Positions 1-64,000 of a stretch of 64,000 nucleotides of DNA are shown here, one piece after another. Under the pieces are notes generated by a model. It was not told the origin of the DNA. It worked only from the letters and a program-made list of their open reading frames with translations, and ran no database searches. Positions within the stretch are counted from its first letter, which is position 1; the number at the start of each line of letters is the position of its first letter. The position numbers were made by a program, and so were the translations under genes. Source of the stretch: Isoetes taiwanensis (Eukaryota > Streptophyta > Lycopodiopsida > Isoetales > Isoetaceae); contig JAJEKV010000062.1 of the NCBI GenBank assembly GCA_021234155.1, positions 5,799,668-5,863,667 of the forward strand, written 5' to 3'.

Positions 1-2640
1 AATACACAAAAAACCTTGTTCCAATCCGAAGTCTAGGAAGAAAGATATAGTCACCAAACATGACAGGTCAACACAAGTCATTTTCCAGGGACCAATAATG
101 GTTCCCAAAGATGATATGATAACATTAGTTGGTTAGGGAGGATTCTCTATCTAAAGGGTGATATTGAAGCACGAAAATTAAGTAGTTAAGGGCTACTTTG
201 AATGTATGAGGAGGAAGTCCACTTACACCTTTCAAAGATTAGCTTATAGATCTAATTTAGAAATCATAATATCATTATAGGGGACAAAATGAATAGAGCC
301 AAAGGCAAAAAAATAGAGAAATTTTCTCAATCCACTTGGTTTAATTCGACCTATAAATAGTCCATGCTTATTTATATCCAAATCTTGTATATATAATAGA
401 TTATTCTAACATGAAATTTGAGATATATATTGCCAATAAAGGTTCAAATTTACAAAAATTATAGCCTATCATAAAAGTTGATCTACATGTACTATGGTCC
501 TACTTAGACTACAATACTTTAGAGCAGCCACACATTGACTAACTTTATAATAGTGGAAAATAAGTAGATTTCTTCATTTTTTCTTCTAATAAGACCACAA
601 AAATATCCATTTTTATCATATATTGTGCCATTTAAAAAACCTATCGGAGAAATGTAGTGCAATAACTTAATATTTTAGATGAACTAGAAAACATATACGG
701 AAAGTCTTTTGATCTATTTATTTATAGTCATAGCTAAACTTCATGATATTGTCCTCCATTCATAAATAACCATCACTATCTACATCATTGTTGAGTTTTA
801 GACCTATAAGGGTATAATCAACGCAGCCTTTTTAGAACCTTTCTTTGTGTTCATCCTGTTGTATTAGATCTTGTTTAAATGCATGTTTATACCCTAGTTA
901 CATTATATTTATGTTGATAAAGTAAATTCCTATATAGAGTTAATTAGAATGCATCATTTATTATCGTTATGAGACTTATAGATGTGGTTTATTGGAGCAC
1001 TTTAATCTATATTTTTATTTTGAATTTTGTACAATAATTTCTTTTAGTTAATAACGATACTAATATAACATATAAACATCTAAAAAAATTCCTTGCACTA
1101 TAGCTTGTCTTGTTAAAACTCATTGTCACAAAAATTAAGTCAAAAGTTGTAATAATAAGAGAGAAATAATTTTTGAACCTCATGCAAAGATTTTTAAGCA
1201 AAAATAGGGTTTGGCGACTTCAATTGACATCAAATGATAGCGCCAAAACATGGAAATATGCAAAATCAATATGTTTTATCATAATATATCAATTACTTTC
1301 ATATTTAGCAAGGTTTAGACATTTTTACGCTAGAAAATTGAAGAATGCAGTTCTGGAGTGCTGTAAAAACTGCCAAATTCTCCAAAGTTTGAACAATCAT
1401 ACCAATATAAAGGTGAATCCAAAGAGTCATGAAATTCTCATAAGTCGCAAGAATCAAGTGAAGACTCAGATGGTAGTGGTATATTTTAAAATTAAAATTT
1501 CTCTTGTGAGATATATCGGTTTGGCGGGGGTATGGTGGACCATTTCTCGTCCATGGACCAAAATGGTCCCCGTGACAACTCTAGTGCGCTTATCTTTTTT
1601 TTTAATTGAAGGCTATTTATATTTAAGTATATTTAAGGGGTACAAAACACTTTTTTCAAGGGAAGTTTAACCCTTATACTGATAAACAATTCTAGTGCAG
1701 TTATCATTAACTAATTTAATATTTTAGCCTTTTTAATATTAGGTTAAGTCCTAAATTCGAATTAGAGTTTAAGGTCAGATTTCCACCTTAATTAATTAAT
1801 GAGTTAACATAGCTAACCTTAGTTTAATTATTCTTAGTGATGTGTCATGTATTTATACCTAAAAAGGCATATAAATATGTGGAATGTCACATTCTCCCTC
1901 CTCAAAGATCGAGACTATGCTTGCTCTAGACCAACACATGACATGTTGGAAGTAAGTGTTCCTATCTTAAAGAGGTAATGCAACATTATAAGTCACACAG
2001 AAGTTGTCATGTTCAAAGTGATCAAGTTTGAAATGACACGTAATGTGCAATTCATAGCTATGCGAGAGTTGAACGGTAATTAATTTGAGCGTTATGTGGA
2101 AGGGATTATAACACGCCAGGTTGTCCTCAAAGATTGGCATTAGGTGGTTAAGTACAAGGAGAGGTAAATTAAGGAAGATTGAACGGATTGATGATATAAA
2201 TGATACATATAGATCGTACAGGATCATTATTTAGGGCTGCAGTCGATCAAAAATCGACATTGTAGATATAATACATAAGCAGGCACGACATTGGTCCTCA
2301 GTAGACCATAGCCTGTAGGGCCTAGCAGTGCAACTAGAAAACACATATGACAACAAGAACATGGGCCCATAATGGCCCTGAAAAAACTGCAGGTGCCAAA
2401 ATAAGCGCTTCTGGCTTACAGAATCACAAGATATCAGTATTTACAAAATAATTTATATGTTGTGGTTGAAGGGACCACCTCCTTTGAAGAAGAAAAATGA
2501 AGAAGGGGAAACCTATCATGCCTAAGGCTTACCATCCGTCTCGGCGTAAGGAATGGCAATGTTCCCACTAAAGCCGTAGACGAAGGCATCCTATTACGCC
2601 TATATGCCCATTCCCATTCCTAGGTTTGCATGATCCCTGC
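1..2640. other. AT-rich intergenic DNA, no gene seen
   Basis: No open frame in this stretch resembles a known protein or shows sustained coding character. The longest frames are composed of AT-rich codons. A TATA-like CTATAAATAG lies near 351-360 but no gene follows it. I see nothing else I can support. Confidence 0.6.
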
Positions 2641-2652
2641 CGGATCTAACAT

Positions 2653-2901
2653 TCATCGAGATATTGGCTGGTGGTTGTAGCGAACCCCATTTCTTTGAAG
2701 CCGGAAGTGAAGTTTGTTGGTGCATGCCTGATGTTGCCATAGGACGTAAGCCCCATCAAAATCCCTCTCGAGGACTGATGTTATATCCTCCTTTGATAAG
2801 TGGGTCCACTTAACCAAGTAGGACAGGTGATGAGTATTGCTTGTTTGCTTGTACACACGATCGAGAAGAGCATGTGGAACTAGTTCCACTTGCTTGTCCA
2901 T
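2653..2901 (-). pseudogene. Chromodomain relic of a Ty3/gypsy chromovirus integrase
   Basis: An 82-residue minus-strand frame contains YLVKWTHLSKEDITSVLERDF. This fits the end of a chromoviral integrase, where a chromodomain (YLVKW, acidic residues, then a final E-x-x-F-type segment) targets insertion to chromatin. The upstream residues (VELVPHALLDRVYK) resemble the linker between the GPY/F module and the chromodomain. No integrase core, RT or LTR is visible next to it, so this is an isolated decayed fragment. It differs in sequence from the chromodomain of the larger element near 35.7 kb, so it probably derives from a different family. The identification rests on the short chromodomain motif alone. 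Confidence 0.6.
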
Positions 2902-4245
2902 AGCATTTAGAATCCATAGAGTATCTTAAGATCAAATGTATACTTCTCTAAAAGGATTACATGAAGGACGTTATGGACCTTCAGATACCTAAATCCTCAA
3001 CAGAAGCTTGCATGTTGGTGAATATGTGTTGGAGTCAACCATGATCATTAAACATCAAATGCCCCGGACGATTTGTGGAAGTCCCATCGTTACATTCGTG
3101 GGCGATGAGTTCCGCAATGGTTGAAACTCTTCCGAATCCACAGTACTCACTTCTTTATTTCACCTGTATTGATCGACACTTACCTTTCATTACTAGACTA
3201 ATCATTCATGTTATACTCTTATAGATATGTATTACAGTGACACTATATCACAATATACCTAATTTAGAAATCATTCTTTATTCACACACATGTAGCTGAT
3301 TATATATTATGCACGGGCATAGATATAGACAACTTCTATTTCTTCTTTTTAATATAATACACACTTATAATTCTCGCATTGTTTACTACAACATTCTAAT
3401 CATGTTAACTTCTTTTTGCATGTCTATTATACTCTCCCTTCACTTTACAATTTGTTTTATTACTGCCTGCCCTAATTTTATTTTGTATCAATTTTTTTTT
3501 ATTATATCGTTACAGTTTTAACAACTCATTTATTGCTATCCTCATTCTTTTATATGCCCATCACATTTATACTTATCCTTTAATACACACATATATATTG
3601 CACTATATCTCACATTTTTACATATATACTTTAACATTAATTACACACACACGTTCTTCATCAGTTATTATTCATAACCTTTTTATAATCATAATAATCT
3701 AAGTCTTATTATTCCTTCAATAGTATACATAATTATATTTTCCATTCTATTATATTTAACACTGCACTCTACACTTTATTACATTGACATTTTCTTTCCA
3801 CCATATTTTGAAATATTTTTCTTCTTTTGATTGTCTCGCATCTTTCCACACTTACACTGTCTATCTTTACCATACTTTACATCCACCTGTGTACACATAT
3901 TAATTCATTAGTTATATCTATACATTTATGACACATACAGACATTCTTATATTTACATCCCACAGATACATCTCAAAGAGACATTCTATGGGGCACCGTT
4001 AATTTGATGCCGCCTGGGTCGATGTCCGCCTGTGCTGTAGCCATGCGATATTCTTGTGTCACAGAAGGGCAATTTTGAATACGATGTCCACGACGGAAGC
4101 ATCGAAAGCATGCCTGGTCCTTCTTGAGCCTGTTATATAATGATGGTTGTGCAAGTCATGGGCTTTTGCTTGAAGAAGAAGAAGAAGAAGAAGAAGAGAT
4201 TTTAACGTCAGCGTCCTATCGGAAGTGCTGAATGTTGGGAATAAG
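2902..4245. other. AT/pyrimidine-rich intergenic DNA
   Basis: From about 3160 to 3960 the plus strand is strongly T/C- and A/T-rich with many ACAC and TATA runs. The open frames here are composition artefacts. A short GAA run at 4168-4197 is a simple repeat. No gene seen. Confidence 0.55.
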
Positions 4246-4370
4246 GAGTGGTAAGGTATCCTTATTTGGATCAATAGCCGAGAGAATTGATATGACGATG
4301 TTTATTCTATTCTATTGAGTGGTAAGGTAACCTTATTTGGATCAATAGCCGAGAGAATTGATATGACGAT
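4246..4370 (+). repeat. Tandem duplication, two ~54-bp copies 71 bp apart
   Basis: The segment starting GAGTGGTAAGG at 4246-4299 recurs at 4317-4370 with one clear substitution (GTATCC versus GTAACC). The first copy is followed by TTTATTCTATTCTATT and the second runs into a LINE-like 3' end with a long CTATT tail. The arrangement looks like a duplicated retroelement 3' end, each copy carrying its own short simple-sequence tail. Confidence 0.75.
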
Positions 4371-4474
4371 TGGTCTCCGTGGACGTTAAAAAAACTATTC
4401 TATTCTATTCTATTCTATTCTATTCTATTCTATTCTATTCTATTCTATTCTATTCTATTCTATTCTATTCTATT
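4369..4474 (+). mobile_element. LINE 3' terminus with (CTATT)n tail
   Basis: The 25 bases from 4369 (GATTGGTCTCCGTGGACG then T/A-rich) match the extreme 3' end of the LINE relic at 63451-63480 (GATTGGTCTCAGTGGACG then TAAAAA), which carries an ATTCTT-type tail. Here the tail is a CTATT pentanucleotide of about 16 perfect units (4395-4474). The shared 3' end followed by a short tandem tail indicates two insertions of one LINE family, with the tail unit differing between copies. Only the very end is present, so this is a severely 5'-truncated insertion. Confidence 0.6.
4395..4474 (+). repeat. (CTATT)16 microsatellite
   Basis: Perfect pentanucleotide array of about 80 bp. It directly abuts the A-run that ends the LINE 3' end, so it is best explained as an expanded retroelement tail. 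It is likely to be length-polymorphic. Confidence 0.95.
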
Positions 4475-4479
4475 GAGCC

Positions 4480-7400
4480 TAGTTGCACTCAACCAACACA
4501 ATGCAACAACATGCTTATGTTGCTAGCATATCATGGATCTTGTAGCTTTGTGCTTGTTATTTACGAAGTTATACCGATGTTCCCTCGCGCGGGTTTGAGG
4601 CCACTGCCTTGGTCTCCTCTTTGTTCCAATATTGTGGTGGTTCATGCAGGATTGTTCAAACTAGCTATCTTTTGAGCCTTGTCCATCTTTAGCGTAGTCG
4701 CATGCCTTCATCCCTTTGTAGTGTTGTGTACATGTCATAACATACCCCATTTGAGTCGTTAACTCTTACACTTTTGTTTTCCAGGGTTTGCTATTTGTGT
4801 TGATAGGACAGTCTTCGCGTCGTTGCTTTCTTGCTTAGATTCCTCATGTTGTTGCATTGTGTTGGTTGAGTGCACTTCTAATAATCCCTCATGCACACCG
4901 GCCTTTTTGGGCATACAAAAGCATCAAAGTACCACAAAGGATCCAAAACTCAAATAAGTTCATAGAGATTTATAGGCCTCCGTCGCTAATATCCAACACG
5001 ATCCCAACATGCCAAGATTCTTGCAAAACTCGCAAAGGACGTCTCCACATCCATCTTTGAGCAGATCTGCAAAAGGAACAAAGAAACACCTGGTACGAGG
5101 ACCCCAATCTTGGCACAAAGGCGCCACATCTTTGGCATACGAGGGCCCACCACCATGGCGCAAGGGCCCTCAACATCGACCCCACTTAAAACCCAACATT
5201 CAAGATATAAGAGTTGCCCCAACAACAATGCTTGGCATGAGAGCCTCCAGCCCATTGTAAAAGATAACCTCGCAAGATCAAGAAGTCAAACAATGAGCCA
5301 ATCAATATAAAAAACTAAGACATTGACTATAAGAATACTTCAATAACGCAAAGTTGTAACGCAGGGCTAAAACTAAAAGGGGGAGGGGGGGTGGGGCATG
5401 CGACTACAAAGAGGGAGGCTCAAAGACGGCTGATGAAGATGGGAGGAATGCAACAAGTCTATAAATACTCTAAGGGGGACTCTTTCAACTAGCCTCAAGA
5501 AGCGGATTTATCTGCTAATCTCAAAACGCAGATAAATCGCACTTATTTTTCTATTGAATCACTGGAAGTTAAGCAACCCAGAAAGGTATACCTAATAGAA
5601 TAGAATAGAATAGAATAATTACGAGGATTGATTTATCATGTGGCATATATATTGCCATTCAATGTAGAAGGATACGGGGCATAGCATCATGTAGTTGAGG
5701 GAGATGTGGTGTATGATTATATGCCATAGAACACGTTTAAAGAGGTACTATACTAATATGGAAACTGGATTTTAAATATCCAAAATTTTGTGAAAGGGAG
5801 ATCACTTTAGAAGTGTAGGTTTTGATAATGGTGGCCAAGGTATAGAAGGTTTATGCTATATAAGCTAGAGGATGAATGTCGTGCAATAAAGATGCAAGGG
5901 TTAAGACGAGAACATAGTCAATACGTGGATACGCTTTTAAGGTTGGGCAAATGCATGCCCTATCATGCATGATACAAGCTAAGGGAATGGAACGCATCAT
6001 GTCTTCTAGGAGCAAAGGAGCCAATAGAAGACCGGACAATAGCGGGAAATATAGTAATATACCCACACACGACTTGGGTCGCAAGCCGCCTAGCTCATCC
6101 GGGCATCCTCCAACATAAACCAAAAAGTTTCTTAATAAGTGTGATACAAGGGGAGCTTGAAAGTTGTTGTAAACAACATTTCAAATGTAGAGAAGTTGAA
6201 TGGACACTTTGAGTAGCCCAAAGTATGGAATATGAACAAGATAGGTGCCCAAAGGAACATCTCACCAAGGGGAACATGTTCTCGACTTGGTACTATGTGT
6301 GTATCTCGAGGAGGAGCTCCTCATTGGTATATGCATACTAGGACCATTTAATGGCACACATAACAACAAAAGAAAGGGGTGCATAAGAGAACTTTTAATT
6401 GAGGCCTGTATGAATAATGGAAATAATGAAGATAAGAGTTCCTATAGTAGACGTTAAACATGTCCACTAGGAACTTAGGGTGGCATCTCTCACTATGGAA
6501 TTTGTGACTAGAGCTTGGAGAGTCTAAATAGTGTGGTGTCAAAACCACAACATGTATATGGTATAATATAAATGAGTTGAGAAAATATGTTTGCGGCAAC
6601 AAGAAGTTGAATATTTGGTGGATTCTATCATCCACTATATTGTGATATGGGATTATAACAATAAAAAGAATGAGAATGAGAATGATTTAAGGTAGTGGTC
6701 GTGGATGTTGGAAGGATTTAGTAGTATCAAATACTACATTTATAGTGAGGATATCAAGGATGTCAATTGTGGCATTCAAATGTATGTCATATTGGAAGAT
6801 AGTAGAATATTTGTACAAGGCGAGTGAAATGTTACATGACAAGGTTTAAAGGATAAGCATAATGAGATGCTTATATATGAAGATATTGGGTTAGGTATGA
6901 TCTACCAGAGATAAGTAGATAAGTATTCAAGTTATCCCAACGGTTGGAGTTGACTATGTTAGATAAACCGCACTAAGGGATATGAAAAGAGTTTAAATCA
7001 GGGAAAATAGCTAGAGTAAGTATAGCATATACGGTGATGTTACATTCAAAAACATCCCGAGGATAATTGGAATAGAATTGAAATAACAGATAATGGGAAT
7101 TTGACTATATTCAAAGGTTGTAAATACCGATGATGTACTGGGTTTGGGAATAACAAGATGTACAAAATATCGCGTCCAATGATGGAAGAAGAGGAGGATG
7201 GTGACTTTGCCGATTATACCTTTAGGGATAATCGGCAAGAGGGCAATATATAGCAATTCCAAGTCCCAATAAGAATCAAGACGAGGTGTATAGAGTAGAA
7301 GGGGCGAGATTATATAGAGCAATAGTCCATATATCCTAAGAGTTACCCTACTTACGAGGAGCAATTGTAGACCCTGAAGTAGAGACTGGACGATCCCTTG

Positions 7401-9970
7401 GCTTGAGGCATACACCTCTTATGGATTATGACTTTAAGACTCTTAAGAGGGTAAAGAATTGGATAACCAAATGACGATTACTAATGAAGGTTCGAACATA
7501 GGGGTTTTCTATTATGAGATCGAGAGGGTTTAATGCCTCCATCTCATTATGAGGCAGCCAAAGATAACATTTGAAACCGATGAAGAGTTGAAGTTGACAT
7601 GATAACTTAAGAAAATAAGTTAACTATGACAAAGCATGGTTGATATTGGGAACACAAAGGATATTTAGCTGAAGGAGCCTTTAGAAGAGCTCTTCGACTG
7701 GGGTAGTAACCTTTGAAATTATGGCATAATCCCGTGGGGGTTCATAGTTTATGTAGGGGACTGAAGTACCATAAGGCACTAAAGGAATGGTTGAAGAACC
7801 TGGGGACCCTATCAAAATGTAGGCAGCATATACAATTCCAACATAGACTTGGCCACTATCCATTTGGGAAGTTGGTGGCTCAACCACATCATAAAGGTAC
7901 ATAGGCAATGGGTTTTGTTTCAAGGAACTACCAATGTTATACTTTAGCTAAGTTAGAGCAGAGCTCTAGTGTTGTGAGATGAGGATATATGTTTAATATG
8001 TATGTACCATGTACACATACGATAAACATCTTGGTGAGGTAATATATGCAGTGACACATGGAGGTGTAAGTTAGAACATATAGGGCTCGAACACTGATAC
8101 AAGCCAGGGTAGCAGAAAAATAGCAGTCTGGGTTGTATCAGACATAGGTGTTTTGAAAGGCTTACAAAAAGGCAGGCGTCCTGATGACTCTAGGCAACTT
8201 ACGATTCTTACGAAGGCTCACTCGCTAATTTAGGGCATGACTATGGCTTATACGAGGATGCCAAGTCATTTGGAATGCCACAACAACGACATAACGTCAT
8301 GACAGAGAAAGCTAATGACTAAGATTTCTAGGGTGTACGACAACGTTGAATCATAACCCCCAATGATATGCGGGTTAACAACATAGGGGGAAATTTGGAA
8401 GCAAGCTTGGACATAAACTGTTATATCATACGACATATCTGAAGGAGTGAATGGGTTGTTGATCCTACGGAATAAGGCTCACAATCAAAGGAAAGGAATG
8501 AAGGACCCCTGAAGGTTATTACCTGCACAACTTTTAGATGAGTGGCATGACCTGAAGGGTCGCCTTTCCTAGCAGGCAAGGATAGTTTTCCGGCTTGAAA
8601 GACCGCAAGGGCTAGAAGCTCTTTAAAGGTTTGGTGTGTGGCTTAGGGAAGAAGACTTACAATTCCTAGGACAACATGCTGGATTGGATTCACCATGTTG
8701 AGAAGTCGTCGAGTGGTACCGTCCTTTGGGATATTCATATAATCCCTTGGACGATGTAAGTTCATTTACAAAATTTAAGGATGCTCAGGCACTAACGTAA
8801 AGGTTGGAAACACTTTGCCCCAACCATATCTAGATACCCTAGAAGGTGATGACTAGTCAACAATGGTTGGATGCCATTGGAGCATTATGGTAGAACAACT
8901 CCAAAAGAGGGTAGGCTGCTATCAATTTGACAAGCGTGTGGTAGAGACAAATAATCACTGCCATATAGGCGGTGAAGTTTGGCACGAAATAATGTTAAAG
9001 TTTGTACTCTAGATAAGTGAGAGTAAAGTGGTGACATTTTTGTGGGGGTCTTAACATAAGCACTCACTATGTATTGCAGAGTATGTTATTCACTCTCTTT
9101 TAATTTGTTATTTACTACATTCTACACCAAATACCACTTTGAATAGTAAGTTTGCTAGTTTCAAAATATTCTAGATCAAAATAGCTATTATTTGCCAAAT
9201 GCCAAGAATACATTGTGCGGCGCAGTCTCTTGCCGACACGGGCATAGTGGAAGTGAGGGCATAGTGGGATGTTCGATGATATTATTGGTTCTGGGAAAGG
9301 TGTTCAGGTTGCATAGAGAATCCTATACTTGCTTTCTTTGTAGATGATGTATATATGATGTCTTGTAGCATTGCCAGAAGTTTGATAGAGTTGAATGTGG
9401 CTTCGTTAAATTTACTGAATTTAGGTAGAGGAAAGTAAATGTATTAATGATTATCACATTTTTCAGGTTCAGTAATAATATTGTTGTTTCGAATGACATT
9501 TGGGAATTAAAGTGTCTTATTTCTTGAAATTCATGGAGTTTGAAGCCATACTCTCCTATTGCATATAATTAATTTGTTAGGAAATGCATGTTTTCACCTA
9601 AGATGATCAAGGTACTTTATGATTTAAATGCTAGAACTCTAGAACTTTTGAAGCTACTTTCACTCTTCCTAAATCAATTTTCATCTTTCAAAACATATTT
9701 GGTCGTAACACATATTTAATTTACATACTATTTATTCACTTGTCTATTAAATATTGAAGCATTTGTGAGGCAGCTAGTATGTTATGTGATATCAAAAATT
9801 TGGTATTTGAAGCTTAATCAAAGCTTCTTATCAAGCATTTCTAACGCCATCTCTTTATGCAGTATGGAGCGTCAAAGTACTGTGCTTAGAGAACACATAT
9901 TAATATATGGGCTTCAACGCAACGAGTAAAATAAATTTGGAAGAAGGATTTGGATAAGCCAAGTGAGACA
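4480..9970. other. Intergenic DNA without a recognisable gene
   Basis: No frame here resembles a protein I know. Visible details are a G-rich run at 5378-5397, a short (TAGAA)n run at 5594-5617 that is the reverse complement of the 4395 tail, and an inverted repeat CTGATACAA / TTGTATCAG at about 8095-8103 and 8133-8141. Moderately long minus-strand frames at 5851-6123 and 7011-7415 look like unused reading frames in low-stop DNA. The stretch may hold old, unrecognisable transposon sequence. Confidence 0.5.
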
Positions 9971-9976
9971 TCCCTT

Positions 9977-10155
9977 GTATACTTGACAATAATATATAGG
10001 CTGTCTAAATAAGCTCATTTTATTGCTTGTAAGTCCACCATAACAGCTCCTCAGGCGAGCAAACTCTTTTTGAAGGAGATATTTAGAATACATGGATTGC
10101 CGGATGCAACTATCACAGATAGGGATCCAATATTCTGTAGCAAATTTTGGTCAGG
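9977..10155 (+). pseudogene. Ty3/gypsy integrase core relic
   Basis: The plus-strand frame reads through RLSK, an in-frame TAA, AHFIACKSTITAPQ, then LFLKEIFRIHGLPDATITDRD and PIFCSKFW. This is the retroviral-type integrase core, where the D of SDRD is a catalytic metal-binding aspartate (here TDRD). The TAA sits where a Tyr normally occurs (RLSKYAHF). The fragment ends abruptly at about 10155 and runs straight into a different tandem repeat. No RT or chromodomain is adjacent, so it is an isolated, dead piece of an element. Confidence 0.85.
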
Positions 10156-10156
10156 A

Positions 10157-10412
10157 TCTCGGATCGACGATCAGGATCAAGAGCAACCTGGGTCGTCAGA
10201 TCGATTACATGTAATTCCCAAAGCCATGTGCACCATAGGATATGTGCCCAAGCAATGTGAGCCGTAGGATCTCGGATCGACGGTCAGGATCAGATCAACC
10301 TGGACCGTAGGATCGTCTATACAGATCTATATATAAACTCCCAAGCCATCTGGGCCATAGGATACGTCCCGAAGCCATGTGATCCGTCGGATCTCGGATC
10401 AATGGTCGGATA
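10157..10412 (+). repeat. Tandem repeat, ~111-121-bp unit, about 2.2 copies
   Basis: Units start with GGATCTCGGATC near 10157, 10269 and 10389. Each full unit carries CAGGATC, AACCTGG, a CCCAA(A/G)CCAT-like stretch and GGATA(T/C)GT. The repeat lies exactly between the truncated integrase relic and the truncated RPA1-like exons, so it marks a rearrangement or insertion junction. The unit is short, GATC-rich and not obviously coding. Confidence 0.75.
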
Positions 10413-10432
10413 AGCGCGACAAACATAAGAAC

Positions 10433-11212
10433 ATTATCTGCTTTTCTTCGAATGCTCATTGCAGATGATATATCAGAGACAATTCCAATAACATCTATAC
10501 ATTCACAACCATTTCATTACTTATTTGTCTATGCTCGAACAATAATGTATTTAAGTCAAGTAGTAGAAACTTTCATACCAATAAGCGCTCTTGTATTTAT
10601 GTACGGTTGCAGATGGTCTATTGCGACAAAATTATATCTTACAACAGGATTCATGTCCGCATTATCGTTGGTCTCTCTGATCTCTTTCACAATTGAATTT
10701 GTATTGAGTATGAACTCATAATCATTTTCTAGCCTTGAAAACTTTTTGTTTGCAGGATGTACTTTCGCCTTTGAAATGCGATATGTCTGCATGTAATACA
10801 CAAAACCATCGTAATCTTTTACACAACAATTTTGTAGTATTGTCAATAGTTATAATTACAATCATGGGCACAATAAAACACATGTTACCCTTCCAACTTT
10901 GAACATGTCAAAAAACTGTACCGCCGCATCATGAAACATGCATGCTTGAATCGGGCCAGATTCTCGCCTAACACACAAAATCAATCTTTAAATATAATGT
11001 ACATTAAGCATCACTAACATACATCTTCATCATCCAGTTCAACATGGAAAACGTGACCCTGCCCATTCGCATATGTCCTCAATACCCCTTTCCTTGTCGC
11101 ACGCACCTTTATGATCCAGTCTGTTTCATATGGAGTAAGCTGCAACACAGGCATAAACCTTCTCCTAATTTGTGCTCCAACATCAATTACGGAACTGCAA
11201 TTGTCGTGCTCC
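10433..11212 (-). pseudogene. RPA1-like (replication protein A large subunit) OB-fold fragment
   Basis: Minus-strand exons match the DNA-binding OB-fold A region of the RPA large subunit, which coats single-stranded DNA in replication and repair. Exon to 11023 contains LTPYETDWIIKVRATRKG and RTYANGQGHVFHVELDDED. Exon 10967-10889 gives SGPIQACMFHDAAVQFFD then MFKVGR. Exon 10786-10579 gives TYRISKAKVHPANKKFS, NDYEF and FNFV-like plus NTRALI. Exon 10494-10433 gives VIGIVSDISSAMSIRRKADN. The last three exons join in frame with GT/AG borders. The 11023-to-10967 junction is out of phase by one under the donors I can see. The N-terminal domain and everything after the linker to OB-fold B are missing, replaced on the left by the tandem repeat. 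Most likely a truncated gene copy. Confidence 0.72.
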
Positions 11213-11646
11213 ATATTTGCTCCTTGTGTATCTATATCTGCACACTAGTTATTCTACACCAATGCATACAATCTTACGAGGTACATAAGTTACAAATTCT
11301 TGAGAATCTTAAAAGATACATAAGTTCACTGTTCACCAAAACATACGAAAGTTATGAAAGGACTTATTGATCCACAACTGCCTCTAGAATGGATTGTCAA
11401 TCTCCACAAGTCAGTTGCAGAGGTCTGTCAGAATGCGTAGAGATCAGATAAGTTGCAAAACTATGTGTTACTGAGATATTAGACATTCTGAGCAACGCAG
11501 ACTCACAATTTTCTACATATTATAATTGCATTTCTGTACTATGCTGTTAATGTGATGCCCTGAACCCTTTTTAGCAAATCCAATCTATCAGAATCGATTG
11601 GACACATTCTCACCAGGAGGTAGATCGTGCAGCAAAGAAAGCTCAG

Positions 11647-12008
11647 ATCCTGCAATAATATGGTCGGCAAGCCTTAAATCTAAAACATGTTTATCAATCG
11701 GCCCTTTATATAAGCATGTTCCCATGCTGGAGGAAGACTATAATTCGGCTCCAGACGAGCCACTGCCTCCCTGGCATTTGCTATCATGCTTGTACAGCAT
11801 ATTGTGTCATGGAATACCATACTCTATGGCAAGAGCACCCTCAAGCCTCCTAACCAAATGCAAGAAGGAATGCAAAATCCCAGGGCCTGCAATAATGTGG
11901 TGACAGCAATAAGCCCATCATGTTGTACTTAACCCATCTGCAAGCCTTAAATCTGAAATATCTTGATCAATCGATCCTCTTATATAACATTTGTTGCCAT
12001 GCATGAGG
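11647..12008. repeat. Two diverged direct copies of a TATA-containing segment
   Basis: The segment CCTGCAATAAT-GTGG ... GCAAGCCTTAAATCT ... ATCAATCG ... TTATATAA ... TTG/CCCATGC appears at 11647-11738 and, longer, at 11883-12008. Both copies contain a TTATATAA stretch that could serve as a TATA box on either strand. The copies differ at many positions, so the duplication is old. They could be remnants of a non-autonomous element or a duplicated promoter piece. No gene is recognisable next to them. Confidence 0.5.
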
Positions 12009-12009
12009 A

Positions 12010-15000
12010 GGCTTTGAATTCAAATCTCACTTCCTCACAATTCAATTTAGACAGCCTTTTGATATATATAGAGGCCATATCAAACCATCAATCATATCGA
12101 AATTCAATCTAAATTACTCTAAATCATAAAACACCCCACACGTACCCCGTGCTTCAATACCAGCTTCCGAGCCCCAATTCCCATGCTCACTCCATTCTGC
12201 CCCCTCCATCTCTGCAAATCAATTCGCCCAAAACAGCCGAGTTTAAATTGTTGCCTACTGAATCCTTACACGAACGAAACTGCTTCACGTGCACGCCATC
12301 GCCTCATAGAAAACAAAGGCCACATAGCCGGATAACCTTGCCAGGAAATATAGATAATTCCAAAAATATTTTTCGGTGGAACAATTTTATATTTAGTCAG
12401 ATATAGCATATAGCATTGCACTGGAATTATGTTCCAATTGTTTGGCTCTACATTGATGAAAACTTGGCAAAGAAGGACCTTCCTTGACATAAGAATGCTT
12501 TATTATTTCGCTTTTAGCATGTATAATACAGTTCTAGTATCCTTTTCCCTGCAAGGGGCCTTAGAAAGAATAGTTGGCATTGGAGGATTCTAATGCTGGT
12601 AGCCAAATATCTGGCTAAATTCCTCTGTCGGTTGGATCAGTAGAACAAAATATATAGTCCCACGTTTGATCAACTTGGATCCAAAAGATTGAATTGGGCT
12701 ATTGTTCTAAGTTACATCAGAAAGAAGGCAAAGGAGATAAGAATCATAAGATCACCATGGCAGTTGAATGACGAACAGAGGCAAAGAAATTGGATCAGTG
12801 GCAAAAAAGAAGCCACAAAGATAGCGGTGCAAGATGGCACTGTTCATATACTTACAAGCTACGCCATTAAAATTCCTCTTCAAGTAAGTTACCAATGTGC
12901 TAATGCTATTGATCCCTATGGGAGCTAAGAAGCAACAACTATTCAAGATATCAATAGGCTTGAAGACCTGAATAGACATACCTTGCAAGCAGATTTTTAA
13001 GTTTAACATTGCAAAATCGTTAAAATCCTTATTTATTGAACAGCTTTGCATGATTTGCTATACATTAAACAGAACAACAAACACATAAATATAGTACACA
13101 TTTTCAGTTCATTGGATTCTTTGCATAAGATTTTCTACTATATTCTACATGTTCAAGCTCTACAACTACATTTAAATAGAATAGTCTCAGATCAATGCAT
13201 GAACAGCAAACTCTACAATATGTTTATCTGAGAGAATCCATTCAGAAAAAAGCTCGTGAATTCATATCAAAGAATCAATTATGAAAAAAGCTCAGCCCCG
13301 TTCTAAAAAAAGCGCTCGGCATAAGAATAGTAAAAAAAAAAACCATTTGTCTAAGGGAAATGAAATAGGGCAAAATGAGTTTCCGCTCACCGTAAAAAAA
13401 TTGGCGTCCAAAACACGTAAAAATTTAGGGCATATTCATATGAGAAAATACAAAGATGTTTTCCAATCAAAAAAAACGATCAGTACTAATGGACTCAGAT
13501 CATAAGATATGCTTATAATATATCGAAAGATACCCAAACCCACCCTTCCCCCAACAACCTTTTGCCAGAACAAAGGGCAATCCAAAAATAGATGTTATTT
13601 TGACACTAATTTGCTAAAGCCTTTGATAATATAATGACACTAAGCTTTTTCATAAAGTTACTAAAAATATGAATGTTATTTAGACACAATATTTTTGTAA
13701 TGTTGTTAGAGATAGATTTCATATCATGTGTTGTGGCAAAAGATCAAGGCACCAGGTTGTCACAATATTTGATGCCCAGGTAACATCTTTGTGACAAATG
13801 ATCACGTCATGTATAGCATAAAAAAGTCCCACCCTTCTCTTGCAGTAGGCATCTAGTAGAAATGTACTTATGCCCTACAACGCGGGGCTTTTGTTACTAG
13901 TATTTTAGATATTTTCAAAAAGATAATATAAGATAAGATGCTATTGAAAATGATTTTTAATCTTTCGTCCATCTTTTGACATTTCGCAATCTTGCATTGC
14001 TTAAATTAGACATGCATTTCTAAATTGAGATCCCATTCTGATTTACCTCGAAGTGGAGTGAAATGAAATGATTTGAGTATCGGAGAACAAATCAACCAGT
14101 AAAAAAATTTGCAAGTCCCTTTTAAGGAACAGACACAATCATTTTGACTGCGTAGTTACTATGCCTGTGAAGAGTGATACTATCCCCATAATCCCACCAC
14201 TGAAATCTCTACATCCAAGGTAGGAATAGTTTAAGTGGTCTTTATAGATGTAAAGTTTCACCCCATTTGATTCTACATTCTTTTTTATTAAAAAGACTTG
14301 AGACAATTTATTCATCACGCAAGATCTTGTAAGTATGTGTATTTATCGGAAGCTCATCTCGAGCAGTTCTATATAATGATAGATTACATATGGGCCAATC
14401 TCGAACCTATGGCCTCAAAGGAATGGATTTTAAAGTCCTAGTTACTAGACTGATATTCCTCATACTTGAAACTGTGACCTCGAGTGTGGAGGATTTGATT
14501 CAAACCAACTTGTCTTTTCTGTCATGTTTCCTTTTGTTCTTTAGTTTGTCTATAATCATAGTAATTTTCTTACTCTATGTCCTACTTGTTTCTAGTGCTC
14601 AACATACCACATTAGAATGGATCAACAACAATTATTAATGAAACGTAAATTGCAGATGCAACTACTCTTATATCTATATATTTGTTTAGGGCGTTGGATT
14701 TGTTTCTAGTATTTAACATATCTCATATGAATGAACTAGCACAATTTTATTTGAAAACAAAAAGAATAATTGCGCCTTGTTCTAAATATCTTTCTCATGT
14801 TTTCCTTGTGGTTTATTAATGCAAACCATGTTTTCTTATGATGTACTTCATTCATTCACTTGATATAATGATGGTGTTATGTCGCAAATTGCAAGTCAAT
14901 GGTGATTTAAAATCTAGAGGATGACAAGCAAGAGAGACGTGCACTTGTATTTAAATTTCATTGATATCTTTATCAAATACAGTGCAAGTAAATTTATATA

Positions 15001-15560
15001 GATTCAACCAGATCAGGTAATGTCTCGAGCTCCGGCTATGTTAGTGACATGAAGTAAATAACCATAGTACAAGCTCATTGTGTATTTAAGCAAATGAAAG
15101 ATCACGTAACATCTAGCAGTTGACCTATCTTGGCAAAAAGTGCATATATGCGTGTAAAGAATAGATATAGGTTTTATGCCATAAGTTGACCACAACAAAT
15201 CTGCCAAAAAAAATATTGCAATCTTGTATGTAGTAGTGCCCGCGAGTCTGGCAAAATGTGGATGATGTTATCAAGTGGTATAATGCTTTCGATCCACACA
15301 TCATCGGATCGACATTCTCGGGAGAGGATGGGCGATATATGTTTGGCCTTTTTGAAGTTAATCGTTATTTTGCCGGTGTTTGGAGAGCATATAACGCGAG
15401 TCCTCATCATGAGAATGCTAGTCTAAAATTTCACGTGATTTTCATTCTCATTACACAGAGCTAGTCTAACGGTAAGCATGAGTTCAAGATTTGAAGTTTC
15501 AATATTAATGATTTGAAGCTCCACAACTAAATAGTAAGTTTGAGTTTATAAAGGTGACTA
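12010..15560. other. Intergenic DNA, no gene supported
   Basis: Open frames here (such as a Lys-rich 74-residue frame at 13281-13505) have no family resemblance. A weak tRNA-like A-box/B-box pair near 15465-15505 (TAGTCTAACGGTAAGC ... GAGTTCAAGA) might be a SINE remnant, but it is too degenerate to call. Confidence 0.5.
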
Positions 15561-15570
15561 AATATTGGGT

Positions 15571-16060
15571 CAACTAGTGCATGAGATGCATATACAACAC
15601 ATGTATCCATGGCATATGCATACATACAGTAAGGCATAATCTAGAAATTTCTGGATCCATATATACACAACTAATGCATTATTAATGATAATATCACAAC
15701 TAAGCGATATATTATTGGTAATAATATCACAACTAAGTGGTAATCTCGAGTTCAAGGAATGGTAATATGACAACTCAAGTAGTGCATGACATGCATATAG
15801 AACACATGTATATACATGATATTATATGTATGTATACATAGAATCTACATTCATGCTAGAAATATCTTGATCTGTACATATACGAGTAATCACACTATTG
15901 GTGGTATATATATCACAAACTAGGCAGTAAGCTTGAGTTAAGACAACTGAGTATTGGGTAGTACATGACATGCATATATAACAGATGTATACATACAAAA
16001 TGGCATAAATCTTTCTACAATGGCTAGAAAATATCTTGACTGCAAAGTTATTCTATGATT
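15571..16060 (+). repeat. Degenerate tandem repeat, ~185-200-bp unit, about 2.5-3 copies
   Basis: Units begin with AGTGCATGAGATGCATATA (about 15575), AGTGCATGACATGCATATA (about 15778) and AGTACATGACATGCATATA (about 15960). Each continues with ACA(C/G)ATGTAT, CATACAT, a GGCATAA-like or related stretch, CTAGAAAT and TGAT/TGAC. Within each unit there are also shorter repeats of ATATCACAACTAAG. The degree of divergence indicates an old array. There is no coding content. Confidence 0.7.
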
Positions 16061-16099
16061 TTGTGGTTTCGTCAGACAGAACCATACTGTGAATTAAGG

Positions 16100-19000
16100 C
16101 TATTGTGAGCCATACATGGAAAAATATCTTGATCCGTATAGATACATGTATACTGGCAGGGTTGTCAAAATACAAAAGCACCTTTATTTTTTTTGGCACT
16201 TGCACAAAGTGCAAATTAGGGCAGGCCTATTTGCCGGAATGGACAGAGGAAAAAGAGGAGATGGAGGAAGACAGCTCGAGTCTTTTCAAAGGAACGGAAT
16301 GGCAGGACTATCGGTGTCCGTGAAGGTAGATTAAGTCCGGCTGGCGATGGCGGTGGTTGGTTCGTCTCTTCCTTTTTTTTTTCGTAATATGATATGATGC
16401 CTCCATTATTCTCTTTGGAATGGAATATAGATGAGACATGCCTTGCTTTCTGACATCCCCATTTCCTGCACCTCTGCACTGCCGGACCACTGACCTCATG
16501 CAAATCCTTAGCGGTTTTGAATAGCCAGATCTTCCACATTCCAGTGCAACTTGAATATCGAAGCATAATGTTTTACAGCTGCAGCAGACTTTCGTCTCAC
16601 TGTTTCTAACATGGCAAAAAGCTTCACCCGAGGTGCATTTATGCCGATTTTCTTGAGATCTGTACATGACGGTTAGCATTGAAGATAGTACACACTAAAT
16701 TATCTTAGGGTTCATGCCAGACATACAGTTTATACAATACAAATCCTAAGATTAGTTTGGGCTTAGGTTTCATAACATTGCAGACATCTAGCCTACCAGA
16801 GGAACTTTGCAGACAAAAATTCCAAAGATGAAGATTTGTAAATTCTTTGAAAAGTGTTAGATAAGATTTAGGGTTGTTCAAAAATAGCATATGATCCCAA
16901 AACCAACACTTATCTTCAAGAATAAGAATGGAAAGATAAGACTAGCAAGTACCTAGTACCACCTGTCTAGCTGTAGTTCGGGCAGCACCTGAGCAGAATG
17001 GTCAAGGTTTTTTTGCAAAATGGTCTTGCACATAGGACCACTGAATCCACTCACGGACCTTGCAGGTCTGTAAGACTGAATAGGGCAAAAAAAGGGGAGG
17101 TTTTTGCTCAGAGGAAGGGGTCCCAGGCTTGGACAGAGGAAAAGGGATGCATCAGACTGCAGGTATTTGGACTAGGGCAGGCTTCAGATAGAGAATTTAA
17201 ATCAGCCATACCACGGTATCATTCCAATCCAAATGGGCTCTTTTGCTGCCAAAAGCAAGGCAGCAAAGTACAGCAAAGAATTTAACCAAATGCATTAAAG
17301 CAGGCTGGCCCGTGCCAAAAACATGACTGACCAATATCATGTTTTAGACTCTTCCTTCATTATGATTCTTCATTCTACCTAAACAAAAGCATGTCCTACA
17401 CTAGGCGTGCATTCTATTTTCCTTTGAGCAGTTTGAAATATAGGTATATATAGTGGGTATTCAAGTACAACTTTGAGAATAACCACTTCCATACCATACC
17501 ATGGATGGATCAACTGATGGATGCTTTTAGTGCCCCATTTGATGGTCTTGATGTCCTTATGAGTTGTGCAGCTTTGTTTTAAACCGTTCAAATCGGTTGA
17601 TTTTGATTTATTATTATCCCCCAGCTTTGTAGGTATTTTGTCGACATCTTAACCATCATACCATCATATTTTTTGGAGTAGCTTAGATCTTGCGTAGATC
17701 TTGTTCTGTCTTCCAGATTTCGATTGTTAGCCACTACTAGGTACCCTTTTTACACTAGTATGTTTCTAGTTAGAGTTTTTCTTTTTTTTTTTACTCCATG
17801 GGAAATTTGGTAATATGCCAACAATATTCTAAAAATATTTTCCAAGCGAAGAGTATTTTCTGTAAATATGGTAATGTAGCTCCTCAAATTAAAAAAATTG
17901 TCTTCACGAACATTATAGAATAAGATATTTCTAACAAAACCAAATTCATTAAAATTGGAATCACAATTTATACTCGTTTGTGTTGTTTTTTATCACTCGT
18001 TTTTTTTACACTCTAACTTGAAGTTTTCAACTCCGATTCAGATGATTCTATTGCTAATGAATAACTCTCACACTGATCTATAATTTCATGTTCTTATTTG
18101 ATAGCTCACAAAATCATTAATGCCATTTGAGCCAAATATCACTTTTTTGAGGTATTTTTTAGAATATTTACAACTCTCTAGTTCTTAGAGCTTTTTTTTT
18201 TCCTTATCCTTTATTGAAACTCACTTGGACTATTTTTTCTTGATTGAACAACTTGGCTTTTGTTTGATTATTCAATGGACCTACCCGATAGACTTATAGA
18301 TTTAAGAACATTTGTTCTTTCATCTTATGCACTCTTTCGGTGTCGTCTCCCCTTTACTCATATTCTTCTTTGTTACTCTCTTATTGCTACCCTTCTAGCC
18401 TTTATAACTAGGGTATCCCATATTTAGGTGTCTTTCCTTGATGCCTTTTAAGAAAGATCTTTTGCAAACCTTACTAAGAATACGCCTGTACCCCTATGGG
18501 CAACTTGTCTTCTAGATTATTGCAATTTTAATGACTTATCGTTGGAATTAAAGCTGCATTTTTATTGTGTTATTTGACAACTTGAATGATGTCTTATGGG
18601 TCCATATGCATTAACAACACCTAGATCGATAATTCTTTATTGTGCATTCCATCTTAAAAGCTTGTGAATAACTCTTCTTGCAGCATTTGCTTCAGGCAAA
18701 AGAGAGTTTATTGTCATGAATCAGCACCAGTAGACTTTTCTAACTTTGGTGCCAAAATTTTCAATGCTTTGATTATTTTGTTTTTATTAGCTCTATGTAA
18801 ATTACTAAAAGCATGTTGTACATGCTTAAAGACTATATGTCAAGATGGATATTCACCTAAGGTGTCATATATAGTGACATATTAATGGCATCCTACCTTG
18901 CTCTTGTCCTTGATAAGTCAATTCTTGCAAATACGACAAATGCAACAAATTTATGATGCTATCATATTTTTGTACATGATGTTTTCATGAGCTTTTATTT

Positions 19001-20690
19001 TCTTTTTTTTTAGCTCTATTAACAAATTTGTACCTTGATAATTGGCTTTGAGGATTATTTTGTTACTAACCAAATGTATGTACAAAGATAATCTTTAACT
19101 GCATAGAATCAAAGATGGTACAAAATTCGAGGTAGGCACAAGTTCGAGCAAACAATCTACTTGTATCATGTTAAGAAATAATGTGTCCAATGTGTTTTAC
19201 TGCTATTTAAAACTAGATTATGGTAGTTTATGCAGTTTTGAAGCAATATAGCTAAGGGGAAAAACAATCTAGTCTATAAATCTTTGAAACCTTTTAGAGG
19301 GTTGTCCTCTAGTTGGTCTCAACATTTGCAAGCGTTTTGTTATTCCCTTTGTATCATGAATTAATTGTTGAGATTGGGACATCCCTGACTCTTTGTGGAG
19401 GTATGTACAATAAAGTCCACCACTATTGTTTATGATACCCAAAGACAAGGTAAGGCGGACATAACTTCAAAATAATGAGGAAGAGACCCATCATCACTAA
19501 AGCCATGCAGATTTCCATTTACATTTCAATCAAGGCATGCATAATGAAATAATTGTCCCGAAATTTAAGCTTCAATTGTGGAAGGACCCTACATTTATGT
19601 CTTCTCAATATAAGCCAAAAATCACCTAAGCTTTGCAATCTAGTCCACACACATGGATAATAAAAACCAATAAAATCTTTTGATTGCATGTCTATAATGC
19701 TTATAGTCAATCCCTAGTGTTCCCAAGTCGTGTGTTAATGCAAAGACCCTAACTTGGAGGCACGGCCACATTCTCACACAAAGTATCCTATAAATGTCTT
19801 TTGAGATCCTGAGAATTCCAAGCAACAGTCCAAAATTAGGTTTTCCATGTCAACTAATGCATTGCATTGTCTATACCCTTTTGTAGCTTCTAGTTACTGT
19901 GCTGCCTCACCAATTTAACAGTACGTAATATTATTTGATGTGGATGTTTTAAATAAAAAGACAACTAAAGAGATATCAACATTATTTACTTACTAATAGC
20001 CCTAATTAGGTTGTGGTCATCATAACGCTTAATTTCGTTACTTTTGATGTCTCACTTTACGAGAACAAGGATGATTACTATAATCTTAGTGGGAATTATT
20101 GTCGGCAGTTTATATAATAGTTAATTTGATGATACAAGACGCATAAAACATCTGTGGACGATAGAACTAGCTTTGCATGAAAGTCGGTTGTTTATGCCAA
20201 AAACCAAGATGTCTAGTTATGTCTAGACTTAAGTCAAATACTTAAAATGGGAATATTTAAACTTATTTGAGCAACCCCATGTTTTTTGAATGATTGCAAG
20301 AATCTTTGCCATAGTTGTTTGCCACATCTTTGGGAGAGCTAATGAAGTGGAAACATATTTTGTTTAAAAACTTGAAGGTGGATCTTTAGATAATGAAAGT
20401 GGATAAAAGAGTAAAATATATTGCTTGTCTCACTTTTCAAACTTAGGATACCGATGAATAACATCATTAAACTAGTATTGGGAGCCATATAGCTTGTGGG
20501 CCTTAGGCAAGCAATAGTGATTTGATGCTAAACTTCGAAATACAGCACACAATTGAGAGATCTGTGGTTAGCAATCATAAACGAGCCAGATATGAATCCC
20601 GATGAGCTATTGACTAATTAGAGACATATGGACAAAAAATGTGTACTAATGATGGTGGTATGTCATCTAGTGGTGGGGGACCCCAGGTAG
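16100..20690. other. Intergenic DNA, no gene supported
   Basis: Several 60-120-codon frames occur on both strands (for example 16308-16679), but none shows a recognisable domain or plausible splice-linked continuation. Scattered T-runs (16369-16380, 17784-17792) are present. I see no structured repeat larger than these. Confidence 0.5.
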
Positions 20691-20799
20691 ATGTTGCTAC
20701 TCGACTAGGGTGGGATGTGTAGTGATGTCAAATAGAAGACTACAGGTTGGTTCATTCCCTTTGTGGTAGGGATGTATTTGTCCTGCATAGTGCTAGTGC

Positions 20800-21952
20800 T
20801 CCTCCTTACAGCTGCTTGGAGGAACTTCGACGAAGTATACAAGTAGCGCTGGGAACGGCACGTTAAGGGGAGGGCTGGCGAGGTCGTCGAGAAAGAGAGG
20901 TTAGGGATGGAGTCAGAGTGCGGGTCGATGGTGTGGAGTATGGGGGGGCCAGGTTGAAGGGAGCAGTGTGGAAACAAACATGCAGAGGGAATATGGAAAA
21001 GAGCTGGAGGAAAGAGAGGCTGAGGTTAAAGGTGATGAAATGACAAGCTTAGGAAATGGAAAAGGGGGACCAAGGCGGCCAACAAGCCAAGCAAGCATCC
21101 AAATTTTCATTCATACATATGTCCCTTTTCGCCCCCCCCAATGGCCCACTACTACACGGCTGATAACCTCAACCCGTTATCAGCCAGCCCCCCCCATGTG
21201 AAACCGCGGCCCTACCCGCGCCGCAAATACGACCATGCGGCGCAGGTAAGCCGCTCATTTCGATACGGAAAAGCGACTCGCCTGCCGGAATCTTTTCCCG
21301 TACATTCTTGCCATCTAAATTAACTCCTGAAAAGAACTTCCCGGCAACGGGATTTCGCCCTTGGGCCCGCACGCGGGAGGCATCTGGGCCCTCCGTCGCA
21401 CGTGCTCCCCGGCCCGTTCGTTTTCACACTCGCCGAGATGGCGATGGCGATGGCGGGCTTTTGTCCTTACTAGGCACTTTTTATTTCTTCCTTCAAATGC
21501 CTCCCTCCTGCTGCCTATAATACTCGCCCTTGCGATCCTTACAGAGGCTCTTCCATCTTGGGTTTTAAACGTATCGCAGGATTTTGCCCTTCTCATTCTG
21601 TTCAAATCTCCATCTCCCTGGCCTTTGTCCTCATTCTGTCTTGTTTCTTCTCGCCATCGCTGGAAATTCGTCCCCTTGCCTGGTCTACCTCATACCCACA
21701 TCCGAATTTGCTTGCATTTCAATCCAAATTTGCTGTACCATGTAGCCTGTCCTTACGCATCTCAGGCAAAACATCTGATACATGTTCTTGGATTTTGATC
21801 CCCTTCTGGTCCGGCAAACTGCCCGTTCTATGTATTTGATCATCTTGTTTCTCTTATTATCCATACCTGTCACGGCTGCGAGATATAGTGAATCTGGAGC
21901 TTAAGCCTTTTTTTTTCTAATCCTTTTTGAACCAGAATCAGACTCCAATTCT
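20800..21952 (+). promoter_or_regulatory. GC-rich upstream region and long leader of the KANADI gene
   Basis: From about 20800 the base composition becomes much richer in G+C and CpG than the flanking AT-rich DNA, and this continues into exon 1 of the KANADI gene. A TATA-like CCTATAATA lies at about 21516-21525, so a transcription start near 21550 is plausible, giving a leader of about 400 bp. The leader is pyrimidine-rich and holds upstream open frames (for example 21558-21839), which could lower translation of the main frame. The position of the start site is inference from sequence alone. Confidence 0.5.
21158..21185. repeat. Perfect 10-bp inverted repeat upstream of KANADI
   Basis: GGCTGATAAC and GTTATCAGCC are exact reverse complements separated by eight bases. 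It could be a dyad binding site or a chance hairpin. It lies in the GC-rich region about 770 bp before the KANADI start codon. Confidence 0.85.
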
Positions 21953-24900
21953 ATGTTTGCTGGCAATCTTTGTGGGCTTAATTCGATGGCAATGGCTCCT
22001 CTTTTCGATCATGCAGCAGTCTCAAAAATCCAGGCTAGATCTGAAATGCCTTGTGCGCAAAAAGGCGGGCCAGATTTGTCCCTTCAAATTAGCCCCCCCA
22101 GCAGCTCCATACCCAAGATTGAAATTCCCCATGCAATGCAGAACGCCACGGATATTTTGTCGAACAAGTCCGGCATTACTACGGCAGACTCAGGAAGCTG
22201 CAATAGTGAATTGGGCAGAGCTCAAACTTCTACAATGCTAAGCCTGGGTAGCTATTTTCCTGATCAAGATACGGCTCAACCTCCGATTGGGCTTTATCAG
22301 CAGAACCCAACTGCGCAAATCGGATCTCGTCCATTTTCTGATTATTTTTCTTCTTTGCAGCCTTGGATGGGATCAAATTTGAGTTCTAATTTAATGGCCG
22401 AATTTAAAGACCCATTCCAGGCGGGTTTGAATTATCCGGGGCTAGAAAAGCTGCGAAATCAACAGATGTTGTTAAGCAACGGTTTGCCTCAGATAATGGG
22501 AGGAGGATCTATTCCGATTCCGAATAATTTTGACACCAGGGCAAATGGGCAGGGGCCTTTTTTCTCCTCCATGTCCAGCCCTTATTTTTCTCAGTCGTGG
22601 AAGGCCCAAGAACATCAGCTTAATATGAGATCAAGAACCATCGGCAAGCTTCCACCTAAACGGACCATCAGAGCTCAAAGAATGAGATGGACAACTAGCC
22701 TTCATGCTTTATTTGTTCGTGCTGTCGATATGCTAGGAGGACATGAAAGTATGAGCTGCAGCACTTTACTTGAATGTCTATTTTTTCTGCAAATTGCTTC
22801 TTTTTCTGTTGATGTCCCTTTATTGTATCTGTTCATTCTTGTTCTGGTCTGTTTGCTTGATGGGTCCTTTGGTTCTGTTTAATTTATCTGAAGCTTACTT
22901 TTGATTGAAAGCTACCTACCGCTCCAACTTACTTTTTGTGCAGTCTGCCTGCTGCCATGGATATGCATCTTTCTTTGTTTCTATCTGTGTAATTCTCTAT
23001 CTTTAAATCTGGCTTGCATCTTGTTTGATCCCTTGATTTAAATTTTCACACACTTTAGCTGCAATAGCAAATCGTGTAGCGCATTTAGCATGCATGTAGC
23101 TGTGCATTATGTACCAGTTTCTTGCAAATCTGGTCTCATCTTGTTTGATTCTTGATAGAAACTTTACTTTTGTCTGTTTTTCCTTTCTGAATACATCCTT
23201 AATTGTCTTCTTCATCACTTCATATCCGTTTACAATTGTACTGATCGTCCGAACTTAGATTTGATAGCTGACCAGCCTTAACTTTGTGTATATGATGATC
23301 AGGAGCAACACCAAAAACAGTACTGGAGCTCATGAATGTGAAGGATCTCACACTTGCTCATGTAAAAAGCCATCTGCAGGTATTGTTTCCATGTCCAAAG
23401 GAGTCAAGCCAGACAAAATTGAGTATAAAAGTGCATACTGTTGCAATCTTTAGTTGGGTTGCATCTTTATTTGGTTAGGTAAGGGGTCCATTAGTGTGAG
23501 ATGGTCCCAGAGGATGAGCATTCATAAGGCCAGGGTTTGTATTCAATGTGCAGCATTTAGTCAGATAACTAGTGCCACATTCTCAGCACTTGAAAAAAAA
23601 GCTCTGCTCCTTTAATGCAAGCAAGGGCCATGCCTCCATTCAAAAGCTTGTAGATTGACAGACTGCCTGGCATTCATGGAAGGCATGGCTTGTCTGTCAC
23701 TCAGACCCTTGCTTATTTTCAAATTGCAACATAAATTAACTGCTTCCTTTCTTGACAGATGGCTTACTGTAGTTGATGCCAGATTCTTCTCGTTATGATC
23801 CAAATTCTACACAGCTTAGTTAAAATCTGGGTTTCTTTCCTTCATGTTATCCCAGGTTGATGAGATTAAATTAGTATTGTAAAAGAATAACTAAGTTGTC
23901 ATAATATCCTTGCATCTTTGTTGGACAAATGACAAGTGAGTAAAGTACTTCTCCTTTTTCCAACTGCAGATGTATAGGACTGTGAAGACCACAGATAGAA
24001 GTAGTGCATCAGGTACAGACCAGAATCTACTATAAGCTGTGTCTCGAGGCCTTTTAAAATTTTAAAATTTATGAGTTTTGATCGAGTTGTGTGCCTTGTT
24101 GATCAGAAATGTCAGATTTCGAGAGGTTAAGGTTCAACGAAGACTACTGGAAGGCAGGCCTGTTAGATCCAAGCTTCCAATGCTCTGATTCTTTGTGGAC
24201 TACTCAGGCACCCAGGTTGTCCACCATAGCCATGTTTTCAAAGCTCTGATCTAGGCTTTAAGTGTACGACTAATCTTGGTTTGTGCATATATAATGGCTA
24301 ATCTTGGTTTGTGCATACATGTGCAGGTGTATGCAGGATTTTGCCAAGGTTCCCCATCATGAGGTGAGCATCTTAACATTCTCTTTTCGTTTCGTTTCTG
24401 CTTTTGCTTTTTGGGTGGTAGATATTTTTCTATTTTATTTTGTTTATGTATTCGAGGATTCCAACATGACCATAGAATAAAAAGGACCATTCATGTTATT
24501 GGCGGAATATATGAAATGATACAGTTAGTGATAGGGATATGATTGTGTTTGAACATGTGTAGCTTGTTGTGCATGTTCGTGCACGTAATCGCATATGAAG
24601 TAAATCATCTGTGCAAGCTAGAGATATTTTGCTTGATTTTATAGATAATTAGATAGATAGGTCGTAACCAAACTAACTTACATCACAGTCACAGTTGCAC
24701 ATTTGAGATTGAGCTTAAGAGATGTCTAAGTATGAAAGAATAAAATGATTGGAACGAGCAGTATAATCTAAGATCGATGTCCCCCCCCCGTTTGAAGGAT
24801 AGATAAACTCTTACAAAGCCCCATAGCCCTCATGTACAAGTTTGAAAAGGGGTAGTCATAAAGACATATGGTTTTAATCTTCCCATTTTTACTTTGCAAA

Positions 24901-25462
24901 CAAACGCCCCCCAAAATCTTTGGGTGTTGTTTATTCTTTTGTTGTGGGGGGCTTATTTGTTGTGGTCCATAGGATTTTTACATATAAAGAAAAGATGTCG
25001 GTGTCAGACGACATATGTGCATGTGGTCCAAGAGCTCTTGTCCTTTATCATTCATATGAATGCACCTAACGCTTGACTAATGGGAAAGAATTTTGGCGTA
25101 CTTCCCTGGTCCTCATCCTTTTGCAACAATTAGTCCCATGTTGGAATATCTCAACTTGTTGCTTGGATTAAACATTAAGCATGCCTTCAACACTCATGTG
25201 AAAATGATGACGAGGACATGCTTGTCAGTTTGCAAGTGTGTAAAAGTCCATCTATTAGGCCATAGAAAAATAAGTAAATAAATAAATGAATGAAGATCAC
25301 TGAAAGATAATTAAAATGTTGTAATTGCAGGCTTATGATCAACAATTTCAGATCAATGCGTCGACACTTTCGCAATTGTCGCGGGACTTCTCTATGGAAA
25401 GGTCAAGGAATATGGTGGAGCATGTTGATGGCACTCAGGAGCTCCTATTGTTGAAATGTTAA
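21953..25462 (+). CDS. KANADI-type GARP transcription factor, six exons
   Basis: KANADI proteins are nuclear GARP-domain factors that repress target genes and set abaxial/peripheral polarity in land plants. Exons 21953-22748, 23303-23379, 23970-24012, 24107-24215, 24327-24363 and 25331-25462 have GT/AG borders and join in one frame of 1194 nt (397 residues). The GARP helix-turn-helix is at residues about 238-305: RMRWTTSLHALFVRAVDMLG, then ATPKTVLELMNVKDLTLAHV, then KSHLQMYRTVKTTD, split over exons 1-3. The N-terminal ~235 residues are Ser/Pro/Gln-rich and disordered. The protein ends LLLLKC, a tail I recall from KANADI C-termini. The start is the first in-frame ATG after the leader; a Met at residue 12 or 14 is possible. 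All exons look intact. Retaining intron 1 or intron 4 would give truncated proteins (stops at 22880-22882 and 24247-24249). Confidence 0.93.
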
Positions 25463-28400
25463 ACCGTTCTTATATCCCTTCATTTGTCGATTTTTTAAGA
25501 CATTTGAAGGGTTGCCGATTTTTTGTGCTTCAGCATCTAACTCTTACTAGCATGTTAGGAACATGTGACAAAAACATCTGTAGCTTATAAGAAGCGTATT
25601 CTTCTAGAAGAAAGCCACCACTTCATTGTATTTAATGCATAACAAGGCGAATATATGATGTATAATAGTTTTTTTTTTTTGTTTTGAAATTTGTTTCTTT
25701 TCAGTTCACTTACCTTATTTTCTCCTCCATTATTTTCTCCTCCATTTGCCTGCTTATTGCATCTATACTTGTCATAAAACCATTTTTTGCTTTGCACAAT
25801 TCAACATACTAAATAAAAATCATTTAGTACTATGATCTCCAAATAAGATTCAAACATTGAATACTTAGTCTAATGAGGGGTAAGAAACTCTCTCTATAAG
25901 ATTTGTTCCCTTAACTTTGTTGCCGGTAGCTAGTAAGAAACTCCTTTGTATTACAGACAGAATACTAGTATTGTGGATGTTTGCTCTTCATATGCCCATT
26001 TTGCCGATGAAATAACTGAGAGAAAATAAGACTCCCTAAACCTATAGCAAAACACCACAATTCCGATATCATTTATGCTTAGATGAAAGAAAAATTTCTA
26101 GAATAGTTGAGGTCCAAGTAAGACTGAGATCGCAACGATCTATCAATTGTTTACTTCCAAGAATGGCAGTAGCAGCATATATTTAACAGGAAAGAGGGTT
26201 TTTTATATGAAAAGCAATAGAAATCATTATGGCTATAGGAGTGGCCATGACTTGAATTGAAGAAGAGAAACATAATCTTTGATCATAGAAAAAGTTATGA
26301 CTGTTGATTTGTCATGCAAGCATGGCTATCTTTGTCTTTTCCTTCCTTCCTTGATAGCACGCACGGCAAAAACATACAAAAAAAAAAAATGTTAAAATAG
26401 CAAAATTGGAGAAGATAATATTGAGATGATTTGCCACATATATAGGTGCTCTTACACCTACGAAATTGCTAATACAGATAATGCTTGAATATAGCTATTC
26501 CCTTTCATATGGATTGCTAACTGGCAGTTCAATCATCAGTATTTGCCATGTCATCTATATCCCTTAATTGATCTTATACAGGCACCTAGTCTTTATTGAT
26601 TAGATAGTCCCCTGCTTATAGATACATTGTACGTATAACACGGGATGTTACACACTATTGCCAGCCCATGGACAGACGTGGACAACCCACAAGATGATCT
26701 TAGAAGAGGACATGCTCTCCAAGCAGCCACGCCTGAATACCATAGAATATCCCTAACATGCATCCATTTGCATGTTGTATCACTTTAAACCCTTTTATAT
26801 GTGTATATCCATGTATATGTCTTAACCCCTATAAATAGCCATTACTGTGTCTTTCGCAATCTAAATATCTCCTACGACTTGGCGGCAATTAGAGCTCTTT
26901 TCTATCGCCTTCATCATTACCTTTAACAATTTGCTCTTCGCCATAGCAAATGACTCTTGCATCATGGACACTTCCAAGTTAGTGCTTAAACCCCATCCGC
27001 TTTTTACTTTGTGGATCACCGAAATGGAGTCTTAAGACTAGATGTATGTCCTCTTTGGATGGATGATCTAGGAAATATCTCTTGGTTAGAACCTTGGCCG
27101 AAGGATTAGTTTGCATTTGCTAGGATGCTTGTAGTTTTAATAGCCTTAAACCTATTTCCGCTTCCAATCAAGCCTACCTGTGATCTTCTGACATTTATGA
27201 GTAATGTCCACTTTGTGATAATTCTTTCTATCAATCCTATTTGGGGATATATCCTATATAAATTTTTATATATTAATACACACTCTTACCCACAAAGAAA
27301 GAAAAAATCAGCATTATAGATTGTTGTTCATGGGATTCAAATATATGTAGTAATTTTTTAATATATGTTCTTTTTTATTATAAATTGATCTGATTTTACA
27401 TCAATGGTATGTAATTGGATACCGAACATATGCGTAATGTAGGTCTTCATATCAGATATATGGAGTATATTTGATAGCTAAACAACCAAGAATTATAATA
27501 CATAAATGTAAACACTTCTGTTTGCCAGAAATCATACTGTCATGCGAATCCACAACTTTGCCTATAGTTTTTCAAATTTCTGGACGTATCTGGATGATCT
27601 ATTGCTCACGCAACAACATATATTCCATGAAACTCTGTAAGTGAATTTGCAAATGCTTCAAAGTGTTCTTTTCCTGTATGCCAAACCAATGGATCATGTG
27701 ATGGGGTTTGAAACATAACCCAGTTTGCCCAAAGAATAGCATAGCTCATATGTTATGGCCTATGTCAGAAGAGAATAAGCTTATTATGTCACAAATTTAA
27801 CAGTGTGAATACGATTTGTCATAAACATAGCAAGCAATTTATGGACTCAATTTCTAGATTAATGATACACACAATATGGAAGGGCATATTTGTCGTTAAA
27901 ATGGGGAAAGAAGAGAGCATTATAATGATACACCCAATTAGAGGAAGATTGGATTTGAGAGTAAGAATAATGTGAGTCTGCAACTAAAAGAACATTAAAG
28001 AAGAATGAACAAAGCCAAGAAAACATTAATCCAGGTGCAGGAGTTCTTAAGAGCAAACCATCTAAATCCAACTGCTAAAATTTGATAAAAACATCAAATA
28101 TGTACAAGAAATTGTTATCGGATTGAAATAGATAACTTGGCCAGAGAAGCTATGACATACCTAATCGGAGTATGGAGATGGAAGCTGGGAAGCAAAACAG
28201 GGGCATGTACTGGCATGCACAATAGATCCTCATGATGTGATCTAAATCTCAGATCACCAATATGCCAGGGAAAATTTTAAGAGACCTATAATTTTGTATA
28301 AGTATAATAAATTGGCCATTCCTTGTAAAATATGCCCCCAAAAGTGTAGCCTGAACTGGCCATTTTTCCTATTTTTTTCTAATGTGGCTGCAACCCAATT

Positions 28401-31185
28401 GGCGATTTTTGAACCAAATATCTTGTAATGTGTAGCTCAAATGGCGATTTTTAGCTAGATTCTTATTTAAATATAGAGCTACCTTATATAAATGTGTTTA
28501 AGTTACATGTTGTATGAATTTGAATTCATACCCCATGTATTTCAATAATACACAGATTGCTGGTAGGGAGAAATCGGATGCCAGAGTCTTCGTAAAGAGG
28601 ATTGAAAAGTGCCTCGACATTTGAATTTCCAAAAGAGAGGGGTTATTCTTAGTTGGTAGATATATTTAGGAATAAAAGTTTCTAAAATGTTGGCCCCCCC
28701 CATAAGTGACGAATTTATGAGGGGGCCTCTTAATGAGTTAAGATTTGGCGAACTTAGGGTATTACAGACTTGGCCAAGTGGCCTAAAATGGCCATTCCAT
28801 TAGCATATCTAGTTCTCACTTGGGACCAAATTGGCCCCAAAGTCGATACCACCCAATTAGCAAACATCTAATTGGCCATTCTAACGCCGTAATAGGCAAT
28901 AGAGTGCCACCTTTAAATGGCTTAATCGCGCAGTAGTCCTCAGTAGATAAGGCATCCTATTCAAACCGGCCGTCGCATTTTGCATGAACCTATAATTTGT
29001 GGCCAAATGGCCCGCCGGGGCCACTAAAATTTTCGCTGCCTAGTATAAATAGTATAGCCTAAGGACACTTACAATAACCATTTGCAGTCTCATGTCTAGC
29101 TTTTAAGGGAGAGAATGCAAATACAGTGAATGATCAGAAGTAAACTTTTGGCCACTGCACAAGAGGGAGGACAAAATGAAGTTTGGAATTACCTCTATAC
29201 CAATACTTCGGACCTATATTCCATTTATCAAGCCCTATATGATCACTTTCCTATATCTTTCCTTATCGGACTCTTTAGTGTAAAGGGAGAGTCCTTTTTT
29301 TTTGTTATCATTATTGGTGTAGGAATAACTAGTTATCTGGACCAATAAGTTGGTTATCGATCTACGCCTTGGTCGATAATAAAAAATGTGTGGCCTCGGT
29401 TGTACATCCTCAGCCAAATATTTAGCAAATATCCGCCTCGACGATAGGTTTATTATGCATCAAATATTAGGCCTCTGGACGATAGCCTCGCTCATATTTT
29501 TAGTTATCAGCCTTGGCTAGACTAATAACCTTAAACGCCATCGATCCGAAATTGACTCCTTATCAAGCTTGTCCGACTTTTGGTGTTTGCAAAGTGAAGG
29601 TGCACTAGCGAAGTGGTCATATACTAGACACATCCATTTTACACAGGTGAACTGATCATAATATCAAATTGAATACACATCCAGTTTACAAACGAACATA
29701 TGGGATGCTATGCACTTCCAAAATTAGCGGGATTAACCCATTATTCTCACCATGTACTCTGAGGTGGAGTTTCTCAATTAGTTTTAAACAGATTGGTATT
29801 AGTAGCCACAGTTTATGTGGAGTCCCTCAATTAGTTTTAAACACATTGGTATCATACGCCACAGTTTATGTGGATGGTTTCCTTAATATGCGACTCACAC
29901 GAGAGTTTACAGCACAGGGGCTATTTTCAGCTGCTAAATGTTTTCCTCCCCGCAATGCGCCATGGATGGCGCGACAACTGAAACTCTTGAATAGGGTTGA
30001 GACTTTTATTTTCAGCACTGAATCGTCCAATTTTCAGCTGGCCCAATGATATTTCCCCATGTGAGTCACCCATAAGTGATATGCAAGTAAAATTACGAAC
30101 AATAATACGGACATGGTATGGGGTCTTAGTCTTAGAGTCATACATCTTCAAGAAATGACTTTGACTATGCTAATGAGAGATAGCAGATGGTAGAACCACA
30201 AGCAACAAAGAGTTCAGGAAATTATAACGTCGCAGCTTTGTTCCACATGTTTCTGTTGTGAAGAAATAATCCTCTCCTATATAATAAAAAACGGCTAAGA
30301 AAGCGCCATGTAGCGTGATCTTGGCACTCCATGTAGAAACCACTCTTGGAATTCTAAAACTGTCTCGATTCTTCCATGGGCTTCGATTAAAGCTTCTAGA
30401 GGGATCTGGTTCCATCTTTGTGTGCATATAAAACAAAGGAACAGGCTGTTCTGCACATATCTTCTTTTTCCTCTACATTATAAGCGTTGATTTTTTTTTT
30501 TTTTTATTTTTTTTTTTTTGCTATGGCTTTTGAATGGTATGGCAGGGCTTGCGTTTGAGTTCTGGCGATTATTGCTTCATATTGTCTTTGTACAGCAATG
30601 AGCCAAACCTCTCCTATTTCCTTCTTCATTCAAAGCTCTTGAGATGCACGCGCAGGTCGTAGGAGCAAATCGGTTTGGTGCATGGCTCTTGCAAATAGGT
30701 TTGGTGCATGGCTCTTGCATGCAGATCTTTTATTTTTTCTTTTACTTTTTGTCATGTACTCCATAGAAGGACTGGTAAATGGTCTCTTTAGGAATCAGAT
30801 CATTTGGAAATGAAAAAAAGAAGGTTGGGGTAAAGGAAGGCTCCGCCGGAAAGGAGATGGCATCACTGTGATCCACAAGTCCACGACGCTACTCCTTTCC
30901 CTTTTCAGATTCCTCTGATCATCAGAGCGCAGACATGGCTGGGTGTCGCAATAGCCAAAATCGGCTAAAGTTAGCAGGTAAAACCTTAAATAAAACACTG
31001 TCAAATCTTAGACTATAAGCTGCAGTTTGATGCATATGTGCTCATCCAATTCAATTTACAATTTTGCATTTCAATTTTACAGCAACCAGTGGTACCACTG
31101 GATGTCAGATGATCATGGTGTATTTCTATCTGATGCTCTGTTTTGAGGTACTTGAGAGTTTCAACAATAGTGTTCATCAAAGATG
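25463..31185. other. Intergenic DNA downstream of KANADI
   Basis: No gene is supported. Details: T-run at 25670-25680; an LTR-like stretch from about 26645 (TGTTACACACTATTG) with CCCCTATAAATAGCC at about 26826-26840 but no partner or PBS; a run of TTGGCCATT / TTGGCGATT motifs at 28300-28930; TATA-like TATAAATAG at about 29044 followed by GCCTCGG-CGATA repeats at 29360-29490 that may be a solo LTR; and a T-rich tract at 30491-30519. Confidence 0.45.
29764..29873 (+). repeat. 53-bp tandem duplication
   Basis: GTGGAGT(T/C)(T/C)CTCAATTAG begins at 29764 and again at 29817. Both copies continue with TTTTAAACA-ATTGGTAT and end with CCACAGTTTAT, followed by a third GTGG at 29870. The two copies differ at only a handful of positions. 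No coding frame is involved. Confidence 0.85.
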
Positions 31186-31188
31186 ATA

Positions 31189-33330
31189 GATACATTGCAT
31201 CATGGTGTTTGCTGCAGATTGATTTACATCTCTGTAAGAGCGTATTGACAGAATAGTTTTCAGGAAAAAACATTTCAAAAATCGTAAGTTCAAAAGCAAG
31301 CATATACTTGAGTAAAAGAATTAATGAATGGGTTCCCTATAAAAGGTGCGATGAGTTTTGTATGACATTCTTGCCTTTACAAAATTAATTAGCATAATAA
31401 GTTGCATGAATTTGTGTTATTGTATTTTTTGCTTGGCAATTTACACAGGGTTTTGAGCAAAAAATGTTGATTTGCTATAGCTTTACATTGCATTGCAACT
31501 GTGATAATTTCAATTTAGATGATATCAATTTAGATAAGGGTTTATTTTATGCTTTTACATCTTTCAGGGCATTAATTCATCTACACATGGTGTTATTACG
31601 GTGGCCTAGAGAAAGATATTGACAGCCTACGAATTTTCTCCCTTGAATCAGAAATGATGGAACGATCTCGATTCAAAGATCTTCAATTGATTCTTATTGT
31701 TAGTCTCCTATTCTGGAGTAAGTACATTGTGCTGCAGGTTCGTGCTCCTATGGCATCTTTTTGTGCTCACACAGTTAGATGAGACATGTAAATTTTGTAC
31801 TTTTTCTCTAATTAATAAACTTTTTTACTTTCGTCCTTCAAAAAAAAAAATTTAGATAAGGGACTGATATGCATTTTGTGTGCCTTGCCATTAACATAGG
31901 GCAATAAGGATGAATCTTGCACTCCATGCTACACAAGATTTAAAACGTCTAATATTCTTTTGAATCATGTTAGTTCACTTCTCTGCCAGCTATAGAATAA
32001 GCTCAGGTTTGTCACTTAGGCATGCTTTTTTTAGCCATTCCTTCTTGCACACAAACATGTAATCCTGTAAGAACTTGCTGTTATGATGTCCATTATGTTT
32101 TGGTCTTGGGCGTGAGTTATAAATCATGCTTCTCACATTTGTGCTGTAAAGAAACGAAGTTTAATAAAACTAGGATGAACTGATGATTTATGAATATTGG
32201 TCTTGATAGGTACAAGATAGAAATGGGGTCGTCTAAATTTGCTGGCGTGCAATCTGGTGATGCCACGTGGCACTTCACTACAACGCGGAATGGAAGTCGG
32301 GTGGACCCATTCCGCGTAACCGACTGGGTAGGTTATTTTTTAGGGTTGCGCTTAGGGTTCTGCTTAGGATTCTTTGCCGCATTTTTTTTCACGGTTGTTC
32401 TTCTATCTCTGTTAAAAGATCTCTACAAATGCATTCAGGGTTGTTCTCTGCTAAATGCGAACTTCGATCTCTGCTAAAAGATCTCTTCAGGGTTGTTCTT
32501 CGATCTCTGCAAATGCAAAGTTCGCACCAGTTCTTCTTCGAGCTTTGCAAGCAAGATCTTTGAGCAGTTCTCCAAGCAGATGCGATCAGTTCTTCGAGCT
32601 TTGCAAGCAAGATCTTCGAGCTCTGCGATCAATTCTTCAAGCAGATGCGAGCTCAATAGTTCTGGAGCTCCACAGTCCTTTGCAGCTTATTATTTCCGTC
32701 GTTGTTTGCTCTGCAGGGCATGTAAGGTAGCAAGCCAGAAGTAGAGACCTAGCCAAAAAACTCAGCTTTTAAAAAAATCTCCAAAATCTTGCTCAGAAAA
32801 CTTCCCCACCTGCAAAATCTTGCTTAAATCTTGCTGAAAAGCCTCTCAGAAACTCTGCAATCTCTTGCTGATCTTGTAAAACTCTGTTTTTCCCCTTGAA
32901 ACGACTCCCCCATTTCTATTTTGTAGGGGAATGGAGGTCAATCCTCCATTATCGATTTTGCAGGTACCGGGAATGGAGTCCTAACCTCCATTCCCCTATA
33001 CATTGCATCATGGTGTTTGCTCCATGTTGATTTACACCTCTTTTAAAGTGTATTGACAGTATGGTTTTTAGGAAAGGATTTCAAGAACCACAGGTTCAAA
33101 AGCATATATTCGAGCAAAAGAATTGAAGAATGGGTTCCCTATAGAATTGAGAATGGGTTCCCTATAGAACATGCAAGGATGTTTGCATATAAAGACATTA
33201 TTGCTTTCACAGGCATACTTTTTTTAACCAATCCTTTTTTATCTTTTAACCTTTTTTTTTTCTCTTTAAAGAAATGAAGGTTAAAAAGACTAAGATGAAA
33301 TAATGTTTTATCAATCTTGGTCTTATATTA
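31189..33330 (+). repeat. Segmental duplication, two blocks about 1.8 and 1.1 kb apart
   Basis: Block 1: 31189-31345 (TACATTGCATCATGGTGTTT ... GAATGGGTTCCCTATA) recurs at 32998-33150. Block 2: 32140-32210 (TAAAGAAACGAAGTTTAATA ... TTGGTCTT) recurs at 33262-33330. The order is conserved, so the second copy is a shortened version of the first, with about 700 bp lost between its blocks. The later copy also carries an extra internal duplication of GAATGGGTTCCCTATAGAA. A distinct sequence with repeated TTCGATCTCTG/AAGATCT motifs occupies 32215-32920 between the copies. The origin (tandem duplication or two insertions of one element) is unresolved. Confidence 0.75.
32924..32998. mobile_element. 75-bp hairpin, mariner-like miniature element with TA ends
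   Basis: TAGGGGAATGGAGGT (32924-32938) and ACCTCCATTCCCCTA (32984-32998) are perfect 15-bp inverted arms around a 45-bp centre. If the outer TA on each side is a target duplication, the element is 71 bp with ends starting GGGGAATGG, as expected for a Tc1/mariner-derived MITE. It sits exactly at the left edge of the second copy of the segmental duplication. It is too short to encode anything. Confidence 0.6.
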
Positions 33331-33489
33331 TTCTTTGATGTAGTATATTTTCTCTGCACTTTTTAAACTTCTAAGAAAGAATCGAAATAGGGAGGAATGA
33401 CGTGGCAAAAACAGCCACACCTTTTAGGTTGAATGTTCGCACAAAAATGCCATCCATATGGTGGTCTAAGAATGCAACAATAATTCCAT

Positions 33490-34065
33490 GAACACATGAA
33501 AAATAATCACAAGGCAACTTTAGAAGGTTTGAAAAGGAAAGGGGCCATCCGTTAGGGTGGCTGCTTTTCTAGTACACATTATAGAGCAGGTCGAATTTAC
33601 ATACAGTGACATCTGAGCAATCGTTGACATCGAGAACTGGTCAGAAGATCATACTGTGACATCGGGAACAGGTCGAAAACTGCAAACGACAAACAGATCG
33701 GAGAGATGAGTAAGCGGTCTTCAGCAAAAAAAGGAGATCCGGAGGAGGAAGATATGCTTCGAATCCTGACCTCAGAGCTCCAGGCAGCCAGAGAAGAAAT
33801 TAGATTGTTGAGAGAGGAAATGCAAAAGCAAAGGAGATAGGAAATGAAGTGCTTGAAACAGGGTGTTCATGAAGTAAAGGGTATTGTGGAAGATATCCAA
33901 GAGAATCAAGAGGAAAATCAAGAGGATGTAGGTTCTGAAGAAATGAGTCAGGAACAAATGGTGACTAAGATCACTTCCAATATTGAAGCACATATACAGA
34001 ACTTATTTGCACAGGAACAAGAAAGAATTGCAGAACATGAAGAGCGGACAGCCGTAGCAAGGAAT
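33490..34065 (+). mobile_element. 5' part of an L1-like LINE, cut off by an LTR
   Basis: A leader of about 215 bp is followed by an ORF1 start at 33705. The segment ends at 34065, where a TGTGACG LTR terminus begins. The proposed left edge is the direct repeat AATAATTCCAT at 33479-33489, which recurs at 57232-57242 just past the tail of the LINE remainder. If that is the target-site duplication, one LINE runs from 33490 to about 57231 with the LTR element inside it. Confidence 0.55.
33705..34065 (+). pseudogene. LINE ORF1 N-terminal, coiled-coil part
   Basis: The frame starts MSKRSSAKKGDPEEEDMLR and is a charged, Glu/Gln-rich coiled coil (LTSELQAAREEIRLLREEM). A TAG at 33838-33840 interrupts it, and it continues in frame as MKCLKQGVHEVKGIVEDIQE and further heptads to AVARN at 34065. 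L1-type ORF1 proteins have this layout: an N-terminal coiled coil for trimerisation, then an RRM and a C-terminal RNA-binding domain. Those later parts are present at 53.5-53.87 kb and begin with RNLILAGIE, so the two ends could once have been contiguous. The TAG and the LTR insertion make it non-functional. Confidence 0.6.
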
Positions 34066-34762
34066 TGTGACGCCCTTTACTGTGATACCGCAGCACTCAC
34101 CGTGATACAAACAGAGTTCATCCTCCATACCAGCTCCATGTCGATATAGGGCCCTCCACATATCATCGCACCTCGCAACGAGTCCCAAAGTGGGAAGAGT
34201 GAAGGGGTCATTTTACCCCGCCTCCCTCGTGGTCTACCTAGTCTGCAAGCGTAAACATACATATCAAGACATAACATCATCACATATCCACCTCGGCGGG
34301 TGGTACATCAACATCCGCATAGACAAAGATCAAAGACAATACATATGGGTTCCTACCCAAGGCTCGCACTCAGGGATGACCGACGCTTTGGGTCTCCGTG
34401 AGTTCATTGCGCATGTAATCATGACAATGGATTTGGCTGGCATGAGAACATGGCATAGGGTTGTCCACTCCATCCGCCTCCCCCCACACACTTTGCGTGT
34501 AGGTTGAAGAGTGTTGGGACCTCGACCAGAAGCCTCACGGGATGCATAGCCAAAGGGGCTATTCCCGGGTTGCATCTCCCCGCCCGATGGGGGGCGTGTA
34601 GGGATCACTCCCACCGTAGATCTCCATGCCGACTAAGGTGACTAGAGGGCCACCGCCTCTTATTCGACTTAACCCAATCGAAAGTGAACATCACTCCACC
34701 TGGTGTCGAGCCCATGCCTTACCCACACGCAGCGGGGTGCAAGCCATTAGACCTAGTCTACA
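34066..34762 (-). repeat. 3' LTR of the chromovirus
   Basis: On the minus strand it starts TGTAGACTAGG at 34762, directly after the polypurine tract, and ends ...GGCGTCACA at 34066. It is colinear with 52036-52715 over its whole length, with substitutions and small indels. Homology stops sharply at both edges, which defines the LTR. Confidence 0.85.
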
Positions 34763-34777
34763 TTTTCTCCCCACCTT
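34763..34777 (-). promoter_or_regulatory. Polypurine tract of the LTR element
   Basis: On the minus strand the 15 bases AAGGTGGGGAGAAAA immediately precede the LTR start TGTAGAC. This is the position and composition expected of the primer site for plus-strand DNA synthesis in LTR retrotransposons. Confidence 0.8.
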
Positions 34778-35590
34778 AAATTGATGCCGTCCGCAAAGAT
34801 CGTGGTTCTCCCCACTTGGGATCTTCTTAACCCGCAATCAACTTGATGCATACGATATACTATTATCATAGTTACACATTTATTATGATTACCTTGAGGT
34901 AATATTTTTAGAATATTATTATACTATTATTCAATCAAATACTTATCAATTGCATGTCATTACAACAATTATCCATTAGTTTTACTTATCATAATGTTTT
35001 AGTTTATCAATATATACAATTATTCTCTCGAGGTACTTTTTCATTCCTTGCAACACATTACAACAAAATTTGTGTTGTAAGTCTTCGTAGCTCACCTCCT
35101 AGCCCCTCCTGAGCGCCCATTGGCCTCAGAGGTCAACACTACGCTAGTACCATTTTTAATTATTTATAAATTTGGTTATAAGGAACCACCCCAACTATCT
35201 ACATGTAGGAAGAGGATGCTTCTTCCATCGTGGGTCGGAGACAAATACCTATAATGCCTATATGGCTTCATGCCTACACCTTTAGTTGTCCAAATGGGAG
35301 GATAGGGTCCTTCACAGATATATGGGGCGGAAGGATAGGGTCCTCCCCGTAGGCATTGACTAGAGGTGCTTTTCCTATCAATGCATTCCCGAATGACCTC
35401 TTATCTTCGAGGTCGCCTACTCCGTGGGACAGAAGTAGACCTTTCAGCGAACCGCGGTCATGCCTACATTGACATTACATCAAGGCCCCAGAGATCACCG
35501 TAGTGATCTCATCATCGGTAACAACGCATGCAACCCATACCTCATAGGTTGCATGCGTAGATTATACTTAACTATGCAAGCTATAATTCT
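34778..35590 (-). other. Non-coding 3' internal region of the LTR element
   Basis: About 800 bp between the end of the integrase frame and the polypurine tract. It is AT-rich from 34845 to 35045. It contains no supported frame and is the 3' untranslated part of the retrotransposon. Confidence 0.5.
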
Positions 35591-36845
35591 ACACAGTTCG
35601 ACATGCCTGAGCCGATTTCTTCGGAGATGACCTTGCTGTCCCATTGCTCCATAAACTGTGGGTACTACTTTATCAGATCTCTTTTAAGTACCCATGTCGC
35701 ATCTTCCACCGGCAAGTGTTTCCACTTGACCAAGTATTGGAGAAACTCCGATCTCCTTGTTTTCTTGAATGCTTTATCAAGAATTAGTTCTGGAACTATT
35801 TCTATCTCGCTTCTTCTCATCATTTCCAACATCGTTGGAGTGTCCAGGACTTCATCTGGATTGGGAGTGTGCTTCTTCAGCAAACTCACGTGGAAGACTT
35901 TGTGGATCTTTAAGTGTGCTGGCAAGTCTAGCTTGTAGGATTGGTTACCTACTCTTTGTATTATTCTGAAGGGTCCAGCCCACCTTGGAGCAAGCTTCTT
36001 ACAATTTCCGATGCGGAGCTTAGCCTGCTTTACCTTGATCTTGAGCCATACGTCATCTCCAACTTGGAACTCTCTGACTGTCCGATGCTTGTCGGCGATG
36101 CTCTTTTGCCGACTCCTTGCTGCGAGGAGATACCCTCGAACTTCTTCCACGAGCTGCTGCATGTCGCCCAACATTTGCTGCGAAACTTCCACTTTTGACA
36201 CAGGGTTGTGCCAAGTGTCTGGAGTTAGGCATTGATAGCCGTAGTTGATCATGAACGGCGACATTTGGGATGATTCCTGCTTGGTGCTATTATATGCAAA
36301 CTCCACCAAGTGAATAAAATCTTCCCACATACCTTGCTTGTTCCAGACATAGTTCCGTAGCATATCCTCCAATATTCTGTTGGTACGCTCCGTTTGCCCA
36401 TCCGTCTGGGGATGATAGGCCGTGGCTCATGGATAGCTTCGTCTCAATCGCTATAAGAGGTCCCGCCAAAAGGCACCGATGAACTTCGGATCTCTGGGCC
36501 GGAGATAATTTCCCTTGGCATACCATGGAGCCCAAGATTTCTTTGGTGAAGAGCTTTGTTGTATCCATAGTCGTGGTCCGGGGTCCCGCAAGGCACAAAA
36601 TGGGCCATCTTCGACAACTTGTCGACCACCTACCATCAAGGCATCCTTCCTCTTATTGTTCTTGGAAGCCCCGCTATGAAGTCCATGCCGACGACCTCCC
36701 ATTTAGCCGCTTGGCACCGCTTAATGGTTCCAATGCACCCGAATTCGGTTGTTCTCGCTTCGCTTGTCGACATAGCCGACATTCCTTGATGTGGCGAAGC
36801 TACCGCTTCTTCATTCCCGCCAATAGTAGCTGCTACGCACTTTGA
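35590..36845 (-). pseudogene. Chromoviral integrase with GPY/F and chromodomain
   Basis: The order on the minus strand is: zinc-binding remnant with ECRLCRQAKREQ (about 36720-36800); core with DKLSKMAHFVPC and LHGMPREIIS, the SDRD replaced by a frameshifted GPEIR / RPRDPKF stretch, and FIGAFWRDLL; LVEFAYNSTKQESSQMSPF; GPY/F region RWAGPFRIIQRVGNQSYKLD and FHVSLLKKH; then a chromodomain, FLQYLVKWKHLPVEDATW. The 236-codon part 36372-35665 is open. Upstream, the core is broken by frameshifts, and an in-frame TAG follows DLIK near the end. The integrase inserted the retro-DNA, and the chromodomain steered it to heterochromatin. It cannot be functional as it stands. Confidence 0.88.
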
Positions 36846-36849
36846 AGTA

Positions 36850-38350
36850 TGTCTTCACGAATCCCCGCGGGCCAGCTATTGGGTGTTGTGGGTGTCGTGG
36901 AGGATCAACTTTCTTACTCCGATGATTCAGCATGCACAACTTGTTCTTATGGTACGTAAGGTTACCTTCCTTCTTAAAATTTTTGAAGGCTTCCTCTCCT
37001 TATCCGCTCGCTTCCTTGCACAAGCTTGCCCATACTTTTTGAAGTCCACATCCGCTGGCAAGGTTTCTTCAATCTTCTTCCCGAAATCGCCGGAGAGCGC
37101 CGAATTGCATTGCAATGCACTCTAGTTGTCAGCGATGCCTTGAAAGTGCATCCGCTACCACATTAAGCTTCCCGGGCTTGTAGACTATGTCAAAGTTATA
37201 CCCTTCGAGAACTCCATCCACCTTCGCCGCCCAAAGTTAAGGTGTGGTTGCGTGAATACATATTGAGGCTCGTGATCCGCGGTCCAATTGGAACTTCCTT
37301 CCTAAGAGGTAGTGCTCTAGATTCTTAACGCCCGACAACCGCAAGCAATTCCCCGATCGTGGCCGTAGTGGCGTCTCTCGCATCGCTCATCTTCCTGAGT
37401 CATACGCTATTACCCGCTTTTGCATGAGCACCGCACTGCGGGCTATCTTACTTGGCGCCCTCAGTCGCCACTAGCTTGTCCTTCTCCCTCGTCCGGCAGG
37501 TCAAGACGGGCGGTTGTCAAAGCTTCCTTCAACAATTCAAATCCTGCTTGGGCTTTCTTAAGCCAATGGTCTCGGCCTAATTTTTCACCTTTTCCGCCTT
37601 CGCAAGTCTGTTAGTGGGTTGCTATCTTTGGGCGTTCTTCACAAACTTTGTAATACCCTCGCTAGGCCGAGGAAACTTCCGACCTCGTGGACGTTCTTTG
37701 GTACCGCCATTGAATCATCGCTTCAATCTTGGCGATCCGCCGAGATTCCTTCGCTGGAAATCACATGACCGGTGTTCCACCTTTCTCTCAAGGCGGCGTC
37801 ACTGACAATTTGGCATACAACCGATGCCTCTTCAACTTCTCGAAAGCACCTTTCTACGTGTTGTGCATGTTCTTCAATGGATCTGCTATACACCGTAATC
37901 GTCGCCGAAGAACACTATCACGAAAGGTGTCCAAGAATTCTTCGAAGATGTCGCTCATGAGTCTCATGAACGAAGCTAGGGCATTTGATAGCCAAATGGC
38001 ATTACCGCGGAACTCGTAATGCCCATACCGGGTCCTCGGCGCCGCTTTGTGGATGTCTTTTTTCTTTATCCTGATCCGGGTGGTAACCTCGACCTTTAGG
38101 TCGATCTTTTGGAGAAGACCTTTGCCCCTTGAGCTGATCCATCAAGTCGTCCGACCCGGGGTGCGTGCTTGTTCTTGATGGTGTGCTTGTTTCAATTGTC
38201 TGTAATCTATGCACATCCTCAAGCCGCCATCCTTTTTCTTGACAAAGAGGATGGGTGCCCCAAATGATGAGACGCTAGGTCTAATGAAGTCTAGGTCGAA
38301 AGCAATTCTTGTAATTGTTTCTTTAGTAGCTCCGGGCCATTCTGCCATTC
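36850..38350 (-). pseudogene. Reverse transcriptase and RNase H of the chromovirus, decayed
   Basis: Reading the minus strand from 38348: RT fingers [20 protein letters not shown] and [13 protein letters not shown]-type segment with [10 protein letters not shown]; palm region NAIWLSNALASFMRLMSDIF; and DTFVIVFFGDDYG at about 37910, where the YVDD-type motif is shifted out of frame. RNase H is represented by RVIAYDS (about 37400) and its C-terminal signature DIVYKPGKLNVVADALSR (about 37139-37205). Several frameshifts and stops separate these blocks, so no contiguous polyprotein remains. Confidence 0.85.
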
Positions 38351-38499
38351 TATACCTGAGCCTTGCTCGTCGGCTTGGTTCCTGGTTCGAAAAGCTATCT
38401 CGCGACTCGACTCCGTAGAAGGAGGAAGTTGCTCGATCTCATCCGGAAGAGATCGTGGAACTCCGCGATCAAGTTGGCTATTTGCTTGGGCAACTTGCT

Positions 38500-40360
38500 G
38501 AGCACTTTGTCTTCCTTGCTTTCCTCCTCACTCGGGTTCTTCAATCTCAAGTTTGAAGATGTATGCTACCGCCGCTTCTTGATTAACTTGAGCAGCTTCT
38601 TAATAGACATACACCGCATGATGGGAGCAACTTTTTACCTCGTGATCTCAATAACTTTGCCGCTTCCGGGCGCCAGAGGGTCACCTTCCGCTTCCACGCC
38701 AATGATGGCCCCTCGCTGGTCCAAGGTACTCCATTCCTATTATCAGTCGTGATTTGTCGATGCCCATTACTTCGCCTCCCATCGATATTAATCCCCGCAA
38801 GTCAATGTCGAAATTTATCATCTTCCCCGCCGCTTGTCTTATTGTTCGGCCGCCAAGATTACGGGCCTTGGCTTGGACTTTAAGGGTTTCAACTTCAACA
38901 TGTCGACCATCCTTGGGAAAGCTTAAGTTGTGGCTACTTCCCCGAAGTCTATTAGGACTGCGGAAGGACTTGGTTCCGCCTTCCCTATTGTGGAAATTAC
39001 TTATACCGATTCTCTCGCATGTTCTCAGATCTATAAACAAAGAAAGATGTGGCACTCACCCTCAATATAATCGCTACGCCTCGGCCATTGCCGCCGACCG
39101 GAGTGTCCCATCCACTCCAACTCGCTTAGCTACCGAGCTCATGACGGCGGGGCACTTCGCCGCTTCGCGGGCTCCTGGCCGGAAGCATCCGGGCAAAGCC
39201 GCTTCTCCATACACTCCCCGCCTCTTTCTTTGGGCATTGCTTGTAAGAAGGATCGCGACCGCTTTTGAGTAGTTCGACCTTCCCGCGCTTGTCCTTGAAG
39301 GACACCTCGCTTCCTTTCCCCTTTGTCTCCCCGGGTTGCCATTATATGGGGATTTTGTAGACTTGGGCTTGTCGCCCTAGGGCTATAACTCCCTGTCTTT
39401 GCCTCTATCCCCCGTTAGTACTACGGCTGCCACTATTCTCGAGGCCCCCATCCTTGCAAGCTGATTGCTTTTGATTCTGCTTCGATAATTCCTTGGGGTC
39501 TATTGCCCTTACAAGCTTGCGTGATCTCTTCGCTCGGGGCCCTTCAATGTAGCTCTCCATCAAGCTTTTCACTCCAACTTCGCACATACAGCCTTAGTCT
39601 CATGAACTCCTCGTACTTCGCGACTTGTTTTGTACCCTTTGCCGCAACCTCGTGAAACCGCCGTGATCATGTTGACTTGTGTTCCCGTGGAACGTGAATG
39701 GCGCTTTGAAGGCTTTAGAAAATTTCTTGAATCTGCACCCATCTCTCGCTTTAGCCATGGGCCTTGGCATAACCCTTCCACCGTGATGCGCGTCCTTTCA
39801 AGTTGGCTGCCACCCCGCCTTGTCCTTGTCTTTCATCCCAGATCGTTCGTCATACTTCGCCATCTCGTCGAGCCATGCCTCTCGCCTAAGCCCGACCGTT
39901 TCTCACCGAATTGTTCAAGCTTCCGAGCCTTCCATACATTGCCCAAAGGCTGAAGTCTACCTTCTTCTCGTAGTCTAAGGCCTTAGTGTCCTTCTCGTTC
40001 ACTGCCTCCACGGTCCGGTACTTGTTTCAAATTTTTCTGACTCGAGTCCGAGAGCCAGCTTGAGTCGAGGTTTCGCACTAGGGGACCTCCTTATCTTACT
40101 CCTCTTCTTATCCTTCCCCACTTTCGAGGTTTGTTTGCGCCCTACCGATGCTTGTGCCGCTTAGTAGAGCCTTTTATCCGTCGAAGTTCGTCCGCATTTG
40201 CGACATCTCCTCTTCGAGTCATGGGACCATATCCTTCGAACAGGTTTTGAATGGGTCTCTCATGGCCTCCCCGCTTTGTTCGATCGTTTCTGCTCCTATC
40301 TCGCATACACAATAATATAGCCTTACTTGCTAGATTCAGCCATTTTATTGTATTCATGTA
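38500..40360 (-). pseudogene. Gag and aspartic protease region of the chromovirus, decayed
   Basis: Position and order place gag here. The frame from 40357 (MNTIKWLNLASKAILLCMRD) is charged and Arg/Lys-rich; 39781-39569 contains PWLKREMGADSRNFLK; 39342-39139 is basic. A protease remnant at about 38990-38760 shows FGSSHNLSFPK, resembling the D-S/T-G-A-S-H-N-F active-site region of retrotransposon proteases with the catalytic motif altered. I cannot see a clean CCHC zinc knuckle. Frameshifts are frequent, so borders are approximate. Confidence 0.6.
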
Positions 40361-40783
40361 TTTGGGATATATTTGGAACCAAATACAATCAACAAGGTTT
40401 TAAATCTTAGCACAAGATGTTTCTTTATTACATAATATTTTTAGATACAAGTCCTCCCAGATCAAGATTTTAACTACTCTTGAAATCGCTTCTAGGATGG
40501 GTTATCCTCTAAAAATTTCTTAACTTGGGCCGCTCCTACCGAAGGCCCCAAGTTCCTAAGGACATTGGTTGACGCCCCGCCTATAAGGTCTGCCACCACC
40601 TCTACTCATGGGTCGGAGGTGTAGGCCATCATTGTCGCTTAATCTTCCCCGCCCGGGCTCTGTTAGGGCACCTGGCCAAGTCGAAGATGTCAAGTGCCAT
40701 CGCCTTCTTGACTAAGACAAAGATAGTCGACGCTTGCAGCTATTCGAGCATGCATGCCAAAGCCAGAGAAACAAGATTGCGTA
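40361..40783 (-). other. Internal region of the LTR element left of the DNA transposon
   Basis: Continuation of the retrotransposon's internal sequence upstream (minus sense) of gag. No intact frame is visible. It is interrupted at TTAA (40784-40787) by the DNA element and should resume at 48228. Confidence 0.5.
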
Positions 40784-40842
40784 TTAAACGGGAGCAAATC
40801 ATCAAAACGAGAGCAAAGGGAATATTCCTAAAAGATTCCTTT
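40784..40842 (+). repeat. Left end of the TTAA element: target site, terminal and subterminal inverted repeats
   Basis: TTAA, then ACGGGAG (40788-40794) and AAAGATTCCTTT (40831-40842), both mirrored at the right end. Between them GGAATATTCC (40819-40828) contains the two half-sites of the element's internal palindrome in inverted order, which may be a transposase recognition feature. Confidence 0.65.
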
Positions 40843-41141
40843 TTTTTACAAAAAAGGGGGTAAAATGAGGTAAAAAAAAGTTGCATGAAATTCAATTTTG
40901 ATCCCCCCCCAAAATGACTAGATTTTTTGTGGAACGAAAGAATTGACTTTTTAAAAGTGACACTTTTCGTGAGCAAGTAGAATGTTCTTGAGTATGTTTT
41001 TATAGAGAAACTCTAATTTCAAAGGATAAAATATTTAACAAGAAATTGAAGTAAAGTATGTAACTGATACTGTAGTATTCTCAAAATTTGAAGATAAAAT
41101 CTTCATATTCACATGCAAAATTTACAGCCTTTTTCTAAGAC

Positions 41142-43606
41142 TCAATTATGTGCAAAAGTGTGAGGAGTGATGAAGGAGAGATCCAGGACATCGTCATGTT
41201 CATTTATGCCATCCTCATCTCCTTCACTTCTTTCACTATCACTCGAGGAAGTGCTTGAGTTGTCTTCCTCATCACTATCAACAGATGGTGAAGCATTGCC
41301 ACCACCACTCCCTTCTTCATCCTCTTCCTCGTAATTACAAGCTTTTTTAAGCAAATTGATAGTTCTCTGGCACAGACGATTGTCAGATTTCAATTTGAAA
41401 TCGTAGCATAATATAGTCACATCACTTAAGTTCAGCTCGTCCCTACAACCCACTTTCTTAGACTTCCTCCCCTTTCCTTGAGTTCTCATTTCTAACTAAT
41501 ACCTACCTTCAAAAGCATTTTCTCGAACGTAGGCCAGCCAATGAATCTTGAGTTTAGTTACTAAGCCTTCCTCCTTGACCGTGATCAAGAACTTTTGCTA
41601 TCTAAAAGGTCGACCTTTGTCATCTTCCTCGCTTGGAAGAGCAATCAAAGATACCTTTTAGCTATTTCTCGTGATATTGCCTTGAGGCTCATTCCCACGC
41701 CTTGGTCCGGGAGGTACATGACTCGTCCTTTCTTCCTCTCTGCCAGATGCTATTGCAAAGATGACTTAGACCTGCCTGGTTCTGGGGTTGATGGAAGGTA
41801 TCAGGCCATTGAAATGGTTCTTGCAACTGTCTTAGAGCTAGATGTTCTAAGACATCCTTCTGGTCAAGAAAAAAATTTCTCCACCACATCTTATCTTCTT
41901 CTGAGAAGTACTTGAAGCCCGAGGAAATGCCATTTTCAATGGCTTTTAAGGATGTCAATGGGGTACTTTTCTTCTGTTTGGACTCCTTAGGATTTTTGAG
42001 AGGTAGTTGCTCAGCAGGCTCTATGAAGCAATGGTCTGGAACAAATTTAAGGAAGTGCAATCCCTCTGGTGGACTCCAATCCTTAGTTGTGGTGTACTTC
42101 TTCCCCTATAAGAAGCTTTGTCCATCCTTGAAGTAGAACTTAATGTGATGTTGAAAGGTAAGATCATTCAACTTGTTCACAGCTAGTTCTCTATCTGAAC
42201 GTTGAGGAAAAACAAACTCTCTAAAGTCAGCAGTCTCTTTAAGAAGCTCGACCACTGGAACAGGAGTGTAAGAATCTTCAATGATTCGAACTAAAGTAGG
42301 AAGACAAAAAGCTTTCTTCCTTCTAAGGCGCATAGAAAATCTGCTGAACATCTGGTCAATCTGATCATGGGTGTGCCCCACAAGTAAAAATCCGAGCTTT
42401 ACTTTTCTGAAGATCCTTAGCTCCACTAGCATAGCACAATAAGCAAAGAGTGTTTGATTCTTGTTCTCTCTTGTAGTGTTGTCAAGTTGCAAGTAGAGCA
42501 CTGGTGGTAGTTGCTCTTGCTCGCAGAGGACCTTGTTAGGAATTGTAATTGTCAGGTTTGGGTCACCATGCAAGTTTGGATACGTCAAAAATACTTTGCA
42601 CTTTAGACTTCCTTTGAAGACCATGGCTCCTACGAGGTGGACTTTAACAAAACATTCCTCTGGCACATCTTTTGGAATATTTAGGAAATGGGGTAGAGTT
42701 GTCTTTTTTTTATCCATTCCATCAATTACAATCGACATACATTGCAATGGACGTTCGAGAGCTTTTTTTCTGTGCTTGGCCAGCTTTCTTCTCTCTGCTG
42801 CTTGTTGTTCACGATGTCTGGCAAGATTCTGTTGCACAATATCTGTAAAAGAAATCAGGTTAAAATATTCTTTTTATAACAAGTGAGAGGCTGGAGAGCC
42901 TGAGCTTACTTCTTTCGACCTCTGTCTTTGCAGTTTCTCGTTGACTTTTTAACTCTGCACATCTTGAGCAAACAGACATTCTATGTCTTCTTGGAATTTT
43001 TACCAGGCCAAATTCACTCTTCCACAGTCTAGTGAAGTGTGAGTAAGAGATGTGCTGAAACTGAATGCAAGTCTCTTTATATTCTTTGAAGACATCCTTT
43101 TTTGTAATATTGTCTGTCAGATGATACATGTTGCTATTAGGCAACTTCTCACATGTCTCTCTAAAATATTTCTCCATCCATGTCACAGCAGCCAAGGCAT
43201 GCATGGTCACAACTCTTCTTGGACCACAATGATCATCAATTGCTGGATTTTTGTCCAGTCTTTTGTGTATTCGAGACATTCTTGTGGACCCTAAGCGGTG
43301 GACAACCATGAAGCATTTTTGGCAGACTTGTTCACGGTTAACATAGTGTAAGAATGTGTTGCGGTCTGGTCTTACATGGTAAGCTAAGTAGGCATTCTGG
43401 TCAGCCAATGTCATTGAACCAGAAGTTGTCTCTAACCGCCGTAATTTAGCCATGTTAAATCTGTTGATGCAACCCAATGAGCAGCATTTAGTTCTCAAGA
43501 GTCTCCTCATTTTGTGTTCATCCATTAGGTTTCTTCTTCTTACAGAGGAGCATGCTCTCAAACTAAAATCCACCTTGAATTTCTTTGAAGATTGGCTGGA
43601 GAACAT
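41142..43606 (-). pseudogene. Transposase-like zinc-binding protein of the DUF7869 kind
   Basis: Exon 43606-42910 and exon 42842-42106 join in frame across a 67-bp GT/AG intron. The first exon has Cys clusters (CCSLGC, CQKC, CSRC), likely zinc-binding. The second has MSIVIDGMDKKKTTLPHF, VFLTYPNLHGDPN, YLQLDNTTRENKN and LVGHTHDQIDQMFSRFS. Conserved Asp residues in strand-like settings (IVIDGMD, LQLDN, HTHDQID) suggest an RNase H-fold, DDE-type nuclease; that catalytic role is inference. This domain set is what I know as DUF7869 in algae, bryophytes and invertebrates. A TAG at 42106-42108 stops the frame, but homology continues (GKKYTTTKDWSPPEGLHFL to 41689), then with breaks to LKIHWLAYVRENAFEGRY and an acidic Ser/Asp/Glu-rich tail ending at 41142. 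So it is a pseudogene of a roughly 800-residue protein. Confidence 0.7.
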
Positions 43607-43639
43607 GTAATCTCGCTGTTCCTCGCTGGTGTCTCCATC

Positions 43640-44340
43640 GCCCCGATGAAACTTCTACTCTAGAGGTGACTTCCTCACCCGAAAGGGTGTGTTAGTAGAG
43701 GAAAACAGGCCACGCGAAGTTGTTCCCTAAAAGGCTGTAGCACAAAGCTGTTAAAGGATGGTGATGGCCCATAAGAGGTTGTGGCTGCAGCAGCTCTTGT
43801 ACCCTCCCCGAAGAAGGAGTTCTTGCAAACATATCCTTTAGAGCGGACCGAATTCCACAAAATCCAAAGTCACAACCGCTGTATTACAAGGAGTACATGC
43901 CGCAAAGATCGCCTTCATTTGTAGTGAAGTCCCGGGGACGTAAATTGTAGTGAATCTCACAGCCTTTCGGTTCCTTGTGTACTTGCAACGGGGGTGAAAC
44001 TACAAACGTGGGGGTAGCTTGTTCTGAGCACTCGCTGTGGTGGAGCCTGTGGGTCCGGGATGGAACGAAGGGTGGTGGCAGCATGTTCTCAACCGGAGGT
44101 GATGCTTTGTAAGGAGATGCGAAAGTGCACCGCCTAATGGACTTGGTGCAAATTGGAAGGGTGGTGGTAGTCCGTTACGCGGCCGGACTAGGTGTGTTCG
44201 AGAAGCAACAACGATGTTGTAGAGGTAGGCGCCGGAGAATGCCTGGCCTTCAAGAAAAGGCATTGCTTCCAAGCCGCTTTTCGTAACCGACGAGCTTGAG
44301 ACAACAAAAGGTGCCGGAAGTTTGTTCACGGCGGTTCGGC
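43640..44340 (-). pseudogene. Probable N-terminal low-complexity part of the transposase-like gene
   Basis: Minus-strand frames here are Pro/Ser/Thr-rich with repeated LPPPF / LPAPF motifs and AT(P)TFVVSPP-like segments (44329-44000, 44084-43884, 43860-43675). Their position directly upstream of the zinc-binding exon suggests a disordered N-terminus, but I cannot join them into one frame. They could also be promoter-proximal non-coding DNA. Confidence 0.35.
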
Positions 44341-44785
44341 CATCTTGACAACCGCGAAATAGTGTAGAGATTTGAGAAACTTTCTAGATTGCGCACCTTT
44401 TCTTATTCCCCAATACAAGTTCACGAGTACAAGTGGACGCTGTCAGAACAAATAAGTAAAAGGCAAACTAAAAGCTATTCCTAATACACCGACTAGAACA
44501 AGAAAAGCTAAACGATTCCACTTCACATAGAATAATGAAAGCAAGACGAAAGGGATACCTTTAAAAAGAAATAATGGCCCTCGGGCCATGTATTCTAGTC
44601 TCTCGAAGCTCAAGTCGCCAAAGTACCTAATATTATATTCGTAGATCAGATTCGATTCGCATAGAGAAGACATGGACAAGTGAGTAAAAAGTAAAACGCA
44701 TAATCATTTCTTAGTGTGTTTTATTATTCGAATAGGTTTTATTTTCGTGGTAAGCCAATGTGTGGCTTACACACGGCAGGCCAAA

Positions 44786-44940
44786 GTGTATTCCTAAGAC
44801 ATTATCGAAGGCCAAAGTGTATTCCTGAATACACTTTTGAAGCCAAAGTGTATTCCGATTGGCTTACACACAAAAGCCAAAGTGTATTCCGGAATACACT
44901 TTGCTTACACACGAAGGCGAAAGTGTATTCCGGAATACAC
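44786..44940. repeat. Palindrome cluster 1: GTGTATTCCGGAATACAC and half-sites
   Basis: Perfect 18-bp palindromes at 44882-44899 and 44923-44940, a one-mismatch copy at 44817-44834, and half-sites GTGTATTCC at 44786-44794 and 44848-44856. Most are preceded by GCCAAA or followed by TTT. The cluster lies between the two divergent genes of the DNA transposon, so it may be a shared operator or a transposase-binding region, or lie in a first intron of the plus-strand gene. Confidence 0.92.
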
Positions 44941-45141
44941 TTTAGGTGGTTTTTTTTTGTAAAAAAGTTGCAAATTTAAGAAAAAATAAAGTGTTTTTAA
45001 CACTTTTTAGACGATAAAAAAACCTTTAGATGGGCTTAAATTTGTCTTGTTTTAGTAAAAAAAGTCCAATTGTTATTCCAGAATACGTTTTAGAGTTGTT
45101 TTCATCCTTTAAATTTGGTTTTTGTCTTAAATATGTTACAG

Positions 45142-47887
45142 ACAAGACGGTAGCAAGAAAGCTTCTCGTAAGCCATTAAAGTTAAAGACAAAGCCACACC
45201 CACAGGCAAGTGTACGAGACACAGATCAACCCACCGTGTATGAAAATTTTCAGACACAGTGGAACCTGAAGGATAGAATAAGGAGCAATCCCAATGCCCA
45301 CGTTGCTCCAATTGTCGTTCTTGTTGACAGATCCCAATGCATGGACCCCAAGGACTACGATAGGAAAAATGCAGACACTTATATGCACTACGTCCTTGGG
45401 GGCAACCACAGTTTTAAAGCAAGGAGGCAGTTGTACAAGGAGAAAAACAACCCGAGATATCTCTCTCAGTGCTCGGCCGCTTATCAAGCCCCGACAGATG
45501 AAGAGCCAAGATCGCTGCCAACACGCATAATGCCGACAAATCTAATATAAGCTTAAAATGAGCTTCGCGGACAAAATCAGGTTCATGCATAGGGAATATA
45601 TTATATTCAAAGAAAAATATGGAGAAGATTTAAAGAAACCAAAGATACTCTTTTGAACTAAAGGAAGCGCAGGCCGGGAGTGTCAGCTTCAAGTACGACG
45701 AGGCTAACAAAAGGCAGTCTCTCATTCCACATGACAACTGGTTTCAACTAGCCTTCATAGACGGCAGAGTAAGTTTCTTTTGTATTCTGGAATACGCCTG
45801 GAACCCTCCCACTGACATCGCTTACTGTGCAGATATGGGACCTGCAAAACAAAATATTTAGCATGTTTGAACGTGGTGAACTGAAAAGTAAAGGAAAGAT
45901 AGCCGAAAAGAAAAAGGGATCTGACGTCCCTAAGAAGGAAATGACCATAACCGGTTGCGTGAGAAATGCGGCTTCACGCACCTCACATACCGGAAAGGCT
46001 ACCGCGGAAGGTTGTGGACAAAGAATTCACGCTTTGAAGAAAGGTCCAAGGAGCCGCACAAGTAAGAACTACGTAACATTCTTTCCAGCTTTTCTTAGGT
46101 TGGACGTAGTGTATTCCGGAATACACTTTGGCTTTAACGTGTATTCCGGAATACACTTTGGCTCACACCTTAAAGCCAATGTGTATTCCGGAATACACTT
46201 TCGCTTCGGAGTGTAAGCCAAAGTGTATTCCGGAATACACTTTGGCTCACACCTTAAAGCCAATGTGTATTCCGGAATACACTTTCGCTTCGGAGTGTAA
46301 GCCAAAGTGTATTCCGGAATACACTTTGGCTTGCACGCCACAGCCAATGTGTATTCCGGAATACACTTTGTCTACAAACTTTGAGAAGCGTTTTTTCTTT
46401 ATGTTTTCCTTCTTAGTTAAATTTCTTCTACTGTGGTTTTGTTTTACAGCCAAAAAAATGTCATCACATGTCAAACATGCTTGATGGAACAACTTAACAT
46501 TGACAGCTGGGACAGATGTAAAGAACTTTACCCCATCGCAACCTCGGACGAAAGGATAGTTCAATACGCTCCCAATTTTGAAGGCTGGGTATGCTGAGGA
46601 GTTTTTTGCTTTTTCGTTTCTCGTGTTACAAAGACGATATTTTTTGCAGAGTAAAAAGAAAAATAAGGACCTGCCGGAGGTTTCATGCATCTTGTCGACA
46701 AATACAGGAAGAGAGGACGCTATGCATGTGCGCAGTTTTGGACAATGAGCCCTCCGAGTACGAACGTTTTACCATGTTTGATCAAAACAACCTTTACTGT
46801 ATAGTACACGGTGATTGCACAAAACTGGCCGAAACAATAAAGCCCCAAGATTTTACCTTGGTAGTAGCTGACCTTCCTTATGGATTCAAGCTCAAAGACA
46901 GCCGCTACGACGACCAACCATTTAAAAACTCTGAGTTTAATGCTTTCGCCGACGGCATAAAGCATTACCACGGCAAAAACATTGAGGTTGGTCGATTTCA
47001 CTCAAGCATGCAATCCGGCCTTGTGGAAGCTGGTTTTAAGAATCATTTTGGTTCCCCTATGCAAGCTGGTTATGAAAACATGGTTTGGTAAGCACTTATT
47101 CTGGAATACATATGTCCTTTTAATTTCTTTAAGTTCTTTTTCCTTTTAGTCACACCTCGAAAGCATTGTTAGGATTTTCTATTCCGAATACGCTTTTTCT
47201 ACCAGATTTAAATCCTCTTTTCTTTTTTTGTTCTTAAGGTACAAAACAAATATAAATTACCATGGTGGAGGCCCTAGACTGTTGAGTAAAGTCGAGTATC
47301 TCCACGTAAAACGTACAATGGAACACTTCAACACAGCAACGTGTCAGAACTTTTCGAACGTGTTGGAGTTTCCAGCGGTTTTGCAGAAACTGCAGGACCC
47401 TAGTGCACAAGGAAGAATAGTGAATCACTATCAGAAGCCATAGAAGTTGATTAACCATCTTTTGGACATGTTCTCACGTCCAGGAGATTGGGTGCTCGAC
47501 GCATTTTCTGGCTCTGGTACAACTATTGCTTGTGCACTTAAAAAGGGTCGTAACTGTGTAGCAATTGATATTGATAAGGAGGCTGCCAGTTTCATTAAAA
47601 TGAGACTTTCTGCTTTACCAACTCTACCAGACGAGAATCAAGAGTTGGGGGCAAAGTCTAATTCTGATTTTGCTAAGATGACATCATCGGAAATACAGCC
47701 TATCTTTACAAGCTCCTTAGATGACGAAGCTACTTTTGCAGAGTTAAAAGAAGTAGCTCTTGCTGCCATACCGGAATCAACTACTGACACTGAGAAGCCT
47801 AAGTCACCAAAAAATGGTGAGAAGATAGGAACCGACCAAGCAGAGAGCAGTAAGAAAAATGAAGAAGACTACAATTTAGATCTCTGA
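45142..47887 (+). pseudogene. ParB/Srx-like domain plus beta-class DNA amino-methyltransferase, multi-exon
   Basis: Exons with GT/AG borders: 45142-45768, 45833-46061, 46450-46588, 46650-47087, 47239-47887. Exon 1 encodes a ParB-like fold: VAPIVVLVDRSQCMDPKDY, then HYVLGGNHSFKARRQLY, where the GNH-x-x-x-A motif is typical of ParB/sulfiredoxin-like domains. Exon 3 has CQTCLMEQL, a possible zinc site. Exons 4-5 are a methyltransferase: motif IV VVADLPYGF comes before motif I WVLDAFSGSGTTIACALKKG, the order of beta-class N6-adenine/N4-cytosine enzymes. GRNCVAIDID follows, and the C-terminus is acidic/Lys-rich. Breaks: TAA at 45548-45550 and a frameshift near 45650 in exon 1, a frameshift near 45960 in exon 2, and TAG at 47441-47443 in the KP-K/E-L motif. 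The first coding exon before 45142 is not identified. The ParB-methylase pairing is common in bacterial phages and mobile elements and unexpected in a plant gene. Confidence 0.8.
46109..46366. repeat. Palindrome cluster 2: seven perfect 18-bp palindromes, six phased at exactly 42 bp
   Basis: GTGTATTCCGGAATACAC starts at 46109, 46139, 46181, 46223, 46265, 46307 and 46349. The first interval is 30 bp and all the others are exactly 42 bp. The 24-bp spacers alternate between two sequences and carry TTGGCT / AGCCAA arms, so copies such as 46216-46247 extend to a 32-bp perfect palindrome. The array fills most of the 388-bp intron between exons 2 and 3 of the ParB-methyltransferase gene (46062-46449). 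A 42-bp spacing is four turns of B-DNA, which would place bound proteins on one face of the helix. Confidence 0.97.
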
Positions 47888-48223
47888 CGGACCTTTTGCT
47901 GTGGTTACTTACTGATATTTATTATTGATTGCCATTACTGATGTAACAAAAAAACAGTAAAGAAATTATTATTGTTATTTTTACTAAATTTGTGTTTTTT
48001 GTACATCCACCTACAAATAATTTTGTACTCATGTCTCGATTTTGCTATTTTCACGTGCTTCACTCCAAAAACGAAAGTCGTGTCCAAAAAATACCCCAAA
48101 ATTAGGGCCAAAAAACAACTGATACTCCTGAAACTTTAAACCTCTCTTAAACAAGCCCACTTTTTAGAATGACGTGTTTTTTCTAAAGGAATCTTTCAAA
48201 CGGGAGTGCTGCAACACTCCCGT
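47888..48223 (+). other. 3' flank of the methyltransferase gene and right end of the TTAA element
   Basis: Begins with the TGA of the methyltransferase frame, followed by AT-rich sequence with AACAAAAAAACAG and TTATTATTGTTATTTTTAC runs that could serve 3' end formation. It ends with a perfect hairpin: AAACGGGAGTG (48198-48208), six bases, CACTCCCGTTT (48215-48225). The right arm of that hairpin contains the terminal CTCCCGT and part of the TTAA. Confidence 0.6.
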
Positions 48224-48227
48224 TTAA

Positions 48228-49453
48228 TTTGCAACCTTGTTGAGAGTGCAATGAGCATAAACACTCCTTCTTCGCCTCGGATCAATTTAAGGTGTATTAC
48301 CGCTTATTCTACCATCCAAAGAAATAGGGAAGATAGTACCTCAATGACCTATCATTGTGTATCGCTGATGACTCTCCTCCTGCTTGGCCTCCAGCTCTAT
48401 GCCTTCCGACGTATTCATCGACCTCTACCTCAGTGATTTCTTGGTAGTCTCTAATTGTCGAAGTCGACTGCGTCCGATGTCGATTCCTCGCCCTCTTGTG
48501 TGAGGTGGTGTCGAGGAGCTTGGCATCAAGATGCTCGTGGTCTTGCCACGGATCCCCATCCGCTCTGGATGGCATAGAACTCCTCCTCGATGGCGCCTCG
48601 AGCCTCCATAATTTGCCTTATGTTGCTGTAGACCTGATGTCCCAAGTCGACTCCCCGATAGGTGCTCGGCTTCACTTGTAGCGGAAGTTCCGAGACTCCC
48701 CGCACGATGAAGTCGTTTAAGTCCGGGTGCCGCCGTAGTTGGTGCAAAGAACTTGTCAAGCCGAACTCCTCTCCCCGCATTCGGGAGATTCGATATCGCC
48801 GAGGAGTAGGTACCCTCACCGCCAATGATGATGGGGCTAGGCTTGTGATGCCTAGCCCTAGTGGGGAGCGCCACTCTAGGTCCGGCGGCCGCCGGGTTGG
48901 TTAGCTCCTCTTCGCTTGCCGCCGTTCTTCTTCCGGGTCGAGCCCCGTACTTTCCTCGTCCGATTCTTCTTCTTCTTCCTTTCTTCCTTCCTCGCCGGTA
49001 CTACAAAAGCATCTAGTCTGCCGGGCCGAGGATGCTATGGGGTCCATCTCCATCTGGAGGAATAGAGGTTTCTCCCATTGGGTTTTCAAAGACGGTGGGA
49101 GGAATATGGCCAAGGCGGGCGATGTAGGAAAATACTTGGTCCCGCTAACCGCCGTGATCATGTAATCCGCAACCTCTGTGCCTTGTTGGTCAAATACTTG
49201 GCAATGTTTGGGACATCACCCAAGGCTGCTTGTAGGGATGGGCGGGGAACAAAATAGCCCGTGCAAGGGGGAAGCTAGGGACTGACCTATCCTAGCTTGG
49301 AACTCAGCCAAAACTTGCTCAGATGCCGGGCGCTATGCGTAAGGTTTCTTGGACATCTATTTCCTTGCCAAAGACTCGGAAGATGTCATGGACATCAGCC
49401 TCGGCTACATGGCCACTGGCGCTGTACCATCTTCTGAAGTCAGTAGTTGCCAT
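48228..49453 (-). pseudogene. Extra 5' unit A of the LTR element, unknown product
   Basis: An ATG at 49453 follows a TATA box by about 110 bp and opens a frame MATTDFRRWYSASGHVAEAD that stops after 44 codons. Further minus-strand frames carry an acidic run EEEEESDEESTGLDPEEERR (48901-49161 region) and the segment RRYRISRMRGEEFGLTSSLH, continuing to IRQIMEARGAIEEEFYAIQS (48526-48825). I do not recognise the protein. The position between PBS and gag suggests either an unusual gag or an additional retrotransposon ORF, now broken by several frameshifts. Confidence 0.4.
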
Positions 49454-49559
49454 TGATCTAGGGAAGAGGTGAGTAACAAACAGATGCAGGAGCACCTATG
49501 GGAGCTGGGAAATCGCCTAAAGGGTCAAGAGCAGACTTGTAGGGTGTCAAGTGGGAAAT

Positions 49560-50090
49560 GGAGGCCTATTTATAGACAAGGGAAAAACCCTAATTTTTGG
49601 ATGACTTAGAAATTTATTGGGGTTGGGCAATTCTGACCTATTAGGAGGTCCAAATGAGGATTTGAAGACTACTTTTGGGGTTTGAGCATGCTAAGATTAG
49701 CTAATGAACCTATTGCAACAAACCGAGGTCATTTGGATATGGCATGGTGGAGAATTTAATTGAGAGGTCTCACACGCTGCTCGCACTAATAATGAAAGTT
49801 TCATTTTTGATCCCGGGCGTGGCGGTGAGACATTGACTCAAAATGGGTTAAACTTGTCCAATTTGGGTGATGTAAGGGTCTAATTCTGCTAGATTCATCG
49901 AAGTTAGGCGCGTAATCCATCTCTTATTTGGTCGATTTGGAGCTGTTTTGGGCACTTTTAATATGGTTCATATGTTGCGCCTGCACTAAAAATGAACTTT
50001 TCATTTTCGGTCCCGGGCGCGACGGTGAGACATCCTCTCAATTTTGCTTAAAGTGTCCGCTTTTAACTAAAACAAAACCAAACTCAATAA
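49560..50090 (-). promoter_or_regulatory. Promoter-like module A with paired hairpin motifs
   Basis: Minus-strand order: a motif at about 50040-49974 (ATGAA-CTT-TTCAT followed on the plus strand by GGTCCCGGGCGCGACGGTGA), a second at about 49840-49785 (ATGAAA-G-TTTCAT then GATCCCGGGCGTGGCGGTGA), then a TATA box GTCTATAAATAG at 49577-49566, then the ATG at 49453. The same arrangement recurs in module B, so it is a duplicated regulatory unit. Function is inferred from the TATA box and ATG placement. Confidence 0.55.
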
Positions 50091-50232
50091 TTCAACTCAA
50101 TTAAACAAGATTAGACATGTTACTTTGTCAAAAACTCTTTATATTAACAAAATTTTTCTATTATTTACAAAATTTTAAGGTCGCTTCTCCCTTTGATGTA
50201 GCTAACAAGATGCATGTCCCGCTTCATTAGTG

Positions 50233-51346
50233 TCACTCTTTTGCATGGATCGGGCAGCCGCCGAGCCCAAAGAACATCTCATCCATCACCCTCATCTCCG
50301 TGTTGTATTCTTGAATTACCTCCTGACTAGCTTCCGGGCGAATCTGCAGACCTGGGATCAAGAACCCGGCTAATAAAAATGCCCGATCTCTCTCGGGCTT
50401 TTCTCTCGCCTCCTTTCTACCGGTTCTCTTTTTGCCCGGTGGTCTAGGAGGCTTGGGCCTCTGTGGTGGTGGCTTCGTTAATGCGGCTCTTCGCCGGATG
50501 TCCACCTTCTATATAGTTCTAACCCCGCTTCATTGTAATATGTGTTGTACGCCCCCACTTTGCCATGAAGGCATTGTGCTCCTTAGTTTCTTCCTCGATA
50601 GACCTTGATGGGTTATCACGACGCCTCAGCTGGCGCCGGGCGCTTTGTTTTGTCCCACGCCGGGTATGGCGGGGCTTATGCACTTGATCCGGCCGCCTGG
50701 GTCCTCTGGTCGCCTGCCACGTCGATGGGGGCTTAGAAGAGCTTCCACCGCAGTGTTGGGGTTGAAGTCTTCATCTTCAGAGTCGCCGAGGAGGGTGGGG
50801 GCTGGTCTGCGGGCGTTCCTGGATGACGACCGCCGCGTGGAGTTTTCTTGAGTCTCCTTTTGCTTTCCTCCACTAACTTCCCCTTCTTCTTCTTCTTCTC
50901 CTGCCGCCTTGGCCTCCTCTTCTTCCCTCTTCCTTTTTCTTCTCTTCTCTCTTCCTCCGGGCGTTCTTTCGCTTCTTGCTTCTTGATCCACGCCCGTAGT
51001 TCCTCCTCTTCGCTGATCAAGGGTCGGCTCTCTACTGCTCTTCCCGGCCTCGGCCACCCGATCTTGTTCATCCTTCTTCTTCCTTTCCTCCTCCATTTCT
51101 TCAAAAACCGCCACATCACGTCCCTCCTCATTGTCGAGGACTTCTGTCCCGCATCCCGGAGTGTGCATCCTCCTCTTCTTCCGCCTCACCCCTTCTTAGT
51201 CGTTGTTGTTGCCGGGTGCCTTCTAACCGCTGCCTCACGCCTCAATGTTGACATCCTTGCCGAAAAGAGGCGCCTCAAGCATCTCCCGGAGTAGGGCGCC
51301 GGAGTTGTGACACCCGGAGGAACTCTAGCAGTTTCGGTCCGGCCAT
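50233..51346 (-). pseudogene. Extra 5' unit B of the LTR element, Arg/Glu-rich unknown protein
   Basis: An ATG at 51346 follows a TATA box by about 100 bp and opens MAGPKLLEFLRVSQLRRPTP, stopping after 23 codons. The minus-strand frame 51189-50626 (187 codons) is extremely charged, with runs such as REKRRKRKREEEEAKAAGEE, a TLLGDSEDEDFNPNTAVEAL stretch and a basic C-terminus. A further frame, 50505-50233, is basic and Pro-rich at its start (TKPPPQRPKPPRPPGKK). Such composition suits a nucleic-acid-binding or nucleolar-like protein. I recognise no family. It may be the true gag-like product or an accessory ORF of this element. Confidence 0.4.
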
Positions 51347-51439
51347 GTTTGACGGCTCACAACCTACAGTCACAGCCAAAATCGCTTCTTTAGCAAGGGG
51401 AGCGATTTTTCTAAAGAGGAACGTGGAAAATGGGGGGGG

Positions 51440-51860
51440 TCCTGGGTCTATTTATAGATGGGCAATTTTAGGTCAAGTTTCAAACTACTCTTTTGGGTGA
51501 GCCAAGACACTTATTATCTTACTACATGGCTAAATTTAGACATTTCTAACCTCATGGTCTCATACGCTATTCCAGCATCAATAATGAAAATTTCATTTTT
51601 GGTCCCGGCGCGACGCAAGACATGGTGAATTTTGATGCTAAATTTTATACTTTCTAAGCATGTTTTAGGAATGTAACATACTAATCTGCTTTTTAGCTTG
51701 AAATTCAATTACCATGTTACTTTTCTGAAATTCATCACTTTTCAAGGTGTTTTTGGCAACAATGTTCATCGCGTATACCCAGCCCAAAATGAACTTTTCA
51801 TTATTGGTCCTCCGGGCGCCGACGCTGAGACCATCCTACTTTTGAAGGTTTTGGCTCACT
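51440..51860 (-). promoter_or_regulatory. Promoter-like module B with paired hairpin motifs
   Basis: Copy of module A: hairpin motif at about 51840-51788 (ATGAA-CTT-TTCAT, then GGTCCTCCGGGCGCCGACG), another at about 51625-51585 (AATGAAA-A-TTTCATT, then GGTCCCGGCGCGACG), TATA box ATCTATAAATAG at 51459-51448, ATG at 51346. Distance between the paired motifs is about 205 bp in both modules. Confidence 0.55.
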
Positions 51861-52020
51861 AATTTTAGTCTTTTATGTTCTAATTCACTTGATCACATTA
51901 GCTTAAGATATACTACCAAAAATGAGAAAAAATTTTCCCATTTTTTGAGGTTTGAAAATCCTATCAAGTTAGTACTACTTGGAGCATGGTCACTGCTTTG
52001 TTCTTGGTCTCCAAGAACAT

Positions 52021-52033
52021 TGCTCTGATACCA
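52021..52033 (-). promoter_or_regulatory. Primer-binding site, initiator tRNA-Met type
   Basis: The minus strand reads TGGTATCAGAGCA two bases downstream of the 5' LTR. TGGTATCAGAGC is the standard plant LTR-retrotransposon primer site complementary to the 3' end of initiator tRNA-Met. It fixes the element's orientation (minus) and identifies 52036-52715 as the 5' LTR. Confidence 0.85.
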
Positions 52034-52035
52034 CC

Positions 52036-52715
52036 GCGGACGCCCCTTACTCATATACCTGCACTCACCGTGATACAAACAGAGTTCATCCCCCATACCA
52101 ACTCCATGTCGATACAGGGCCCTCCACATATCATCGCACCTGTGAACGAGTCCCAAAGGGGAAGAGTGAAGGGGTCATTTTACCCCGTCTCCCTCAGGGT
52201 CTACCTAGTTGGCGGAAGCGTAAATATACATGTCAAGACATAACATCATCACATATCCACCTCAAGGGTGGTACATCAACTTCTCGTGATAGACAAAGAT
52301 CAGCACAATACATATGGGTTCCTACCCAAGGCTCGTGACTCTGGGATGACCGACGCTTGTCTCCCCGTGAGTTCATTGCGCATGTAATCATGACAATGGA
52401 TTTGGCCGGCATGAGAACATGGCATAGGGTTGTCCACTCCATCCGGCCTCCTGCACACCGGTAGGTTGAAGAGTGTTGGGACCTCGACCATAGCCCTCAC
52501 GGGATGCATAGCCAAAGGGGCTATTCCCGGGTTGCATCTCCCCGCCCGGGGGGGCAGTGTAGGGATCACCCCACCGTAGATCTCCATGCCGACTCAAGGT
52601 GACTAGAGGGCCACCGCCTTATTCGACTTAACCCACTGAAAGTGAACATCACTCCACCAAAACAGCCCATGCCTTACCCACACGCAGCGGGGCAAGCCAT
52701 TAGACCTAGTCTACA
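52036..52715 (-). repeat. 5' LTR of the chromovirus
   Basis: Colinear with 34066-34762. The minus strand starts TGTAGACTAGG at 52715 and ends near 52036 (GGGGCGTCCGCGG, degenerate relative to GGCGTCACA in the other LTR). It is followed directly by the PBS. It differs from the left LTR by substitutions and small indels. Confidence 0.82.
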
Positions 52716-53415
52716 TTGATCCCCGAGACTTTACACACCGTAGGGATCGGTCAAGAGTCGTGAACACTAACCTCCTTGAGCCAGCCCGCCCCTTCACCCA
52801 CAAACTGTGTGGTTCTTGTACACAGCCGAATTCTAGTAATGCACTAAGAGGGACTAGCTAGGAGCATCAACTACTAAGCTTTAAGTCTCTACCCCCCTTC
52901 CCAATATAATGAGTCCACAGAATTCATCCATCCATCACATCATCATAGAACTAAAGAATAAGAACTAATTTATATCATAGAGTTAGCTTCTTTAGTTAGG
53001 GTCAGTTTGGGGATCTGCTTGGCTACTACGGGCAATTTAATAGGCTAAACCTATTGGTTCGATGGCTGGAATACGATTTAGGCTATTAAATTGACTAAAT
53101 ACCTGATCCCTGGTTCACTCCTCTTGATCCGAATGCGTCCATGTCGCTGTTCTGCTTGGGGATGCGGTCGAAAGGAGAATCTGACGAGCTGGGGCACACG
53201 GGCAGATCTTGGGAATTGGATTTGACTCCTCAGGCGCGTGAACTGGAGCTCGGAAGGTTTGTGGACGAAAAGGGAAGAATTAGAATTTGGTTACCTTACA
53301 TAGGCTATCAGTTAGGTTTAGGGTTCCTATGACCCTTGGTCTGCCTTTAATGGGTTAAAGGTTTAAAGTGCATTGCTAAGGTAAGCACTTTGCAAGTTGC
53401 CCCCTAGGGCTTTCC
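52716..53415. other. Orphan segment between the 5' LTR and the LINE remainder
   Basis: About 700 bp that matches neither LTR nor an obvious LINE part. It contains a mirrored TTTAATAGGCTAAACC / TTTAGGCTATTAAA stretch (53038-53094) and an open frame of 63 codons (53141-53332) without resemblance to known proteins. If the LTR element had inserted cleanly into the LINE this segment should not be here, so it records another insertion or a rearrangement. Confidence 0.5.
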
Positions 53416-53868
53416 TTGCTTGTTACATGTCGGCGCATACGCCGATTGAAATGGCGCAGATTTAGTGATGGTGCAGCAAAGACGGTATACGTCTTGAGAC
53501 CGTATATCGTACTGAAACGTCATAGGAATCTGATATTAGCAGGCATAGAAGTAAAGGATGAAGAAAAAATATCTGAAGTGGTGGATGTCTTCTTCAAGGA
53601 CACCATGTTTTTATCAAATCCAGGAGTATTACATTGTCGCCGCATTGGAAAGAAGAATGAAGGTAAAATACGGCCGATCTTAATCAGATTCACAGATGTA
53701 GAACGAAATAGATTTATTCAGCATAGAAGCCACTGAAAGGTCAAAAGATCTGGTTGAATGATGATCTGACAATTGTACAGCAAAAGGAAAGAAAGCAAAT
53801 GCTCAATGAGATGAAACGATTAAGGGATGAAGGCAAAATTGTACATAGTAAACAATAAACTGGTGATC
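53416..53868 (+). pseudogene. LINE ORF1 RRM and C-terminal RNA-binding domain
   Basis: NLILAGIEVKDEEKISEVVD, then VLHCRRIGKKNEGKIRPIL and IRFTDVERNRFIQH form the RRM typical of L1-like ORF1 proteins. After a frameshift near 53735, LKGQKIWLNDDLTIVQQKER and RLRDEGKIVH follow, matching the C-terminal domain that helps bind LINE RNA. The coiled coil that should precede it is absent here and is found at 33705-34065. RNL at 53524 would continue RN at 34065 directly. Confidence 0.78.
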
Positions 53869-53929
53869 CAAAACAAGGCATAGGGATCTCAGGTCCTCAG
53901 GCTTCTAGTCTGGAACATACATGGACTAA

Positions 53930-56900
53930 ATGAAGACAAAATTTTAAGCAGCTTAACTCTTTTCCATGATTATGATATAGTGGCTTTCACGGAAACATGG
54001 GAATATGAATTCAATAGGGTGATCGACAGGATTTGATCTTCTTGATTCTGTCTGGAATATGCGTGGCCAGAGCCAACATGGTTGGGGTGGTATAGCATGC
54101 TTTGTACGGAAAGGCCTGAAAAATTCAATTACATAATAAAGAAAGATGTCTTGTCTCAGTTTATCTGGTTGCATTTAAACTCTGGTCATAAAGATATTTA
54201 TGTGGCTGTGGTATATTTTGCTCCGCTAGATCCTCTTGCATCTATATAAAATCACCCAGACTTGAATCCTGATGACCCGTTGGAGAATCTTGCTAATGAT
54301 ATACCTCTTTATAGGCACAAATGGCTTGTATATGTGACAGGGGATTTCAATGCACGGCTTTCCAACAAACAAGCAACTTTGCTGTCAGGGGAAAAGAATG
54401 CTCTTTGGCTTCAGAAACAGGATGGGCATGTATGTAGCGTGGCCAAGGCAAACAACGGATTATGTGCGAAACAAAATGGGTGAGCATGTTATTTCTTTAT
54501 GCGAGTCTTTTAACATGGTTATCTGCAATGGCATAGCCAGATTTCCACATTCCAAAGGCTTTACTTGCTTTCAGCCGAATGGTGAAACTCAGTGGATTTG
54601 CTTTTAGGATATCCAGACTATATATCATGCTTAAAAGATTTTAGGATCTTGGATAAAAGCCCGGACTCCGACCATGCTCCGCTTATGATACTTCTAGATG
54701 TAAAAGTACAGGAGGTTACTAAAGATTCGAATCCTCCTTTGAGGCTGAAGATCCGCTATAAGCTTGCTTCGCAATATGAAAAGAGTTTAATACAGATGTT
54801 AACAGAGGTGGAATGGCCAGTCTTGATAGAAGAGAAAAGCCATACATTGCAAAATATTATTATGAGAGCAACAAGAGACACTTTTGGATATGTCAGTACT
54901 AAAAGTATTAAATATAAAGATAGAAAATGGTTTGATACTGCCTGTTTAGATGCTAAACACGCTTGTAAGACTGCAAGAGATACACAAGCTGCTGTAAAGT
55001 ATTATAAAAATCTGGTGAAGCACAAAAAGAGGGATTGGCTGAGGATGCACCATAAAATACTCATGGATGAAATGGAATTGGAACCAAAAAAGTTTTGGAG
55101 TCGGACAAAGAAGCATACCACAAATGGTGACATCTTCAAAGATAGTCTCCTAGACTTGATCAGAGAACTATACCAAGATCATGACTCAAATAAGGGCTTA
55201 ATGGTCTCTTCTCATCTGGTGAGTTGATGTCATTATTTTCTCGTTGATGATGTCAAATCGCATTGCAACACATATCGAATGAAAAAGCATGTGATTCGAT
55301 GGCTTATCCGTGGAGCTATTGAAATGGGAGGGGATTTTCTTTGTAGTCTCCCCCGGTGGATTTATGTAATGAAGTGTTGCAAAAAGGTTTCCAAGATAAA
55401 TGGTGTTTGAATAGAGTGATCCATATTCACAAAGCAGGCAGTATTGGTTAGCAATGTTTTTGCGAAACTCTATGCATCCATGGTAGAAAACAAACTAACA
55501 AATTTGGGCGGAGGAAAGTGGAAATCGAAAGCATATGGACAAGCAAGGTGTTTCAAGCATGATTACTCTACACCGGACCATTTAATGACGCTTTAGAGTT
55601 TTAGCAAAGGGAGCGAAAGGTCCAGGTAATAAAAGATTCATTGCGTTCATTGATTTAACAAAAGCTTTCGATCGGGTTAGACGCTAAAGATCTAGTATCC
55701 AGATTAAATGAGCTGCAGGTTCCAAAAGAGCTCCAATATGCGTGTTTATACAAGCGTGTTATGATTGAGCTCTCTTTTCCTTACAATGGTCCAGACCAAA
55801 TAGAGAATACAATAGGTGTAAAACAAGGATGCCCTTGTTCACCGACGCTTTTGGTCTTTACATTGATGAGCTCAAGGGTGGATGGCTAGACTTGGGGGTG
55901 TCGGAGCCAAACTTGGTAAGTATTCAATCCAATTACTTTTGTTTGCAGATGATATTTTGCTAATCTAAAAAACTGGAAGTGGGCTGCAGCATCACTTGAA
56001 TGTACTAAGCGCTTTTTATGAGCAGAAAAAAATGCAAATCAATTTGAAAAAATAAAAAATAATGGTCATTGGGCGTAAAGACAATACAATCTTTGAGGTT
56101 GAGGGATGGCGCTTTGAAAAGGTACATGTTTATAAATATCTAGGAATTGACATGACTAGTAATTACAGATGGCTTACAGCCGCTCTTAAGCGTGCATCTA
56201 GAGGGATGAGAGCTCTCTATGTGCTGATTCACACATGCAACTCAAACAATTTTGAGCATTGGCAAATTCGGAGACTGCTTTTTGGAATTCAGGTTAGGCA
56301 TGTTGTTCTTTATGGTTGCCCAATTTGGGGACCTGGACTTTCTCTCAGGGGTTGGAATAAAATAGAACAGGTCCAGAAAAGATTTTTGCTCCTTGAACTT
56401 GGAGTTAAGCCTCAGATTCCATATTGCATGCTGCTTGCTGAGACAGGTCTATTACCTCTAGAAGTTGAAGCTTTGATTAGAACAATCACTTATATAAACA
56501 GAGTTTTGGCAATGGAGCAGGATAGGCTCCCCTATATGGCATTGCAGCAATCTAAAAATAAAGGCTGGTATGCGATGCCTTGAAATGGGCAGAAAAATGG
56601 CTTGGCTCGAATACCTGGCCAGATTCGGAAAAATATTCAGAGATAAGAGCTTTTGTGACAGAAAGAGCACTGAGCAAGCTATGGAAGATTGGGGATACAG
56701 GTAACACAAAGAAACAATTCTATCTAGCTGAGATTAATTCTCTACAGGATTACAAGGAACAAAATTATTTGATGTCACATATTAGCCGCAGAAACCGGAC
56801 GTATATCTCTCAATTGCGGCTTTCTTCTCACCATTTGCACATTGAGATAGGTAGGTGGTATGGAACGCCTTTGCACGAAAGGTATTGTGTTGGATGCTTT

Positions 56901-57122
56901 GAACCGGTGCCAGAATCAGCACGTCATACATTTATGGAATGTTCCTCCTATGAACATATAAGGAAAACACATGGTATAGAGGTAAACACTTTAAGAGATC
57001 TTTTTGCAGTATCACCACGTACTTTAAGCACATACATTCGAGATGTTTGGAAGGAGAGAGCAGACATAATTGATCTGTATAATTTAATGCTTAACTTTGA
57101 TATAAATAGCGCCTTGGATTAG
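53930..57122 (+). pseudogene. LINE ORF2: AP-like endonuclease and reverse transcriptase
   Basis: Endonuclease motifs: FTETW (about 53990), WGGIACFVRKGL, YVTGDFNARLSN (about 54330-54365, catalytic D and N) and SDHAPL (about 54670, catalytic H). Reverse transcriptase: FIAFIDLTKAFDRV (about 55640-55680), GVKQGCPCSPT (about 55815-55850), QLLLFADDILL (about 55930-55965, catalytic DD), then the 173-codon open stretch 56062-56583 with YKYLGIDMT and YGCPIWGPGL. The C-terminal CVGCFEPVPESARHTFMEC is a CCHC-like zinc motif. Frameshifts occur at about 54.25, 54.6, 55.3-55.9 and 56.58 kb. The enzyme nicked target DNA and reverse-transcribed LINE RNA. It is dead here. Confidence 0.88.
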
Positions 57123-57249
57123 TGTGCTTAGATTTCACTCAAACTTTTGTAATTGTTTGCCATAGAGGCCTGAGGGCCTAATTGGCTTGATAAATTCATA
57201 TCATATCATACCATATCATATAGATCTCTAAAATAATTCCATATTCTTC

Positions 57250-57740
57250 GCACACAAAAGAACTGTTGTATTCAGGCTGAGAAGAAGATTTTGACCTGCA
57301 ATTGTGTCTATAAATGCAGTGGCTGACTACAAGAGAAGGGGTCAATTTGTGTCATTAAAATGTCACCAAAAGATTGAAAAGTATACACTATGACATTATT
57401 AGTGACATTTATCCGTAGATGATGCTATAGATGCCACAGTTTATACATGTCACCTATAGCCTCATCCTTTGTGATACAAACAATGTCACTAACTTTGTGA
57501 TGACGTTATACGTGTTGCTATTAGCATCAATTATAGTGTCACTAGTTATGACATATATAGCATTAGCATTAGTGTCAATACCCCCTACTGACATCATAGG
57601 TGTTGTTATTAGCATCAAATATAATCGCATTTTTTGAGGCACAAATTATGTCATGCTTGTTTGGCATTAGTATATGCCACAATAGATGTTGTTATTAGTA
57701 TCAACGAAATTGTCAGATGTCACATCAGTCATGTCGAGCT
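57250..57740. repeat. Degenerate TGACA/TTAGCATC repeat array, left
   Basis: From 57386 (CACTATGACATTATTAGTGA) the DNA is built of irregular repeats of TGTCAC, TTATTAGTGTCA and GTTATTAGCATCAA at roughly 12-30-bp spacing. The reverse complement resembles the array at 60.64-61.17 kb. Such arrays occur as subterminal repeats of CACTA transposons, but no CACTA transposase is visible between the two. Confidence 0.5.
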
Positions 57741-59940
57741 TTATGTCAGTTCATGTAGTGATATATGAGTGTTACAATTAACAATATGATTGAAGATGCA
57801 ACATTTCAGCAACTCCTTCACTTATATTGTACCATCTATAATAGGCCATCCCGATAACATCAATTATTTCTATATATAATTGCGTTCATGTCTTCACCAT
57901 GAAAGGTCAATAACTATGTTAGTCCACTATACAATACAAGTATAGTATCACATCTAAAGTATTTTTTCCTACAATGACATTGTTTACAAGCAGAACATCT
58001 CAGTTCTAGTTTGTATATATTGGTCCAAGTGGTGTTATTTCAGATGGATTGTTGAATCTCTTTTTCATATGGTTTGTGGACCTTGCAATGGCAAAGACAT
58101 GCTCTTCATCCCCCTTAAGTTATTCAAGTCCCTCTTTGCAATTTTTTTGCCCTATTTACTTACTTCGATAGAACACCTCTATATGTTCTAGCTTTGTCAA
58201 CTAGGTTCAATTAATCTTTGATCAATGGCATGGTTCTCAAAGACACTTGCTTGCTTACCTTTCGCCCTCATGTCAAATTTAAACTCCAGATCTTTTGCAT
58301 TCATTTGTGGGCAACACTATACCACACGATGACATTTTTCATCTTATCTAAAGTTTCTGCATCCCTAAGATGATTTATCGGGAGATGCCGCAATTTTCTG
58401 TAAGGACCACATGAGAAAGCCTAATGCCACTATCGCCAAAGTGACAAGGAGGACCATCATGTATTTGATATGTACTAGAAAAGATATGGGCTTTGCCAAT
58501 GCTACTACACCTTCTTACAAATAGAATTGTCACTATGTAATCTTTACCATTAACAAAAATTTAAAAAAAGCAAGAAAAGAAGATGCACACACCAGAGTAG
58601 ACAGTCTACCTTGTCGCAAATGATTCGATTGTAAGAAAAGCTTTGTTTGTCACCTTAGTCATTCTTATAATAGTTCCTAATCGTCCTTGATCAGAAATTC
58701 CAATTGAGTTTGTTAAAGTTTGTAACAAAATGTTAGGCTTTAACATTGAAACATAGTTTAGGGTTAGAGTAGAACTTAGGCAAACCGAGCATGTTAAGAT
58801 ATAACCCTTTTGATTTACCTGAATTCGGTACATGCAATTATATTTAAGATAACTGATGTGCGAAAAGGCCCTTAGGTTTAAATTTAGGGCAATCGTTAGC
58901 ATAGAGACAGGCTTATCGGCCGCATCCCGTGGAGGACCAGGCGCCGACGCGCGCAGGAGGATGACTTCGAATCGGCAAAGAACCGCCATTCTTATAACGT
59001 GATGCAACTTAGGTTGCATCCGCCTGGAACGCGGTGTAAAAACTTCTCGTAACCGGGGCAGAAAGCATCGGCCGAGAGGGTATGGCCTAATGAGAGGTAG
59101 ATCGCCGCATCTGTGGTAAATCTTCAAGAATGCACGATAATTTCAAGAAGTGCCGGTGCTTGAACAATCCACACGAAGTTCGAAGAGAAATTCGCCAGAG
59201 ATGGGCGCAATGCCATTGGCGGATGTGGCGTAATGCAAACCTAACCTGCATTTACGTTAAAGCAAAGCAAGATGCGGCTGGTTTGTATTAAACCCCCAAA
59301 TCACCGTATTATCCGCCTAGACACCTATTGTGTATCCCCCTCGAAATGCCGCCCCCTCATTGGAAGAATCCGCCCCCTCTTCTCGCAGTTGATTAGGTGA
59401 ATGATTTCTGGTGTGGACAAAATGCTCGTTTTTTGAGCGTGAGCATGGAATCAGTGGGATTTTTTTAATTTTTCCATTGTCCTAAATCGTTGGCAAAGGG
59501 GGGGATTGGTTAAAAGGGGGGGGATAGGTTAAATGAGGGGGGCGGATACTACGGTTCTTTGAGGCCTGGATTCTTCAATAGAGGGGGGCGGATCCTTCAA
59601 CTCTGTCCGATCGTGGTAAAATCTTATCGCCTCGTGGCCGAAGCCGCTTCAAAGGCTTGGTTTCCATGGCTTTCACATGCCTGATGATTTGGGAAACCCT
59701 AATTCCGGTATTTGCTTGCCTTCTCGCAGATGACTCTTCCAAAATATGATTTTGTAGATACAGTCCGGAAATTTTATATTTTTGTTTCTAGGTTTGTTCT
59801 AAGATCTTGTTGCAACAGATCTAGGCAGCTGCAAACCTCTTGGGCAATCGAGGTAACAAATGGCATTCATATTTCTCGAGAAAATGCGGTGCAAGGGACG
59901 GGTTGGTTAGGTCTGGTGTGAAAAACTCACCAATTTTTAG
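57740..59940. other. Intergenic DNA between repeat arrays
   Basis: A GC-richer patch at 58900-59600 contains a 173-codon minus-strand frame (59127-58606) that I do not recognise, and GGGGGCGG/CCGCCCCC-type motifs at 59340-59600. A consensus 3' splice site (CTTCTCGCAG) precedes ATGACTC at 59730, so a 5'-untranslated exon is imaginable, but no coding continuation is visible. No gene is supported. Confidence 0.4.
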
Positions 59941-59948
59941 ATATAACT

Positions 59949-60025
59949 TCTTTTTTTTTTTTTTTAAGGTAGAGAGCCAATTAGGCCGGCTATGTAAAGG
60001 AGAATCTTTGCCTTTTTTTTTTTTT
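59949..60025 (-). mobile_element. Poly(A)-tailed retroelement 3' end (minus strand)
   Basis: On the minus strand a run of 13 A (60012-60024 as T) is followed by ATTCTCCTTTACATAGCC, then GGCCTAATTGGCTCTC, and ends in a run of 15 A (59951-59965 as T). GGCCTAATTGGCT is identical to the 3' UTR of the LINE at 57167-57186. This looks like a short, 5'-truncated LINE or LINE-dependent SINE copy sharing its 3' end. Confidence 0.5.
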
Positions 60026-60639
60026 AAACGAGAACAAAGTGATCACACTTGGTGCAAGGATGTAGAGCACTGACTCTGGGCGATGGCGACCGGATGACCA
60101 AAGAAATGAAGCTCCCTTAAGTTTCTTATAGAAGCGTCTCTCTGGCAAGCTTGGCAGATTTCTGAAAGCTTTCATTTGTTTGAGGCTTGCAGGCTTTGCA
60201 ACTACTGTGGAACTGTTAATTTAGCAGGGGTTTCTAATCTACAGGCTTTTTTCGTTTGTAGTTGCAATACAATCGTAGTTCATATGGAGCATACATGTGT
60301 TTTGTTTTCATCTAAATTTCTGGATGTTGGGTTGTACATTGGTTTGTAGTTTGGCTGCAAACTTCCTGAAAATTTTGCAGCTCCATTTGTTAGCATTAGA
60401 TGCTGGTGCTTTTTATATTTTGGCACTTTGTTTTCTTAACTTTCTAATGGCAATTGCACTTTATTTGGTATTGCCATTTGTATGGCAAGGGGTTCAAATC
60501 CTCAAGGCTATTCATTTCTTGTTGTTTCTTGGTTGTAGTTGATCTCCTCCTAACCTCGGAGGAAAAAAACTCCCTCCTATTTGCTAATTGATGCATTTTT
60601 TTTTAAATATATTTCAAAGGATGACACTGTAGTATTACA

Positions 60640-61175
60640 TGACATTATTATTGAACCCGAGTGCCATAGGTAGTGCCAATATATGTGGCAATCTCCTAAA
60701 ACAATGGATCATAAATGATATTGATATTGACAGCATAGATAACATTTATTTTGAGGAAATAGGTGGCTTTATTTATGGCTCTTCTAGTGATGCTAGAGAT
60801 GCATGGCATTCAAATTGGCACTAGAGATGACAATATGCATGGCTTTATTGTAAAAATTCTTAACATTACAAATGGTGTTATTAGTGACCATACAAATGAC
60901 ACTATAAGTGAAACTATAGATGATGCTATATGTGACATTAATTGTGACGTTATGGTTGATGTTATTGATGATGTACTAATTGATGAAATGTTTTACACTA
61001 TAGTTGCCTTTATAGGTGACACTATGTGCGACTTTATAGGTGACAATATATGTGGCATTACAAGTGACTTGGTGATTGATACTATAGGTGACAGATGTGC
61101 TGACATTATGTATGACATTCTCGTTGCCGCATTTATATCAGCGGGCTTTGACACTTATAGTGTCAGCTATTAAAA
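60640..61175 (+). repeat. Degenerate GATGATACTATAGGTGACA array, right
   Basis: Irregular units of 12-18 bp such as ATAGGTGACA, GATGTTATTGATGATG, TATGTGACATTA and TGATACTATAGGTGACAG. Because stops are rare in the repeat, it produces a 136-codon frame (60763-61173) rich in Ile/Asp that I regard as an artefact. It ends near ACACTTATAGTG (61151-61162), mirroring the CACTAT at 57386. Confidence 0.55.
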
Positions 61176-61830
61176 AATTTTGAGTTGCAATTCTAGGCCA
61201 AAAATTGACACAATCAATCACACTAATTGGCCCTTTCTCTTATAGTTTACTTCATTGTTTACTCTCTCAATGCAATCTAATTGTTGTTTCCCGTTATTGT
61301 CACATGGGCTTATGCGCACTTTTCATTAATATTTTTCAAAAATGAGAACTCATATTATTTTGAATAATGATTATGACGTATGATGAGCTATGAACAATCT
61401 GCTAAGGCCACCTTGTGGACTCCAGAACTTTATGCACAATATTTTATTCAGTAGAGGGATTTGCGAAATAAAGTGTAATTACATTGATAATGTTAGATGC
61501 AATTGGCAAACTCCCTGCAGTGTCGTTTCCCTTTTGTATTGTTTCACTTAGGAATTTAGTTGGTATAATAATTTGAGTGTTTCAGCAATGCAAGGGGAAA
61601 GTATAATTATTTTGGTCCAGAAATACAACCAACTATATAGTAGCCTCCACTTGTAATGTAACCTCCACTTGTTCGTCCTAAGATTAAATTGTCACTACAT
61701 ACCTAGCTCTTGGAGATGCAATCCATTTAAGCATTATCTATCTATCTAAACAACTGTCTGTCTGTCTGCCTGCCTGTCTGCCTGCTGGGACTCAAGCGTA
61801 CAAAAACTATTCTTACTAATAAAGACATGC
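61176..61830. other. Intergenic DNA
   Basis: AT-rich, with a (CTGTCTGC)-type simple repeat at about 61753-61788. No gene seen. Confidence 0.5.
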
Positions 61831-61834
61831 ATAG

Positions 61835-63495
61835 ATGCTCTTCTTACTATGGTCACGTTGCGAACTCTGGTTGAAGACAGCAGGAACCGCGCCGTCAGGA
61901 TCTATATTGTTGCTTTGTGGATTTTGGGAAAGATGCTCGGGTCAGTTGCAGCCGACAAGCCAACCATTTGATAGTAGTATCGGGGTTCACCAGGGATGCC
62001 CTCTCTCCCCAACATTGTTTGGGCTTTACATTGATCAATTGGAGAGCTGGCTTGCTGATAATGGGGGCGACGGAGCTCACCTTCTCCACCAAATTATCAG
62101 GCAGTTAATATATGCTAATGATGTAGACATCCTAGCTTACACACCAGCAGACATGCAACGACATCTCGATGCCCTGGACACATTCTGCCAAGCGACTGAT
62201 ATGCGCATCAACCTGGTTAAGACTACGGTGGTTTTCATGTCATCCTCACGTCGGCCGAGGATCCCCTTATCGAGGGAAGAATGTGGAAGTAGCATCCACA
62301 TACAAATATTTGGGAGTGGAGTTTCCTTCTACTATGCACTGGGACACATCCATACGGCTATGAGTGACGGCGGACTGGAAGACACTATATGCAATGCAAA
62401 ACAATAGTCATAGAGTGGAGTTGTATGATTGGGCCCATCAGTCACACCTATTCAAGGTCTTAGTGGAGCCTGTCCTTTTATACATGGTTGAAGTATGGGG
62501 CCCAGTAGTATCCCTCGCTACTTGGAATGACTTGGAGCAGAAAAAGCCTTCTTGGTACGAGCATTAGGGGTGAAGTCCACAGTCCCATATCAAATTCTAC
62601 TGCAGGAGACGGGATTCTTGCCTCTTCATAGAACGGCCCTTGATCGCCACATTGTCTATTTTCAGAAGGTGGTCAATATGGATGATGCTCGTCTCCCTAG
62701 CCTAGCTTATATCATGGCAATGGGGCTGCAGCACCTCAAGGCCTGCTGGAGGGAAAAGAAAGCTCAATGGTTGGATAGATGGAATGTGAAGGAGCACAGG
62801 TGCATACATGTGCAAACAGAGGTAGATCAACATAGCTTGAGGCAATATCTTGACGCTTGCTTCCTCAGCAAGCTTTGGGATGCCAGTGCCCTTGAACAGG
62901 TCAAGAAAGCACACTACCAGCGCCACATAAATCCCACATTGGAACGAGGCCCGCAATGCTACCTGCGTACCCACTTGCCCATGAAAAGGTGCACTCATTG
63001 CCTCCATTTCGAACAGGGGCACATCATCTTCGAATTGAGATGGGCAGATGGATTAGTGAGCCACGCCGGGGGCGTGGCTCTGTCGGTCTTTGCCAAATGG
63101 GAGTCGTGAGGATGAATCTCATACCCTTCAAAGTTACCCGACATATGATCAAATCCGGACTATCTTTGAGTTGGCGGGCACGGCCGGCCGCTACATGTGC
63201 CATTGAGCACGACGTCCGTACGGGTGCTGGGATCATACCTTCAGGAGGTTATAGACATGCGAGATCAGCTATGTCCTCAGGCACACACTTGACATGTATA
63301 TATACATTTATTTCATGATGATGTATACTTGTACAATTTGACAGCGTTCTTATTACTGCCACGGTTTTCCCCTCGAAAACCCTTTGGGGCAGGGGGTTTT
63401 TAACCCGGACAGTAATAAGTTTGTTGCGCTCCTTCTGGGTCCTATAGGCCGATTGGTCTCAGTGGACGATAAAAATCATTCTTATTCTTATTCTT
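61835..63495 (+). pseudogene. 5'-truncated L1-like LINE, reverse transcriptase C-terminal half and tail
   Basis: Starts inside the reverse transcriptase: GVHQGCPLSPTLFGLYIDQL (about 61980-62043), QLIYANDVDIL (the catalytic FADD changed to YAND-V-D), MQRHLDALDTFCQ and MRINLVKT. After frameshifts near 62270 and 62560 come VEPVLLYMVEVWGP, PYQILLQETGFLPLHRTALD, and HLRIEMGRW near 63030, matching the C-terminal region of the 53-57-kb LINE. The 3' end is GGCCGATTGGTCTCAGTGGA at 63448 onward, with an ATTCTT-type tail at about 63478-63496. Loss of the FADD motif and the frameshifts show it is inactive. It belongs to a family different from but related to the 53-57-kb LINE. Confidence 0.85.
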
Positions 63496-63499
63496 ACTA

Positions 63500-64000
63500 T
63501 GTCACTTCTTAATCCATGCCCTACGCCCATTTTTGAACACTTTAATTAAATCATGCATCCATGACTTTAATTTCTTGGTACATGGGTCCGAAGAAGTATC
63601 ACTGCATCCTCTGCTTGCAGCAACATGCTTATTCATGAGCTGGTGGAAGTTGTGCCTTTAAGAGAAGCTAGTGCTATAAACACTGCAAGTTTTGCTTATA
63701 ATGACATCTGATGCAACATTTCCTCTCTTATTCATGGAAGAGATGCCCAGGAATGACTAAATATAAAAGGGAATTTTACTTGACAATGGTTGTGAATGTC
63801 TTGCTAAATGCTGAAACAATTAGAAGAATGCCAAACCATTAACTATAATTGATCAGTTTGTAGCAAGCACCACTTGTACCATCTAAAGTACAATGCGACT
63901 ACCACAAACTCGATCCAAGAGACTACTTTTGCAGGAAAGCACCAAAGGAGTCTTTGGTGGAAAGGTGAATTTCATATTATTGAAACCTTAGAGGAAAACA
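63500..64000. other. Intergenic DNA at window end
   Basis: No supported gene or repeat in the last 500 bp. Confidence 0.5.

Follow-up and report, generated by a model that had tools for sequence, protein, structure and literature searches.

The segment 40788-48223 (7436 bases, ~7.4 kb) of the 64-kb window, by which we mean the whole stretch of DNA that was analysed, is a real DNA transposon that has since decayed. Its description as a DDE transposon with an amino-methyltransferase as cargo is well supported at the level of sequence and fold. The best explanation of the whole, to which we assign a probability of about 0.5, is a decayed cut-and-paste transposon, in a probable land plant, with a methyltransferase that may mark copies of the element. 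Both genes are broken, so there is no sign of present activity.

Ends of the element and its host retroelement

The following features delimit the candidate transposon; all but the hairpin were read directly from the sequence:

40784-40787: left flanking TTAA, a candidate target-site duplication
40788-40794, plus strand: left terminal inverted repeat, ACGGGAG
40831-40842, plus strand: left copy of the subterminal inverted repeat AAAGATTCCTTT
48185-48196, minus strand: right copy of the subterminal inverted repeat AAAGATTCCTTT
48198-48225: right-end hairpin with an 11-bp stem and a 6-base loop (folding compared with shuffles)
48217-48223, minus strand: right terminal inverted repeat, CTCCCGT on the plus strand
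48224-48227: right flanking TTAA

The sequence-only reading had described TTAA on both sides, inverted ACGGGAG ends and a second inverted pair, and each of these was recovered at its position; the boundaries were read from one copy. When the TTAA and one more base are counted, the terminal inverted match comes to 12 bp (ATTAAACGGGAG), and the AAAGATTCCTTT pair lies 43 bases in from the left end and 27 bases in from the right end. TA sits within TTAA at both ends, and either fits as the duplicated target in this one copy. The right-end hairpin has a z of -6.0, and equal stability was reached in 0/200 shuffles; at the left end the folding is no stronger than in shuffles (z -0.55), and the first bases there (40788-40820) hold two direct copies of ACGRGAGCAAA in place of a hairpin of the right-end type. 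With one mismatch allowed, the whole window contains three matches to TTAAACGGGAG, a number equalled in 7/100 shuffles, and four to AAAGATTCCTTT, equalled in 2/100, both of which are weak controls.

The inverted ends could in principle be fortuitous, with two elements adjoining here, one a small DUF7869 transposon and the other a methyltransferase-bearing sequence. Such a reading draws on the fact that a single inverted pair of at least 11 bp arose in 274/1000 dinucleotide shuffles of two 1.1-kb flanks, and on the derivation of the boundaries from a single copy. However, a pair of this length with TTAA arose in 20/1000 flank shuffles, and two pairs of this kind, one inside the other within 60 bp as observed, in 1/1000 (dinucleotide shuffles; this nested form of the test was picked post hoc, when the finding had already been seen). 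Moreover, a search for separate ends around either gene alone, which covered like-flanked pairs and dropped A/T-only pairs, returned none that was convincing. Two adjoining elements are improbable, and the methyltransferase gene probably belongs to the element.

The transposon sits inside a Ty3/gypsy LTR element (34069-52717), which is recognized by two features:

34069-34764 and 52039-52717: LTRs of the host element, 89.6% alike over 704 columns
35665-36426, minus strand: SH3_Tf2-1 and chromo domains of the Ty3/gypsy integrase (domain match)

The DUF7869 gene and its placement

The two divergent genes of the earlier reading are both recognized by Pfam, with DUF7869 on the minus strand (E 3.4e-50) and N6_N4_Mtase on the plus strand. 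The DUF7869 gene comprises the following parts:

41689-42105, minus strand: C-terminal continuation of the transposase frame past the in-frame stop (ORF translation)
42106-42842, minus strand: transposase exon with DUF7869 (PF25273) and an RNase H-like core (Pfam and model)
42843-42909, minus strand: intron, GT-AG (GTAAGC...TTTTACAG; our reading of the sequence)
42910-43654, minus strand: upstream coding exon with two CxxC clusters (CQKC, CSRC); its 5' start is provisional

The in-frame stop occupies 42106-42108, and the four relatives examined read through the matching position. Overlapping minus-strand frames at 43884-44383 encode a repeated LPPPF-like peptide; possibly these are N-terminal transposase exons or old tandem repeats.

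An RNase H-fold-like pattern of Asp residues had been noted from the sequence, and folding of the protein had been proposed as a check. The AlphaFold model of the transposase exon (pLDDT 89) bears this out: as modelled, the protein contains a DDE core of the RNase H-like type, and the three acidic residues of the DDE type appear to be Asp 43, Asp 123 and a third at position 162 or 165. In the non-gap rows of the DUF7869 alignment, Asp 43 is conserved in 37/41, Asp 123 in 53/53 and Asp 165 in 52/56, and position 162 is Asp or Glu in 55/56. The nearest folds are those of Mos1 and retroviral integrases; by itself, Foldseek found nothing at E 0.001 or better, and its top hit was an Argonaute. In the simple reading, the DUF7869 protein would move the element by cut and paste, cutting at the inverted ends and joining at TTAA or TA, which would give DUF7869 a function, namely to provide a transposase with its RNase H-like core. 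Named relatives of DUF7869 occur in a liverwort (Riccia) and a lancelet; a search of viral contigs with the DUF7869 pattern matched 163 stretches, none of them a relative, and the word DUF7869 was found in no paper of the literature collection searched.

Several superfamilies were considered for the element. TTAA, the target of piggyBac and likewise of Sola3, lies on both sides of this one copy, where TA also fits. Pfam includes a piggyBac model, and the DUF7869 exon matches only DUF7869 in all of Pfam-A at E 0.1 (hmmscan); piggyBac is so far not supported, although a more distant kinship would be compatible with this result. Tc1/mariner is nearest by fold, yet there is no match to a Pfam family of that group. 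Kolobok, for which an excerpt of PMC9587614 gives a TTAA target, 5'-RR...YY-3' ends and C/DxxH between the second Asp and the last acidic residue as criteria, does not fit so far either: with TTAA as the duplication the ends here read AC...GT, and inspection of the translation by eye showed no C/DxxH from Asp 123 to Asp 165.

The methyltransferase gene

The METHYLTRANSFERASE gene on the plus strand can, in our reading, be divided into six exons (44672-47887), separated by five GT-AG introns with locally matching phase:

44672-44679, plus strand: exon 1 (ATGGACAA, then a GTGAGT donor), whose frame agrees with the next exon (our reading)
44680-45141, plus strand: intron 1, with palindromes at 44814, 44879 and 44920 and a degenerate copy at 45068
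45142-45768, plus strand: exon with the ParB-resembling region (VLGGNHSFKARRQLY) and three frame changes (relative P0105)
45769-45832, plus strand: intron 2, with one degenerate palindrome at 45777 (boundaries by our reading)
45833-46061, plus strand: exon (IWDLQNKIFSMF...) with one frame change
46062-46449, plus strand: intron 3, with a seven-palindrome array inside
46106-46369: the seven palindromes of intron 3 (AAAGTGTATTCCGGAATACACTTT, 0-2 mismatches), spaced by one 30-bp step and then five of 42
46450-46588, plus strand: exon
46650-47087, plus strand: exon with methyltransferase motif IV (DLPYG) and one frame change
47088-47238, plus strand: intron 5, with degenerate palindromes at 47091 and 47180 (boundaries by our reading)
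47239-47887, plus strand: last exon, with the SAM-binding motif (DAFSGSGTT), PF01555 and an in-frame stop at 47441-47443

The damage to the gene thus amounts to a single stop codon plus about five changes of frame, and its non-coding share is ~35% (1127/3216 bases, by exon sum).

Judged by its sequence, the product of the second gene is an amino-methyltransferase of the permuted beta class, and a beta-class enzyme had been proposed: PF01555 (N6_N4_Mtase) is matched at E 7.3e-14 on the last exon and at E 2.5e-18 on the read-through, and motif IV (DLPYG, exon 46650-47087) stands ahead of the SAM-binding FSGSGTT of the last exon, which is the permuted order. Among proteins of solved structure, CcrM, RsrI and MboIIA come closest, which we take to be adenine-N6 enzymes, in contrast to the 4mC enzymes N4CMT and that of Marchantia considered below, and for the relative P0106 NCBIfam ranks CcrM first; the enzyme probably makes N6-methyladenine. 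P0106 matches 21% of the query at 83% identity, and its frame is open where the present copy has a stop, which implies that other copies or orthologs exist. Among viral contigs, the methyltransferase protein matched L001 in one segment only (query residues 57-77) and L003 at 31% (query residues 511-568), where the ORF encodes a methyltransferase of 274 aa that lacks the N-terminal part; P0105 and P0106 as queries gave no match to viral contigs. Phage records with a methyltransferase match numbered 729, every one below 60% identity.

For the N-terminal part of the protein, one relative was detected, P0105 (27% identity by BLAST, 30% in the alignment), with which it has VLGGNH, an HN box and IWDLQ.KIF in common, and the order of these boxes resembles ParB at the level of motifs. 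The ParB/Srx-like domain that the sequence-only reading had placed here was not confirmed: the N-terminal part has no match to Pfam ParBc, its comparison by hhalign with 40 phage ParB domains yielded a probability of 0.2, even though its GGNHxxKA box came to lie on GHTRYKA of ParB, and the folding of P0105 failed, at a pLDDT of 40. The only positive signs for ParB, and weak ones, are the matches of P0105 to HTH_ParB (E 0.05) and Spo0J (E 0.11), which fall on the same stretch. A comparison of P0105 with phages gave 61 records (best E 0.4), and those among the 20 listed that bear a functional annotation are tail genes. It is more likely than not that this N-terminal part, possibly ParB-like, belongs to the same protein as the methyltransferase.

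Intronic palindromes, proposed function and known systems

The introns of the methyltransferase gene contain a 24-bp palindrome, AAAGTGTATTCCGGAATACACTTT, which occurs with 0-2 mismatches at 44814, 44879, 44920, 46106, 46136, 46178, 46220, 46262, 46304 and 46346; degenerate single copies lie at 45068, 45777 and 47091, and a shorter one at 47180, and together they occupy introns 1, 2, 3 and 5. All 12 sites of the core TATTCYRGAATA in the 64 kb fall into methyltransferase introns, with 0.04 expected from base composition, and none was found in intron 4 or any exon, in the 1 kb between the two genes, in the transposase half or in the remaining 56 kb of the window; a looser motif pattern has one match in the window outside the element. 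By our arithmetic, in which the clusters are taken as independent, the chance of about six clusters all avoiding exons is ~0.002. Each of the five 42-bp steps corresponds to four helical turns. As a single strand, the array folds strongly (z -12 for 105 bases), which is compatible with a hairpin role; the palindromes could act as hairpins or be a mere minisatellite. A 22-mer of the palindrome had no match in viral contigs, and an 18-mer matched one stretch of the genome contigs, a single site in a bacterial contig that was taken as chance.

The earlier suggestion that the element may methylate its own ends or array becomes somewhat more plausible: the core palindromes are found only in methyltransferase introns within the window, but the ParB part is unconfirmed and there is one, decayed copy. 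In the mechanism that we propose, the N-terminal part of the methyltransferase protein is predicted to bind the element's own palindromes, a step to which we give somewhat less than even odds. Such binding would bring the enzyme to the copies of the element that encodes it and let it mark them, and the mark might keep a copy expressed or mobile despite host silencing, or feed back on the element's own expression. Self-marking is the function that we favour for the methyltransferase, though at less than even odds. Its most specific form is doubtful, namely a plant DNA transposon superfamily whose own ParB-like, palindrome-loading N6-adenine methyltransferase gathers at parS-like sites in the introns of its gene and writes a bacterial mark on the copies of the element, which provides a self-identity unreadable by host 5mC silencing.

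Transposable elements often capture genes, and the element might be an ordinary DUF7869 transposon in whose lineage the methyltransferase is a chance passenger, with the palindromes as functionless intronic minisatellites. A single copy, the decay of the methyltransferase gene and the tandem arrangement of the palindromes agree with this. However, the 83% identity of P0106 indicates that the methyltransferase gene is not private to the locus, isolated degenerate sites (45068, introns 2 and 5) lie outside the tandem arrays, where plain slippage is no explanation, and the core sites are all intronic and spare both the intergenic kilobase and the transposase half. We regard the chance passenger as rather unlikely. 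A third possibility is that the methyltransferase is an enzyme of the defence or restriction type, which shields the DNA of the element against nuclease attack or is directed at DNA that invades the cell. Viral mariners do combine an endonuclease with a methyltransferase (PMC3627910), and an anti-viral role has been proposed for transposon methylases (PMC6338049), but the Pfam matches of the nine longer element frames scanned include no nuclease family, and a defence enzyme is improbable here.

A transposon of this kind can be compared with several known systems. The mariners of virus genomes are DNA transposons that likewise combine a DDE transposase with a DNA methyltransferase gene (PMC3627910). 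They differ in residing in virus genomes, in carrying an endonuclease gene and in using a mariner transposase rather than DUF7869; their methyltransferases are of the Methyltransf_26 or cytosine-C5 type instead of the beta-class amino type, and intronic palindrome arrays are not mentioned in the excerpt of that article (PMC3627910). With regard to the palindromes, the closest parallel is provided by the VANDAL21 and VANDAL6 MULEs of Arabidopsis, which are also plant DNA transposons with a tandem motif in non-coding parts, including the intron of a regulator: in VANDAL21, the short motif bound by VANC21 forms arrays in introns, that of VANC21 itself among them, and in other non-coding sequence, and tandem duplication is the way in which the arrays evolve (PMC5735166). 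The corresponding limitation of motif arrays to non-coding parts is seen here in 12/12 core sites, all intronic, in one gene of one copy. However, VANC causes a loss of DNA methylation, whereas the methyltransferase is predicted to add it, and the VANDAL motif, unlike the 24-bp palindromes, is not termed palindromic in the text available (PMC5735166); the VANDAL transposase is of the MuDR type (PMC12730594) rather than DUF7869.

Other selfish elements carry DNA-modifying enzymes, too. Several lineages of fungal DNA transposons contain TET/JBP enzymes, but these are dioxygenases acting on methylcytosine, in fungi and together with other transposases (PMC12730594). DIRS and Ty3/gypsy elements with DAM or DCM domains are eukaryotic selfish elements with DNA methylases like the present one, but are retrotransposons (PMC6338049). 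Phages fuse ParB folds to a PF01555 methyltransferase (PMC12704722); here, PF01555 also stands behind a ParB-like part, a likeness that applies only if the ParB reading holds, and the fusions differ in being prokaryotic, while the N-terminal likeness in the present protein is one of motifs. The bdelloid N4CMT and the Marchantia 4mC enzyme are further bacterial-type amino-methyltransferases working in eukaryotes, but they are host genes that make 4mC and are not described as transposon-borne in the portion of the source at hand (PMC8885841).

The literature searched contained no methyltransferase DNA transposon in land plants or with a DUF7869 transposase, which agrees, albeit weakly, with the earlier statement that no plant transposon class with this gene pair is known. 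According to the relevant part of a 2019 article, land plants such as tracheophytes have no transposons that carry DNA methylases (PMC6338049); the element would be a land-plant DNA transposon with its own amino-methyltransferase where such methylases are said to be absent. If the palindromes are the sites of the enzyme, it would offer a self-contained system for studying how an element marks itself against silencing.

Elsewhere in the window, 4395-4474 is a perfect (CTATT)16 microsatellite. An ORF at 21905-22882, for which the Pfam match to Myb reaches only E 0.019, contains a stretch that we take to resemble GARP/KANADI; this stretch and the presence of Riccia among the relatives point to a land plant as the probable host. 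A 213-aa ORF at 54586-55227, with no Pfam match at E 0.1, resembles the end of a LINE endonuclease.
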